A DNA stretch of 45,577 nucleotides, from NCBI GenBank assembly GCA_009886035.1, contig VFJN01000010.1:1-45577 (forward strand), read 5' to 3'. A program made the translations under genes and the position numbers. This DNA is from Actinomycetota bacterium. Its GTDB lineage: Bacteria; Actinomycetota; Acidimicrobiia; Acidimicrobiales; VFJN01. How positions within the stretch are numbered: position 1 is the stretch's first letter; the number at the start of each line of letters is the position of its first letter. Below are positions 1-45,577 of this stretch, one piece after another. A model generated the notes under the pieces. That model had not been told where the DNA came from, ran no database searches, and saw only the letters and a list, made by a program, of their open reading frames with translations.

Positions 1-153
1 CCCTGCTCCTCCCAGGCGTACCAGTCGCTGCCCGCCACCGCGCCCTCGGCCTGGGTGGCCGATGAGGCGGTCCCCCAGATGAACCCCTCCGGCCAGGTCA
101 TCGTCATGGCCGGCAGCCTCCCATGTTCGGGGAAGGCCCAGCCAAGAGGCTAG
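1..153 (+). CDS. 3' end of an unidentified protein (partial)
   Basis: An open frame runs from the first base to a TAG at 151-153 and gives 50 residues ending in SLPCSGKAQPRG. Its start lies outside the window. The composition (Pro, Ala, Ser, two Cys) suits an exported protein, but I recognise no family. The stop shares the CTAG tetranucleotide at 150-153 with the stop of the convergent dsbA-like gene, as in other tail-to-tail pairs here, which supports it being a real gene end. Function unknown. Confidence 0.4.
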   Translation, partial: PCSSQAYQSLPATAPSAWVADEAVPQMNPSGQVIVMAGSLPCSGKAQPRG

Positions 154-800
154 GGGCGGTTGGCTAGTTCCGCGGCGAGGTGGGTGAGGGCCTTGACCCA
201 GGCGGTGGTGTCGTGGGCGCCTTGGAGGGTCCATTCGCCCTCCACCACGAAGGTGGGCACGGCGTTGATGCCACTGCTGCGGGCGTGGGCTCGCTCGGCG
301 CGCACGAAGTTGGCTTCCTCACTGGAGGCGAGGAGGGTGCTGGCTCCGCCTCGGTCGAGACCCGCCGCCGCCGCCACCTCGGCCAGGGCGGTGGGGTCGG
401 CCACATCCACTCCGTCGGTGAAATAGGCCCGCAGCAAGGCACCCTTGAGGGCGCGTTGGGCATCGGCTCCTTCGCGGTGCAACGCCCAGGCCAAGAGTCG
501 ATGGGCATCGAACGTGTTGGCTCGACGCATTCCTCGCCAGGCAAAGTCGATGCCGAGCTCGAGTCCGGCTTCGCTCAGTCGGGCGTGGGCCGCTTCCACC
601 CGCGTTCGGTCCCCGTACTTTTTGGTCAAATATTCCTCCAGTGGCGGGCTGTCGCCGCCGGTGGGCACGGTGGGGTCGAGCTCAAAGGAGCGGTAGAGCA
701 CCTCGACGGCCACGCCGGTCTCGCTCACCGCCCGCTCAAACCGCCGGACACCCACATAGCACCAGGGGCACACCACATCGCTCCAGATCTCCACCCTCAT
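150..800 (-). CDS. DsbA family oxidoreductase, FrnE-like
   Basis: A 216-residue thioredoxin-fold protein. The N-terminus MRVEIWSDVVCPWC carries the CxxC redox motif as C11-P-W-C14, typical of the cytoplasmic DsbA/FrnE (2-hydroxychromene-2-carboxylate isomerase-like) branch. The helical insert (YLTKKYGDRTR onwards) and the C-terminal segment INAVPTFVVEGEW, holding the cis-Pro loop (VPTFVV), follow. No signal peptide is present, so it is probably cytosolic and acts on thiols or disulfides of small molecules or proteins. I chose the ATG at 798-800 because the frame upstream of it loses protein character. It is convergent with the partial gene to its left and divergent from the VWA gene, with 51 bp between the starts. 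Fold assignment is firm; the substrate is unknown. Confidence 0.88.
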   Translation of the reverse strand: MRVEIWSDVVCPWCYVGVRRFERAVSETGVAVEVLYRSFELDPTVPTGGDSPPLEEYLTKKYGDRTRVEAAHARLSEAGLELGIDFAWRGMRRANTFDAHRLLAWALHREGADAQRALKGALLRAYFTDGVDVADPTALAEVAAAAGLDRGGASTLLASSEEANFVRAERAHARSSGINAVPTFVVEGEWTLQGAHDTTAWVKALTHLAAELANRP

Positions 801-839
801 GATCTGTGCAACCGGAGTCCCTCGGACATTCTTCCCCGG

Positions 840-845
840 TACGGT
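840..845 (+). promoter_or_regulatory. -10 hexamer of a leaderless VWA-gene transcript
   Basis: TACGGT followed by 6 nt and then the ATG at 852. The spacing would put the transcription start at or next to the start codon. No Shine-Dalgarno sequence is seen. It is one of a dozen such TANNNT-start arrangements in the window. Confidence 0.55.
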
Positions 846-851
846 GTCGGC

Positions 852-2882
852 ATGTCTGGTGCGCCGAGATTCCGGTACTCGAAGTGGGATGGCTCGCAAG
901 TGGGCTTCGATCTCGATGCCGATGCGGTGCTCGAGGAGATCACCGACGACCTGCTCTACCACGGCGATTTACACGCCGCCCTGCGCCGGATGATGCAGCA
1001 GGGCTTCCGCGACCGCAACGACGAACAGGTCCTCGGCATGCGCGATCTCATGGAGCGCCTCCGCCGTAAGCGGCGCGATCAGCTCGAGCAGTACGACCTC
1101 GGGGGTGTGTACGAAGAGATCGCCGAGTCGCTGCGCGAGGTGCTGGATATGGAGCGTGAGGGCCTCGATGAGTTGGCGCGCGAGGCCCGCGACAGCGGCG
1201 ATGAGCGGCGGCAGGAGATCACCGATCAGGTGGTGGAGGAGCGGAACCTCCAACTCGACCTGTTGCCCCCCGATCTGTCCGGCATGGTGGCGCAGCTTCA
1301 GGAGTACGAGTTCACCTCCAGTGAGGCGCGGGAGAAGTTCGATGAGTTGATGGATCAGCTGCGTCAGGAGATGGCTCAGAGTTACTTCAACCAAATGTCC
1401 GGGGCCATGCAGGAGATGACCCCCGAGGCCCTCCAGCGCATGAAGGACATGCTGAACGATCTGAACGACCTGCTGGCCTTGCGGGAGTCGGGCGCCGACA
1501 CGCAGCCGTCTTTCGAGCAGTTCATGGAGCGCTACGCCGATTTCTTTCCCGAACATCCCGAAACGCTCGACGAACTGCTGGAACTGATGGCCCAGCGCAT
1601 GGCCGCCATGCAGTCGATGATGAACTCGATGTCGCCCGAGCAGCGGGAACAGCTCCAGGGTCTGTCGGAGTCGCTCATGGAGGACATGGACCTCCGCTGG
1701 CAGATGGATCAGCTCGGCGGTCATCTCCGTTCCTTGTTTCCCGAGATGGGCTGGGAACGTAAATACGATTTCTCCGGTCAGGATCCCCTGGGGTTCGCCG
1801 AGGCCGCGCAGCTCCTCAACGAACTCGGGGATTTGGACCAACTGGAGCAGATGATGCGAGGGGCCTCCTCTCCCGGTGCCCTGGCGGAGGTCGACATCGA
1901 CCGAGCCCGCGATCTGCTCGGCGATGATGCCGCTCGCAGCCTGGAGCAGTTGGCCCGCCTGGCGGAGCAACTCGAGCAGGCGGGGCTGATCAATAACAAA
2001 GAGGGCAAGCTGGAACTCACGCCGAAGGGTCTCCGCAAGATCGGGCGCAACGCCCTCTCGGACCTATTTTCCAAGATGGCGCGCGACAAACTGGGCCGTC
2101 ACGAGGTGGAGCATCGCGGGATCGGTCACGAGCGCACCTACGACACGAAGCCCTACGAGTTCGGTGATCCCTTCAATCTGCACATCGAGCGCACGGTGCG
2201 GAACGCGGTGCGGCGCAGTGGTGGCGGCACGCCGGTTCGTCTCACTCCGGCGGATTTCGAGATTGAGCAGACCGAGCAGACCGTGCGCAGTTCCACCGTG
2301 CTGATGCTGGATCTGTCGCTGTCGATGCCCATGCGGGACAACTTCTTGGCCGCCAAGAAGGTGGCGATGGCGTTGCACTCGTTGATCTCGATGCAGTTCC
2401 CCCGCGACTACCTCGGGATCGTGGGCTTCAGCGAGGTGGCGCGCATCATCGCTCCCGAGCAGTTGCCCGAGGTGTCCTGGGATTTTGTGTACGGCACGAA
2501 CATGCAGCACGGGTTCCAGTTGAGCCGCCAACTTTTGTCCCGCCAGACCGGCACCAAGCAGATCATCATGGTCACCGATGGTGAGCCCACCGCTCATTTC
2601 GAGACGGGCATGGCCCAGCCCTTCTTCAGCTACCCGCCGGTGCAGGAGACGATCGACGCCACCTTGCGGGAGGTTGCTCGGTGCACCAAAGACAACATCC
2701 GCATCAACACCTTCATGCTCGACGCCACCCCGTACCTGCAGACCTTTATCGAGAAACTCACCAAAATGAACCGGGGTCGGGCTTTCTTCACCACGCCCGA
2801 GACGCTCGGCGATTACGTACTGGTCGATTTCATCGAGCAGAAACGGGCCATGCGCACCGGTCGGGACCGCCGACCTGCCTAA
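852..2882 (+). CDS. von Willebrand factor A domain protein
   Basis: 676 residues beginning MSGAPRFRYSKWDGSQ. The first ~450 residues are charged, mostly helical and rich in Met, Gln and Glu, with coiled-coil character. The C-terminal ~200 residues are a VWA domain with the MIDAS motif D487-L-S-L-S491 and a later TDGEPTAHF segment that supplies the usual second metal-site Asp. There is no signal peptide or membrane segment, so it should be cytosolic. Proteins of this build are commonly partnered with a MoxR/Mg-chelatase-type AAA ATPase in chaperone-like modules; none is visible next to it here. The frame is open to 180, but protein-like sequence and the -10 hexamer both support the ATG at 852. 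The exact client or metal partner is unknown. Confidence 0.85.
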   Translation: MSGAPRFRYSKWDGSQVGFDLDADAVLEEITDDLLYHGDLHAALRRMMQQGFRDRNDEQVLGMRDLMERLRRKRRDQLEQYDLGGVYEEIAESLREVLDMEREGLDELAREARDSGDERRQEITDQVVEERNLQLDLLPPDLSGMVAQLQEYEFTSSEAREKFDELMDQLRQEMAQSYFNQMSGAMQEMTPEALQRMKDMLNDLNDLLALRESGADTQPSFEQFMERYADFFPEHPETLDELLELMAQRMAAMQSMMNSMSPEQREQLQGLSESLMEDMDLRWQMDQLGGHLRSLFPEMGWERKYDFSGQDPLGFAEAAQLLNELGDLDQLEQMMRGASSPGALAEVDIDRARDLLGDDAARSLEQLARLAEQLEQAGLINNKEGKLELTPKGLRKIGRNALSDLFSKMARDKLGRHEVEHRGIGHERTYDTKPYEFGDPFNLHIERTVRNAVRRSGGGTPVRLTPADFEIEQTEQTVRSSTVLMLDLSLSMPMRDNFLAAKKVAMALHSLISMQFPRDYLGIVGFSEVARIIAPEQLPEVSWDFVYGTNMQHGFQLSRQLLSRQTGTKQIIMVTDGEPTAHFETGMAQPFFSYPPVQETIDATLREVARCTKDNIRINTFMLDATPYLQTFIEKLTKMNRGRAFFTTPETLGDYVLVDFIEQKRAMRTGRDRRPA

Positions 2883-2936
2883 CCCCCGCGGCGTGGTTCA
2901 CCGCGCCGATCGGGGAACGAACCTCGGCCCGCCGGT

Positions 2937-2954
2937 GGCGGCCCCTCGGCCGCC
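2937..2954 (+). terminator. GC-rich hairpin after the VWA gene
   Basis: In the 201-bp gap 2883-3083, GGCGGCC and GGCCGCC form a 7-bp stem around a CCTC loop. There is no T-run, so termination is only possible. The rest of the gap holds the upstream region of whiB; I see no further gene in it. Confidence 0.3.
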
Positions 2955-3083
2955 CCTCACCGCCGATGCCAGATGTTTGGGAGTTTCCCTTGCGTATTCC
3001 CGCTGAATCAGCCAAGATCACACTGTTGTAACTACAGATGTGGTATCCGCCGGCCGGCTGATACCTGTCTCTGAGGAGGAACC

Positions 3084-3356
3084 GTGCTTCTGCCCCTTTC
3101 TGTCGAGCCTGAGGACCGGTCCTGGCAGGACTACGCCAACTGCCTTGGCGTAGATCCTGATCTGTTCTTTCCCGAGCGCGGCGCGTCTACCCGAGAAGCG
3201 AAAGAGGTCTGCCGCGGCTGCGTCGTGCGGGAGGATTGCCTCGAGTGTGCGCTCGTCAACGGTGAGAAGTTTGGGATCTGGGGGGGGATGAGCGAGCGGG
3301 AGCGTCGTCGCCTGCGTCGTGACCGAGCCCGTGCCAGGACCGCCTCCACCGCTTGA
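3084..3356 (+). CDS. WhiB family iron-sulfur transcriptional regulator
   Basis: 90 residues with the full WhiB signature: C20, then C43-x2-C46-x5-C52 as [4Fe-4S] ligands (an extra C55 is also present), the GIWGG turn at 64-68 and a basic Arg-rich tail (ERERRRLRRDRARAR) for DNA contact. WhiB proteins sense redox or NO through the cluster and act with the primary sigma factor. It starts with GTG at 3084 behind a strong GAGGAGGA at 3072-3079, so unlike many neighbours it has a conventional leader. It is convergent with the formimidoyltransferase gene, 10 bp away. Which WhiB subclass it belongs to cannot be settled from sequence alone; the short form with C-terminal basic tail resembles WhiB2/WhmD- or WhiB1-type proteins. 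Confidence 0.93.
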   Translation: MLLPLSVEPEDRSWQDYANCLGVDPDLFFPERGASTREAKEVCRGCVVREDCLECALVNGEKFGIWGGMSERERRRLRRDRARARTASTA

Positions 3357-3366
3357 TTTCGGCCGG

Positions 3367-4167
3367 TCAGCCGGGGCGAGTTGCCGAGCGCGCCTCGATC
3401 GTGCGCTCGTCGCTGAGATCGAGTTCGGCCCATCGAGCGGTGGGCACGCTCATGAGGACCGACCGCGGGAGGAGCCCAACGAGTTCGGCTCCCACCACAA
3501 TGGCCCCAGCCTGGGCGGCCCGTTCGACTACGAGGTCGTAGGCCTCGGCAGGTCCGATGGCGGAGGGGTCGATGAGGTTCATCGACACCTGCACGCCGGT
3601 TCCCACCGCCAAACCCAAGGCGCGAATCCCCGGACCGCGGATCACCTTGGCCACGGCGGTGGCGGTGGCCACGTCCCGGTTGATCCACACGTTGTAGGCC
3701 ACCAGTGGTCCTCGGACTCCCACCGCGGTGGCGCCCGATCGGGGGTGCGGGTGACCCGGACCAAACTCGGGTGCGATGGTCTCGAACGCGCCCCGACGCA
3801 CCTCGGGCAGGGAGCGTTCCGGCCCGTAGAGGAAACAGGGGATCTGCTCGGTGCGGGCGAACCAGGCGGCGAATTCATGGCGTGCCCGGGTGGCCTCGGC
3901 GGTATCGCTCGGTGTGAGGGCTACGAACGGAACCACATCAACCACCCCCAGCCGCGGGTGCACCCCGTGGTGATGACGCAAGTCGATGAGGGCCACGGCG
4001 GTGGTCGCCACTGCCCGGGCGGCCTCTTCGCCGGCGATGGTGAGCACCGAACGGTGATGGTGGGGATCGGTGTGGACGTCGAGCAGGGCGGCACCGGCGG
4101 CGGCCCCCAGGGCGGCGATGACGCTGGGATCTCGGCCCTCGCTCACGTTCATGACACACAGGACCAT
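3367..4167 (-). CDS. ftcD: Glutamate formimidoyltransferase
   Basis: 266 residues starting MVLCVMNVSEGRD, the typical opening of the FtcD formiminotransferase N-subdomain, followed by the DVHTDPHHHRSVLTIAG segment with its catalytic-region histidines and HPRLGVVDVVPFVAL. The enzyme moves the formimino group from N-formimino-glutamate to tetrahydrofolate in histidine breakdown. It is a stand-alone transferase without the cyclodeaminase domain and slightly shorter than the usual ~300-residue single-domain bacterial form. No hut genes are adjacent. It is divergent from tatA (65 bp between starts), and I see no clear -10 hexamer or strong RBS before its ATG. Confidence 0.87.
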   Translation of the reverse strand: MVLCVMNVSEGRDPSVIAALGAAAGAALLDVHTDPHHHRSVLTIAGEEAARAVATTAVALIDLRHHHGVHPRLGVVDVVPFVALTPSDTAEATRARHEFAAWFARTEQIPCFLYGPERSLPEVRRGAFETIAPEFGPGHPHPRSGATAVGVRGPLVAYNVWINRDVATATAVAKVIRGPGIRALGLAVGTGVQVSMNLIDPSAIGPAEAYDLVVERAAQAGAIVVGAELVGLLPRSVLMSVPTARWAELDLSDERTIEARSATRPG

Positions 4168-4220
4168 CTCGCCAGCCTCGCGCGGTCGGCTCCAACCATT
4201 GCGAACTTCACCGGGGATGG

Positions 4221-4226
4221 TAGGTT
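4221..4226 (+). promoter_or_regulatory. -10 hexamer of a leaderless tatA transcript
   Basis: TAGGTT ends 6 nt before the GTG at 4233. This spacing favours GTG 4233 over the in-frame GTG at 4227, which directly abuts the hexamer. Confidence 0.5.
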
Positions 4227-4232
4227 GTGCGG

Positions 4233-4394
4233 GTGCCTCAAGGACCGGAACTCATCATTATCTTGGTCGTTATTTTGGTGCTCTTCGGGGGCTCCAAGCT
4301 CCCGGGCCTCGCTCGTTCACTGGGTCAAGCCCAGAATGAGTTCAAAAAGGGCCTGAAATCCACCGACGACGAAACTGATCCGCCGGCGGCCTGA
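4233..4394 (+). CDS. tatA: Sec-independent protein translocase subunit TatA
   Basis: A short gene of 53 residues: PQGPELIIILVVILVLFGG, then SKLPGLARSLGQAQNEFKKGL and an acidic tail. This is the textbook TatA layout: a single N-terminal membrane helix, a glycine hinge, an amphipathic helix with the conserved F-K-K/G segment and a polar C-terminus. TatA oligomerises to let folded twin-arginine substrates cross the membrane. tatB and tatC are not in the window. GTG start as argued from the upstream hexamer. It is convergent with the second whiB, with a 16-nt palindrome between them. Confidence 0.9.
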   Translation: MPQGPELIIILVVILVLFGGSKLPGLARSLGQAQNEFKKGLKSTDDETDPPAA

Positions 4395-4410
4395 TCAGCC
4401 CACGGGCTGA
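4395..4410. terminator. Palindromic hairpin between convergent tatA and whiB
   Basis: TCAGCCC-AC-GGGCTGA, a 7-bp stem with a 2-nt centre, begins directly after the tatA stop and 4 bp before the end of the oppositely oriented whiB. The position suits a bidirectional terminator, though no T-tract follows on either strand. Confidence 0.45.
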
Positions 4411-4413
4411 GGG

Positions 4414-4671
4414 TTAGCCAACGGAAGCGGGTGCCGCGGCGCCCCTGCGCTTGAGGATGCGTCGTCGTTCTCGCTCTGAGCAGCCACCCCATACCCCGTG
4501 GTCGATGCGGTTGGCGAGGGCGTATTCCAGGCATTGGGTCTGCACAGGGCAGTCGAAGCAGATCTTGCGGGCCACGTCCACGCCAGAACCGTCGCGCGGG
4601 AAGAAGGTGGACGGGGGGAGGTTCGTGCAGAGGCCGGTGGCCATCCAGACCTCTTCGAGCGAGCGTTCCAT
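4414..4671 (-). CDS. WhiB family iron-sulfur transcriptional regulator (second copy)
   Basis: 85 residues with cluster ligands C15, C38-x2-C41-x5-C47, the GVWGG motif at 59-63 and a basic end (SERERRRILKRR). It differs strongly from the WhiB at 3084 outside the signature, so it is a separate paralogue and not a recent duplicate. The ATG at 4669-4671 follows an AAAGGTGA-type ribosome site. It is divergent from the HtrA gene with a 134-bp shared upstream region that contains a short palindrome. Expected to bind a [4Fe-4S] cluster and regulate transcription with the housekeeping sigma factor; targets unknown. Confidence 0.93.
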   Translation of the reverse strand: MERSLEEVWMATGLCTNLPPSTFFPRDGSGVDVARKICFDCPVQTQCLEYALANRIDHGVWGGCSERERRRILKRRGAAAPASVG

Positions 4672-4746
4672 GGGGTCACCTTTCGGGGGGGGGATCTCTT
4701 ATGTTGTACGGATCTACGGGGGCGTTGGTTCCCCCATCCTGAAATA

Positions 4747-4756
4747 TTTCCGGAAA
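4747..4756. promoter_or_regulatory. Palindrome in the whiB/htrA divergent promoter region
   Basis: TTTCCGGAAA is a perfect 10-bp palindrome in an AT-richer patch of the 134-bp region between the two divergent starts. Such a site could be an operator. No regulator can be named. Confidence 0.25.
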
Positions 4757-4805
4757 ATCCGCTGCCCGCGGTCACATCGGGCTGCTGTGAGGGAAAGATG
4801 GAGAG

Positions 4806-6176
4806 ATGGGAACCAACGACAGCCACCCGAACGAAGACGCCACCCCCACCCCGGATGCCGCGCCGCCACCCTGGTCGGCGCCGGAACCGCCGGAAGCCGC
4901 CGAGGGTGCGCTGACCACCCCGGATGCCGCGCCGCCACCCTGGTCGGCGCCGGAACCGCCGGAAGCCGCCGAGGGTGCGCTGACTACCCCGGATGCCGAG
5001 CCGCCGGTCCTGCCGGCCCCGCCGGCGTGGAGCCAACCCGACGACGAACTCGCCCCGGCCGGGCCCGCCGAGCCCTCGCCGCGGCGGCCCTTCAGCGCGG
5101 CGAAGGCAGCCGTGGTCGGTGCGCTGGTGGGCGGGCTCGTGGCCTCGGTGGTGGCGTTCGGCCTCGCCACCCTGGTGATCGACAACGACTCGGGCGCGAG
5201 CCCCACCGGCCCACCGGCCACGCCGATTGTCTCCGCGTCGGGGAGCCTCGACATCCAGGCGATCCTAGCCAAGGTGCAGCCCTCGGTCGTGACGATCGAG
5301 ACGAGTCGCACCACGTCCCAAGGTGTCTTTGATGGCGCCGGGTCGGGGGTCATCCTCAGTCCCACTGGCTTGGTGCTCACCAACGCCCACGTGATTGGCG
5401 GCCTCAGCGAGATCACCGTGGTGCTTCCCGATGGGACCAGCCATAAGGCATCGCTGGTGGGGGCTTCGCCCAGCGATGACCTGGCCCTGGTGCAGGTCGA
5501 AGGCGTGGACGGCCTCGTAGCCGCCGAACTGGGTTCCTCCGATGACCTTCGCGTGGGCGATGAGGTCATCGCCATCGGTAATGCGCTGAACCTGGGCGGC
5601 GATCCCACCGTCACCCGCGGCATCGTGTCGGCCAAGGACCGCGATCTGACCGCCCAGGGAGAGCAACTCTCGCAGTTGATCCAAACCGACGCCGCCATCA
5701 ACCCGGGCAATTCCGGTGGTCCCCTGGTGAACGCCGCCGGCCAGGTCGTGGGCATCAACACAGCCATCGTGGCCGATGCCCAGAACCTCGGATTTTCGAT
5801 TGCCATCGACCATGCCCGCCCCGTCATCGAGAACCTCAAGGCCGGCAAGGGATCGGTCAATCCCGATCAGGCCTTCCTCGGAGTTTCTTCGATCGAACTG
5901 GCCGATGTGCCCGCTGATGTGCAAAAGACCTTTGCGGTCACCGCTAAGAAGGGGGCGTTCGTCTCCGAGGTGGTGCCGGGCTCGGCGGCCGATGATGCCG
6001 GCCTGGCGGTCGGCGATGTGATCGTGGCCGTGGGCGGCCGCGACATCAACGAGGCCGCCCAGGTCCGTGACGAAATCCTCGACCGCCAGCCCGGGGATCG
6101 GGTGCAGATCAGGGTGATCAGAAAAGGTAAAGAGCAGACCCTGAAGGTCACCCTGGGTCGTCGCGGCGATACCTGA
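4806..6176 (+). CDS. HtrA/DegP-type serine protease with PDZ domain
   Basis: 456 residues. A Pro/Ala/Glu-rich cytoplasmic N-terminus (~1-95) is followed by one membrane helix (about 99-122: VVGALVGGLVASVVAFGLA), a chymotrypsin-fold protease domain and a C-terminal PDZ domain (about 355-450). The triad is intact: H195 in TNAHVIGG, D225 in SDDLALVQV and S303 in NPGNSGGPL. Topology predicts a protease anchored in the membrane and facing outside, working in envelope protein quality control; PDZ binds exposed C-termini. The N-terminal part contains a nearly perfect 23-residue tandem duplication. ATG 4806 is preceded by a purine-rich GGAAAGATGGAGAG. It is similar in build to the second trypsin-fold protein at 18320-19534, which has lost its His. 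Confidence 0.92.
   Translation: MGTNDSHPNEDATPTPDAAPPPWSAPEPPEAAEGALTTPDAAPPPWSAPEPPEAAEGALTTPDAEPPVLPAPPAWSQPDDELAPAGPAEPSPRRPFSAAKAAVVGALVGGLVASVVAFGLATLVIDNDSGASPTGPPATPIVSASGSLDIQAILAKVQPSVVTIETSRTTSQGVFDGAGSGVILSPTGLVLTNAHVIGGLSEITVVLPDGTSHKASLVGASPSDDLALVQVEGVDGLVAAELGSSDDLRVGDEVIAIGNALNLGGDPTVTRGIVSAKDRDLTAQGEQLSQLIQTDAAINPGNSGGPLVNAAGQVVGINTAIVADAQNLGFSIAIDHARPVIENLKAGKGSVNPDQAFLGVSSIELADVPADVQKTFAVTAKKGAFVSEVVPGSAADDAGLAVGDVIVAVGGRDINEAAQVRDEILDRQPGDRVQIRVIRKGKEQTLKVTLGRRGDT
4848..4985 (+). repeat. 69-bp tandem duplication inside htrA
   Basis: Two adjacent 69-bp units (4848-4916, 4917-4985) differ by about one base and encode 23 residues each, beginning TPDAAPPPWSAPEPPEAAEG. A third, diverged start (TPDAEPP) follows at 4986. 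The high identity implies a recent in-frame duplication in the proline-rich cytoplasmic segment. Confidence 0.9.
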
Positions 6177-6202
6177 CCTGGGAATTTCGGTCCCCCAACC
6201 GC

Positions 6203-6208
6203 TAGGTT
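6203..6208 (+). promoter_or_regulatory. -10 hexamer before the 90-residue protein
   Basis: TAGGTT, then 8 nt, then ATG 6217. No ribosome-binding site is visible, consistent with a leaderless message. Confidence 0.45.
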
Positions 6209-6216
6209 GCAGCCCC

Positions 6217-6489
6217 ATGTCTGATGTCGCCGCCCAGCCGCCCACCCCGCCTGTTGCCAACGCGCGGGTGGTCTATCTCGGTCCCACCACGCCCCACTGG
6301 CGGATTGATTCCGACTTCGGAGATCGCTCCGTCATCGATGAGTTTTCTCGCCGGGTGATGGCCCGTCTCGTCATGCTGCCGCCCCACGACCCGCAGTTTC
6401 GTCGTAATCGTGAGCGGGTGATCCGCGATGCCGAGCGTGAGAACATTCTTCTCGATTGGGATCTAGGGCTCCCCGAAGACGCCGACTGA
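6217..6489 (+). CDS. Conserved-looking small protein of unknown function
   Basis: 90 residues starting MSDVAAQPPTPPVANARV. After a flexible proline-rich stretch comes a soluble, charged domain with a run VIDEFSRRVMARLVMLPPHD and RRNRERVIRDAERENILLDWD. No membrane segment, Cys motif or recognised domain. It sits between htrA and ppk1, 32 bp before the ppk1 start, with its own hexamer. The codon use matches its neighbours and the frame ends cleanly, so I believe it is real. Function unknown. Confidence 0.65.
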   Translation: MSDVAAQPPTPPVANARVVYLGPTTPHWRIDSDFGDRSVIDEFSRRVMARLVMLPPHDPQFRRNRERVIRDAERENILLDWDLGLPEDAD

Positions 6490-6508
6490 TCGCGGCGTCA
6501 GTCCTCGG

Positions 6509-6514
6509 TACGAT
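6509..6514 (+). promoter_or_regulatory. -10 hexamer of a leaderless ppk1 transcript
   Basis: TACGAT, then 7 nt, then the ATG at 6522. It implies that ppk1 has its own promoter just after the small upstream gene. Confidence 0.5.
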
Positions 6515-6521
6515 CTACACC

Positions 6522-8603
6522 ATGCCGGTGACCGATACGTCAGATCAGGGGATCCGCTATCTCAACCGGGAGCTGTCCTGGCTCGATTTCAACGAGCGGG
6601 TGCTTGCCCTCGCCGAGGATGAGCGCGTGCCGTTGTTGGAGCGGGCCAAGTTCCTCGCCATCTTCAGTCAAAACCTCGATGAGTTCTTCCAAGTGCGGGT
6701 GGCAGGGCTCAAGGAGCAGGTGACCGCCGGCATCGGTGCCCCCTCGCCCGACGGGCGCAGCCCGGTCCAGCAACTCGACGAGGTACGTCATCGAGTGGCG
6801 AGCCTGGTGGCCCGCCAAGCGCACCTCTTCTTGCACGAGGTGGTGCCGGCGTTGGCGGCGGTGGGCATCGGGTTGTCGAGTTGGGACGAACTCGACGGTG
6901 ACGACGAGAAGTTTCTGGTGGAGACCTTCGAGCAGCGCATCTTCCCGGTGCTCACGCCCTTGGCGGTGGATCCCGGGCATCCCTTTCCCTATATTTCGAA
7001 CCTATCCCTGAACCTGGCCATCGAACTTCGCGACCCGATCACCACCGAGCGACGCTTCGCTCGTGTGAAGGTGCCGGATCTGCTGCCCCGCTTCGTGGTC
7101 ATGCCCGACGGGGAGCGCTTCGTGCCGCTCGAGCAGGTCATCGCCGCCCATCTGGACCAACTGTTTCCTGGCATGGAGGTGGAGTCGCGGGCCACCTTCC
7201 GGGTGGCTCGCAACGCGGATCTCACCTTGGAAGAGGAGGAGGCTGATGATCTGTTGGCGGCGGTGGAGATTGAGTTGAGGCGTCGGCAGTTCGGCCGGGC
7301 TGTTCGGCTCGAGATCAGTGCCGAGATGCGCGACGAGGTTCGGAACCTGTTGCAAAGCGAACTGGATCTCCACGACGAGGACACCTATCAGGTGGCGGGA
7401 CCTCTCGATCTCGGAGGGCTGTGGTCGGTCCACGGTCTTGACCGGCCCGAGTTGAAAGACCCGGTGTATAAGCGGGTGAGCCCGGCCCGCCTCGACAGCG
7501 GAGAGGATGAGCGCCCGGATTTCTTCGCCGTGCTGCGCGAAGGCGACGTGCTCCTGCACCATCCGTACGACTCGTTTCGCACGACGGTGGAGGAGTTCAT
7601 TCGCCAAGCCAGCACGGACCCCTCGGTGCTGGCGATCAAGATGACGCTCTACCGCACCTCGGGCGACAGCCCCATTGTGCGATCCCTTATTCGGGCCGCC
7701 GAGCGGGGCAAGCAGGTGGCCGTCCTCGTGGAACTCAAGGCCCGGTTCGACGAGGGAGCCAACATCGAGTGGGCCAAAGCACTGGAAACCGCCGGGGTGC
7801 ACGTTGTCTATGGGCTGGTTGGTCTCAAGGTGCACACGAAGACGGCTCTGGTGGTGCGCGACGAGCCCGATGGCGTTCGTCGTTACTGCCACGTGGGCTC
7901 GGGCAACTACAACTCCAAGACGGCCCGCATCTACGAAGACGTGGGGCTCCTTACCGCCTCGCCGGCCATCGGGGCCGACCTCACCCAACTGTTCAACTAT
8001 CTCACGGGCTACGGACGCGATGTTGCCTACACCAGCCTGTTGGTCTCCCCCCACGGGACACGTCCCGGGCTCGATAGCCTCATCCGCAACGAAATCTCGG
8101 TGACGGAGGCGGGAGGCCAGGGTGCCATCACGCTGAAGATGAACAGCCTCGTGGACACCAAGGTGATTGATGCCCTCTACGCGGCTTCCCAGGCGGGGGT
8201 GGCGATCGACCTCATCGTGCGCGGCATCTGCTGTCTGATACCCGGCCTGGATGGGTTGTCGGAGAACATCCGGGTGCGGTCGATCGTGGGGCGGTATCTG
8301 GAGCACTCCCGGATCTATCGCTTTGCCAACGGGGCCGGCGAGGGCGAAGCCAACTATCTGATCGGATCCGCCGACCTCATGCCGCGCAACCTGGATCGGC
8401 GGGTAGAGGCGTTGGTCCCGGTCACCGACCCATCTCTGCAGGCTCGTCTTGATGAGATCCTGGCGGTGAACCTGAGCGACGACACCTTGGCGTGGACCCT
8501 CGATGCCGACGGCGACTGGAATCATGTGCCCGTCCTCGGCAGGGTGGACACCCACCAGTGTTTGCAGGAAATCGCCCAAACGCGGATCCGTCGACTCGTC
8601 TGA
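6522..8603 (+). CDS. ppk1: Polyphosphate kinase 1
   Basis: 693 residues, the usual PPK1 length. The N-terminal domain opens with YLNRELSWLDFNERVL, and the region NLDEFFQVRVAGLKEQV is characteristic. The phosphorylated histidine is H457 in RYCHVGSGNYN; the second catalytic-region motif is EHSRIYRFANG. The enzyme reversibly builds inorganic polyphosphate from ATP at the inner face of the membrane. It stands directly upstream of the phosphate-uptake genes pstSCAB and a phoR/phoP-like pair, which ties phosphate import to storage. The frame extends 22 codons further upstream, but the hexamer and homology support ATG 6522. Confidence 0.97.
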   Translation: MPVTDTSDQGIRYLNRELSWLDFNERVLALAEDERVPLLERAKFLAIFSQNLDEFFQVRVAGLKEQVTAGIGAPSPDGRSPVQQLDEVRHRVASLVARQAHLFLHEVVPALAAVGIGLSSWDELDGDDEKFLVETFEQRIFPVLTPLAVDPGHPFPYISNLSLNLAIELRDPITTERRFARVKVPDLLPRFVVMPDGERFVPLEQVIAAHLDQLFPGMEVESRATFRVARNADLTLEEEEADDLLAAVEIELRRRQFGRAVRLEISAEMRDEVRNLLQSELDLHDEDTYQVAGPLDLGGLWSVHGLDRPELKDPVYKRVSPARLDSGEDERPDFFAVLREGDVLLHHPYDSFRTTVEEFIRQASTDPSVLAIKMTLYRTSGDSPIVRSLIRAAERGKQVAVLVELKARFDEGANIEWAKALETAGVHVVYGLVGLKVHTKTALVVRDEPDGVRRYCHVGSGNYNSKTARIYEDVGLLTASPAIGADLTQLFNYLTGYGRDVAYTSLLVSPHGTRPGLDSLIRNEISVTEAGGQGAITLKMNSLVDTKVIDALYAASQAGVAIDLIVRGICCLIPGLDGLSENIRVRSIVGRYLEHSRIYRFANGAGEGEANYLIGSADLMPRNLDRRVEALVPVTDPSLQARLDEILAVNLSDDTLAWTLDADGDWNHVPVLGRVDTHQCLQEIAQTRIRRLV

Positions 8604-8735
8604 GGGTTCGGTCGAGCGGCGGCGGCACTGGAAGTGTTTTCTCTGCGTTTACCTTGCCCATCCCCCCACGGCCATCGAACGGCCTACCTTCGGCTGGGCG
8701 CCCCACGGCAGTGGCGTCGTGGTCGAGGAAGAGTG

Positions 8736-9809
8736 ATGTTTCGCATGGGCATGAAAAGGGTAGTGCTGGGTTCGGTGCTGGTGGTTGGCGTGCTCGCCTT
8801 CGCCGCCTGCTCAAGCGACAAGAAGACTGACGCCCAGGGCGGCGCCGATGCGTCCGACTGCCCGGTGGCCGATGGTGCGGTCAGCGTTTCGGGTTCCTCC
8901 ACAGTGGAACCGATCTCAGCCTCGGTGGGCGAGAAGTTGCTCGACTGTGACTCCGGGGTACTCGCCACGGTTGACGGTCCGGGTACGGGCGACGGATTCT
9001 TACTCTTCTGTAAAAGCGAGACCGACATCTCCGGCGCCTCCCGGCCGATCAAGCCCGCCGAGGCGGAGGCCTGCGCCGCCAACGGCGTTGAGTTCATCGA
9101 ACTGAAGATCGGGATCGACGGAATCGTTCTTTTAACCAACCCGGCTAACGATGCGGTCGATTGCCTGAGCCTGGCCGACCTCTACGCGTTGGTCGGTGCC
9201 GAGTCGCAGGGCTTCGGCAAGTGGTCGGACGCGGCCCCTATCGCCTCGGCACTGGGCTCGACGACCAAGTTCCCCGCCGCCGACCTCGACATTACCGGCC
9301 CTGGCGCCGAGTCGGGTACGTACGACTCCTTTGCCGAACTGGCGTTGAAGGGCCCCGGCGAGGCTCGGGCGGCGTCGGGGAACATCTCCAAGGATGATGC
9401 AGCCGTTATTCGTCCCGACTACTCCTCCCAGTCGGACGACACGACCATCATCGCCGGCGTCGAGGGTTCGGACACCAGTTTGGGCTGGGTTGGTTCGGCC
9501 TTCGCAACGGAGGCGGGCAAGAGCGTGAAGGTGTTGGGCGTGTCGGCCACCCCGGCCGATGGCTGCATCCTGCCCACCGCCGGAGCAGTGGCCTCGGGTG
9601 AGTACCCACTCTCTCGCCCGTTGTTCATCTACGTGAATGCGAAGAGCGCCGCCGAAAACAAAGCCGTGACGGCCTACGTGGATTACTACCTCTCGGCGGC
9701 GGGGATCTCGTCGGTGTCCGAGGTGGGCTATGTGGAATTGGATCCCACCGTGCTGCAGGAGTCTCGGAAGACGTGGGAGACCAGAACTGTGGGTACACAG
9801 CCAGGATGA
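8736..9809 (+). CDS. pstS: Phosphate ABC transporter substrate-binding lipoprotein PstS
   Basis: 357 residues. It has a lipoprotein signal with lipobox LAFAAC (lipidated C25), then the PstS phosphate-site opening VSVSGSSTVEPIS and a GPGTGDG loop. It captures phosphate outside the membrane and hands it to PstCA. ATG 8736 is preceded by GGAAGAG; ATGs at 8745 and 8751 are also possible and would keep the signal intact. The 132-bp gap after ppk1 (8604-8735) holds no gene; a phosphate-responsive promoter is expected there, but I could not identify a convincing Pho or RegX3 box. A further 102 bp separate it from pstC and contain an AGCGA-TCGCT hairpin (about 9832-9846) that might modulate expression. 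Confidence 0.95.
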   Translation: MFRMGMKRVVLGSVLVVGVLAFAACSSDKKTDAQGGADASDCPVADGAVSVSGSSTVEPISASVGEKLLDCDSGVLATVDGPGTGDGFLLFCKSETDISGASRPIKPAEAEACAANGVEFIELKIGIDGIVLLTNPANDAVDCLSLADLYALVGAESQGFGKWSDAAPIASALGSTTKFPAADLDITGPGAESGTYDSFAELALKGPGEARAASGNISKDDAAVIRPDYSSQSDDTTIIAGVEGSDTSLGWVGSAFATEAGKSVKVLGVSATPADGCILPTAGAVASGEYPLSRPLFIYVNAKSAAENKAVTAYVDYYLSAAGISSVSEVGYVELDPTVLQESRKTWETRTVGTQPG

Positions 9810-9911
9810 ACCAACATCGCCTGTTCATGGGAGCGAATGGCTCGCTGGTTGGGCAGCGACCTCGGTGACCGATCTGTTCACGCGGTGGGGCCTGGTCGAC
9901 AAGGGTGATCG

Positions 9912-10856
9912 ATGACCGACGCGATGAGGTCGCCAGGGACGCTCCTGCTGGCTGAACTCGGTGGGGATGCCCGCCGTATGCGCAAAGAAGCGGTTGTGCG
10001 GGCGGCGTTGACGGCGGCGGCGTGGGTGTCGATCCTGGTCAGCGTCGGGATCGTGTACGCCTTGGCGCGCCAGACGATGGCCTTCGTCACGAAGGTGGAA
10101 TGGTCCACCGTCCTGTTTTCCGATGGGTGGTTCCCGCGCCAGGGTGTTTACGACCTTCGTACCTTGCTCGTGGGCAGTCTGTTGGTCACGGTGATCGCGA
10201 TGATCGTGGCGCTCCCGGTGGGCTTCGGTTCGGCCATCTACCTGTCGGAATACGCCCGGCCCGGCGTACGGCGATTGCTGAAGCCCAGCCTTGAGGTGTT
10301 GGCCGGCCTCCCCAGCGTGGTGTTGGGGTTCTTTGCCATTTCGGTGATCTCCCCTTCCATCGTTCGCCGGTTGTTCGACGGCGCCAGTTTGTTCAACCTC
10401 ACGGCGGCCGGGATCGCGGTGGGGATCCTGTCGGTTCCCCTCATCGCCTCGGTGTCCGAGGATGCCTTGCGGGCGGTACCCGACGCCCTTCGTGAAGCTA
10501 GTTACGGGATGGGGGCCCGTCGTTCCACCACGGTGATCCGAGTGGTTGTCCCCGCCGCCGTATCCGGCCTCGTGGCGGCCGGGATTTTGGCGGTATCGAG
10601 GGCCATCGGCGAGACGATGATCGTGTTCATCGTCGGTGGGGCGGCCGGGAACCAGAGCTTTTCACTCGATCCACTCAAGCCGGGGCTGACCATGACGGCG
10701 GCGATGGCCACCCAGGCCCAGGGCACCGATCAAGTGTCGGGTGCAGGCCTTACCTTCCAGAGCCTCTATTTCGTGGCTGCCGTGTTGTTCCTGGTGACCC
10801 TCGCCCTCAACGTCCTCGCCGGCCGCTTCGTGCGCCGCGTGCGGCAGAGTTACTAG
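9912..10856 (+). CDS. pstC: Phosphate ABC transporter permease PstC
   Basis: 314 residues with about six membrane helices. The first is near residues 33-53 and the permease core begins around LLVGSLLVTVIAMIVALPVG. The EAA-type cytoplasmic loop reads EDALRAVPDALREASYGMG, as expected for a BPD permease that docks on PstB. The large periplasmic first loop (FVTKVEWSTVLFSDGWFPRQG) marks it as PstC and not PstA. ATG 9912; the next gene pstA starts 7 bp after its stop, so these are co-transcribed. Confidence 0.95.
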   Translation: MTDAMRSPGTLLLAELGGDARRMRKEAVVRAALTAAAWVSILVSVGIVYALARQTMAFVTKVEWSTVLFSDGWFPRQGVYDLRTLLVGSLLVTVIAMIVALPVGFGSAIYLSEYARPGVRRLLKPSLEVLAGLPSVVLGFFAISVISPSIVRRLFDGASLFNLTAAGIAVGILSVPLIASVSEDALRAVPDALREASYGMGARRSTTVIRVVVPAAVSGLVAAGILAVSRAIGETMIVFIVGGAAGNQSFSLDPLKPGLTMTAAMATQAQGTDQVSGAGLTFQSLYFVAAVLFLVTLALNVLAGRFVRRVRQSY

Positions 10857-10863
10857 GCGCCTC

Positions 10864-11811
10864 ATGCCCCTCACGACGCTCGGGGTTGGCGGCCGCGAGG
10901 CCACCGAACGCATCGACCGCCAGATCAAGAGCGGCCGAATCGATTTCGGTGGGCGGATGTTCGCGGCCATGTTGTTCTCCTCCCTCGCGCTGGCTCTGCT
11001 CGTGCTGGTGGTCCTCTTTGCCGACGTGTTCGGTACTGGCATCGGGGTGTTCACCACTCGAGCCGAGAGCTTCCTCTCGGGTGGTCTGCGCACCAAAGCA
11101 GACTCAGCGGGGGTCTTCCAGGCCATTCGGGGCACGTTTTGGATCGCCGTATTCACGGTGGTCCTCGCCTTTCCGATTGGGGTTGCGACGGCGGTCTATC
11201 TGGAGGAGTACGCCCACAAGGGTCGCCTGACCCGCTTCCTCGACCTCAACATTCGGAACCTCGCCGGGGTGCCCTCGATTGTGTACGGCATCCTCGGACT
11301 GACGATTTTCGTGAAGCAGCTGAAGTCCTTTACGGGGGGCGCCACCCCGATTTCGGCTGGGGTCACCCTGGCAATCCTCGTGCTTCCGATTGTGATCATT
11401 ACCTCCGCCGAGGCCCTGCGCTCGGTGCCGGGGGCGCTGCGGGAGGCTGGTTATGGCGTGGGGGCTACCCGGTGGGAGGTCTGCCGTACGCTCGTGTTGC
11501 CCTACGCGCTGCCCGGGATCATTACCGGAACGGTCTTGGCCCTCGCTCGGGCGATTGGTGAGGCGGCTCCGATCCTGCTCATCGGGGCCGTGACGGGGCT
11601 TCTGCCCGGCCAAGAGGGTCTGTTGGACCCGTCGCAACTCACCGAGCGCTTCACTGCCCTGCCGGTGGTGATCGCCGACTGGGCCCGTACCCCTCGGGCG
11701 GGCTTTGACGAGTTGGCCGCCGCCGCCATCATCGTCATGTTGGTGCTGGTGATGGCCATGAACACTTTCGCCATCATCCTGCGAAGTCACTTTGAGAGGA
11801 AGAGGCACTAA
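10864..11811 (+). CDS. pstA: Phosphate ABC transporter permease PstA
   Basis: 315 residues, six predicted helices. The PstA hallmarks are present: IRGTFWIAVFTVVLAFPIGVAT, NLAGVPSIVYGILGL and the EAA loop SAEALRSVPGALREAGYGVG, followed by ALARAIGEAAPILLIG. It forms the membrane channel with PstC. pstB begins 3 bp after its stop, so translation is likely coupled. Confidence 0.95.
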   Translation: MPLTTLGVGGREATERIDRQIKSGRIDFGGRMFAAMLFSSLALALLVLVVLFADVFGTGIGVFTTRAESFLSGGLRTKADSAGVFQAIRGTFWIAVFTVVLAFPIGVATAVYLEEYAHKGRLTRFLDLNIRNLAGVPSIVYGILGLTIFVKQLKSFTGGATPISAGVTLAILVLPIVIITSAEALRSVPGALREAGYGVGATRWEVCRTLVLPYALPGIITGTVLALARAIGEAAPILLIGAVTGLLPGQEGLLDPSQLTERFTALPVVIADWARTPRAGFDELAAAAIIVMLVLVMAMNTFAIILRSHFERKRH

Positions 11812-11814
11812 TCA

Positions 11815-12684
11815 ATGGTGATGACGGCCAAGCCCGTAGAGTGTGGCCCTGTGGAAGAAATCAGCCTCCCCAGTTCGATGGTTGTCGCCCCGTCGGCGCC
11901 CCTACCCAAGGTGGTCTTTGGGGCCCGAGATGTGTCGGTGTACTACGGCGACTTCCGGGCGGTGCGGGATGTCAACGTCGACGTCTATGAGCACCAGATC
12001 ACCGCGTTTATTGGGCCGTCGGGGTGCGGCAAGACCACCGTGCTCCGCTGTTTCAACCGCATGAATGACTTGATCGACGCCGCCCGGGTGGAGGGCTCGG
12101 TGACGTACGGCGGCGTCGACCTCTACCACCGGGATGTGAACCCCGTGGAGGTGCGGCGGCGCATTGGAATGGTGTTCCAGAAGCCCAATCCGTTCCCGAA
12201 GTCGATCTACGAGAACGTGGCTTACGGCCCGAAGGTGGCGGGGATCAAAGGGAACATGGACGACATCGTTGAAAAAGCGTTGCGTTCGGCGGGGCTTTGG
12301 GATGAGGTGAAGTCGCGTCTGAAGGTTTCGGGCATGAGCCTCTCGGGTGGACAGCAGCAGCGGCTTTGCATCGCCCGGGCCATCGCTACCGAGCCAGAGG
12401 TGCTGCTGATGGACGAGCCGTGCTCGGCCCTCGACCCCATCGCCACGGCTCGGATCGAGGACCTCATGCAGCAGATCAAGAATGAGTTCACGATTGTCAT
12501 CGTCACTCACAACATGCAGCAGGCCGCCCGGGTAAGCGATCGCACCGCGTTCTTCACCACCGAAGTGAACTCTGAGAGTGACACCCGCACGGGTCTGCTC
12601 GTAGAGGTTGATGAAACCGACAAAATATTCTCGAAACCCAGTGACGAGCGCACCGAGAACTACGTCACGGGGCGATTTGGGTGA
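11815..12684 (+). CDS. pstB: Phosphate ABC transporter ATPase PstB
   Basis: 289 residues. Walker A is GPSGCGKTT (from G67, with K73), the Q-loop is [19 protein letters not shown] (PstB-specific), the signature is LSGGQQQR and Walker B is [12 protein letters not shown], with the switch His in VTHNMQQA. It powers PstCA. The ~35-residue N-terminal extension before [13 protein letters not shown] is longer than in most PstB proteins; an in-frame downstream start cannot be excluded, but the tight spacing to pstA favours ATG 11815. Its stop overlaps the start of the sensor kinase gene. Confidence 0.96.
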
Positions 12685-13910
12685 TGGTGCTACTGGGGCT
12701 CAGTGTCGTGATGCTGGTGGGTGCGCTGGGGCAGGTACTGCTGAAGGAGCGGCGTCTCGCCGAACGCCTCCATCGGGTTGCCGAGGTGCTCTCGGAGGAA
12801 CCCCTCACCGCCGGTAGCGGCTTAGCGGGGGCGACGTTGGCGATCGAGCGAGTTGCGGATCACACGCCGCTACGGATCCAGGAGGCCGTCGCGGGCGAAA
12901 CTCGATTGCTGCGCGCCTTGGCCTGCATCCCGCAGGGAGTGGCGATATTCGATGGGGCCGGGACCGCAGTGTTCCGAAATGAGGTGGCGGCGCAGTACCT
13001 CGTCATCCATCAAGGCAATGCGCTGGTGGAAGAAGCCATTACGTCGCTGGCCGCCGCTGCCGTCGGGCCCGACCCCGAGGTCCTCCTGCGGCGCACCGTC
13101 GACCTTTTCGGCCCTCCGCGACGCATCGTGGTGCTCCAGGCCTGGCGTCTCCTGGAGGATGACCGCCTCACCGGGGTGCTGGTGGTCATCGATGATTTCA
13201 CTGATCGCCGACGCCTGGAGGCGGTTCGACGCGATTTTGTGGCGAACATCAGTCATGAACTGAAGACCCCGGTGGGTGCCCTCGCCCTCCTGGCCGACAC
13301 CCTGCTCACCGAGGAGGACCCGGTGGTCTCTCAACGCCTGGCGGAACGGTTGCTGGAAGAGGCCTTTCGGGTGAGCCACACCATCGATGACCTCCTGGAA
13401 CTCTCCCGGATCGAGGGGGACGACGAGCCCAAGCGGGACGAGGTTGTGGTCGGCCTGTTCATCGCCGAGGCCGCGAGACGCGTGGGGCCTGCCGCCGAGC
13501 AGCAGAGGGTAATGATTGAAGTGGCGGAGATCGACCCCGCGCTGCGCGTCTCGGGCGATCGCCGTCAACTGGTTTCGGCCGTCTACAACCTTTTGGAGAA
13601 CGCGGTGAAGTATTCCGATGAGGGGTGCGCGGTGCAGGTAGAGGCTCGGACAGAGGATGGTTGGATGAGCATCAGCGTGGAAGATCACGGGATCGGGATT
13701 CCGCGCCGCGACCTCGAGCGTGTATTCGAGCGGTTCTACCGGGTCGACAGCGGCCGCAGCCGGGACACGGGGGGCACCGGCCTAGGGCTTGCGATCGTGC
13801 GTCATGTGGCCGACAACCATCACGGTCGAGTGTTAGCCGAATCCATGGAAGGCGAGGGCACTGTGGTCACATTGAGTCTTCCGGCGTGGGCCGGCGAGGG
13901 CGTAGCGTGA
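12681..13910 (+). CDS. Phosphate-sensing histidine kinase, SenX3/PhoR-like
   Basis: About 409 residues. One N-terminal membrane helix ([21 protein letters not shown]) is followed by a PAS-like region (about 75-180), a HisKA domain with the phospho-acceptor histidine in [13 protein letters not shown] (residue 192 counting from GTG 12681), and a HATPase domain with [19 protein letters not shown] and GTGLGLAIV boxes. Start is GTG 12681 (overlapping the pstB stop by 4 nt) or ATG 12684. Position after pstB and before a RegX3/PhoP-type regulator indicates phosphate signalling through the Pst complex. Only one TM helix and no extracytoplasmic sensor loop, so it probably reads the transporter and not an external ligand. 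Confidence 0.92.
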
Positions 13911-14623
13911 GCGCGTCGGGAGCCATCATTCTGGTGGTGGAGGATGAGGAATCCTATGTGGATGCCCTCACGGTGGGCCTGACACGCGAAGGCTTCCAGG
14001 TTCGGGTGGCCCGAGATGGCCTTGAGGCCCTCGCCATGTTCGATGCGGTCACGCCGGATCTAGTTCTCCTCGATCTGATGCTCCCGACACTGTCGGGCAT
14101 TGATGTGTGTCGGGAACTGCGGCGGCGTTCTCTCGTGCCGATCATCATGGTGACGGCGAAGTCCAGTGAGATCGATACGGTCGTGGGGCTCGAGGTGGGC
14201 GCGGATGACTACATCGCCAAGCCGTATCGGCTGCGCGAGTTGGTGGCTCGGGTGCGGGCCGTTCTGCGGCGCAACGGGGGGGATGTGACCGATGTCCTGC
14301 TCAGCGAAGCCTCCTTGCGGGTGGGCGATGTAGCACTCGATACCGACCGCCACGAAGTGGTGATTCGCACGGAGGTGGTGAGCCTGCCGCTCAAAGAGTT
14401 TGAGTTGCTGGAAATCTTGCTGGCCAATGCTGGCCGGGTGCTCACGCGGGAAGTGCTGATCGATCGGATCTGGGGTTTCGACTACGTGGGCGACACCAAG
14501 ACATTGGACGTTCACATCAAGCGGTTGCGCGCCAAGGTGGAGATCAACCCCTCCTCGCCAACGAGGATTGTCACGATTCGCGGGCTCGGCTACAAGTATG
14601 TGGTTCCCAAGACGACGCTCTGA
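13907..14623 (+). CDS. OmpR-family response regulator, RegX3/PhoP-like
   Basis: 238 residues. The receiver domain has the acidic pair in VVEDEESY, phospho-acceptor D56 in VLLDLMLPTLSG and the Lys in YIAKPY. The C-terminal winged helix reads ...LPLKEFELLEILLANAGRV... with DTKTLDVHIKRLRAKVE, typical of OmpR/PhoB regulators. The GTG start lies in the GTGA overlap with the kinase stop, so the pair is translationally coupled. It is expected to control pstS and related phosphate-starvation genes, including ppk1, though I did not find a clear binding site. Confidence 0.94.
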   Translation: MSASGAIILVVEDEESYVDALTVGLTREGFQVRVARDGLEALAMFDAVTPDLVLLDLMLPTLSGIDVCRELRRRSLVPIIMVTAKSSEIDTVVGLEVGADDYIAKPYRLRELVARVRAVLRRNGGDVTDVLLSEASLRVGDVALDTDRHEVVIRTEVVSLPLKEFELLEILLANAGRVLTREVLIDRIWGFDYVGDTKTLDVHIKRLRAKVEINPSSPTRIVTIRGLGYKYVVPKTTL

Positions 14624-14654
14624 CGGCGGGCACCAGGGCCGGCTTGGCCGCCCT

Positions 14655-14660
14655 TACGAT
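14655..14660 (+). promoter_or_regulatory. -10 hexamer before the MFS-like permease
   Basis: TACGAT, 7 nt, then ATG 14668. It is the same arrangement and sequence as before ppk1. Confidence 0.5.
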
Positions 14661-14667
14661 GGGGTAG

Positions 14668-16050
14668 ATGTCTGATCCGGCCGGCTGGCAACCCATCTCT
14701 GGGTCCTCGTCGGTTCCCCTCGCCTTCCAAACGTCACCCTTTGCCCGGTTGGCTCGGGCGCACGCTCTCTCCTCAGTGGGAGATGCCCTCGTAGCGATCG
14801 CCCTCGCCAACTCCCTGTTTTTTGATCTCGACCCCAACGCGGCCCGTTGGAAGGTCTTTCTCTATCTCGCCCTTTCGGTGGCTCCGCTGGCGTTGGTGAG
14901 CCCGCTCATTGGCCCGGCTCTGGATCGGTCGGTGGGTGCTCGACGCTGGGTGATCGTGGGGGCCAATGCCGTTCGGGCGTTTGCCTGTTTGATGATGATC
15001 GGCGATCTCTCCGGGTTGCTGCTGTTCCCGGAGGCCTTTCTCGTCTTGGCGATGGGGAAGGCCTATGGCGTCACTCGGGCGGCGTTGGTACCCACGGTCG
15101 TCCACGGGAACGCCGGCCTCGTGGAGGCCAACTCGAAGCTGCAACTGCTGTCGGGGTTGGCCGTACCGGTGGCGGCGATTCCGGCGGCGATCGCCTTCGC
15201 TCTTGGCGGTTCCGAGGCCATTTTGGTGATTGCGGTCATGGCCTACGCGGCCGCTACCTACGCGGCGATGTGGATCCCCCCCACCCGGGTGGCCGACGCC
15301 CCCGCCACCGCCGCGGAGGTGGCGGAGTTGCGCGGCATCGGGGTGATCCTGGCGGCCAACGCGATGTCGGTGATCCGCGGCCTGGTGGGGTTCCTGGCGT
15401 TCCTGCTGCTCTTTGGCTTTCGTGACGGCCCCCACTGGCACCTGTGGCTGGTGTTGGGCAGCACCGGTGTGGGCACCCTGGTGGGCGCCGCGTTGGCCCC
15501 GGTTTTGCGCCGGACCTTCACCGAGGAGCGGATGTTGACGGCGTCGCTGGCGTGGGCGGCGGTGGTGGCGGTGGTGGCGGCCTGGATGGGAGCCATCGGC
15601 TGGGCGGCCATGCTGGCGGGTTCGATGGCGGCGGTGGCCAGCAGCGGTCGGCTGGCTTTCGATTCGTTGGTGCAGCGCGACGCGCCCGATGCCAATCGCG
15701 GTCGGTCCTTCGCTCGTTTCGAACTGCGCTTTCAGGCGCTGTGGGTGGTGGGGGCATCGATTCCCGTGCTGGTAACGATTCCGCTGCGCCTGGGGTACGC
15801 CGCGGTGGGCGTGGTGGCGGCGTTGGGCCTGGGTGTCTACCTCAGCCGGCTGCGAGCGAGCCGCCGGGCGGGGGTAAATCGTCGCCCGGCGGGGCCGGGG
15901 ATTCCGCCGAACCAGCACCAACCCGCCGAGGCCGCCACCGGCCGGTTGGAGGGCACCGCTTCCCGGCGGGGCCGGTGGTTGGGGGTTCACCGACCGCCGG
16001 ATGGTGGCCCTGGCGCACTGCCACAGACCGTTTCCGGCGAGCCGGACTAG
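14668..16050 (+). CDS. MFS-like membrane transporter
   Basis: 460 residues with roughly ten to twelve hydrophobic helices between about 40 and 395. An Asp-Arg pair in the second segment loop (PLIGPALDRSVGARRWV) recalls the MFS A-motif. The helices are rich in Gly, Ala and Val, with little else to mark the substrate. A 65-residue Pro/Arg/Gly-rich cytoplasmic tail follows the last helix, unusual for the family. It lies downstream of the phosphate regulator but has its own hexamer, so it is probably a separate transcript. The stop shares CTAG (16047-16050) with the convergent zincin gene. Substrate unknown. Confidence 0.75.
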   Translation: MSDPAGWQPISGSSSVPLAFQTSPFARLARAHALSSVGDALVAIALANSLFFDLDPNAARWKVFLYLALSVAPLALVSPLIGPALDRSVGARRWVIVGANAVRAFACLMMIGDLSGLLLFPEAFLVLAMGKAYGVTRAALVPTVVHGNAGLVEANSKLQLLSGLAVPVAAIPAAIAFALGGSEAILVIAVMAYAAATYAAMWIPPTRVADAPATAAEVAELRGIGVILAANAMSVIRGLVGFLAFLLLFGFRDGPHWHLWLVLGSTGVGTLVGAALAPVLRRTFTEERMLTASLAWAAVVAVVAAWMGAIGWAAMLAGSMAAVASSGRLAFDSLVQRDAPDANRGRSFARFELRFQALWVVGASIPVLVTIPLRLGYAAVGVVAALGLGVYLSRLRASRRAGVNRRPAGPGIPPNQHQPAEAATGRLEGTASRRGRWLGVHRPPDGGPGALPQTVSGEPD

Positions 16051-17237
16051 AGGTCGATTCGGGCGAGCCAGAGCCCCGGTGCGTCAACTTCGGGGGGGGT
16101 GGGTAGATGGCTGGCGTCGGTCCAGAGGCGGCGGAGACCGGCCTCGCCACTCCGCTCAAGGACCCCGCTCACGAACGCGGCGCCGCGGTCGTAGGTGGGC
16201 TGGGTTAGTTCGAGGCCGAACAGCCGCTCCACGAAGCGGTCGGGTTCGGCGGCTTCCACTCGACGTCTGCGGGTGGCCTCACTGATCATCCCGTAGTTGG
16301 TGACGAGGCGAGTGCCCACCACATCCACCACGTGATCGACCACTCCGACGACCACCGCAACGTGGGCCTCCAGCGCGGGCCGCATGGCTTGTTGGGCCGG
16401 CGAGGTGATGGCGCCGAGGATCACTTCGGGGGAGCCGAAGACTTCCTGGAGGTGGTTCATAGATTCCGGGTTGGTGAGGTCGATAGACCCGAGCTGGTCC
16501 TCGATCGCCCCGGCATCGTTACGAAAGGAAGATACGTAGCTGGTGAGTAGGTCGTTCATCCGGTCGCGGATGTGGGGTACGCCGAACACGGTGTGGTGAG
16601 CGATCTCGTGCACGCAGGTCAGGAGTCGGATCTCCTCGGGGTTGATGCTCCATTCGGCGGCAAAGGCATCGAGGTTGGGGGCCAACAGGTGCAACTCGTC
16701 GGCCGCCGTCCCGATGATCGGGCGCGGGATCGGCAGGTCGTACTGGCCAAAAGAGCGCTGAGCGAGGTGGCCCACCATGGAGCCGGCGGTCATCGCCAGC
16801 ATCATTGGCTGGAGCATCTGAAGCAGGCCGGCGAGCGGGTCGGGGGGTCCGTCCTCCGATGGGGTGTCGATCTCGGCGGTGGGGGATGGGCTGAGGGCAT
16901 CGGCGAGGCGCTCCGCCAGCGGTCGATAGGCGTCCAGGGTGGCCTGTACCCAGGTGGTGCGGTTTACGGGGAGGACGGAAACCGACCGTCCGTTCACCGA
17001 GGTGGGTAGTTCCAATACCTGCGCCACGTTGAGTTCGGCCACCCGGGCGAGTTGCTCGATGCCGATGCGCTCGATCGGGTCCACGTTGGCTTCGCTTTGG
17101 CCGTCGGTGGCCACGTTCACCGCCAGATTGCGGGCATTGTCCCAGGCGCTGGCACCCTGCTGCCCGAGCATCCGGGCGATGTCGCCGAAGAGCGGAATTC
17201 CTTCGAAGGGATTCCCGAATGGACCCTGATCACTCAC
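16047..17237 (-). CDS. Zinc-dependent metalloprotease-like protein (DUF2342, F420-associated type)
   Basis: 396 residues. The N-terminus GNPFEGIPLFGDIARMLGQQG is typical of this actinobacterial family. The zincin motif H210-E-I-A-H214 sits in CVHEIAHHTVFGVP. The family is annotated as a zinc-dependent metalloprotease or 'coenzyme F420 biosynthesis associated' protein, from its distribution and not from known chemistry. A Gln/Met-rich middle segment (LLQMLQPMMLAMTAGSMVGHLAQ) may be amphipathic or membrane-adjacent. GTG 17235-17237 was chosen from family N-termini and from the TACGAT 6 nt upstream; longer frames lack protein character. Start-to-start distance to the divergent epimerase gene is only 18 bp. 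Confidence 0.85.
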   Translation of the reverse strand: MSDQGPFGNPFEGIPLFGDIARMLGQQGASAWDNARNLAVNVATDGQSEANVDPIERIGIEQLARVAELNVAQVLELPTSVNGRSVSVLPVNRTTWVQATLDAYRPLAERLADALSPSPTAEIDTPSEDGPPDPLAGLLQMLQPMMLAMTAGSMVGHLAQRSFGQYDLPIPRPIIGTAADELHLLAPNLDAFAAEWSINPEEIRLLTCVHEIAHHTVFGVPHIRDRMNDLLTSYVSSFRNDAGAIEDQLGSIDLTNPESMNHLQEVFGSPEVILGAITSPAQQAMRPALEAHVAVVVGVVDHVVDVVGTRLVTNYGMISEATRRRRVEAAEPDRFVERLFGLELTQPTYDRGAAFVSGVLERSGEAGLRRLWTDASHLPTPPEVDAPGLWLARIDL

Positions 17238-17243
17238 GAGGGC

Positions 17244-17249
17244 ATCGTA
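17244..17249 (-). promoter_or_regulatory. -10 hexamer for the zincin gene
   Basis: On the minus strand TACGAT ends 6 nt before GTG 17237. It lies within the 18-bp gap and directly before the plus-strand ATG at 17256, so the two divergent genes must share or interleave promoter DNA. Confidence 0.5.
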
Positions 17250-17255
17250 GAGCAC

Positions 17256-18323
17256 ATGGCCCTTGATGTATCGCGCGGCGGATCCACCGTTCTCATCACC
17301 GGCGCCGCCAGCGCGCTGGGCCGACGCGTCGTCGCCCTCGTGGCGGCCGATGCGGATGTGGAGCGGGTACTTGCTCTGGATCAACGTCCCCTCGCCGATG
17401 TGCCCGCCCGGGTGGAGTCCCATGTGGTGGCCCTAGAGCAAGCCGATCTCAAGCGCCTGGCCCACGACGTCACCGTGATTATTCATCTCGCCCAGGCCAC
17501 CGGAGCCGTTGCGGCCTCAGCTGGGGTGGCCGGTGACGGCGCGTTAGCGCGGCTCGTACTGGAGGCCGCCAGTGCGGTGGGAGCCGAGCATGTGGTCCTG
17601 CTCTCGAGTGCCACTGCCTACGGCGCCTGGGCTAATAACCCGGTGCCGCTCACCGAGGAGGCGCCGCTGCGTCCGAACCCGGGACTGTGGTCGGCGTTCG
17701 AGAAGGCTGAAGTGGAGCGAGCGGCGGGTGAGTGGCGTGACGACCATCCCGGGGTCACCGTCAGCCTCTTGCGGCCCACCGTGACCGTCTGCGCGCAGGG
17801 TAACGGCTGGTTGGCCCGGGCCCTGGCGCGGTCTTCAGTGTTGCCGGTGGTGGAGAACGAGCCGCCCGCGCAGTTCCTCGACGTGGCCGATCTGGCCTCG
17901 GCGGTGGACCTGGCGCGTCGGGCTCGCCTCAACGGTCCGCTCAATGTGGCCCCTGATGGATGGATCGATGGCGACACGGTGCGGGCATTGGCCGGCGGCG
18001 GGTTTCGCCTGCGGGCGCCGGAGCGGTTGGCGGTGCGCTGGGCGGGGCTTTGTTGGCGTTGGGGCCTCGGGGCCACCCCGCCGGAACTCTTGCCCTTCAC
18101 AGCTCATCCCTGGGTGGTGGCCAACGATCGCCTCAAGGCGGAGGGATGGGTACCCATGTCTTCCAACGAGGAGGCCTATGTGGCGGCCCATGAGCCCGGA
18201 CGCTGGGCCGCCCTGAGTGCGACTCGCCGCCGAGAGGTGGCTCTGGCGGCCGGCGGCGTGGTGCTGCTGGCCAAAGCGATGGGTATCGCCGCCATGGTCC
18301 GACGGCGTCGACGGCGTCGCTAG
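17256..18323 (+). CDS. NAD-dependent epimerase/dehydratase-like (extended SDR) protein
   Basis: 355 residues. The Rossmann nucleotide-binding motif is TGAASALG (15-22), followed by the acidic residue after strand two (VLALDQRPL) typical of NAD-binding forms. The active-site region has VVLLSSATAYGAW and FEKAEVE in place of the canonical YxxxK: the Tyr position appears to be taken by Phe, so catalysis is doubtful. The C-terminal part includes LRPTVTVC and a substrate-domain-like region, ending in a basic helix (MVRRRRRRR) after a hydrophobic stretch (VALAAGGVVLLAKAMGIAAMV), possibly a membrane anchor. Stop overlaps the convergent trypsin-like gene by 4 nt (CTAG). Confidence 0.78.
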   Translation: MALDVSRGGSTVLITGAASALGRRVVALVAADADVERVLALDQRPLADVPARVESHVVALEQADLKRLAHDVTVIIHLAQATGAVAASAGVAGDGALARLVLEAASAVGAEHVVLLSSATAYGAWANNPVPLTEEAPLRPNPGLWSAFEKAEVERAAGEWRDDHPGVTVSLLRPTVTVCAQGNGWLARALARSSVLPVVENEPPAQFLDVADLASAVDLARRARLNGPLNVAPDGWIDGDTVRALAGGGFRLRAPERLAVRWAGLCWRWGLGATPPELLPFTAHPWVVANDRLKAEGWVPMSSNEEAYVAAHEPGRWAALSATRRREVALAAGGVVLLAKAMGIAAMVRRRRRRR

Positions 18324-19534
18324 CGGCCCCCCCAGGGTTGTTCGCCCAAGATGACGGTGGTGTCGCGGTGTTCGCCGTCGCGCCAGTAGCCCACGGCGAT
18401 CTGGTCGCCCGGGTGGTGATCGCGAACCGTCATCACGATCGAAGAAGCTGATTCCACTGGTTCGCCGTCGATTTCGGTGATGGTGTCATCGGCGGTGAGG
18501 CCGGCGAGGGCGGCCGGACTTTCGGCCCGCACACCGACAATCTCGGCGCCGCCCTGAAGCGCCAGGGTCTGCGGGAAAGTGGCGCGGACGTCGGTGCACT
18601 CGATGCCGAGCCATCCGTGGCTGGCGTGGCCGTTGGTAATGAGTTGCTCGGCTACTCGCCACACGAGGTTGATGGGGGTGGCGAACGCGAACCCGGTGGC
18701 ATCGACGGCGCCGATCGGAGCGATGATGCCGATGACCGATCCGTTGGCATCAACGAGGGCTCCGCCACTCCCCGTCTCGCCTAGGGGGGTATCGGTTTGG
18801 ATCATCCCGTGGAGCAACTCCTCCCCGGCAGGGACACTGCGCTCGACGGCGCTGATTACCCCCGACGACACCAACGGGGCACTTCCGCCCTTGAGGGGGG
18901 AACCAATGGCGACGCTGGCGGCTCCGACCACGAGATCGGTGGATGATCCGAGGACGGCCACGGGGAGGTCGTTGGCGGCGATCTGAACAACGGCCACGTC
19001 GGTGAAGGGGTCGCGGCCCCGTACCCGGCCCTCGAAGCGGCGTCCGTCGGCGAGGACCACCTCGATGGCTTCGGCGTCGTTGATCAGTTCGGCGCTGGTG
19101 ACCAGCATCCCGTCGCTGCGAAAAATCACGGCGGTGCCCCTGATCGAGCCTCCCGGTTGGGTGAGCACGAGATGGGCCAAGGCGGGAGCGATGCGCTCGG
19201 CCACGACGGTGACGCCCCGGTCATCGCGTAACAGGGGCGAGGACACCACCGGGCTGACCGCCACGTTCTCCACCACGACGCGATCCACGACGTCGCGAGA
19301 GAAGGTGCCGGTGATGGCGAGGACACCAAGGGTGAGGGCGACCCCGGTCACCCCCGCCACCAGAGCCGTGGACCAGATCACTCGACGCCGGGTGGGAGCC
19401 GGCCCCGACGCAGGGGTGGCCGGGCCCGGCCCGCCGCCACCGGCGGTCTCCGAAGGATGGCGCCACAGGCGGTCCTCGGGGGGCAGGGGGGGATCGAAGC
19501 CGCGGTCGTCATCGGCGTCGTCTTGGGGCGGCAT
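18320..19534 (-). CDS. Trypsin-fold PDZ protein with degenerate triad (probable pseudoprotease)
   Basis: 404 residues: acidic/proline-rich cytoplasmic N-terminus, a membrane helix (about 70-92: STALVAGVTGVALTLGVLAITG), an S1C-type protease fold and a PDZ domain (about 315-395). By alignment with the HtrA at 4806, the catalytic His is replaced by Glu (E149 in LVTSAELIND against LTNAHVIGG). D179 (FTDVAVVQI) and S256 (TGSGGALV) remain. Loss of the general base should abolish ordinary proteolysis, so it may act as a binding or regulatory paralogue. ATG 19532-19534 lies 7 nt after a TACCGT hexamer. It is divergent from moaE (60 bp). Confidence 0.85.
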   Translation of the reverse strand: MPPQDDADDDRGFDPPLPPEDRLWRHPSETAGGGGPGPATPASGPAPTRRRVIWSTALVAGVTGVALTLGVLAITGTFSRDVVDRVVVENVAVSPVVSSPLLRDDRGVTVVAERIAPALAHLVLTQPGGSIRGTAVIFRSDGMLVTSAELINDAEAIEVVLADGRRFEGRVRGRDPFTDVAVVQIAANDLPVAVLGSSTDLVVGAASVAIGSPLKGGSAPLVSSGVISAVERSVPAGEELLHGMIQTDTPLGETGSGGALVDANGSVIGIIAPIGAVDATGFAFATPINLVWRVAEQLITNGHASHGWLGIECTDVRATFPQTLALQGGAEIVGVRAESPAALAGLTADDTITEIDGEPVESASSIVMTVRDHHPGDQIAVGYWRDGEHRDTTVILGEQPWGGR

Positions 19535-19541
19535 GACCGAA

Positions 19542-19547
19542 ACGGTA
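19542..19547 (-). promoter_or_regulatory. -10 hexamer for the trypsin-fold gene
   Basis: Minus-strand TACCGT, 7 nt, then ATG 19534. No ribosome-binding site is visible. Confidence 0.5.
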
Positions 19548-19581
19548 CCGGTGCCCTGCACCGAGGGGGCCGCGGGCCATC

Positions 19582-19587
19582 TACAGT
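19582..19587 (+). promoter_or_regulatory. -10 hexamer for moaE
   Basis: TACAGT, 7 nt, then ATG 19595. The GGGAGGG in the spacer could also serve as a ribosome site if transcription starts further upstream. Confidence 0.45.
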
Positions 19588-19594
19588 GGGAGGG

Positions 19595-20074
19595 ATGGAT
19601 CGCTTCCGCGCCCCTGCGCCCGCAGTGGGGGATGATTGGGTTGCTCTTTCCGAGGAGGATCTGCCGGTGGCCGAGGCCGCCGCGTGGGTTCGGCGCCCCC
19701 ATTGTGGGGCGGTGGTCACCTTTACCGGCACCGCCCGGGATCACTCACCGGGGCGAGGGGGTGTGCACCGTCTTGACTACGAGGCTTATGAGGAACAGGC
19801 CGTGATTCGGATGGCGGCCGTCCTCGATGATCTGCGGCGTCGGTGGCCGGCCGTGGGGCGAGTGGCGTTGCTGCACCGCACCGGGTCCCTGGCGGTGAGC
19901 GACGCCGCGGTGGTGGTAGCCGTGTCGGCTCCGCACCGCGTCGAGGCCTTTGCGGCGGCTCACTTTGCCATCGACGAACTCAAGCGCACTGTTCCCATCT
20001 GGAAGCGGGAGGCGTGGGCCGACGGTGAGAGTTGGGGCCTCGATTCCCAGGGGTTCACGGAGGTGCGGCCGTGA
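19595..20074 (+). CDS. moaE: Molybdopterin synthase catalytic subunit MoaE
   Basis: 159 residues. The family marks are the PHCGAVVTFTGTARDHSPGR strand-loop, LDYEAYEEQA, LLHRTGSLAVSDAAVVVAVSAPHR and the catalytic pair K130 and K137 in LKRTVPIWKREAW, spaced as in characterised MoaE (two lysines seven apart). It transfers sulfur from MoaD thiocarboxylate to precursor Z to make molybdopterin. A ~25-residue N-terminal extension precedes the domain. No other moa gene is adjacent; instead it is translationally coupled to a one-TM micro-protein and then mreB. Confidence 0.93.
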   Translation: MDRFRAPAPAVGDDWVALSEEDLPVAEAAAWVRRPHCGAVVTFTGTARDHSPGRGGVHRLDYEAYEEQAVIRMAAVLDDLRRRWPAVGRVALLHRTGSLAVSDAAVVVAVSAPHRVEAFAAAHFAIDELKRTVPIWKREAWADGESWGLDSQGFTEVRP

Positions 20075-20277
20075 ACGCGCTCGTGTTCCTTTCCATCGCG
20101 GTGGTGTTGTCTGGGGTGGGTTTCTTTGTGCTGTGGCTGCAGCATCGTTCACCGAAAACGATGAGCTCGGGCATCGAGGCGTTTCAACGGGAAATGGATG
20201 CCCTCGCCCCCCCGGGTGATGCTCCACCTCCTCTGCGACGCACGGCGCGGCCAGAACGTCTCGACGAGGAGGCCTGA
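20071..20277 (+). CDS. Small single-pass membrane protein between moaE and mreB
   Basis: 68 residues. An N-terminal membrane helix (NALVFLSIAVVLSGVGFFVLWL, about 2-23) is followed by a charged cytoplasmic tail containing SGIEAFQREMDALAPP and ending RPERLDEEA. GTG 20071 overlaps the moaE stop (GTGA), and mreB starts 3 bp after its stop, so the three genes are coupled. Position beside mreB suggests a membrane role in envelope or cell-shape work, but this is only inference; I recognise no named family. Confidence 0.75.
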   Translation: MNALVFLSIAVVLSGVGFFVLWLQHRSPKTMSSGIEAFQREMDALAPPGDAPPPLRRTARPERLDEEA

Positions 20278-20280
20278 GCG

Positions 20281-21285
20281 ATGACGCGCGATCTCGCCAT
20301 CGATCTCGGGACGGCCAACACCCTCGTCTACGAGCGGGGGCGCGGGATCGTCCTGAATGAACCCACCGTGATTGCCCTGAATGAACACACCCAAGAAGTG
20401 CTGGCCATGGGGCAGGAGGCCTGGAAGATGATCGGCCGCACGCCGGGCCACATCGTGGCCGTGCGTCCGCTGCGTCAGGGGGCCATCACCGATTTTGAGA
20501 TCACGCAGCGGATGATTCGGCTCTTGCTGCATCGGGTGGGGGTGAGTCGTTTCAACCGCCCGCGGGTGGTGATCTGTGTGCCCTCGGCCATCACGGAGGT
20601 GGAACGACGAGCGGTGACCGAGGCGGCTCGCCGGGCGGGGGCGGCGGAGGCCCACCTCATCGAGCAGCCGATGGCGGCGGCGATCGGTGCGGGCATGCCG
20701 ATTCACGAGCCGGTGGCCAACATGGTGGTGGATGTGGGGGGTGGAACCTCGGAGACGGCGCTCATCTCCCTCGGGGGGGTCGTGGCCCTCAAGGCGGTGC
20801 GGGTGGGCAGCTTCGACATCGACGCCGCTATCACTCAGTTCATTCGCCGCGAGTATGGGATCGCCGTGGGGGAGCGCACGGCCGAGGAGATCAAGGTGGC
20901 CATCGGTTCGGCGTGGCCGGTACGCGACGAAGTGAACGCAGAGGTCCGAGGTCGGGATCTCACGAGCGGTTTGCCCAAGACGATCATCCTGTCCCCGGAA
21001 GAGGTGCGATGGGCTATCGAGGAGCCGGTATCGGCCATCGTGGAATCGGTGGTGTCCTGCCTCGGTATGAGCCCCCCTGATCTGGCCCAAGACCTGATTC
21101 TCGATGGTCTGAAGTTGGTTGGAGGGGGCGGAATGTTGGCGGGATTGGATCAGCGTCTGGCCAACGAGACCGAGGTGCCGGTGCATCTCGTAGATGCGCC
21201 GCTGGAGTGCGTGGTGCTCGGTGCGGGCAGTTGTATCGAGTCCTACGACCTCCTCAAAGACATGTTCATGGGGAGCAATCGATAG
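20281..21285 (+). CDS. mreB: Rod-shape determining actin homologue MreB/Mbl
   Basis: 334 residues, full length for MreB. Phosphate-1 motif DLGTANTLVY, connect-1 region EQPMAAAIGAG, phosphate-2 VVDVGGGTSETALISLGG, and adenosine motif LVGGGGMLAGLD are all present. MreB filaments under the membrane guide lateral wall synthesis. The gene is unusual in lacking mreC, mreD, rodA or a penicillin-binding protein next to it and lying behind moaE. The N-terminus lacks the usual membrane-binding extension, beginning directly at MTRDLAIDLG. Confidence 0.95.
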   Translation: MTRDLAIDLGTANTLVYERGRGIVLNEPTVIALNEHTQEVLAMGQEAWKMIGRTPGHIVAVRPLRQGAITDFEITQRMIRLLLHRVGVSRFNRPRVVICVPSAITEVERRAVTEAARRAGAAEAHLIEQPMAAAIGAGMPIHEPVANMVVDVGGGTSETALISLGGVVALKAVRVGSFDIDAAITQFIRREYGIAVGERTAEEIKVAIGSAWPVRDEVNAEVRGRDLTSGLPKTIILSPEEVRWAIEEPVSAIVESVVSCLGMSPPDLAQDLILDGLKLVGGGGMLAGLDQRLANETEVPVHLVDAPLECVVLGAGSCIESYDLLKDMFMGSNR

Positions 21286-21328
21286 AGCCAAGGGGGATCT
21301 GGCTTCGACCGCTTCCTCCTGCGCCCTC

Positions 21329-21334
21329 TACCGT
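21329..21334 (+). promoter_or_regulatory. -10 hexamer for bioB
   Basis: TACCGT, 8 nt, then GTG 21343. No Shine-Dalgarno sequence precedes this start, so a leaderless GTG message is likely. Confidence 0.45.
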
Positions 21335-21342
21335 GATCTCTT

Positions 21343-22353
21343 GTGGATACCTCTTCGCCCCGCTCGATGATCGCTCGTGCCTCGACCGCGCTGCTCGATG
21401 AGCGGCGGCAGCTGACCTCCGCCGAACTGGCCGACCTCGCCGGGGTGCCCGATGAGAGCGTGCCGGCGCTGGCGGCGCTGGCCCATGAGGTGCGCTTGTC
21501 CTGGTGCGGGCCAGAGGTGGAGGTGGAAGGCATCCTGTCGGCCAAGACCGGTGGCTGCCCGGAGGACTGTCACTTCTGTTCGCAGTCGGCTCAGTTCGAC
21601 ACGGTGGTGCAGGCCATGCCGTTCCTGGATCGCGATGAGGTGATGGCGGCGGCCAAGGAGACGGCGGCCATCGGCGCGTCGGAGTTCTGTCTGGTGTTGG
21701 CGGTGCGCGGGCCCGACGAAAAGACGATGCAGCGGCTGGAGGAACTGGTACCCGCCGTGCGGGAGGAGACCGGGCTCAACGTGGCTGTTTCCGCCGGCAT
21801 CCTCACCAAGGCCCAGGCTGTGCGCCTGGCCAAGGCCGGCACGCATCGGTACAACCACAATCTGGAGACGGCGCGTTCGTTTTTTCCGAACGTGGTCACC
21901 ACCCATGCCTGGGAGGAGCGCTTCGACACCTGTCGTCTCGTGCGCGAGCAAGGGATGGAACTGTGTTGCGGCGCGCTGTTGGGTATGGGCGAGTCGGTGG
22001 CTCAGCGTCTCGAACTACTGGATCAGTTGCGGGAGGTGGAGCCGGCCGAGGTGCCGCTGAACTTCCTCAATCCGCGACCGGGAACGCCACTGATGATTCG
22101 GAAACTGGTGGAGCCGCTCGAAGCAATTCGTTGGATCGCGCTGTTCCGCCTGGCGCTTCCTTCGGTGATCTTGCGTTACGCCGGCGGCCGTGAGGTCACC
22201 CTGCGAGAATTGCAAGCGCTTGGCCTGACCGCTGGGATCAACGCGCTGATCGTGGGAAACTACCTCACCACATTGGGTCGCTCTCCCGAGGAAGATCTGC
22301 AGATGTTGTCTGACCTGCGCATGCCGATCGGCGTGCTGTCCAAGGCCATCTGA
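21343..22353 (+). CDS. bioB: Biotin synthase BioB
   Basis: 336 residues, radical SAM enzyme that inserts sulfur into dethiobiotin. The [4Fe-4S]/SAM motif is C72-PED-C76-HF-C79, followed by SQSAQF. Downstream cysteines in [13 protein letters not shown] and [12 protein letters not shown], and the [10 protein letters not shown] segment, fit the auxiliary-cluster and substrate site of BioB. The first ~50 residues, before the barrel, are a short helical domain. The neighbouring gene starts 3 bp after the stop and encodes a probable dedicated partner protein (BsaP). No other biotin genes are nearby. Confidence 0.95.
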
Positions 22354-22356
22354 GCG

Positions 22357-22542
22357 GTGCCCACCGCGGGCGCCGCCCATTGCTGCGGCTGTGGTCGCCT
22401 ATCAGCGGAGTGCCCGGGGTGTGGACCCGCCCTCGACCCGCCTCGATTTTGTGAGGGATGTGGGAAGCGGCTCACCGTGCAGGTAACTCCAGGGGGTTTC
22501 TCGGCTCGTTGCAACCGATGCGGCGCGTCGCTTAGTCGCTGA
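22357..22542 (+). CDS. bsaP: Biotin synthase auxiliary protein BsaP-like
   Basis: 61 residues with nine cysteines (9, 10, 12, 19, 22, 32, 35, 52, 55). The segment [19 protein letters not shown] followed by ARCNRCG matches what I recall of actinobacterial BsaP, a small protein that mycobacterial-type biotin synthases need for turnover. The location 3 bp after bioB is the expected context. The paired Cys suggest an iron-sulfur or zinc site; in this family a cluster role in re-supplying BioB is the leading idea. GTG start. The 3' end overlaps the convergent HEAT-repeat gene by 11 bp. Not verified by search. Confidence 0.8.
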
Positions 22543-23134
22543 GGTCCTCGGCGGCTTGCCGAACCTGCCAATCCCGGTCGTGGCGTGCGTGTTCGAGGGC
22601 GGCGTCCACGGCCTCGCCCTCGAAGGACGCCAAGGCCAGCACGGCCCGCCGGCGCACCGTGGCTTTGTCGCCCGTGGCCGTCAGTATGGCCGCCAGCCCG
22701 GCGTGATCGCCGATGGCCCCGAGGGCGGCGACCGCGGCTTCCCGTACCAGCGAATCATCGTGAGTGGTGGTGAGCAGGGCCAGCACGGCCACGATCCCCG
22801 CCTCGGGGGGTTGGCGCTCCCCGCTGGCCCAGGCCGCCACCTCGACCACGGTGGCATCGGCTCCGCTCAGGGTGTGGAGGAGCGACGGTGCTTGATCCCC
22901 GGGGAGCAGGGCCACTGCCTCACACGCCCGGCGAGCCACGGTGGCTTCCGTGTCCCCGAGGGCGGCTTCGAGATCGTCGCGGTGCAGGGCGCCCATGCGC
23001 TCGAGGGCGCCGATAGCGCTGGAGCGCACGCCGGGGTTGGGATGGATTAGGCCCGGACGGGCGGTGGCTTCGTCGCCGTCGTGTCCGGCGAGGACGACGG
23101 CGCGGCGAGCGTCGACGGCGGCGGGATCGGTCAT
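22532..23134 (-). CDS. HEAT-repeat protein
   Basis: 200 residues made of roughly six ~30-residue alpha-helical repeats with the alternating pattern seen in HEAT/PBS-lyase-like proteins, for example [37 protein letters not shown] and [17 protein letters not shown], ending [14 protein letters not shown]. These form a scaffold for protein contacts; no catalytic residues are apparent. ATG 23132-23134 overlaps the TGA of a small upstream frame in an ATGA, hinting at coupling. Role unknown; adjacency to bioB/bsaP may be accidental since it is on the other strand. Confidence 0.8.
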
Positions 23135-23295
23135 AACGGCTCGTGGCTGGGCGTTGGGATGGGGACCAGCTCGGCGGGGCCGCCGATGCCCGCGAGTTCG
23201 CTGCCCACCGCCGCCCGGCGTGCCCCGGGGCGGGCGCGTCGCCTCCCGGGAGGGCGGCGGGGATCCCCGCCGAGCGCCGCTCCGGTGTCCTTCAG
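23131..23295 (-). CDS. Possible 54-residue coupled micro-protein with CTG start
   Basis: A minus-strand frame begins CTG-AAG-GAC (KDTGAALGGDP...) exactly 8 nt after a perfect AGGAGG (plus-strand 23304-23309) and ends in a TGA that overlaps the HEAT gene start as ATGA. Both signals are those of a translated, coupled gene. The product is Arg/Pro-rich in the middle (RRPPGRRRARPGARR) and ends [14 protein letters not shown]. There is no ATG/GTG/TTG in a suitable place. It could instead be a leader that only serves to couple translation, or a chance frame. Occupies most of the 219-bp gap before the PDZ-S16 gene. Confidence 0.3.
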   Translation of the reverse strand: MKDTGAALGGDPRRPPGRRRARPGARRAAVGSELAGIGGPAELVPIPTPSHEPL

Positions 23296-23353
23296 GGTGA
23301 CTTCCTCCTGCCCGCGACTTGAGATGCGACCCAACAAGGACCACGCTGGACCG

Positions 23354-24466
23354 ATGTTACCGTCGGAAAACATTGTGGCTGAAGAGAGTGCGGAAGACGG
23401 TGAGCCGCGGCGGCTTGGACGCGGTTGGTGGATTGCGGGCTCGGTGATGGCTGTGGTGGTGGCCGTGGTGGTGGCCGCCGCCTTGATCCCGGTGCCCTAC
23501 GTGGCGCTGGGTCCGGGGTCGGTCTGGCCGCTGGACAGTCAGATCACGGTGGTGGATGCCAACAGTTTCCCGTCCGACCAACCGGTTGCCTTCACGACGG
23601 TGAGCGTGGGGTCCACATCGGCGCTGGAAGCGGCACTGGGCTGGTGGGACAAGGATGTTGACGTATTACCGGAGGAAGCCGTGCGGGGCGATCGGTCGGC
23701 CAGCGCGAACCGTCGCTACAACGCCGAGCTCATGGACACCTCGATCTCTACTGCCATCGCGGTGGCGGAGGGGTATCTCGGCGAGGACGTGAGGATCACC
23801 ACCTCGGGAGCCATCGTGCGGGAGATCCAGGCGGATTCACCAGCCGCCGCGGTGTTGGAACTCGATGACGTGATCGTGACGGTGGATGACCAGGCGGTGG
23901 ATGACATTGGTGAGCTCGGGACCTTGTTGCAGGTGGGGGGACCGGGAGCCTCCCATGCGTTGGGGGTGGAGCGACCGGCCGGCAGCACTACCCGGATCAA
24001 GGTTCAGGTCGTCACAGTGGCGGCGGAAGATAAGCCAGAGCGCGCCGTGATCGGGATTGTTCCCGAGGACCGAATCGTGGATTTCGATTTTCCCATTGAT
24101 GTCACAATCGACTCCGACACGGTGGGGGGACCTTCCGCCGGCCTGGCGTTCACGCTGGCGGTGATCGACATCCTGACCCCGGGCCAACTGACCGGGGGGA
24201 CGCGGGTGGCGGTGACCGGCACCATCGCCCTGGACGGCACGGTGGGGCCGGTGGGTGGTGGTTCGCAGAAGGCGACGGCGGTGCGACAGGCGGGCTACGA
24301 CGTGTTCCTCGTGCCGACCAGTGAGTTCGAACTGGCGCAGGCCGCCGTGGGTGATGACGTGCAGGTGATCGCGGTGGACACCCTGGAGGAGGCCCTGGCA
24401 GCCCTTATCGACCGGGGGGGAACTCCAGCGGAGTTGCTGCCGCCAGCGGCTGGCCGCGGCGGCTGA
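23354..24466 (+). CDS. Membrane-anchored PDZ-Lon (S16) protease, YlbL-like
   Basis: About 370 residues: short cytoplasmic N-terminus, one membrane helix (about 31-51: GSVMAVVVAVVVAAALIPV), an extracytoplasmic region, a PDZ domain (about 150-225) and a Lon-type S16 protease domain. The Ser-Lys dyad is visible as S261 in GGPSAGLAF and K306 in GGGSQKATAV. There is no ATPase domain, as in the YlbL group of secreted/anchored proteases. Expected to process envelope proteins. The start is uncertain: ATG 23354 has no ribosome site, ATG 23324 and GTG 23375 are alternatives; all keep the TM helix. Overlaps on the opposite strand with nothing well supported. Confidence 0.88.
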   Translation: MLPSENIVAEESAEDGEPRRLGRGWWIAGSVMAVVVAVVVAAALIPVPYVALGPGSVWPLDSQITVVDANSFPSDQPVAFTTVSVGSTSALEAALGWWDKDVDVLPEEAVRGDRSASANRRYNAELMDTSISTAIAVAEGYLGEDVRITTSGAIVREIQADSPAAAVLELDDVIVTVDDQAVDDIGELGTLLQVGGPGASHALGVERPAGSTTRIKVQVVTVAAEDKPERAVIGIVPEDRIVDFDFPIDVTIDSDTVGGPSAGLAFTLAVIDILTPGQLTGGTRVAVTGTIALDGTVGPVGGGSQKATAVRQAGYDVFLVPTSEFELAQAAVGDDVQVIAVDTLEEALAALIDRGGTPAELLPPAAGRGG

Positions 24467-24500
24467 TTCACCCGTCCCCGTCCAACTCCGGGCGTAGTCG

Positions 24501-24506
24501 TAACAT
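24501..24506 (+). promoter_or_regulatory. -10 hexamer before the DivIVA-like gene
   Basis: TAACAT, 9 nt, then ATG 24516. The spacer contains CGGAGAG, which might also act as a ribosome site. Confidence 0.35.
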
Positions 24507-24515
24507 CGGAGAGTA

Positions 24516-26534
24516 ATGGCCGAATCGATGGATAGCACCGGTATTGCCCGCAAGGATTTTGGCGTCGGACGCCGCGGCTATGAACAGCAGCAAGTGCGCG
24601 CCTTCTTGCATGAGGTGTCTTCGTTGGTCGAGCGCCTCCAGCGGGAGGCCGTGGCCCTGGAGGAGCGGGCCCACCGGGCCGAGGCTCGGCTGGGGATGTC
24701 GGAACACCCGGATGATTCGATGCTTCTCGAGATGTTGGGCGAGGAGACCACCCGGGTGCTGTCCTCGGCTCGCGACGCGGCGGCGGAGATCCGTGCGAAG
24801 GCCGAGGCGGCGGCCGAACGCATCATAGAGACCGCCACCAGCGAGGCGGCCTCCACAAGGTCCGAGGCGGTACGCGAGGCCGATCGGCGCCTGGCCGAGG
24901 CTCTGGCGGAGGGTGAGTCGATGCGCACATCGGCCCGCGTGGAAGTCGATCGTTTGAGCGCCGAAGCCACCGACGCCACCCGTCATCTCCGGGAGGAGTT
25001 GGCGGCGCAGGCCCAGGCTGCTCGCGATGAGCTTGATGCCGACCAGCAACGGGCTCTGGCGGAGTCCGTGGCGTTGGCTGATGCCGGTCGGATCGAGGGC
25101 CGCCAGATGGTGGCGGAAGCGCAGGTGGTGCGGGAGCAAGTGCTTCGTGATTTGGCGGCCCGGCGCAAGAAGGCCCGACAGCAGGTCGAGAAACTCAATG
25201 CCGGGCGGGAGCGATTGCTAGAGGCGTACGACGTGGTGCGGCGCACCATGGATGAGGCCACCAACGAACTGGTGGTGTCACTTTCCGATGCTCGGATGGC
25301 GGGGGAGAGTGCCACTCGACTGTTAGACGACGAGCCCGAACCCACCATCGAGCAACTCGAGGAGGAGGTGCGCAGCGCCGTATTCCGCGACCCGAACTTG
25401 GCGGCGGCCAAGGTGTCGGAGTTGGTGGAGGACATGGCAGACGATTCCCAGGACGCAGGCCCACTATCGGGTGAGGTTCCGGTAGTAGCAGTGGCGGTGG
25501 CGGAATCGACTCCGGAGGGGGAGGGTCCGTCGGCGACGGCGGTGCAGTCTGATGGTGGTTCCCCCGAGGCTGCCGACCTTGCTGAGCGGCGCGGCCGCAA
25601 GGGTCGACGCCGTAAAACCGGAGCCTTCGATGGTTTGCCCTCGGGAGCGTTGATCCGGGTGGAGCCACCCTCTGACAGCGAGGGGATTCGGATTCTCGAC
25701 GAGCCCGCCGAGGCGGAGGAATCGGCGGCGGCACCGCTCGCGGTGGTCGAGGTCGTTGCCGCGGTGGAGGATCTTCCGGCCGCTACCGATGTGTTCGCCC
25801 GCCTCCGGGCCGATCAGAGCGCGGAGACGGAGACGGAACCGGCGGCGGTGGTGGAGACGGAGGTTGCCGAGGATGCGGAACCGGCGGCGGTTGAAGATCC
25901 CGCCGGTGTGCCCTTCCGGGAGCGCGAGGCGGCGATCGCGTCGATCGATAAAGAACTCAGTCGCCGGCTCAAGCGCACGCTGGCCGATGAGCAAAACGAG
26001 GTGCTCGACCGTTTGCGGCGGGTGAAGCCCAAGGGGGTGGATGATCTTCTCCCCCCGGCCACCGATCACGCGGCTCGGTGGGCCGAGGCGGCGGCGGCGG
26101 CCCTGTTGGACGCGGCTCGCGCCGGGGCGAATGGCGCGTCGCCGCCCTCGGTTGATGATCTGGTTGATGATCTGGCGATGGATCTCACGGCTCCGCTGCG
26201 AGATCGGATCGAACGCAGTTTTGCGGCCTCGGATGGGAACCTCGAGGACGTGGCCGACCGTCTGCGGGCGGTGTACCGGGAGTGGAAGGGCCAGCGTCTG
26301 AGCGAGGCATCGAGCCATTTCCTCACCGCCGCTTACGGCCGGGGCTCGTTCGAGCAGTTACTGCCCGACGAGGCGGTGCGCTGGGTGCTGGACCCAGCAG
26401 CGGCTCCGTGCCCAGACTGCGATGACAACGTTTTGGCCGGGGCGATCGGCAAGGGGGAGGAGTTCCCTACGGGGCATCGATGCGCTCCGGCTCATCCCGG
26501 ATGCCGCTGTCTGGTGGCCGCGGCCAACCCCTGA
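24516..26534 (+). CDS. DivIVA-like coiled-coil protein with MuF-like cysteine C-terminus
   Basis: 672 residues. Residues ~10-40 (RKDFGVGRRGYEQQQVRAFL) match the DivIVA/Wag31 N-terminal membrane-curvature motif. From ~30 to 270 it is a long coiled coil rich in Ala/Glu/Arg, then an acidic low-complexity linker (~300-455). A helical domain follows (~460-625), ending with C632-PD-C635, ...GKGEEFPTGHRC and H660-PG-C663-R-C665. This Cys/His pattern resembles the end of phage Mu gpF-like (minor head) domains. DivIVA proteins mark poles and septa; the tail suggests an extra metal-binding or head-morphogenesis-derived module. It lies 24 bp before the UPF0182 gene. Confidence 0.72.
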   Translation: MAESMDSTGIARKDFGVGRRGYEQQQVRAFLHEVSSLVERLQREAVALEERAHRAEARLGMSEHPDDSMLLEMLGEETTRVLSSARDAAAEIRAKAEAAAERIIETATSEAASTRSEAVREADRRLAEALAEGESMRTSARVEVDRLSAEATDATRHLREELAAQAQAARDELDADQQRALAESVALADAGRIEGRQMVAEAQVVREQVLRDLAARRKKARQQVEKLNAGRERLLEAYDVVRRTMDEATNELVVSLSDARMAGESATRLLDDEPEPTIEQLEEEVRSAVFRDPNLAAAKVSELVEDMADDSQDAGPLSGEVPVVAVAVAESTPEGEGPSATAVQSDGGSPEAADLAERRGRKGRRRKTGAFDGLPSGALIRVEPPSDSEGIRILDEPAEAEESAAAPLAVVEVVAAVEDLPAATDVFARLRADQSAETETEPAAVVETEVAEDAEPAAVEDPAGVPFREREAAIASIDKELSRRLKRTLADEQNEVLDRLRRVKPKGVDDLLPPATDHAARWAEAAAAALLDAARAGANGASPPSVDDLVDDLAMDLTAPLRDRIERSFAASDGNLEDVADRLRAVYREWKGQRLSEASSHFLTAAYGRGSFEQLLPDEAVRWVLDPAAAPCPDCDDNVLAGAIGKGEEFPTGHRCAPAHPGCRCLVAAANP

Positions 26535-26545
26535 CCTGGCCCCGG

Positions 26546-26551
26546 TAGGCT
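26546..26551 (+). promoter_or_regulatory. -10 hexamer for the UPF0182 gene
   Basis: TAGGCT, 7 nt, then ATG 26559. It lies in the short gap after the DivIVA-like gene. Confidence 0.5.
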
Positions 26552-26558
26552 CGCAGCC

Positions 26559-29501
26559 ATGCGTGCCCCCAGTGACATGCCCCCCCGGGCGCCGCGATCG
26601 GCTGGTCCGGGTCGTGGCCGTACGTGGCTCGTCCTCGGAGGAGTCGCTCTTTTTTTCCTCGTGATGTCCCTTCGCGGCATCGCGGGCTTCTACACCGACT
26701 TCCTCTGGTTTGATTCTCTGGGTAAGGCCGGGGTGTGGCGGGGGGTGGTGGGATCGAAGGTGGTCCTGTCGCTGCTCTTCACCTCTGTGTTCTTCGTGGT
26801 CATGTGGGTGAACTTGGTGATCGCCGACCGGGTGGCCCCTCGGTTCCGACCGCCGGGGCCCGAAGATGAGTTCATCGAGCGCTACCAGGAAATCATCGGT
26901 GGTCATAACGGGGGGATTCGGTTAGGTATCGCCGGGTTCTTGGCGCTCATCGCCGGCACCGGAGTGGGGAGTGAATGGGACGCGTGGCTGCTGTTCATCA
27001 ACGGGGGGAAGTTTGGGGTGGCCGACGCGCAGTTCGGCACGGACGTGGGCTTCTATGTGTTCAAGTTGCCGTTCCTCAGTTTCGTGACGGGGTGGCTTTT
27101 CGCCACGTTTTTGATCGTGTTCATCGTGACCACGGTGGCGCACTACCTCAACGGCGGCATTCGCATGAGTGCTGTGCACAACCGGGTCACGCCGCAGGTG
27201 AAAGTCCATCTGTCGGTGCTGCTGGCGCTGCTGGCGTTGGTGAAGGCGGGGGGCTATTGGCTCCAGCGTTATGACCTCACGGTGTCGTCGAGAGGTTTCG
27301 TGGGCGGAGCCGGTTACACCGATGTGAACGCGCAACTTCCGGCGATCAATTTGCTCTTGCTGATCTCGATAGTGAGCGTGTTGCTGTTCCTGGTCAACAT
27401 CTTCCGCCGAGGCTGGACGTTGCCGGTGGTGGGCATCGGACTGTGGGCGCTGGTGGCAGTAGTGGCGGGGGCGATCTACCCGCAATTCATTCAGCGGTTC
27501 ACCGTGACGCCGAACGAGCCGGAGCGTGAGCGCCCCTTCATCGAGCGAAACATCGAAGCCACTCGCGAGGCGCTGGGCCTCGACGCCGATGTTGTTCAGG
27601 TGGATCCTTACCAACTCGAGACCGACAAGAACAAGATCGACCTGGAGGCCAATGAGGCTTCTATTCGAAACGTCCGGATTTGGGATCCGTCGGAAATCGT
27701 GCTCGGTCGCACCTTTCCTCAGCTGCAGCGCGTGCGCGATTACTACCGAGTGAACGACGTGGACGTGGACCGTTACGAACTCGGTGGCGTGCCCACACAG
27801 GTGGTGTTGTCGGCTCGTGATCTCAATAGCGCCGGGGTGCCTCAGTCGTCTTGGGCGGCTCGACACCTCACTTACACGCACGGGTATGGGGCCATTGTGG
27901 CTCCGGCCAACGCGGTTGGGTCCGGTGGTGAGCCCAACTTTGTGGGGAAGGACATCCCTTACGTTTCGTCTTATCCCGAACTCACCCTCACCCGCCCCGA
28001 GCTGTATTTCGGTGAGAATCTCGACTCCTACGTAGTGGTGGGTTCCCGCCAGCGGGAACTCAGTTACGAGGACGACAGCGAGACTCAGTTCACTAGCTAT
28101 GAAGGGGCTGACGGGGTTCAGATCGACAATTTCGCCAAGCGGGCTGCGTTTGCTGTTCGCTTCGGTGACGTCAATCCGCTGATCTCCGATCAGATCACCA
28201 AGAAGTCGAAGATTTTGTACATCCGGGATGTCAAAGAGCGGGCGGCGGCTCTGGCGCCGTTCCTCAAATTCGACGCCGACCCCTACCCGGTGATCGACGA
28301 CGGCAAGATGAAGTGGATTCTGGACGCCTATACGACGACTGATCGTTATCCCTACGCCGAGCAGGCCGACACGTCGCAGCTCAGCGCGGGCAGCGGGCTC
28401 GATACGAACTTCAACTACGTCCGCAATTCGGTGAAGGCAGTGGTGGATGCCTACGAAGGCACGGTGGACTTCTACGTGATGCCGGTAGACGACCCGATCA
28501 TCGATGCCTACCGTCGGGCCTTCCCAGATCTGTTCACCGACTTCGAGGAGATGCCGGAGGGGCTGCGGGCCCATCTGCGCTACCCGGAGGACCTGTTTCG
28601 GGTGCAGACCACCATGTGGGCCAGTTACCACGTCACGGATGCCGACGGCTTCTACCAGGGCAACGACTATTGGGATGTGGCGCGTGATCCCGGTACCACC
28701 GGGACCGTTGGCGGCACGCAAACCACCGATAGCGCCGGCCAGGTAACCACCACCCGGGATGCCCGCATCGAGCCGTACTACCTCTTCACGCAACTCCCGG
28801 GTACGGAGCAGCCGTCGTTCGTTCTCGTACGGCCCTTCGTGCCTATTTCCCGAGGCGACGACAACCAATTGCTCACGGCGTTGATGGTGGGTCTGAGCGA
28901 CGGCGACAGTTACGGCAAGTTGCAGGTTTATGTGATGCCGCGCGGCGATCTTCCCAAGGGGCCAGCCCTCGTGCAGGGGGAGATCCAAAGCGACAGCGAT
29001 GTGTCGCAGACCCAGACGCTGCTCGATGGGGGTGGCTCCAGCGTGCAGTTCGGTTCCCTCACGGCCATTCCGATCGATGGCGGTTTGCTCTATGTCCGAC
29101 CGTTCTATGTGACCTCGGACCAGACCGAGGTGCCCGCTCTGCGGAAGGTGATCGTGTATTTCGGGGGGGAAGTGGTGATTCGCGACAGCCTTGATGAGGG
29201 GTTGGCGGCGATCTTCGGTGAGGCTGGGTCTACGCCTGTCGACCCCGGTGGTGTGCCGGCTGCGCCCCCGGGGGTGGGGACGTTGACCGAGCGGGTAGCG
29301 GCACTGTTGGTGGAGGCCGACGCACTTTTCACCGAGGCCGACGAGGCCTTGCGCAACGATGGTGATCTGGGTGGCTATGCGGATCTCAACGCCGAAGCGC
29401 GCCAGAAGATCGCCCAGGCCGAGAAACTCCTGAAGGAAGAGCTCGGCCAGCCCACTGATCCCGGGGCCACCACCACCACCGAGCCGTCGGCCTCGACGTA
29501 G
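26559..29501 (+). CDS. UPF0182 family large membrane protein
   Basis: 980 residues, normal for UPF0182. Seven membrane helices lie in the first ~320 residues (first one TWLVLGGVALFFLVMSLRGI), with family motifs TDFLWFDSLG and AQFGTDVGFYVFKLPF. A ~550-residue extracytoplasmic domain follows, with PFIERNIEATREALGLD and LTYTHGYGAIVAPANAV, then a Pro-rich linker and a charged helical tail rich in Ala/Glu. The biochemical role of the family is not established; it is widespread in actinobacteria and cyanobacteria. ATG 26559 is supported by the hexamer 7 nt upstream. Confidence 0.95.
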   Translation: MRAPSDMPPRAPRSAGPGRGRTWLVLGGVALFFLVMSLRGIAGFYTDFLWFDSLGKAGVWRGVVGSKVVLSLLFTSVFFVVMWVNLVIADRVAPRFRPPGPEDEFIERYQEIIGGHNGGIRLGIAGFLALIAGTGVGSEWDAWLLFINGGKFGVADAQFGTDVGFYVFKLPFLSFVTGWLFATFLIVFIVTTVAHYLNGGIRMSAVHNRVTPQVKVHLSVLLALLALVKAGGYWLQRYDLTVSSRGFVGGAGYTDVNAQLPAINLLLLISIVSVLLFLVNIFRRGWTLPVVGIGLWALVAVVAGAIYPQFIQRFTVTPNEPERERPFIERNIEATREALGLDADVVQVDPYQLETDKNKIDLEANEASIRNVRIWDPSEIVLGRTFPQLQRVRDYYRVNDVDVDRYELGGVPTQVVLSARDLNSAGVPQSSWAARHLTYTHGYGAIVAPANAVGSGGEPNFVGKDIPYVSSYPELTLTRPELYFGENLDSYVVVGSRQRELSYEDDSETQFTSYEGADGVQIDNFAKRAAFAVRFGDVNPLISDQITKKSKILYIRDVKERAAALAPFLKFDADPYPVIDDGKMKWILDAYTTTDRYPYAEQADTSQLSAGSGLDTNFNYVRNSVKAVVDAYEGTVDFYVMPVDDPIIDAYRRAFPDLFTDFEEMPEGLRAHLRYPEDLFRVQTTMWASYHVTDADGFYQGNDYWDVARDPGTTGTVGGTQTTDSAGQVTTTRDARIEPYYLFTQLPGTEQPSFVLVRPFVPISRGDDNQLLTALMVGLSDGDSYGKLQVYVMPRGDLPKGPALVQGEIQSDSDVSQTQTLLDGGGSSVQFGSLTAIPIDGGLLYVRPFYVTSDQTEVPALRKVIVYFGGEVVIRDSLDEGLAAIFGEAGSTPVDPGGVPAAPPGVGTLTERVAALLVEADALFTEADEALRNDGDLGGYADLNAEARQKIAQAEKLLKEELGQPTDPGATTTTEPSAST

Positions 29502-29527
29502 CGGGCTGGGTCCGGCCACCGGGCAGG

Positions 29528-29556
29528 TTGCTGCCAGGGTGCGGTGCCGGTAGGGT
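29528..29556 (+). promoter_or_regulatory. Promoter of the initiator tRNA
   Basis: TTGCTG and TAGGGT separated by exactly 17 bp, with the tRNA beginning 21 bp after the -10 element. The spacing and position fit a sigma-70-type promoter; the hexamers are close to consensus for a high-GC genome. Confidence 0.55.
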
Positions 29557-29577
29557 CTCGGCTCCACACCAAGTCGT

Positions 29578-29654
<77 letters not shown>

Positions 29655-29663
29655 CCGCTAGCT

Positions 29664-29706
29664 CTCTCGAACCTTGACCTGATGAATAGGGGTCAAGGTT
29701 CGAGAG
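29664..29706. terminator. Perfect 16-bp hairpin after tRNA-fMet
   Basis: Arms at 29664-29679 (CTCTCGAACCTTGACC) and 29691-29706 are exactly complementary around an 11-nt loop, 9 nt after the tRNA end, followed by TTCT. A terminator for the tRNA is the simplest reading. The exact length and the tRNA-proximal place could also reflect a duplicated end of inserted DNA. Confidence 0.6.
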
Positions 29707-29906
29707 TTCTGCTTCTAGGCGTGGGATGAGGTCGTCGGCGAGAATGGCGGTGTAGGTGTCGCTGAGCCGCGCCTACGTGACGCCATCGAGGTTGACTGCG
29801 ATGTAGTCGAAGAACGCCGGGTTGAAGTGCTTGCGTGGGATCGGTCCGTGCGAGTCCTAAGTGTTGGGCCCGAATTTTTCTGAGCCACCGCTTGGTGACA
29901 CGGACT
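29707..29906 (-). pseudogene. Decayed coding remnant between tRNA and tetR
   Basis: The minus strand reads DSHGPIPRKHFNPAFFDYIA, then VNLDGV, a TAG, and LSDTYTAILADDLIPRLEAEL in one frame, with a second stop just before the first segment. This looks like a protein sequence broken by nonsense mutations and cut short by the hairpin. I do not recognise the family. No intact gene of useful length lies here. Confidence 0.35.
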
Positions 29907-30539
29907 TCACTGCGGGCGAGTGTCACTCACCGGTGACGTACCCAGGCGGAGGGGTGCCAATGCTGCGGGAGTGGCGATGTCCAACCATCGCTCGACGTCC
30001 GCCTGTGTCGACTCGGTGAGCAACTGCCCCAGCAGCATGCCCTGAAACCAGGCACAGTAGGCGAGCGAGTCGAGTTCTGCGTTGATGAGGTGTCGGGACT
30101 TTGCGTCCTCGAAGAGCTCAGCAACCGTGGACGTCATCAAAATCTGGAACTGGGTCCCGGCAGATTGGGGTTTGCCGATGGACGCGACGGCCAACCGGAC
30201 TCGCTGGGTCCGACGGGTGCGGTTCTCGTCGCTGGTCACCGCCCGTCGAAGCTGTCGAGCGATGTATTCACAGAACTCGTCGTGGGTCGTAGCTGCATAG
30301 CCGTCATCGAGGTGGCCCGGATCCTCAGAGACGGCGAGGCGTTCATGCACGATGGCGACCGCAGCTTCGATGAGACCTTTGCGATCGCCGAAATGGTGGT
30401 AGAGCGAACTGGACGATGCGTCGGCGGCGACCAGGATCTCGGTGATCCGCACTGCGTCGGCCCCGTTAGCCACCAGGACCGTAATCGTCGCAGCGAGAAT
30501 TCGCTGGCGGGTGCTCCCGGCGGTTGGCAACGTAGTCAC
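29907..30539 (-). CDS. TetR/AcrR family transcriptional regulator
   Basis: 210 residues. N-terminal HTH of the TetR type: STRQRILAATITVLVANG, then ITEILVAADASSSSLYHHFG and DRKGLIEAAVAIV. The C-terminal ligand-binding region is helical (residues ~60-200) and holds no family-specific mark. The GTG start (30537-30539) is 6 nt after a minus-strand TAGGCT. It is divergent from the giant gene with a 167-bp shared region containing two palindromes, so it is likely to repress itself and probably that gene. Ligand unknown. Confidence 0.9.
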   Translation of the reverse strand: MTTLPTAGSTRQRILAATITVLVANGADAVRITEILVAADASSSSLYHHFGDRKGLIEAAVAIVHERLAVSEDPGHLDDGYAATTHDEFCEYIARQLRRAVTSDENRTRRTQRVRLAVASIGKPQSAGTQFQILMTSTVAELFEDAKSRHLINAELDSLAYCAWFQGMLLGQLLTESTQADVERWLDIATPAALAPLRLGTSPVSDTRPQ

Positions 30540-30542
30540 CTC

Positions 30543-30560
30543 GTGAGCCTACGGACTCAC
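30543..30560. promoter_or_regulatory. Candidate TetR operator over the tetR -10 element
   Basis: GTGAG-N8-CTCAC with a near-symmetric centre. It covers the minus-strand TAGGCT (30546-30551) that lies 6 nt before the tetR GTG. A repressor bound here would block its own promoter, the standard TetR autoregulation layout. Inference from position and symmetry. Confidence 0.45.
30546..30551 (-). promoter_or_regulatory. -10 hexamer for tetR
   Basis: Minus-strand TAGGCT, 6 nt, then the GTG start. It is identical in sequence to the hexamer before the UPF0182 gene and lies inside the GTGAG-N8-CTCAC palindrome. Confidence 0.5.
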
Positions 30561-30660
30561 GCAAATAAGCAGCGAGTGCGGTGACCATTGACCACCAGCG
30601 CTGGGACCCGGATGGGACTACCCGCTCTAACCCAACGCCGCGGCCACCGGGATCGCGTAC

Positions 30661-30675
30661 TGGAATGTCATTCCA
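30661..30675. promoter_or_regulatory. 15-bp palindrome upstream of the giant gene
   Basis: TGGAATG-T-CATTCCA is a perfect 7+1+7 palindrome, 31 bp before ATG 30707, near a possible -10 (TAAATT, 30688-30693). It could be a regulator site for the giant gene. Its half-site differs from that of the tetR-proximal palindrome, so it may bind another protein. Confidence 0.4.
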
Positions 30676-30706
30676 CTAATTCACCTGTAAATTCAGGCTG
30701 TCAAAT

Positions 30707-33700
30707 ATGGCAAACAAGGGCGAAAAGAGAAACGTTGTGAGTTTGAGGGCCTATTCAACAGTCGGGTCATCGGAGGCGGGGCGTCGAGCCCGTGGGGAGA
30801 CCCATGGGAAGGCGGGGACCTGGCCACGTTGTTTGTCGGCCGGCCTGTTGACCTTGTCGCTGTTGTTGGTTGCCGGTTTTGGCGCTTCGGGTTCCTCCGG
30901 CTCGGCTGCTGACGGTCCATTGGGTGCGGCGTTGGGGCGGGCACGGGAGGAGGGTTCGTATCGCTTTCGTAGCGAGGTGACACAGGTGGCGTCGCCGTTG
31001 ACGTCGGTGGTGGACGCGGGCCGGTCCGCATCCACCCAGTCGTTGGTGTTGGAAGGTGTCACCGACATCGATGCATCGGCAACGGAGCTGTCGGTGTCGG
31101 CTGACGGTGGCGGTCAGCCGTTGGGGTTGCGGATCGTAGACGGTGTGTCGTTTAAGCGCGATGGCGGCGGGTCGTGGGTCAAGGGGGCCGACCTAGGGGC
31201 TGACCAGGGTGCGCTCCCTGGCGACCTCATGGGCTACTTGGGTGCGGCGCGCGATGTGGTTGATCAAGGTGTGCAATCCAGTGACGGGCGCAAGTTGACG
31301 CGGTACGCGTTCGGGATCGATCCCAAGGCGTTCGCCTCGCTGGCTGCTGAGCAGTCGCAGCAGGCCGGTCGGCCGGCGTCGGCCGCCCCGGTTGCCATGA
31401 CGGGTTCGGGTGAGTTGTGGGTCGATGGCGACGGGTTGCCGGTGCGGCAGCAGTTGTCGTTGACATTCCCCGGCGGGAACGGCGTGGGTACGACGTCGAC
31501 GCAGATCTCGGTTGAATTCTCGGAGTTCGGCACCGCGAAAGTGCCGGGAGTGGCTCGTGCGTCGTCGTCATCGTGGCGTGTCGACGTGCTCGGCGGCGTT
31601 CGGCTCGAGGTGCTGCTGGCGCTGTCGTTGGTGATGTTGTTGGTGGTCGGGTTCGCGTGTTCACAGTGGCTCGGTTGGTCGATGGGATCGACGCGGTCGG
31701 CGTTGTCGATGCGGTCGGTGTCGCTGGTGGTCGTCGTTGCGCTGTTGGCCTCGTTGATGGTGTCCGAGACCGCCGACGCGGCTGCGCCCGCAAGGTCGTC
31801 GATGGTCACGGGTGCGTCGATGCGCAAACCGGTGGTGGCCCACTCGCGCGCTCCGTCTTTGGTCGATCCGCACCTCGACCGGCTGGCGTCGGCCGCTTTG
31901 CCGTCGTTGACGGGGCTGCAGGTCGGCGATATCACGACCGACACTGATGGTGACGGGCTGACGAACTTTGTAGAGCAGAGCATCGGCACCGATCCGGAGG
32001 ACGCTGACACTGATGGTGATGATATCGACGACAAAATCGAGGTTGATGGGTTCACGGTGGCGTGCCCAACGACTACGGGTGTGGCGGTGCGCTGGTTCGG
32101 TGACCCGTTGGTGCCGGACAGCAACGATGACGGGGTCGTTGACGGCTCGGAGTGGGGTGTCGACTCCGACGGGGATTGCACACCGGACGTGTTCGACGAC
32201 GACAACGATGGCGACAAGGTGCCCGACCGGGTCGACACGGCACCGTCAACGGTGCTCGGCAAGAGCATTGCGTTCGACGAAAAAACACCGTTGCATTTGG
32301 CGATCAAAGGCCTCGACGCCGTCAACAATCGGGCGACGTTCGTCGATTTCCAGGTGCTACCCACCGACGCCAGCCAACTGAAGTACGCGCCGCGCCCTGA
32401 CGGCACGCAGAGCCGTCTTAACTGGCCTGCCGACACCGGTGGCCAGATTCTGGACTTGAACAACACTGTTGATGACCAAGACGTCACGTTGATACCAATG
32501 TTGGAAATCATCGTACCGAAGGATCACGTGCTGCCATCGGCCGCCGATCTCAACGCAAACAATATTAAAGTGGACGACGCTGCGAAGGACGGCAGCCGAA
32601 CGGTGTATGTGCCGTTGACGGTCGTGCGTGATCCCGACAGTGGCGTCGATGTTGCCCTGGGTGGGCGCATGTTGTACTCCTCGAACGCAGATTGGAGTGC
32701 CGCGCAGGACGTGAAGTTGTTGTGGCTGGTACAGGTGAAGAACGACGTGCCATGCGATGCCGGTGCTGCTGACGCTGTGGCCAAGGGGTGCAAAAAAGTC
32801 GGTGACTCCGCCGTCGGTTACATCTACAATTCGCCGCAGATCATGCAGGCGTATTACGAGCCCTGGACATTGACCGGGTTGACCGTGAACGAAGAGCATG
32901 GCACGGACATGGCGGTCATCTACGAAGACCCCGCAGCAGATAACGACGTCGACAGCCACGTGCCGACGTGGGCTCTCGAGCAGGTGCTGACCGAGCGGAT
33001 GTTGTCGGCGACGCCGGGCACCGACACCTTCGAAATCACGACCGACAACATCGCCGGGTTGATCGATCGCGACCTCAACGGGGGGTCGACGCTGTATGGC
33101 CTTCCGAACATCTTTCAAGTCAAGGTCGACTCCTACCGAACCATGGACGAGGCCGTCTTCACGACGGCGAGCGATGTGCTCCCCGACCTGGTCGCCCGTG
33201 TCTTCCCGCCTAACTCGGTCGCCCCGCCGTTCATGCCGTTGGTCACCACGGCGTACTCGTCGTCGTCGCGCAGCTTCGGTCTGGACGCCGGCAGCGGGTA
33301 CGTCGATGTCGCAGCAAATGCAGTAACGATGTCTTTCACGCCGACGGACAGCGCACTCCAGGGCATTCCGACCCAGACGGTCGGTGCTGTCAAGTGGAAT
33401 CCGTATTGCCTAGCCGGGGCCCAGGCCGCTTGGGTGCCGTGCGGCGCTGACGAGGTAGTCGCCGAAGTCGACCGCCAGTCCGCCGGCGAACCCATCTACG
33501 ATCCCGACTTCTCCCCTGGCGATTACCCCGGCGGTCCAAACGTCGTCCCGCCCGACGTTCTCATCGACGGACCGGCTCCGGACCTCGCCGAAGGCCAGCG
33601 ACAGTTGGCTCTCGTGCACGCGGTATCGATGATGACCGGGCGTTCCGTCACGACCCAGATCACCACGACCGATAACACGGTCACCGCGCTGCACGAGTCA

Positions 33701-36700
33701 TACGCGACGGGCGAGCGTCTTAGTCGCGCCGGCGCCAAAATCGGCTTGTTAGGTGGCGAACAGGGTTACAAGGCTTTCGCAGGTTACCGGTATCGGGAAA
33801 GCCTGAAACTGCTTGGCGCGGAGCTGAGCAGACGAGCACAAAATACCAGCCTCAAAAAGTTCATCGGCGCCCGGTACGCTCTTGAGAGCTTCTCGGCCCC
33901 GCAGAAGCTGGTCGACTCGATCGCCGATAAAACAGTGATCAACCGACTCGTCGGCAGCCTGCGGACGATGTCAACCGGGCGAAAGGTCGGGGTCGCAGGT
34001 GGCGGCATTCTCGCAGTGCTGGGCCTCGGGGTGACCGTCGCGCTCGTCGACGCGCAAGACGACCAAGCACCCAATGAAACCTCCATCGCCAGTTCGACCG
34101 TCAAGACCGTACTCCTCGGATCTAGCATTTTCTTCGCGGCGCAGGCAGCCTCGGAGGTGATCGCGGTCGCAAAGGCGCTCAACGGGGTCAATCTCACGAG
34201 GAACCTGCTTGGTGCATCGACTGCCAAGTACCTGGGCCTGTCAATGAAAGGGGCCGCGGTCAGTGCTGTCGTCTTCGCCACCATCACCTGGGGCTTTTTC
34301 ATCTATCAGATGACGAACGCCGGAGTCACGGCGTTCAGCTCGGAGTTCAACGCGGTCCTCGCCGAGACGATTGCGACAACGTTGTATATCGCGTTGCTAA
34401 CGGTCTTGTCGCTCACCGTGGTCGGCAACTTGGTCGTCGCGCTGATTTTTGTGGTGGACGCGATCATCGGCGAATTCTGTGAGCTCTCCGACGGCAGCGA
34501 TTGCGCCACCATTTCCTCCGCGGTCACCGATGCGATCACGATCGTGTTGTACGGGACCTCGCCAATGATCGATGTCAACGCATCGGATCTGGTGTCGGCG
34601 AAGGCACCGAAGATCACCTTGAGTAACCCGGATCTCGGTTTCGTGGCCGGCAATGCAGCATCGATTTCGGTGCCGGTGGAGACCACGGTCACCCATAAAA
34701 AGCCCGATGCGTGGCAGATGGCGTTCTACACGTGGATGTACTCGCGATCTAACATCCAATCAGCCGACTTCGAATACGGGATAAGCGCGCCGGGCGAAGT
34801 GACGCAACCCGCTGCCGTGGGACCGGGAACGTGGGACAGCGTCACCGCCCAGGGCAGCTGGTTGGGCAAGGACCTGTACCGGGCGACCCGGAGCGAGACC
34901 GTCGAGATCGCTGCGGCCGACGTAGTCACCTTCGACACCGCCGGGTTGAACCAAACGTTCCCGTACACGCTGAACTCGGCCTACACGGTGCCGACGTTTG
35001 AGTGCTGGACGGTGCCGCTACCCCCACCGATTCCGTTCGTGCCCGTGTGCTACTCCCGCACGCTCGACGACACTACGTCGAGCGACTTGACACCGTTGGT
35101 GTACGACATCCTGCCGAAAACATTGTCGGCGTTGTTGACCACGACCACCGCGCCCGACGGCGCGGTGAGGTTGGCGTGGGATCCGGCGTTCGAGCCGATG
35201 ACCGACGTCGATGGCGACGGGCTGTTGGCGGCACGAGACGGCGGGTTGGATCCCGACGACACCAAGGTTGACACCGACGGCGACGGGCTGACCGACCGGC
35301 GCGAGCTCGAACTTCGTGCCGCCGGCACTGCGGTCGTGCCTGGATCGGCAGATGCCGACGGTGACGGACTCACCGATCTCGACGAGGTTGCGTACGGCAC
35401 CGACCCGTCGGTGGCCGACACCGACAACGACGGCTTGAGCGACGGCGTCGAAGCCCGCCACGCCGACAGCGCCGGGGGTGTGAGCCGTGTCGCCGGTGGT
35501 TGGGACATAACCATCGCCAGCCGCACGGTACGCGTGTACTCCGATCCGTTGCTTAGCGACTCCGACTTCGACGGCATCAGCGATCAGGGCGAGAAGGAAC
35601 TTGCGGCGCTCACCGATCCGGCTGATCGGGTCGACGAAGCGTTGCGCCCATATCACCCGGGCGTTGTGAACACGCCGCCGATCGGCATCACGCTCGACGT
35701 CCCGGGGGCGTCGGGGTTCGTCGCAGCCGGCGATACGGTCGACGTCGCAGCCGAGGTGACCGCATCGGTCGCGCTCGCCCCGAGCGTGCTCGATGTCACC
35801 GGGAGTGACGGGCAGGTGATGCCACCAGCGCTGCTCGATTTCGACCCCGGCACCTTCGCCGGAACCCAGGTCCGCCAGCAGACCATCCCGTTCACGGTGC
35901 CCGGCGGCGTCCCGTCGGTCACCGTCAATGCCGGTGTGCGGGCCTGGTTGCCCACGACCGGCCAACCAGTGACCTCACTGGCTACACGAACCGGAACTGC
36001 TCAGCTCCCTGTCAACTTTTTCTCCGGACTGTTCCCGCGCTCTGCGGACTCGACCAACCAGTTCGTGATCGGCGCCACGCTCCCCGGCACGATCGGCCCG
36101 AACGGCCCGAACGGCCCAGTCGTGCGGATGAATCCCCTCGCCACCGGTGAGCGATCAACGCTCGGAGGCGACGCCTATCCCGGAGCTGCTGTGTCATCGA
36201 GTGCGTGCAATGACGAGGGGACGTGTACGGCCCTCTGGATCGCTCCGAGCAGGCGAGAGGTCCTTGCTCGGACCGTTTCGGCATCCGGACAGATCATCAG
36301 AAACTGGACGATCGACGCCAACAGTGAAGACTCATTCTCCGGCGTGTCGGTAGCCAGCGACGGGCAAGGTTTCGAAGCCGCCTGGCAGGGCAATGGCACG
36401 AGCTACTTCGGTCTGGAGAACCCATCGATCTTGCCGTTCTCCGCGCCGCAGGTGCTGTGGGCGGGTGACCGCTATGTCGTGATCGGCCGGGACTATCCCA
36501 GTTACGACAATCCGTTTCCGTCCGCACTCTTGGCATACGACACGTCGACCAACAAGCAGATCGTGCTCGGCCAGTTCGACTTGCCATTTTCGACTCGCTT
36601 CGCGTACGACCCAGCAGCCGACGCGTTGCTGGTCGTTGGGCACGCCCTGGGTCGGACATTCGATGGGGTGGGCCCTATCGACGGTGTGCTGTGGTCTGAT

Positions 36701-39700
36701 TTTTCCACGCGATTGAACTGCTCAGTGGGTTGCGCACAGCCGACCAAGGCGAGGTTGTTCGATATCGACCGCTTCAGGGACGACTACTACTGGGGTTCCG
36801 CCATCCCGGACGTGTCGTTCGACCCGGTGAGCAAGCAGTGGGTCGTGGGTGTCACAACGCTCTACCAGTTCCCTTTGAGGCGTACTCCTACCGAAGTGCG
36901 GTACTTCGGGCGGACTGATCTGGCCCGCGGTGCGACCTGGACAGGAGATAGCACCCCTTTGAACGAGTTCCGGAATGTGGCGTGCCCTGCGCCGTCGGCG
37001 TTACCGGTCGTCGAGCTGGGCTTCGAAGAACTGCCAGGAGCGACGCGATTCGCCGACAGCGCGCGCCCAGGGCTCGAGGCGGGCGCCGCAGGTGGCTACA
37101 CAGCACCGCAGGCCGGTGCAGCGGGTGCTCCAGACGCGACCAGATCACATCTCGCGGCGCGGTTCGCCAACACATCAGATCGGTTGACGGTGGACACCCC
37201 TTCGCCGTTCCGCGACCCGACTCCGGTGTCGCTGGCGTTCTGGGTTCGAGTCGATCCGTCGACATCGCCTGCACCGTTCGAGATGGCCTGGGACTCGGCC
37301 AGAACGTTGCGGATCCGCCCGGACACCGGTGTGGTGAAGTGGCAGTGGGGGTTGAAGTCGGTACAGAGCTCGAAGACGCTCAACGACGGCAATTGGCACT
37401 TCGTCGTCGCTACACATTCTCCGACGACGCTTCGCTTGTCGGTCGACGGCATCGAGACGACGACATCGGCAGTCGGCTCGGAGACGTTCGAAGGTGTCCC
37501 TGAAAGCATGGATGTTTCAGGTGGCGGGTCACCCGTGACGGTGGACCAGCTGCAGTTCTACAACGCGGCCCTCGGCACCAAAGCGATCGAAGACCTGACC
37601 AACGGTGCAACACCGCAGTGCATGATGCTCATGCGGAACCCGGATCAAAGCATCGGTCAGTCGTTCTGGACCACCATTGCGTCCGTAACCTCCGATCCGC
37701 GTGGCGGGTTCCTGTCGGCGTCCGCGTCGCTGAAGCTGCGAATCGACAATGCTGCTCCGACATCGACCGTGGTGGTGCCTTCAGCACCGATCGGGGCCGG
37801 CACCTACCTGCTGGCCGGCACAGCCAACGATGGGCTCGACGGTTCCGGTGTCGCACAGGTCGACGTGCAAGTCGACGGCGGCGCCTGGGTATCAGCCGAA
37901 GGGGCCGAGAGCTGGGTGTTGCCACTCGACCTGAGTGACGGCAGCCATCAGATCCGTACGCGTGTCACCGACGCCGTCGGCAACAGCGCCACGTTTGGGC
38001 CCACGGTGTTGCAGGTCGACCTGACCGCACCGTCGGTGGCCCTCGTTGCGCTGGACCCAGCGGTGAGGCCGGTCACCGACGTCACGACCGGTGAGATGAC
38101 GGTGACCCTGTCGGGCACGGCATCGGATTCGGTGAGCGGGCTCGCAGGCGGCCGCGTCGAGGTGCGCGTCGTTCCGGCGGATGCCGGCGATGTGCCTGCG
38201 GCGTGGCAACAGGCAACCGTGGCCGGTGGCCTGTGGTCGATCGACTACGTGGTATCGCCGACCCCTCGAGATATCTCGGGCGGCTACTCGGTGAGCGTCC
38301 GTGCGGTGGACTCGGTTGGTAACGCCACCGGCGACCAGGCAGCGTCAGCGGCGCTGGTGCTGGATTCGGTGGCACCGTCGGCATCGCTGTCGGCGGCGAA
38401 GCTGACGTTGGGTGTTCTGGCCGGCGGGACAGTACTGACAGGTGACGTGTCCGACGACGGTGTTGGTGTGGCATCGCTTGAGGTGTCATTCACGCCGTTG
38501 GAGTCAGTGGTCGATCCGTCGTTCGATCAGGCATCTCGGGTGTGGCTGCCCGCTCAGCTTGTGTCATCGTCCTGGTCGCTGGCGGTGCCGTCTGATGTCG
38601 AGGGGTACTTCCAGATCGATCTGCGTTTGCGTGACTCCGTGGGAAATGAGCGGATCACTGATCGGGCCTGGAGCGGCATCGTCGACACGCGGGCGCCGCG
38701 ACTCAGCCTGACCGTCACACCGACGGGCAAATCCCGCCCGAAAGCACAGCGTTACGAGATCTCCTACGCCTGTTCTGCGAAGGATCTGTTCCTGGACGCG
38801 AACGCGTTCACGTGCCCGGGAAGTACGGCGGGACCGCTGGTGCGCGGCTTCCTTGATCCGTCGCCGCTGCGCGAAGCGCTCATGATGCTGTTCCCCGATC
38901 AGCCGATCCTGACCGATCTGTCGAGCACGTACGCGCTGTGGGAAAGCAGCGAGAGCCCGGATGTCACAATCAGCGCCTGCGACCTATTCGGGAACTGCGC
39001 CACCAACGCTGCGCCCGTCAGCGCGGCGGTCAGCAAGATGAGCGCACAGTCCCTTTTGCCAGCAGGACAACTCGCAACGCTTGCGGCTGCGCCTGTCGCT
39101 GTAGTCGTCTCTCCGACGGCTGGCCAGAATGTTGCGGCCAGCGGCTCGGTCGAGGTGGGGGTCGCTGTCGAGTCGGACTCGTCGATCAAGTCCGTAAAGT
39201 TGTATCTCGACGGTGCTCTCGTGACGACGCGTAACTTCTCAAGTGGCGTGGCAAAACTTCATGAGGAGGTCATGCCCGCTGCGTTGGCCGCCGGTGGACT
39301 TCACACGGTATCGGTGTCGGTCGAGGACTGGGGTGGTGCCACGGCAACATCGGGAAGCACCGAGTTCTTCGCCGACGTCAAGGCACCGACTGTCACGCTG
39401 GTCTCGTCGCCGATCACCCTTGGGCGCACTTGGGCTGTCGGGACCGATTTCCTTCGGTTCTCGGGAACGGTCGTCGATGACGGAACCATCGCCGCGGTGC
39501 AGTTTAAGGTCGGTGACGGCCGCTGGTCCGACGTGTCCTTCGGGGAAGGTCTCTGGAGTACTGCCGTGCAGGTGCCGGGCGCCGATGGCTCGACACTTGT
39601 GTACACCGTCCGTGCGATCGATCTCGCCGGTCGGATCGCCGCTGTCGGGGGCTCCGCCAGTGTTGACCTGGCCCCGTCGGGGGCCACGCCGTACGCGCGA

Positions 39701-41194
39701 CCTGACACCAGGATCGCGAATGGGCCGCCGGCGACCGGCTCGGGTGATACCTCAACGTTCACCTTTGTCGGCACTGCCGGCGATGGCGCGGTGGCGGCGT
39801 TCAACTGCCGTCTCGACAACCTCCCTGCCGAGAAGTGCGCCACACCGTTCACGCTGTCGGATCTCTCCGCCGGCAATCACGCCCTCACTGTGACCGCCAT
39901 CGACGAGTTGGGCTACACCGACCTCACACCCGATACGTGGACCTGGTCGGTGGCAGCCAGTGGTCCGCAGGCAGTCATCAATTCCGGCCCGGACCGTACG
40001 ACCGACCGGCGCACCGCCACCTTCGGTTTCGGCCTGACCGGAGCGACGTTCCTTTGCGCCCTCGACGGTGGAACCTTCGCCTCCTGCGCCAGTCCGGTGA
40101 TGTACAGCGATCTCGCCGATGGCGCTCACACGTTCGAGGTCCGCGCTCTTCGTGACGGAACCACCGGAACCGCGGTGTCGTTCGGATGGCGCGTAGTCAA
40201 CGCCGCTCCGATCGCCGTCGACCAGAACGTGATCGTCAATCCCCCCGACTTTGCGGGGCGCGCCGTCACCTTGGTGGCCCGCGACGTCGATCCGGTCTCC
40301 TACCGCATTGTGAAGCGGCCCCAGCATGGCTTCCTCGAAGGCACCCCGCCGAACATCACCTACGTTCCGTTCAGCGGCTACGTCGGCACCGATAGGTTCA
40401 CCTTCGAAGCCGACGACGGCCAACTCATCTCCGGCCTCGGCACCGTCGACGTGATCGTTCAGAAGGTGCCGGCGACGTTGTCCTATACGGGTACGTCGGG
40501 TGTGGCGTCGGGGTCGTCGATGACATTGTCGGGGTCGGTTTCGCCGAACGTGTGCTCCTCGGAGGGGATCATTTACAAGGTGAACGGTGTGACGGCTTCC
40601 GCGGGGATTTTCCCGGTGACTGCAGGGACCCTGTACGAGATCGAGATGAGCTACAGCAATCCGAACTGCGAAGCGCCGTCGGTGTACGCGATCGTGCTGG
40701 CCGGCTCGACCGGCGACTGGTCGAATGGTGGTGGTCAGTACAACGTGTCGGGGGCGGGGAAGATCAACTTCGGCTACACGGTGCAACGGACCAAATCCAG
40801 CACGGGCGCGACGCTGGTGTCGGGACAGATGCTGTGGAACAGCCAGAACGGCAAGTTCCGGTTCAAGGGCCTGGTCACCGGGTTCATCAAGACCACGACC
40901 GGGTGTACCACCGGAACGGTCTGTGGCCAGATCATCGGTACCGGCACCCTGCGCACCCGCGATGTCAACGGCGATTGGGTAGTGGTGGGTGAGAAAATGT
41001 CGTACAGGGCTTCGGTGGTCGATGCCGGATCGGCCAAGGTGTGTTCGAGCAAGAGGTCGTGCACGACGGTTGCCAAGCCGGACTTCTTCGGCCTCAACAT
41101 CCTGGGCTCGACATTGAAAGGGGAGCAAGAAGCGGACCCCGGGGTTGCTCCGCCTACCGTGCAGTTGAGCGGCGGCAATATCGTCATCAGGTAG
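30707..41194 (+). CDS. Giant (3,495-residue) multidomain exported/membrane-anchored protein
   Basis: Order, approximate residues: TM/signal helix 42-60; an LppX/LprG-like region 65-290 (LRIVDGVSFKRDGGGSWVKG, then GELWVDGDGLPVRQQLSLTF); two more TM helices 299-356; thrombospondin-3-like calcium repeats 410-515 (TDTDGDGLTN); a beta-rich region; a block of four to five hydrophobic helices 1095-1260; calcium repeats again 1499-1625; a propeller-like stretch ~1800-2080; a LamG/concanavalin-like domain 2100-2300; Ig-like modules 2345-2990; two PDT-type Cys-containing repeats 2995-3165; a cadherin-like module (GYVGTDRFTFEADDGQ) to 3250; and a Cys-containing C-terminal domain. Likely an adhesin or surface-machinery protein. 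ATG 30707 lacks a clear ribosome site; GTG 30737 is an alternative. Probably controlled by the divergent TetR. Confidence 0.85.
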   Translation: MANKGEKRNVVSLRAYSTVGSSEAGRRARGETHGKAGTWPRCLSAGLLTLSLLLVAGFGASGSSGSAADGPLGAALGRAREEGSYRFRSEVTQVASPLTSVVDAGRSASTQSLVLEGVTDIDASATELSVSADGGGQPLGLRIVDGVSFKRDGGGSWVKGADLGADQGALPGDLMGYLGAARDVVDQGVQSSDGRKLTRYAFGIDPKAFASLAAEQSQQAGRPASAAPVAMTGSGELWVDGDGLPVRQQLSLTFPGGNGVGTTSTQISVEFSEFGTAKVPGVARASSSSWRVDVLGGVRLEVLLALSLVMLLVVGFACSQWLGWSMGSTRSALSMRSVSLVVVVALLASLMVSETADAAAPARSSMVTGASMRKPVVAHSRAPSLVDPHLDRLASAALPSLTGLQVGDITTDTDGDGLTNFVEQSIGTDPEDADTDGDDIDDKIEVDGFTVACPTTTGVAVRWFGDPLVPDSNDDGVVDGSEWGVDSDGDCTPDVFDDDNDGDKVPDRVDTAPSTVLGKSIAFDEKTPLHLAIKGLDAVNNRATFVDFQVLPTDASQLKYAPRPDGTQSRLNWPADTGGQILDLNNTVDDQDVTLIPMLEIIVPKDHVLPSAADLNANNIKVDDAAKDGSRTVYVPLTVVRDPDSGVDVALGGRMLYSSNADWSAAQDVKLLWLVQVKNDVPCDAGAADAVAKGCKKVGDSAVGYIYNSPQIMQAYYEPWTLTGLTVNEEHGTDMAVIYEDPAADNDVDSHVPTWALEQVLTERMLSATPGTDTFEITTDNIAGLIDRDLNGGSTLYGLPNIFQVKVDSYRTMDEAVFTTASDVLPDLVARVFPPNSVAPPFMPLVTTAYSSSSRSFGLDAGSGYVDVAANAVTMSFTPTDSALQGIPTQTVGAVKWNPYCLAGAQAAWVPCGADEVVAEVDRQSAGEPIYDPDFSPGDYPGGPNVVPPDVLIDGPAPDLAEGQRQLALVHAVSMMTGRSVTTQITTTDNTVTALHESYATGERLSRAGAKIGLLGGEQGYKAFAGYRYRESLKLLGAELSRRAQNTSLKKFIGARYALESFSAPQKLVDSIADKTVINRLVGSLRTMSTGRKVGVAGGGILAVLGLGVTVALVDAQDDQAPNETSIASSTVKTVLLGSSIFFAAQAASEVIAVAKALNGVNLTRNLLGASTAKYLGLSMKGAAVSAVVFATITWGFFIYQMTNAGVTAFSSEFNAVLAETIATTLYIALLTVLSLTVVGNLVVALIFVVDAIIGEFCELSDGSDCATISSAVTDAITIVLYGTSPMIDVNASDLVSAKAPKITLSNPDLGFVAGNAASISVPVETTVTHKKPDAWQMAFYTWMYSRSNIQSADFEYGISAPGEVTQPAAVGPGTWDSVTAQGSWLGKDLYRATRSETVEIAAADVVTFDTAGLNQTFPYTLNSAYTVPTFECWTVPLPPPIPFVPVCYSRTLDDTTSSDLTPLVYDILPKTLSALLTTTTAPDGAVRLAWDPAFEPMTDVDGDGLLAARDGGLDPDDTKVDTDGDGLTDRRELELRAAGTAVVPGSADADGDGLTDLDEVAYGTDPSVADTDNDGLSDGVEARHADSAGGVSRVAGGWDITIASRTVRVYSDPLLSDSDFDGISDQGEKELAALTDPADRVDEALRPYHPGVVNTPPIGITLDVPGASGFVAAGDTVDVAAEVTASVALAPSVLDVTGSDGQVMPPALLDFDPGTFAGTQVRQQTIPFTVPGGVPSVTVNAGVRAWLPTTGQPVTSLATRTGTAQLPVNFFSGLFPRSADSTNQFVIGATLPGTIGPNGPNGPVVRMNPLATGERSTLGGDAYPGAAVSSSACNDEGTCTALWIAPSRREVLARTVSASGQIIRNWTIDANSEDSFSGVSVASDGQGFEAAWQGNGTSYFGLENPSILPFSAPQVLWAGDRYVVIGRDYPSYDNPFPSALLAYDTSTNKQIVLGQFDLPFSTRFAYDPAADALLVVGHALGRTFDGVGPIDGVLWSDFSTRLNCSVGCAQPTKARLFDIDRFRDDYYWGSAIPDVSFDPVSKQWVVGVTTLYQFPLRRTPTEVRYFGRTDLARGATWTGDSTPLNEFRNVACPAPSALPVVELGFEELPGATRFADSARPGLEAGAAGGYTAPQAGAAGAPDATRSHLAARFANTSDRLTVDTPSPFRDPTPVSLAFWVRVDPSTSPAPFEMAWDSARTLRIRPDTGVVKWQWGLKSVQSSKTLNDGNWHFVVATHSPTTLRLSVDGIETTTSAVGSETFEGVPESMDVSGGGSPVTVDQLQFYNAALGTKAIEDLTNGATPQCMMLMRNPDQSIGQSFWTTIASVTSDPRGGFLSASASLKLRIDNAAPTSTVVVPSAPIGAGTYLLAGTANDGLDGSGVAQVDVQVDGGAWVSAEGAESWVLPLDLSDGSHQIRTRVTDAVGNSATFGPTVLQVDLTAPSVALVALDPAVRPVTDVTTGEMTVTLSGTASDSVSGLAGGRVEVRVVPADAGDVPAAWQQATVAGGLWSIDYVVSPTPRDISGGYSVSVRAVDSVGNATGDQAASAALVLDSVAPSASLSAAKLTLGVLAGGTVLTGDVSDDGVGVASLEVSFTPLESVVDPSFDQASRVWLPAQLVSSSWSLAVPSDVEGYFQIDLRLRDSVGNERITDRAWSGIVDTRAPRLSLTVTPTGKSRPKAQRYEISYACSAKDLFLDANAFTCPGSTAGPLVRGFLDPSPLREALMMLFPDQPILTDLSSTYALWESSESPDVTISACDLFGNCATNAAPVSAAVSKMSAQSLLPAGQLATLAAAPVAVVVSPTAGQNVAASGSVEVGVAVESDSSIKSVKLYLDGALVTTRNFSSGVAKLHEEVMPAALAAGGLHTVSVSVEDWGGATATSGSTEFFADVKAPTVTLVSSPITLGRTWAVGTDFLRFSGTVVDDGTIAAVQFKVGDGRWSDVSFGEGLWSTAVQVPGADGSTLVYTVRAIDLAGRIAAVGGSASVDLAPSGATPYARPDTRIANGPPATGSGDTSTFTFVGTAGDGAVAAFNCRLDNLPAEKCATPFTLSDLSAGNHALTVTAIDELGYTDLTPDTWTWSVAASGPQAVINSGPDRTTDRRTATFGFGLTGATFLCALDGGTFASCASPVMYSDLADGAHTFEVRALRDGTTGTAVSFGWRVVNAAPIAVDQNVIVNPPDFAGRAVTLVARDVDPVSYRIVKRPQHGFLEGTPPNITYVPFSGYVGTDRFTFEADDGQLISGLGTVDVIVQKVPATLSYTGTSGVASGSSMTLSGSVSPNVCSSEGIIYKVNGVTASAGIFPVTAGTLYEIEMSYSNPNCEAPSVYAIVLAGSTGDWSNGGGQYNVSGAGKINFGYTVQRTKSSTGATLVSGQMLWNSQNGKFRFKGLVTGFIKTTTGCTTGTVCGQIIGTGTLRTRDVNGDWVVVGEKMSYRASVVDAGSAKVCSSKRSCTTVAKPDFFGLNILGSTLKGEQEADPGVAPPTVQLSGGNIVIR

Positions 41195-41456
41195 TACCTG
41201 AGTCGCTCGAGTCCCCTGGCGTTGAGACGACGTGGTGTCTGGTGTGGACGGGAAGTTCGATAGCAGTCCTAGAAGGTCCACCATTTAGCTGCAGTTGAAG
41301 GTCCAGGGTCGGAGGGTCTCCGACAGGGTCGAGGTTCAGCACGAGATCGAGGGTCCGGTACACCCGGGCCCTCGTTTCGCGCTCGGACTCGGCGAGGAGC
41401 CCCGCGATGCCAGCGACGAGCACGCACCACCATTTCGGCCTAAGTTGCCACGGGCT
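41187..41456 (-). pseudogene. Probable serine-recombinase C-terminal remnant
   Basis: The minus strand is open from 41456 (after a TGA at 41457-41459) to a TGA at 41187, giving LRPKWWCVLVAGIAGLLAES, then ERETRARVYRTLDLVLNLDP and a strand-rich tail. The 'charged helix - (V/L)Y..L.L.L..DP' pattern recalls the last domain of large serine recombinases. No catalytic N-terminal domain is present, so this would be the tail of a lost gene. It overlaps the end of the giant gene by 8 nt and fills the 299-bp gap before the methyltransferase gene, where I see no other gene. Confidence 0.35.
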
Positions 41457-41493
41457 TCAGAGATGATCCGGGACCAAATCACCAGGGGGAACC

Positions 41494-42510
41494 ATGCGAC
41501 ACAAGCCGACGACCTTCAGGGATCGGCTCGGCGCGTTGTGGGGCCTATTGACCATTAGCGATGAGGACTACACCGCCTACATGCGGTCCTACGGTGAACT
41601 CTTCGTGGACTCACCGGAGAACACCAAGGCCGACTACGACCAGGGCGTGGCGCTGCGAGGGTATCCCCAGGGGAGCAGCAACGAATTGGCCGAGCTCTAC
41701 AAGGTGATCCACTTGTTGTGCACGCTGGGCTCGGTGGAAAAGATGTACATGCCGCCGACGATCGACCCGGAGCAGTCGGTGCTGCAGAACCAGATTCTCT
41801 TCGAGCGGATGGTGGCGGAGGACCTCCAGTTGCGCCCCGGTCACAAAGTGCTCGACCTAGGGTGCGGCTGCGGCGCCATAGCCGAGCACATGGCGGAGTT
41901 GACCGGGGCAACCCCCTACGGAGTAAACCTGGATTTGTCCCAGATCGAGAAGGCTTGGCGGAACCCGAACCTGCCGAGCAGCAACTTCGCCATGGGCGAT
42001 TTCAATAAAGCCCTCGAGTTCGACGACGCCTCTTTCGACGCCGTGTACGCGATCCAACCGATGACCTACGTGAGCGATCACGACTTCACCTTTTCCGAAG
42101 TGTTCCGGGTGCTGAGGCCGGGCGGCCGGTTTGTGATCAACGACGTCGCGGCGCTCGACGCCTACGACCGCGATGACGAGCACCAGCGCACGTTGATCCA
42201 GCACTCCCGCGAACTGACGGTGTTCGGAGGGTTCTGGTACTACCGTTACTGGGAGGACTCCTACCGGGCGGCGGGCTTCGAGTTGGTGTCGTCGGTGGGG
42301 CGGCCGGCGGTGGAACTGATCAAGAAGGAGGTCGCCCTGTTCGACAAGTACGAAGCCGCGTTCAAGTTCCTGGCCAAGTGGCATCTGATCCCGAAGAAGA
42401 CCGACACGCTGATGCAGCGCATGAACGCCAACAGCCAGTCCTATATCCAGGCCGAGGAAGAGGAACTTCTCACTCTCAACTGGCATTGCGTGGGCCAGAA
42501 GCCCGCCTAG
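41494..42510 (+). CDS. SAM-dependent methyltransferase, sterol C-24-methyltransferase-like
   Basis: 338 residues. The class I SAM site is V119-LDLGCGCG127, then GVNLDLSQI, MGDFNKALEFDDASFDAVYA and the post-motif FRVLRPGGRFVINDV. The run SQIEKA...FDAVYAIQPMTYVSD and the helical C-terminal cap are what I associate with the Erg6/SMT and gamma-tocopherol-methyltransferase group. The eukaryotic sterol-binding YEYGWG box is not present; VEKMYMPPTIDPEQ stands in its place, so the acceptor may be a different lipid. AGGGGGA precedes ATG 41494. Probably co-transcribed with the next gene, 57 bp downstream. Confidence 0.8.
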   Translation: MRHKPTTFRDRLGALWGLLTISDEDYTAYMRSYGELFVDSPENTKADYDQGVALRGYPQGSSNELAELYKVIHLLCTLGSVEKMYMPPTIDPEQSVLQNQILFERMVAEDLQLRPGHKVLDLGCGCGAIAEHMAELTGATPYGVNLDLSQIEKAWRNPNLPSSNFAMGDFNKALEFDDASFDAVYAIQPMTYVSDHDFTFSEVFRVLRPGGRFVINDVAALDAYDRDDEHQRTLIQHSRELTVFGGFWYYRYWEDSYRAAGFELVSSVGRPAVELIKKEVALFDKYEAAFKFLAKWHLIPKKTDTLMQRMNANSQSYIQAEEEELLTLNWHCVGQKPA

Positions 42511-42567
42511 GAGGCCACCGTGGTGCGGCCTGGCCCCGCCGGCCGCCCCGGCGACCCTTGATCGGCC

Positions 42568-44262
42568 GTGGCCGCCACGGTAACCATTTGTATGGATTCC
42601 CACTGGTCCTACCGTCTGCGGCCACGCACCGTCGGGGCGCTGAGATTGCTGGCCTGGGTGCCGCCGTCGTTGAGATTGCCGATCGCCGAGCGGTTCCTGC
42701 GTCGACCGGAACAGCCCGGGCCAGCGGCGGAACACGTGCTGCAGTACTTGGTGAGTTCAACCATCGACCGGGGCCGAGGGGCCGACGCCAATCCCGGCGC
42801 GGTGGCGTCCCGACCAGAGGCGGCACCCAAGAATCGGGTGAAGAAACCGGTCCTCGTGGGGCAAGCCGATTTTTTCTACAAGAGCCAATACCGTCAATAC
42901 GCCACCCCCACCATGGGGGCCTTCGCCATGACCGCCACCGGGGTCCTGGCCGCCACCAGCGGGTCGCCCACGGGGGTGCTGTTTGGCCGCCGGCGACCCA
43001 CGGTGGCGGCGATGCTCTCGGGTCATTGCGATACGGGTGCCGCGCCCATCGTGGTTCTCAGCGGCGAGGCGGTCGCACTGGCCGTCTTTCTGCCGAGTTG
43101 GGATTCGCCAACCGCCGCTGAAGAAGTAGCCCGGTGGGTAGGGGGGCAAGGACCGTTGCCCAGTCACTACGCCGATCTCGAAAGCGGCGTGCGGGTGGTG
43201 GGCGACGAGGGCGTGCCGCGTACGCGAGTGCGTCACCGCGCGGGCAGTGCCATCGGCATGGTCGGCGCCGCGTTGCGTTCGCGCCACCTCTCGCTCCTTG
43301 CGCTGCACCCCCATGACCCAGACGCGATGGGCCTGCATCTCACGTTGTTTGCCGTGGAGGCGCTCGACGCCGATGCGTTAGAGGAGCAATATTCCTTGCC
43401 CGCCGAGGAGATTGCGGCCCATCGCAGGGCGGCGAGCGACCACCACGAGTTCCTCGTGTTTTTGGTGGGTGGCACCGAAGAGGTGTTCACCCAGTGCTCG
43501 CAGAATCTCTTCGTAAAAGAGGCGCTCGACTCGCCCAGCGAAGATGAGGGGGTGGTGGCCACCGGGAATGCGGCGATCGGGGCGCCGTCGCTCGAGGGCT
43601 TCCTATCGCATCAGTTCGAGGCGGTGCAGATCACCGCCTCGGCCGATGGCGTGCCGGGAGCCTCGCCCCGAAATGGGCAGATCGGGCGTGCCTGCTTTGT
43701 GGGGCGTCGTTTCGGCCGGGCCTATCTCCTCATTCCGTATCACCCCGGCAACGCCATCCACGGGCACGCCGCCAAGATGTGGTCGAACCCGTTCAGTACC
43801 GTGGTGATCCCGGATGACCACACGGAGTTTCGGTGCGTGGCGCTCTCTGGAGCGAGTGGGATCTCATCTCACGCCAGCGTGCTGCGCCGGTTTGAACACG
43901 TGGCCGCATTGGCCGCACAGCCCGTTGGTGAAGCCGAGGCCACCACGAAAGAGCCGGTCTACTGGTTTGTGATGAGAATCGAGGAGGTCCTCTGGGAGCA
44001 GGAACGGTTGGCGGGGAACCGATTGGTGGCCGAACGAGCGGCCTGCACGATCAACGCCGAAGGCGAGGGCCGTCACACCAAGAAGCCCAAATACTTCGCC
44101 ACCGCCGTGGCGGCGGAGTACGACATGGCATTGCAGCATCAGCGTGAATCAGCCGGTCGGCCGGTTGATCCCACCGGGGTCGTGCGGGACGCCTGGGTGG
44201 AATCGCTCGAGGGCGCCTTGGCCTTGCGCCGGGAGCACCTCGCCACCCTCGGCCCCGGTTAG
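42568..44262 (+). CDS. Unrecognised 564-residue soluble protein
   Basis: Reads as a genuine protein but I recognise no family. There is no signal peptide, TM helix or repeat. Notable stretches are QADFFYKSQYRQYATPTMGA, FLVGGTEEVFTQCSQNLFVK and HPGNAIHGHAAKMWSNPFST, the last rich in His, Asn and Gly and possibly a metal or phosphate site. A charged C-terminal third includes EEVLWEQERLAGNRLVAERA. Start is GTG 42568; ATG 42592 is possible. It follows the methyltransferase gene in the same direction and is likely in its operon. Stop overlaps the end of the convergent MMPL remnant by 4 nt (TTAG). Confidence 0.72.
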   Translation: MAATVTICMDSHWSYRLRPRTVGALRLLAWVPPSLRLPIAERFLRRPEQPGPAAEHVLQYLVSSTIDRGRGADANPGAVASRPEAAPKNRVKKPVLVGQADFFYKSQYRQYATPTMGAFAMTATGVLAATSGSPTGVLFGRRRPTVAAMLSGHCDTGAAPIVVLSGEAVALAVFLPSWDSPTAAEEVARWVGGQGPLPSHYADLESGVRVVGDEGVPRTRVRHRAGSAIGMVGAALRSRHLSLLALHPHDPDAMGLHLTLFAVEALDADALEEQYSLPAEEIAAHRRAASDHHEFLVFLVGGTEEVFTQCSQNLFVKEALDSPSEDEGVVATGNAAIGAPSLEGFLSHQFEAVQITASADGVPGASPRNGQIGRACFVGRRFGRAYLLIPYHPGNAIHGHAAKMWSNPFSTVVIPDDHTEFRCVALSGASGISSHASVLRRFEHVAALAAQPVGEAEATTKEPVYWFVMRIEEVLWEQERLAGNRLVAERAACTINAEGEGRHTKKPKYFATAVAAEYDMALQHQRESAGRPVDPTGVVRDAWVESLEGALALRREHLATLGPG

Positions 44263-45275
44263 GGGGCGTTATCGCCAGGGGTTGTCTCGGCGGCCACCAG
44301 CGGGGGATCGGCGGGCACGTCGGTCGATGGGCCTTCGATAGTGAGGTGCGGTAACCAGTGGAGCCACTTCGGAAACCACCAGGCGGCTTTCCCGAACAAT
44401 TCCATCGCGGCGGGTACCAACACCATCCGCACGATTGTTGAATCGATGAGCACCGCTATGGCCATACCAAATCCGATGAGTTTGATAGTCGGACTGGCGT
44501 TGGTGACGAACGAGGCAAACACCACGATCATGATGAGCGCGGCGGTGGTGATGACCCGAGCCGTCTTGGCCACCCCGAGCACGACCGAGGTGCGGGGATC
44601 GTGGGTGCGATCCCATTCCTCTCGGATCCGAGACATGAGGCCGACGAAGCTCTTTCCCCAACCCCACTGGAACACGGCCACTACCACGCCGTAGGACGCC
44701 GCGATGGAGAGCAAGTTGAGAAGCGAGGCTTTCAACGGAACCAGCCGCGATCGGAAGACCAGCACCAACAACAAGAAGGCATCAGTCCCAACGCTTTCCT
44801 CTGCGACAGGCCGGTAGGCAACGACGAGTCGTCGGGTATGCCGAACTGGACGTGGAGGAACGGTGATGCCAGCAGCAACAGCACCGCTACGCCGCCGATC
44901 AGGGCGGCCCACGGCCGCTGAGACATGGCCTCCGCGAACCGGCCCCAAAAACTCTTGGCCGGGTCAGGATCGGCGTTGGTCGAACCGAACGGCAGGCGGA
45001 ATCGGTCGATCTTGTGGTCGGCGAAACCGAGCAGCGCAGGCAACAGCGTGGTGGCAGCGAGGATCATGACGGCCACCCCGATGGCCGCCCCAATCCCCAG
45101 ATTCTGGACCACCGGAATCGGAACCAACACGAGGCCCAGCAGAGCAATGCACACGGTGAGTCCGGCAAACAACGCGGCCTTCCCCGCCGTAGCCAAGGCT
45201 AAGGCGGCCGCATCGTGGGGCTCGTAGTCCTCGGCAATGAACTGGCGGTACCGGGTGACAATCAGCGGTGATGCA
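44259..45275 (-). pseudogene. MMPL/RND-family lipid transporter, decayed
   Basis: Two frames carry MMPL sequence. The upstream piece (to ~44790) starts inside TM segments at LIVTRYRQFIAEDYEPHDAA and continues through ATTLLPALLGFADHKIDRF to GIPDDSSLPTGLSQRKA. The downstream piece (from ~44790 in another frame) has LLLVLVFRSRLVPLKASLLN to ALIMIVVFASFVTNASPTIK and ends ...TTPGDNAP. The first TM helix with the first extracellular domain and the entire second extracellular domain are missing, leaving about 340 of the usual 700 or more residues, with a frame change at the internal join. Such proteins export lipids or hydrophobic compounds. Non-functional here unless sequencing or assembly error explains both breaks. 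Confidence 0.8.
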
Positions 45276-45517
45276 CGGAAATGAACCGTCCGAGCCGTCC
45301 CAGGAAACCAAGATTGGCCGGAAGGCGAGGACGGCGGCTGGCACCTGAGGCTGGGTTCGTCGCATTCATGTACCAAATCTAGTGAATCACATACGGGCGA
45401 CCGAGGAAGGTGGGGGAATCCGCCGATGTCACCGCAGGGCGGCGAGTAAGCCACTAGCGTTAATCCCACAGATAGCTGGCCTGTGATGTCAATCAGCGCT
45501 GAAACGGAGATTCTTCA
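45276..45517. other. Non-coding stretch upstream of the last gene
   Basis: 242 bp without a supportable gene, between the truncated 5' edge of the MMPL remnant and the final start codon. It should contain the promoter of the last gene. An AACGGAGA ribosome site lies at 45502-45509. I see no repeat or hairpin of note. Confidence 0.5.
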
Positions 45518-45577
45518 ATGACCATGACCCCACTGCGGGCTGCGACCGCAGCTGCTTTAGCCCTGGCGCTTTTTGCC
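45518..45577 (+). CDS. Start of a secreted protein (partial)
   Basis: ATG 45518 follows AACGGAGA by 8 nt and opens a 20-codon frame cut by the window end: MTMTPLRAATAAALALALFA. This is a signal peptide core with a short n-region and a hydrophobic Ala/Leu stretch. The mature part is outside the window, so no function can be named. Confidence 0.6.
   Translation, partial: MTMTPLRAATAAALALALFA

Follow-up and report, generated by a model that had tools for sequence, protein, structure and literature searches.

DivIVA proteins are described as polar scaffolds of actinobacteria in two reports (PMC8872289, PMC12097788). MuF proteins, represented by SPP1 gp7 and Mu gpF (PF04233), belong to the phage head. 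For SPP1, passages of PMC6316719 describe how the MuF protein gp7 is targeted to the procapsid, namely through strong binding by the portal protein gp6. MuF domains can also be part of longer proteins. In phages, portal-MuF fusions are known (PHROG 2662), and sections of the 2017 survey on MuF polymorphic toxins (PMC5576092) present MuF joined to a toxin in one chain. MuF3 and MuF4 are recorded there as having joined the MuF superfamily through profile-profile comparison.

The gene analyzed here (positions 24516..26534, plus strand, ATG start) lies in a window, the whole stretch of DNA that was analysed, of 45,577 nucleotides and encodes a protein of 672 aa that combines features of these systems. 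Like the DivIVA/Wag31 scaffolds (PF05103), it carries an N-terminal DivIVA domain above cut-off and a long coiled coil. It differs from them by a disordered linker of about 150 residues and a folded C-terminal domain of about 210 residues, and its gene is distinct from the DivIVA gene beside ftsZ and sepF. With the phage MuF superfamily it shares the predicted fold, the helix order and the W...CxxC...PPxHxxCxC end. However, the cellular domain is not located in a phage, has no adjoining portal gene, stays below the Pfam cut-off, forms one chromosomal lineage and shows extra conservation at K486, Q493-N494, R501 and R588. Among phage families, the domain is matched best by the C-terminal part of the portal-MuF fusions (PHROG 2662; L096), whereas the DivIVA domain and coiled coil take the place of the portal part. 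MuF is joined to another domain in one chain, as in the MuF polymorphic toxins, but the toxin is placed C-terminal to MuF in the sections of PMC5576092 concerned with it, while here MuF forms the very C-terminus. No toxin domain was found in the DivIVA-MuF protein by scans with Pfam, PHROG and NCBIfam. Full-text literature searches, with most subscription journals outside their coverage, listed no paper on a DivIVA-MuF fusion and none combining Acidimicrobiia with DivIVA. The surprising part is that a domain of the phage head is a fixed part of a cell scaffold.

Architecture of the fusion protein

The protein is built, in this order, of the DivIVA domain, a coiled coil of about 200 residues, a disordered linker and a compact C-terminal domain. 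The DivIVA domain covers aa 10-117 (24543..24866, plus strand; PF05103, 5.6e-13, 49.4 bits with a cut-off of 28). In the whole-protein AlphaFold2 model, which was calculated from a 25-row alignment and has a mean pLDDT of 75, the long helix or coiled coil corresponds to aa 67-266 (24714..25313, plus strand), comprising helices 67-73 and 75-266, and is followed by short helices up to residue 304. The DivIVA-type region with coiled coil that a sequence-only reading had proposed for the N-terminus is thereby confirmed, by the Pfam match above cut-off and by helix 75-266 of the model.

The linker (aa 305-458; 25428..25889, plus strand) has pLDDT values below 50 at 305-420 and 439-458. Its sole predicted helix, residues 423-436, shows a higher pLDDT than its surroundings and coincides with the peptide DVFARLRAD at about aa 421-434 (25776..25817, plus strand), a helical island that was delimited by motif count and by the AlphaFold2 helix. 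Of 82 distinct long members, 50 have the family form of this peptide, VDxLFARLRA, which was not found in the members from other classes. A search for the exact FARLRA codon pattern in ten genomes gave four matches, all at the place of the fusion gene (G000, G002, G041, G089); the exact pattern misses variants, and a control pattern gave five matches in the same ten genomes. LFARLRA as a general motif of the organism was considered and not seen, as all pattern matches fall at the fusion gene. A relative without MuF (L195) retains the linker peptide as ALFARIRAD. LFARLRA looks like a family-specific binding peptide.

The MuF-derived domain extends over aa 462-672 (25899..26531, plus strand) and was delimited by AlphaFold2, BFVD, PHROG 2662 and hhalign against phage MuF. 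Near its end, translation and conservation define the Cys/His motif C632-x2-C635 ... H660-x2-C663-x-C665 (26409..26510, plus strand). These residues are exactly those of the CPDC...HPGCRC pattern noted earlier. The last two cysteines, C663 and C665, are invariant in all 83 unique cellular domains covering the region. Of the 83 domains, 75 have the first Cys, 77 have the His and 71 have the second Cys, which is replaced by Ala in 11 domains and by Gly in one. A metal site at the motif is likely, but since the second Cys is not universal, a strict four-Cys/His zinc site is not present in all members. Outside the motif, the cellular rows are conserved at K486 (86/86), Q493 (78/86), N494 (79/86), R501 (82/86) and R588 (79/86). 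R588 is found in 2 of 18 aligned phage rows, and for helix 1 of the domain the comparison between cell and phage is thin, with merely two to three phage rows aligned. In two DivIVA proteins from the same chromosomal slot, L049 (G027) and L050 (G057), the MuF match is confined to the helical part, reaching query position 141 and 131 of 212, respectively; here the Cys/His end seems to be lost or strongly changed.

Relationship of the C-terminal domain to phage MuF

The sequence-only reading had tentatively associated the C-terminus with phage Mu gpF-like proteins. In the window protein, Pfam Phage_Mu_F (PF04233) reaches 15.1 bits and stays below its cut-off of 29.6, as it does in all 12 genomes searched with the model (15.1-17.2 bits versus 29.6), and NCBIfam TIGR01641 is below cut-off as well. 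Therefore, these two matches alone do not settle the identity of the C-terminus. A clearer result was obtained with PHROG 2662, a phage portal protein family, which the window domain as a single sequence matches at 5.9e-9 over portal positions 490-705 of 717; weaker matches are to head-morphogenesis families. Within A1, an alignment of 51 cellular relatives of the C-terminal domain, 47 members match PHROG 2662 at E <= 0.01 (best 7.5e-15) and ten match Phage_Mu_F (best 5.9e-6).

Profile-profile comparison with hhalign aligned the cellular domain to 23 phage MuF sequences, i.e. 26 phage rows after removal of three near-copies, with a probability of 99.6% over 200 columns. After the motif part had been cut from both sides, 84.5% over 142 columns was retained in the same order. 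Control comparisons (two reversed, eight shuffled) gave at most 0.5%, and at most 0.2% in the cut versions; the E-values of hhalign hold for one comparison. The phage set was gathered with family patterns, one of them the Cys/His motif; this way of selecting benefits the share of the motif in the 99.6%, and the share of the upstream part much less. At the level of single sequences, ten members shortened by the last ~57 aa lost their match to the phage portal family (0.083 for the window, no portal match for the other nine), so the motif accounts for a large share of the signal obtained from single sequences. As the profile likeness persists upstream of it, the whole C-terminal domain, and not just the Cys/His end, is related to phage MuF by sequence comparison; it is diverged, and the Cys/His end is its best-kept part.

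Three phage relatives were scanned (L066, L070, L096), and all of them exceed the Phage_Mu_F cut-off. In the case of L096, which derives from viral contigs, MuF is joined to a portal domain that is below its own cut-off. In phages, tblastn hit a single record when the window domain was the query and 15 when the family consensus was used, all of them short and weak; no match was obtained in plasmids. Matches to FdhE_N, Nucleolin_bd, TetR_C and similar families were set aside, being weak and restricted to one or two members. No unrelated zinc-binding family was matched convincingly, and a PDB sequence search with the family profile gave weak unrelated matches, the best being a ZorA helix (E 0.003).

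Structure prediction points in the same direction. The AlphaFold2 model of aa 462-672, built from A1, has a pLDDT of 96.2 and a pTM of 0.91 and yielded 27 matches at E <= 0.001 in BFVD, a collection of predicted viral structures. Among the 50 BFVD matches listed, 28 are named. Portal, head/capsid-morphogenesis, capsid-maturation, minor capsid or MuF-like proteins account for 25 of these, and a zeta-toxin-domain protein, an ADP-ribosyltransferase and an uncharacterised protein make up the remainder. The matches span nearly the whole domain model at identities of 9-19% and an rmsd of about 5 and above, as expected for distant relatives. Foldseek and VIA-align searches of the PDB gave helical-bundle look-alikes only and no MuF relative among the solved structures, which does not count against the relationship. 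By comparison of the predicted model with predicted viral structures, a MuF fold is assigned to the domain. The proposed likeness to Mu gpF is therefore supported by PHROG 2662, by profile-profile comparison (99.6%, and 84.5% without the motif part) and by structure comparison. An unrelated zinc-binding family or an absence of phage relatives had been named as outcomes that would speak against it; neither was seen, and the phage relatives are clear.

Distribution and chromosomal context

Using the single window domain as query, 95 of 118 genomes of the order showed a match, so that the feature is far beyond chance. In the class, 118 of 198 genomes matched, with overlapping samples of order and class; the 80 genomes without a match result from a search with one sequence, which misses diverged copies. 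The A1 profile matched 42 of 296 genomes of the phylum, 27 in the class of the window and 15 outside. In the classes to which two of the outside genomes belong, 8 of 24 and 16 of 66 genomes match. Thus, the taxonomic distribution asked for at the outset is that of a fusion which is common in the order and extends to at least two further classes of the phylum. Ten members, picked partly because the pairwise search had missed their N-terminus, were scanned with Pfam, and DivIVA was found in all ten, above cut-off in eight.

The gene is preceded by a gene for a membrane PDZ-Lon (S16) protease (23081..24466, plus strand) which resembles SepM, and YlbL in its domain make-up of transmembrane segment, PDZ and Lon (Pfam Lon_C and PDZ_2; NCBIfam NF041438 at 113.8 bits, below the cut-off of 200). 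Directly downstream, a UPF0182 membrane protein is encoded (26559..29501, plus strand; PF03699, 885 bits). We fetched 36 longer stretches, in 35 of which the domain is present by profile. UPF0182 is next on the same strand in all 35 loci, the largest ORF-to-ORF gap being 1056 bases. The PDZ-Lon gene lies at most 800 bases upstream in 18 of these loci and anywhere in the stretch in 27. No portal gene adjoins the fusion gene; its neighbours are the PDZ-Lon protease and UPF0182, unlike phage MuF genes, which lie directly downstream of the portal gene.

Further upstream in the window, MreB (20281-21285, plus strand; above the NCBIfam cut-off) is encoded beside MoaE and BioB, and it recurs upstream of the PDZ-Lon, DivIVA-MuF and UPF0182 genes in many relatives. 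On the other side, an ORF of 3495 aa (30707-41194, plus strand) shows weak OmpL47-type, CglD-like and MtsD-like (thrombospondin type 3) matches. Its product is probably a very large surface or secreted protein.

UPF0182 was also looked for in 20 genomes, 19 without a domain match and G128 with a weak one. It was present in 17, and 15 of these loci were fetched. In five of them (L183, L188, L189, L194, L197) the PDZ-Lon gene stands directly before UPF0182 and the fusion gene is cleanly absent. The slot of L195 holds a DivIVA protein of 333 aa without MuF, and the linker peptide that is still there suggests that MuF was lost from it. In L191, a DivIVA protein of 229 aa precedes UPF0182, and the remaining eight loci carry other genes in the slot. 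UPF0182 and the protease also occur in genomes that lack the fusion gene, which speaks against an obligate complex. Part of the class lacks the gene, and in some relatives its absence is clean; the lineage can therefore do without it. In G128, the block of PDZ-Lon, DivIVA-MuF-like and UPF0182 genes occurs twice (L146, L147), both times with a diverged MuF end.

Evolution and selection

A tree was calculated from 86 cellular and 26 phage rows. A branch with a support of 98/84, recovered in 97% of the bootstrap trees, has all cellular copies on one side, and the 15 rows that come from other classes group together (98/93); the bootstrap is not fully settled, the root is arbitrary and the phage rows were sampled in good part by way of the motif. 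When the window is compared with two close relatives, dN/dS amounts to 0.08-0.09 for the DivIVA domain, 0.18 for the coiled coil, 0.30-0.35 for the linker, the highest value, and 0.13-0.17 for the MuF part. The low value of the latter means that the domain is maintained by selection; it is under purifying selection.

The fusion gene is the sole match of its genome to the Pfam MuF model. A separate DivIVA gene, identified by Pfam, belongs to the division cluster, where it comes after ftsZ and a SepF-like gene, both of which were named by eye from their translations. Outside the window, on contig C66 of G000 (4291-5115), a portal-like gene matches PHROG 2662 over positions 110-383, and the MuF end is not in the match. 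G000 probably carries prophage sequence elsewhere. The fusion is an old, vertically inherited DivIVA-MuF gene and no prophage relic. What the sequence-only reading overlooked is that the module is such a gene in a fixed chromosomal slot and not the curiosity of a single genome.

Proposed function and alternative explanations

Overall, the best explanation, to which we give a probability of about 60%, is a single ancient capture of MuF by the second DivIVA protein, with the domain now acting as a docking module for a host partner. The donor would have been a phage portal or minor head protein, taken up once and long ago, and the transfer from phage to cell is, taken by itself, very likely. The DivIVA domain and coiled coil would assemble on curved membrane at poles or septa; such a location is probable, considering the DivIVA domain. 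The long flexible linker bears the short conserved peptide LFARLRA, and the MuF domain at the far end would dock a host partner, as phage MuF docks on the portal. MuF is read as a docking module because, in the part of PMC6316719 cited above, binding by gp6 targets gp7 to the procapsid; we rate this role of the MuF end as plausible, at somewhat under an even chance. The likeliest place of action would be the envelope complex encoded next door, with the PDZ-Lon protease and UPF0182. Passages of PMC6051672 report that YlbL helps to remove a division inhibitor in Bacillus. To name UPF0182 or the protease as partner or client is a rather doubtful proposal. Bolder still, and unlikely, is a picture in which an early actinobacterium put the captured portal-docking domain to work as the active end of its second polar scaffold. 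With an interface of its own (the conserved LKRxLxDEQN helix, YREWK and the linker peptide LFARLRA), the protein would organise an as yet undescribed polar or septal envelope machine together with UPF0182 and PDZ-Lon, and the same surface may catch phage portals at the pole.

Other functions and origins have to be considered. One alternative is that the MuF end holds DNA or the chromosome at the pole. Phage MuF proteins are located at the site of DNA exit from the head, and the pole would be provided by DivIVA; in its favour, DivIVA-family scaffolds anchor chromosomes in other bacteria. For gp7 of SPP1, support of the start of infection is mentioned in passages of PMC6316719. However, no DNA-binding family was matched convincingly in the Pfam, PHROG and NCBIfam scans and the neighbours are envelope rather than segregation genes, so we regard a tether as unlikely. 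Less probable again is an anti-phage device, in which a polar MuF decoy competes for the portals of incoming or assembling phages. The relationship of the domain to a portal-binding module would fit this, as would a mycobacteriophage protein that inactivates Wag31 (DivIVA) against superinfection, going by the title of a reference in PMC10884400. On the other hand, PADLOC gave 0 families at E <= 0.01 with four queries, the gene occupies a fixed slot among housekeeping genes, and it is under purifying selection and not fast-changing.

As to origin, the deep single clade of the cell copies could be taken to mean that the domain was cellular first and was later taken up by phages, although the root of the tree serves for drawing only. 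Phage MuF is far more diverse, with 26 rows on long branches against one cellular clade in one phylum, the sole phylum searched, and passages of PMC5576092 assign 96% of bacterial muf genes to prophages or their remnants; this direction is therefore very improbable. Slightly less weight still falls to convergence, i.e. a helical bundle with a generic zinc-knuckle end. The PDB searches, which yield helical bundles only, and the large share of the motif in the single-sequence signal would agree with it, but with the motif removed the profiles still align in the same order (84.5% over 142 columns, cut-version controls at most 0.2%), and the MuF-type proteins matched in BFVD cover almost the full length of the model. 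A prophage remnant or an assembly artefact running on from the DivIVA gene might be suspected from the portal-like gene on another contig of G000. This is refuted by the distribution, since independent genomes from three classes or more share both the fusion and its slot; the neighbours are cellular genes and dN/dS is well below 1, leaving it practically no probability.

Meaning of the finding

For MuF, a domain for which no solved structure was found, the fusion offers a soluble model. It also opens a way to study UPF0182, a large and conserved family of membrane proteins; one literature search listed no work directed at its function. The DivIVA-MuF gene gives a rare and clear-cut example in which a component of the phage head seems to have become part of the architecture of the cell, kept across an order and beyond.
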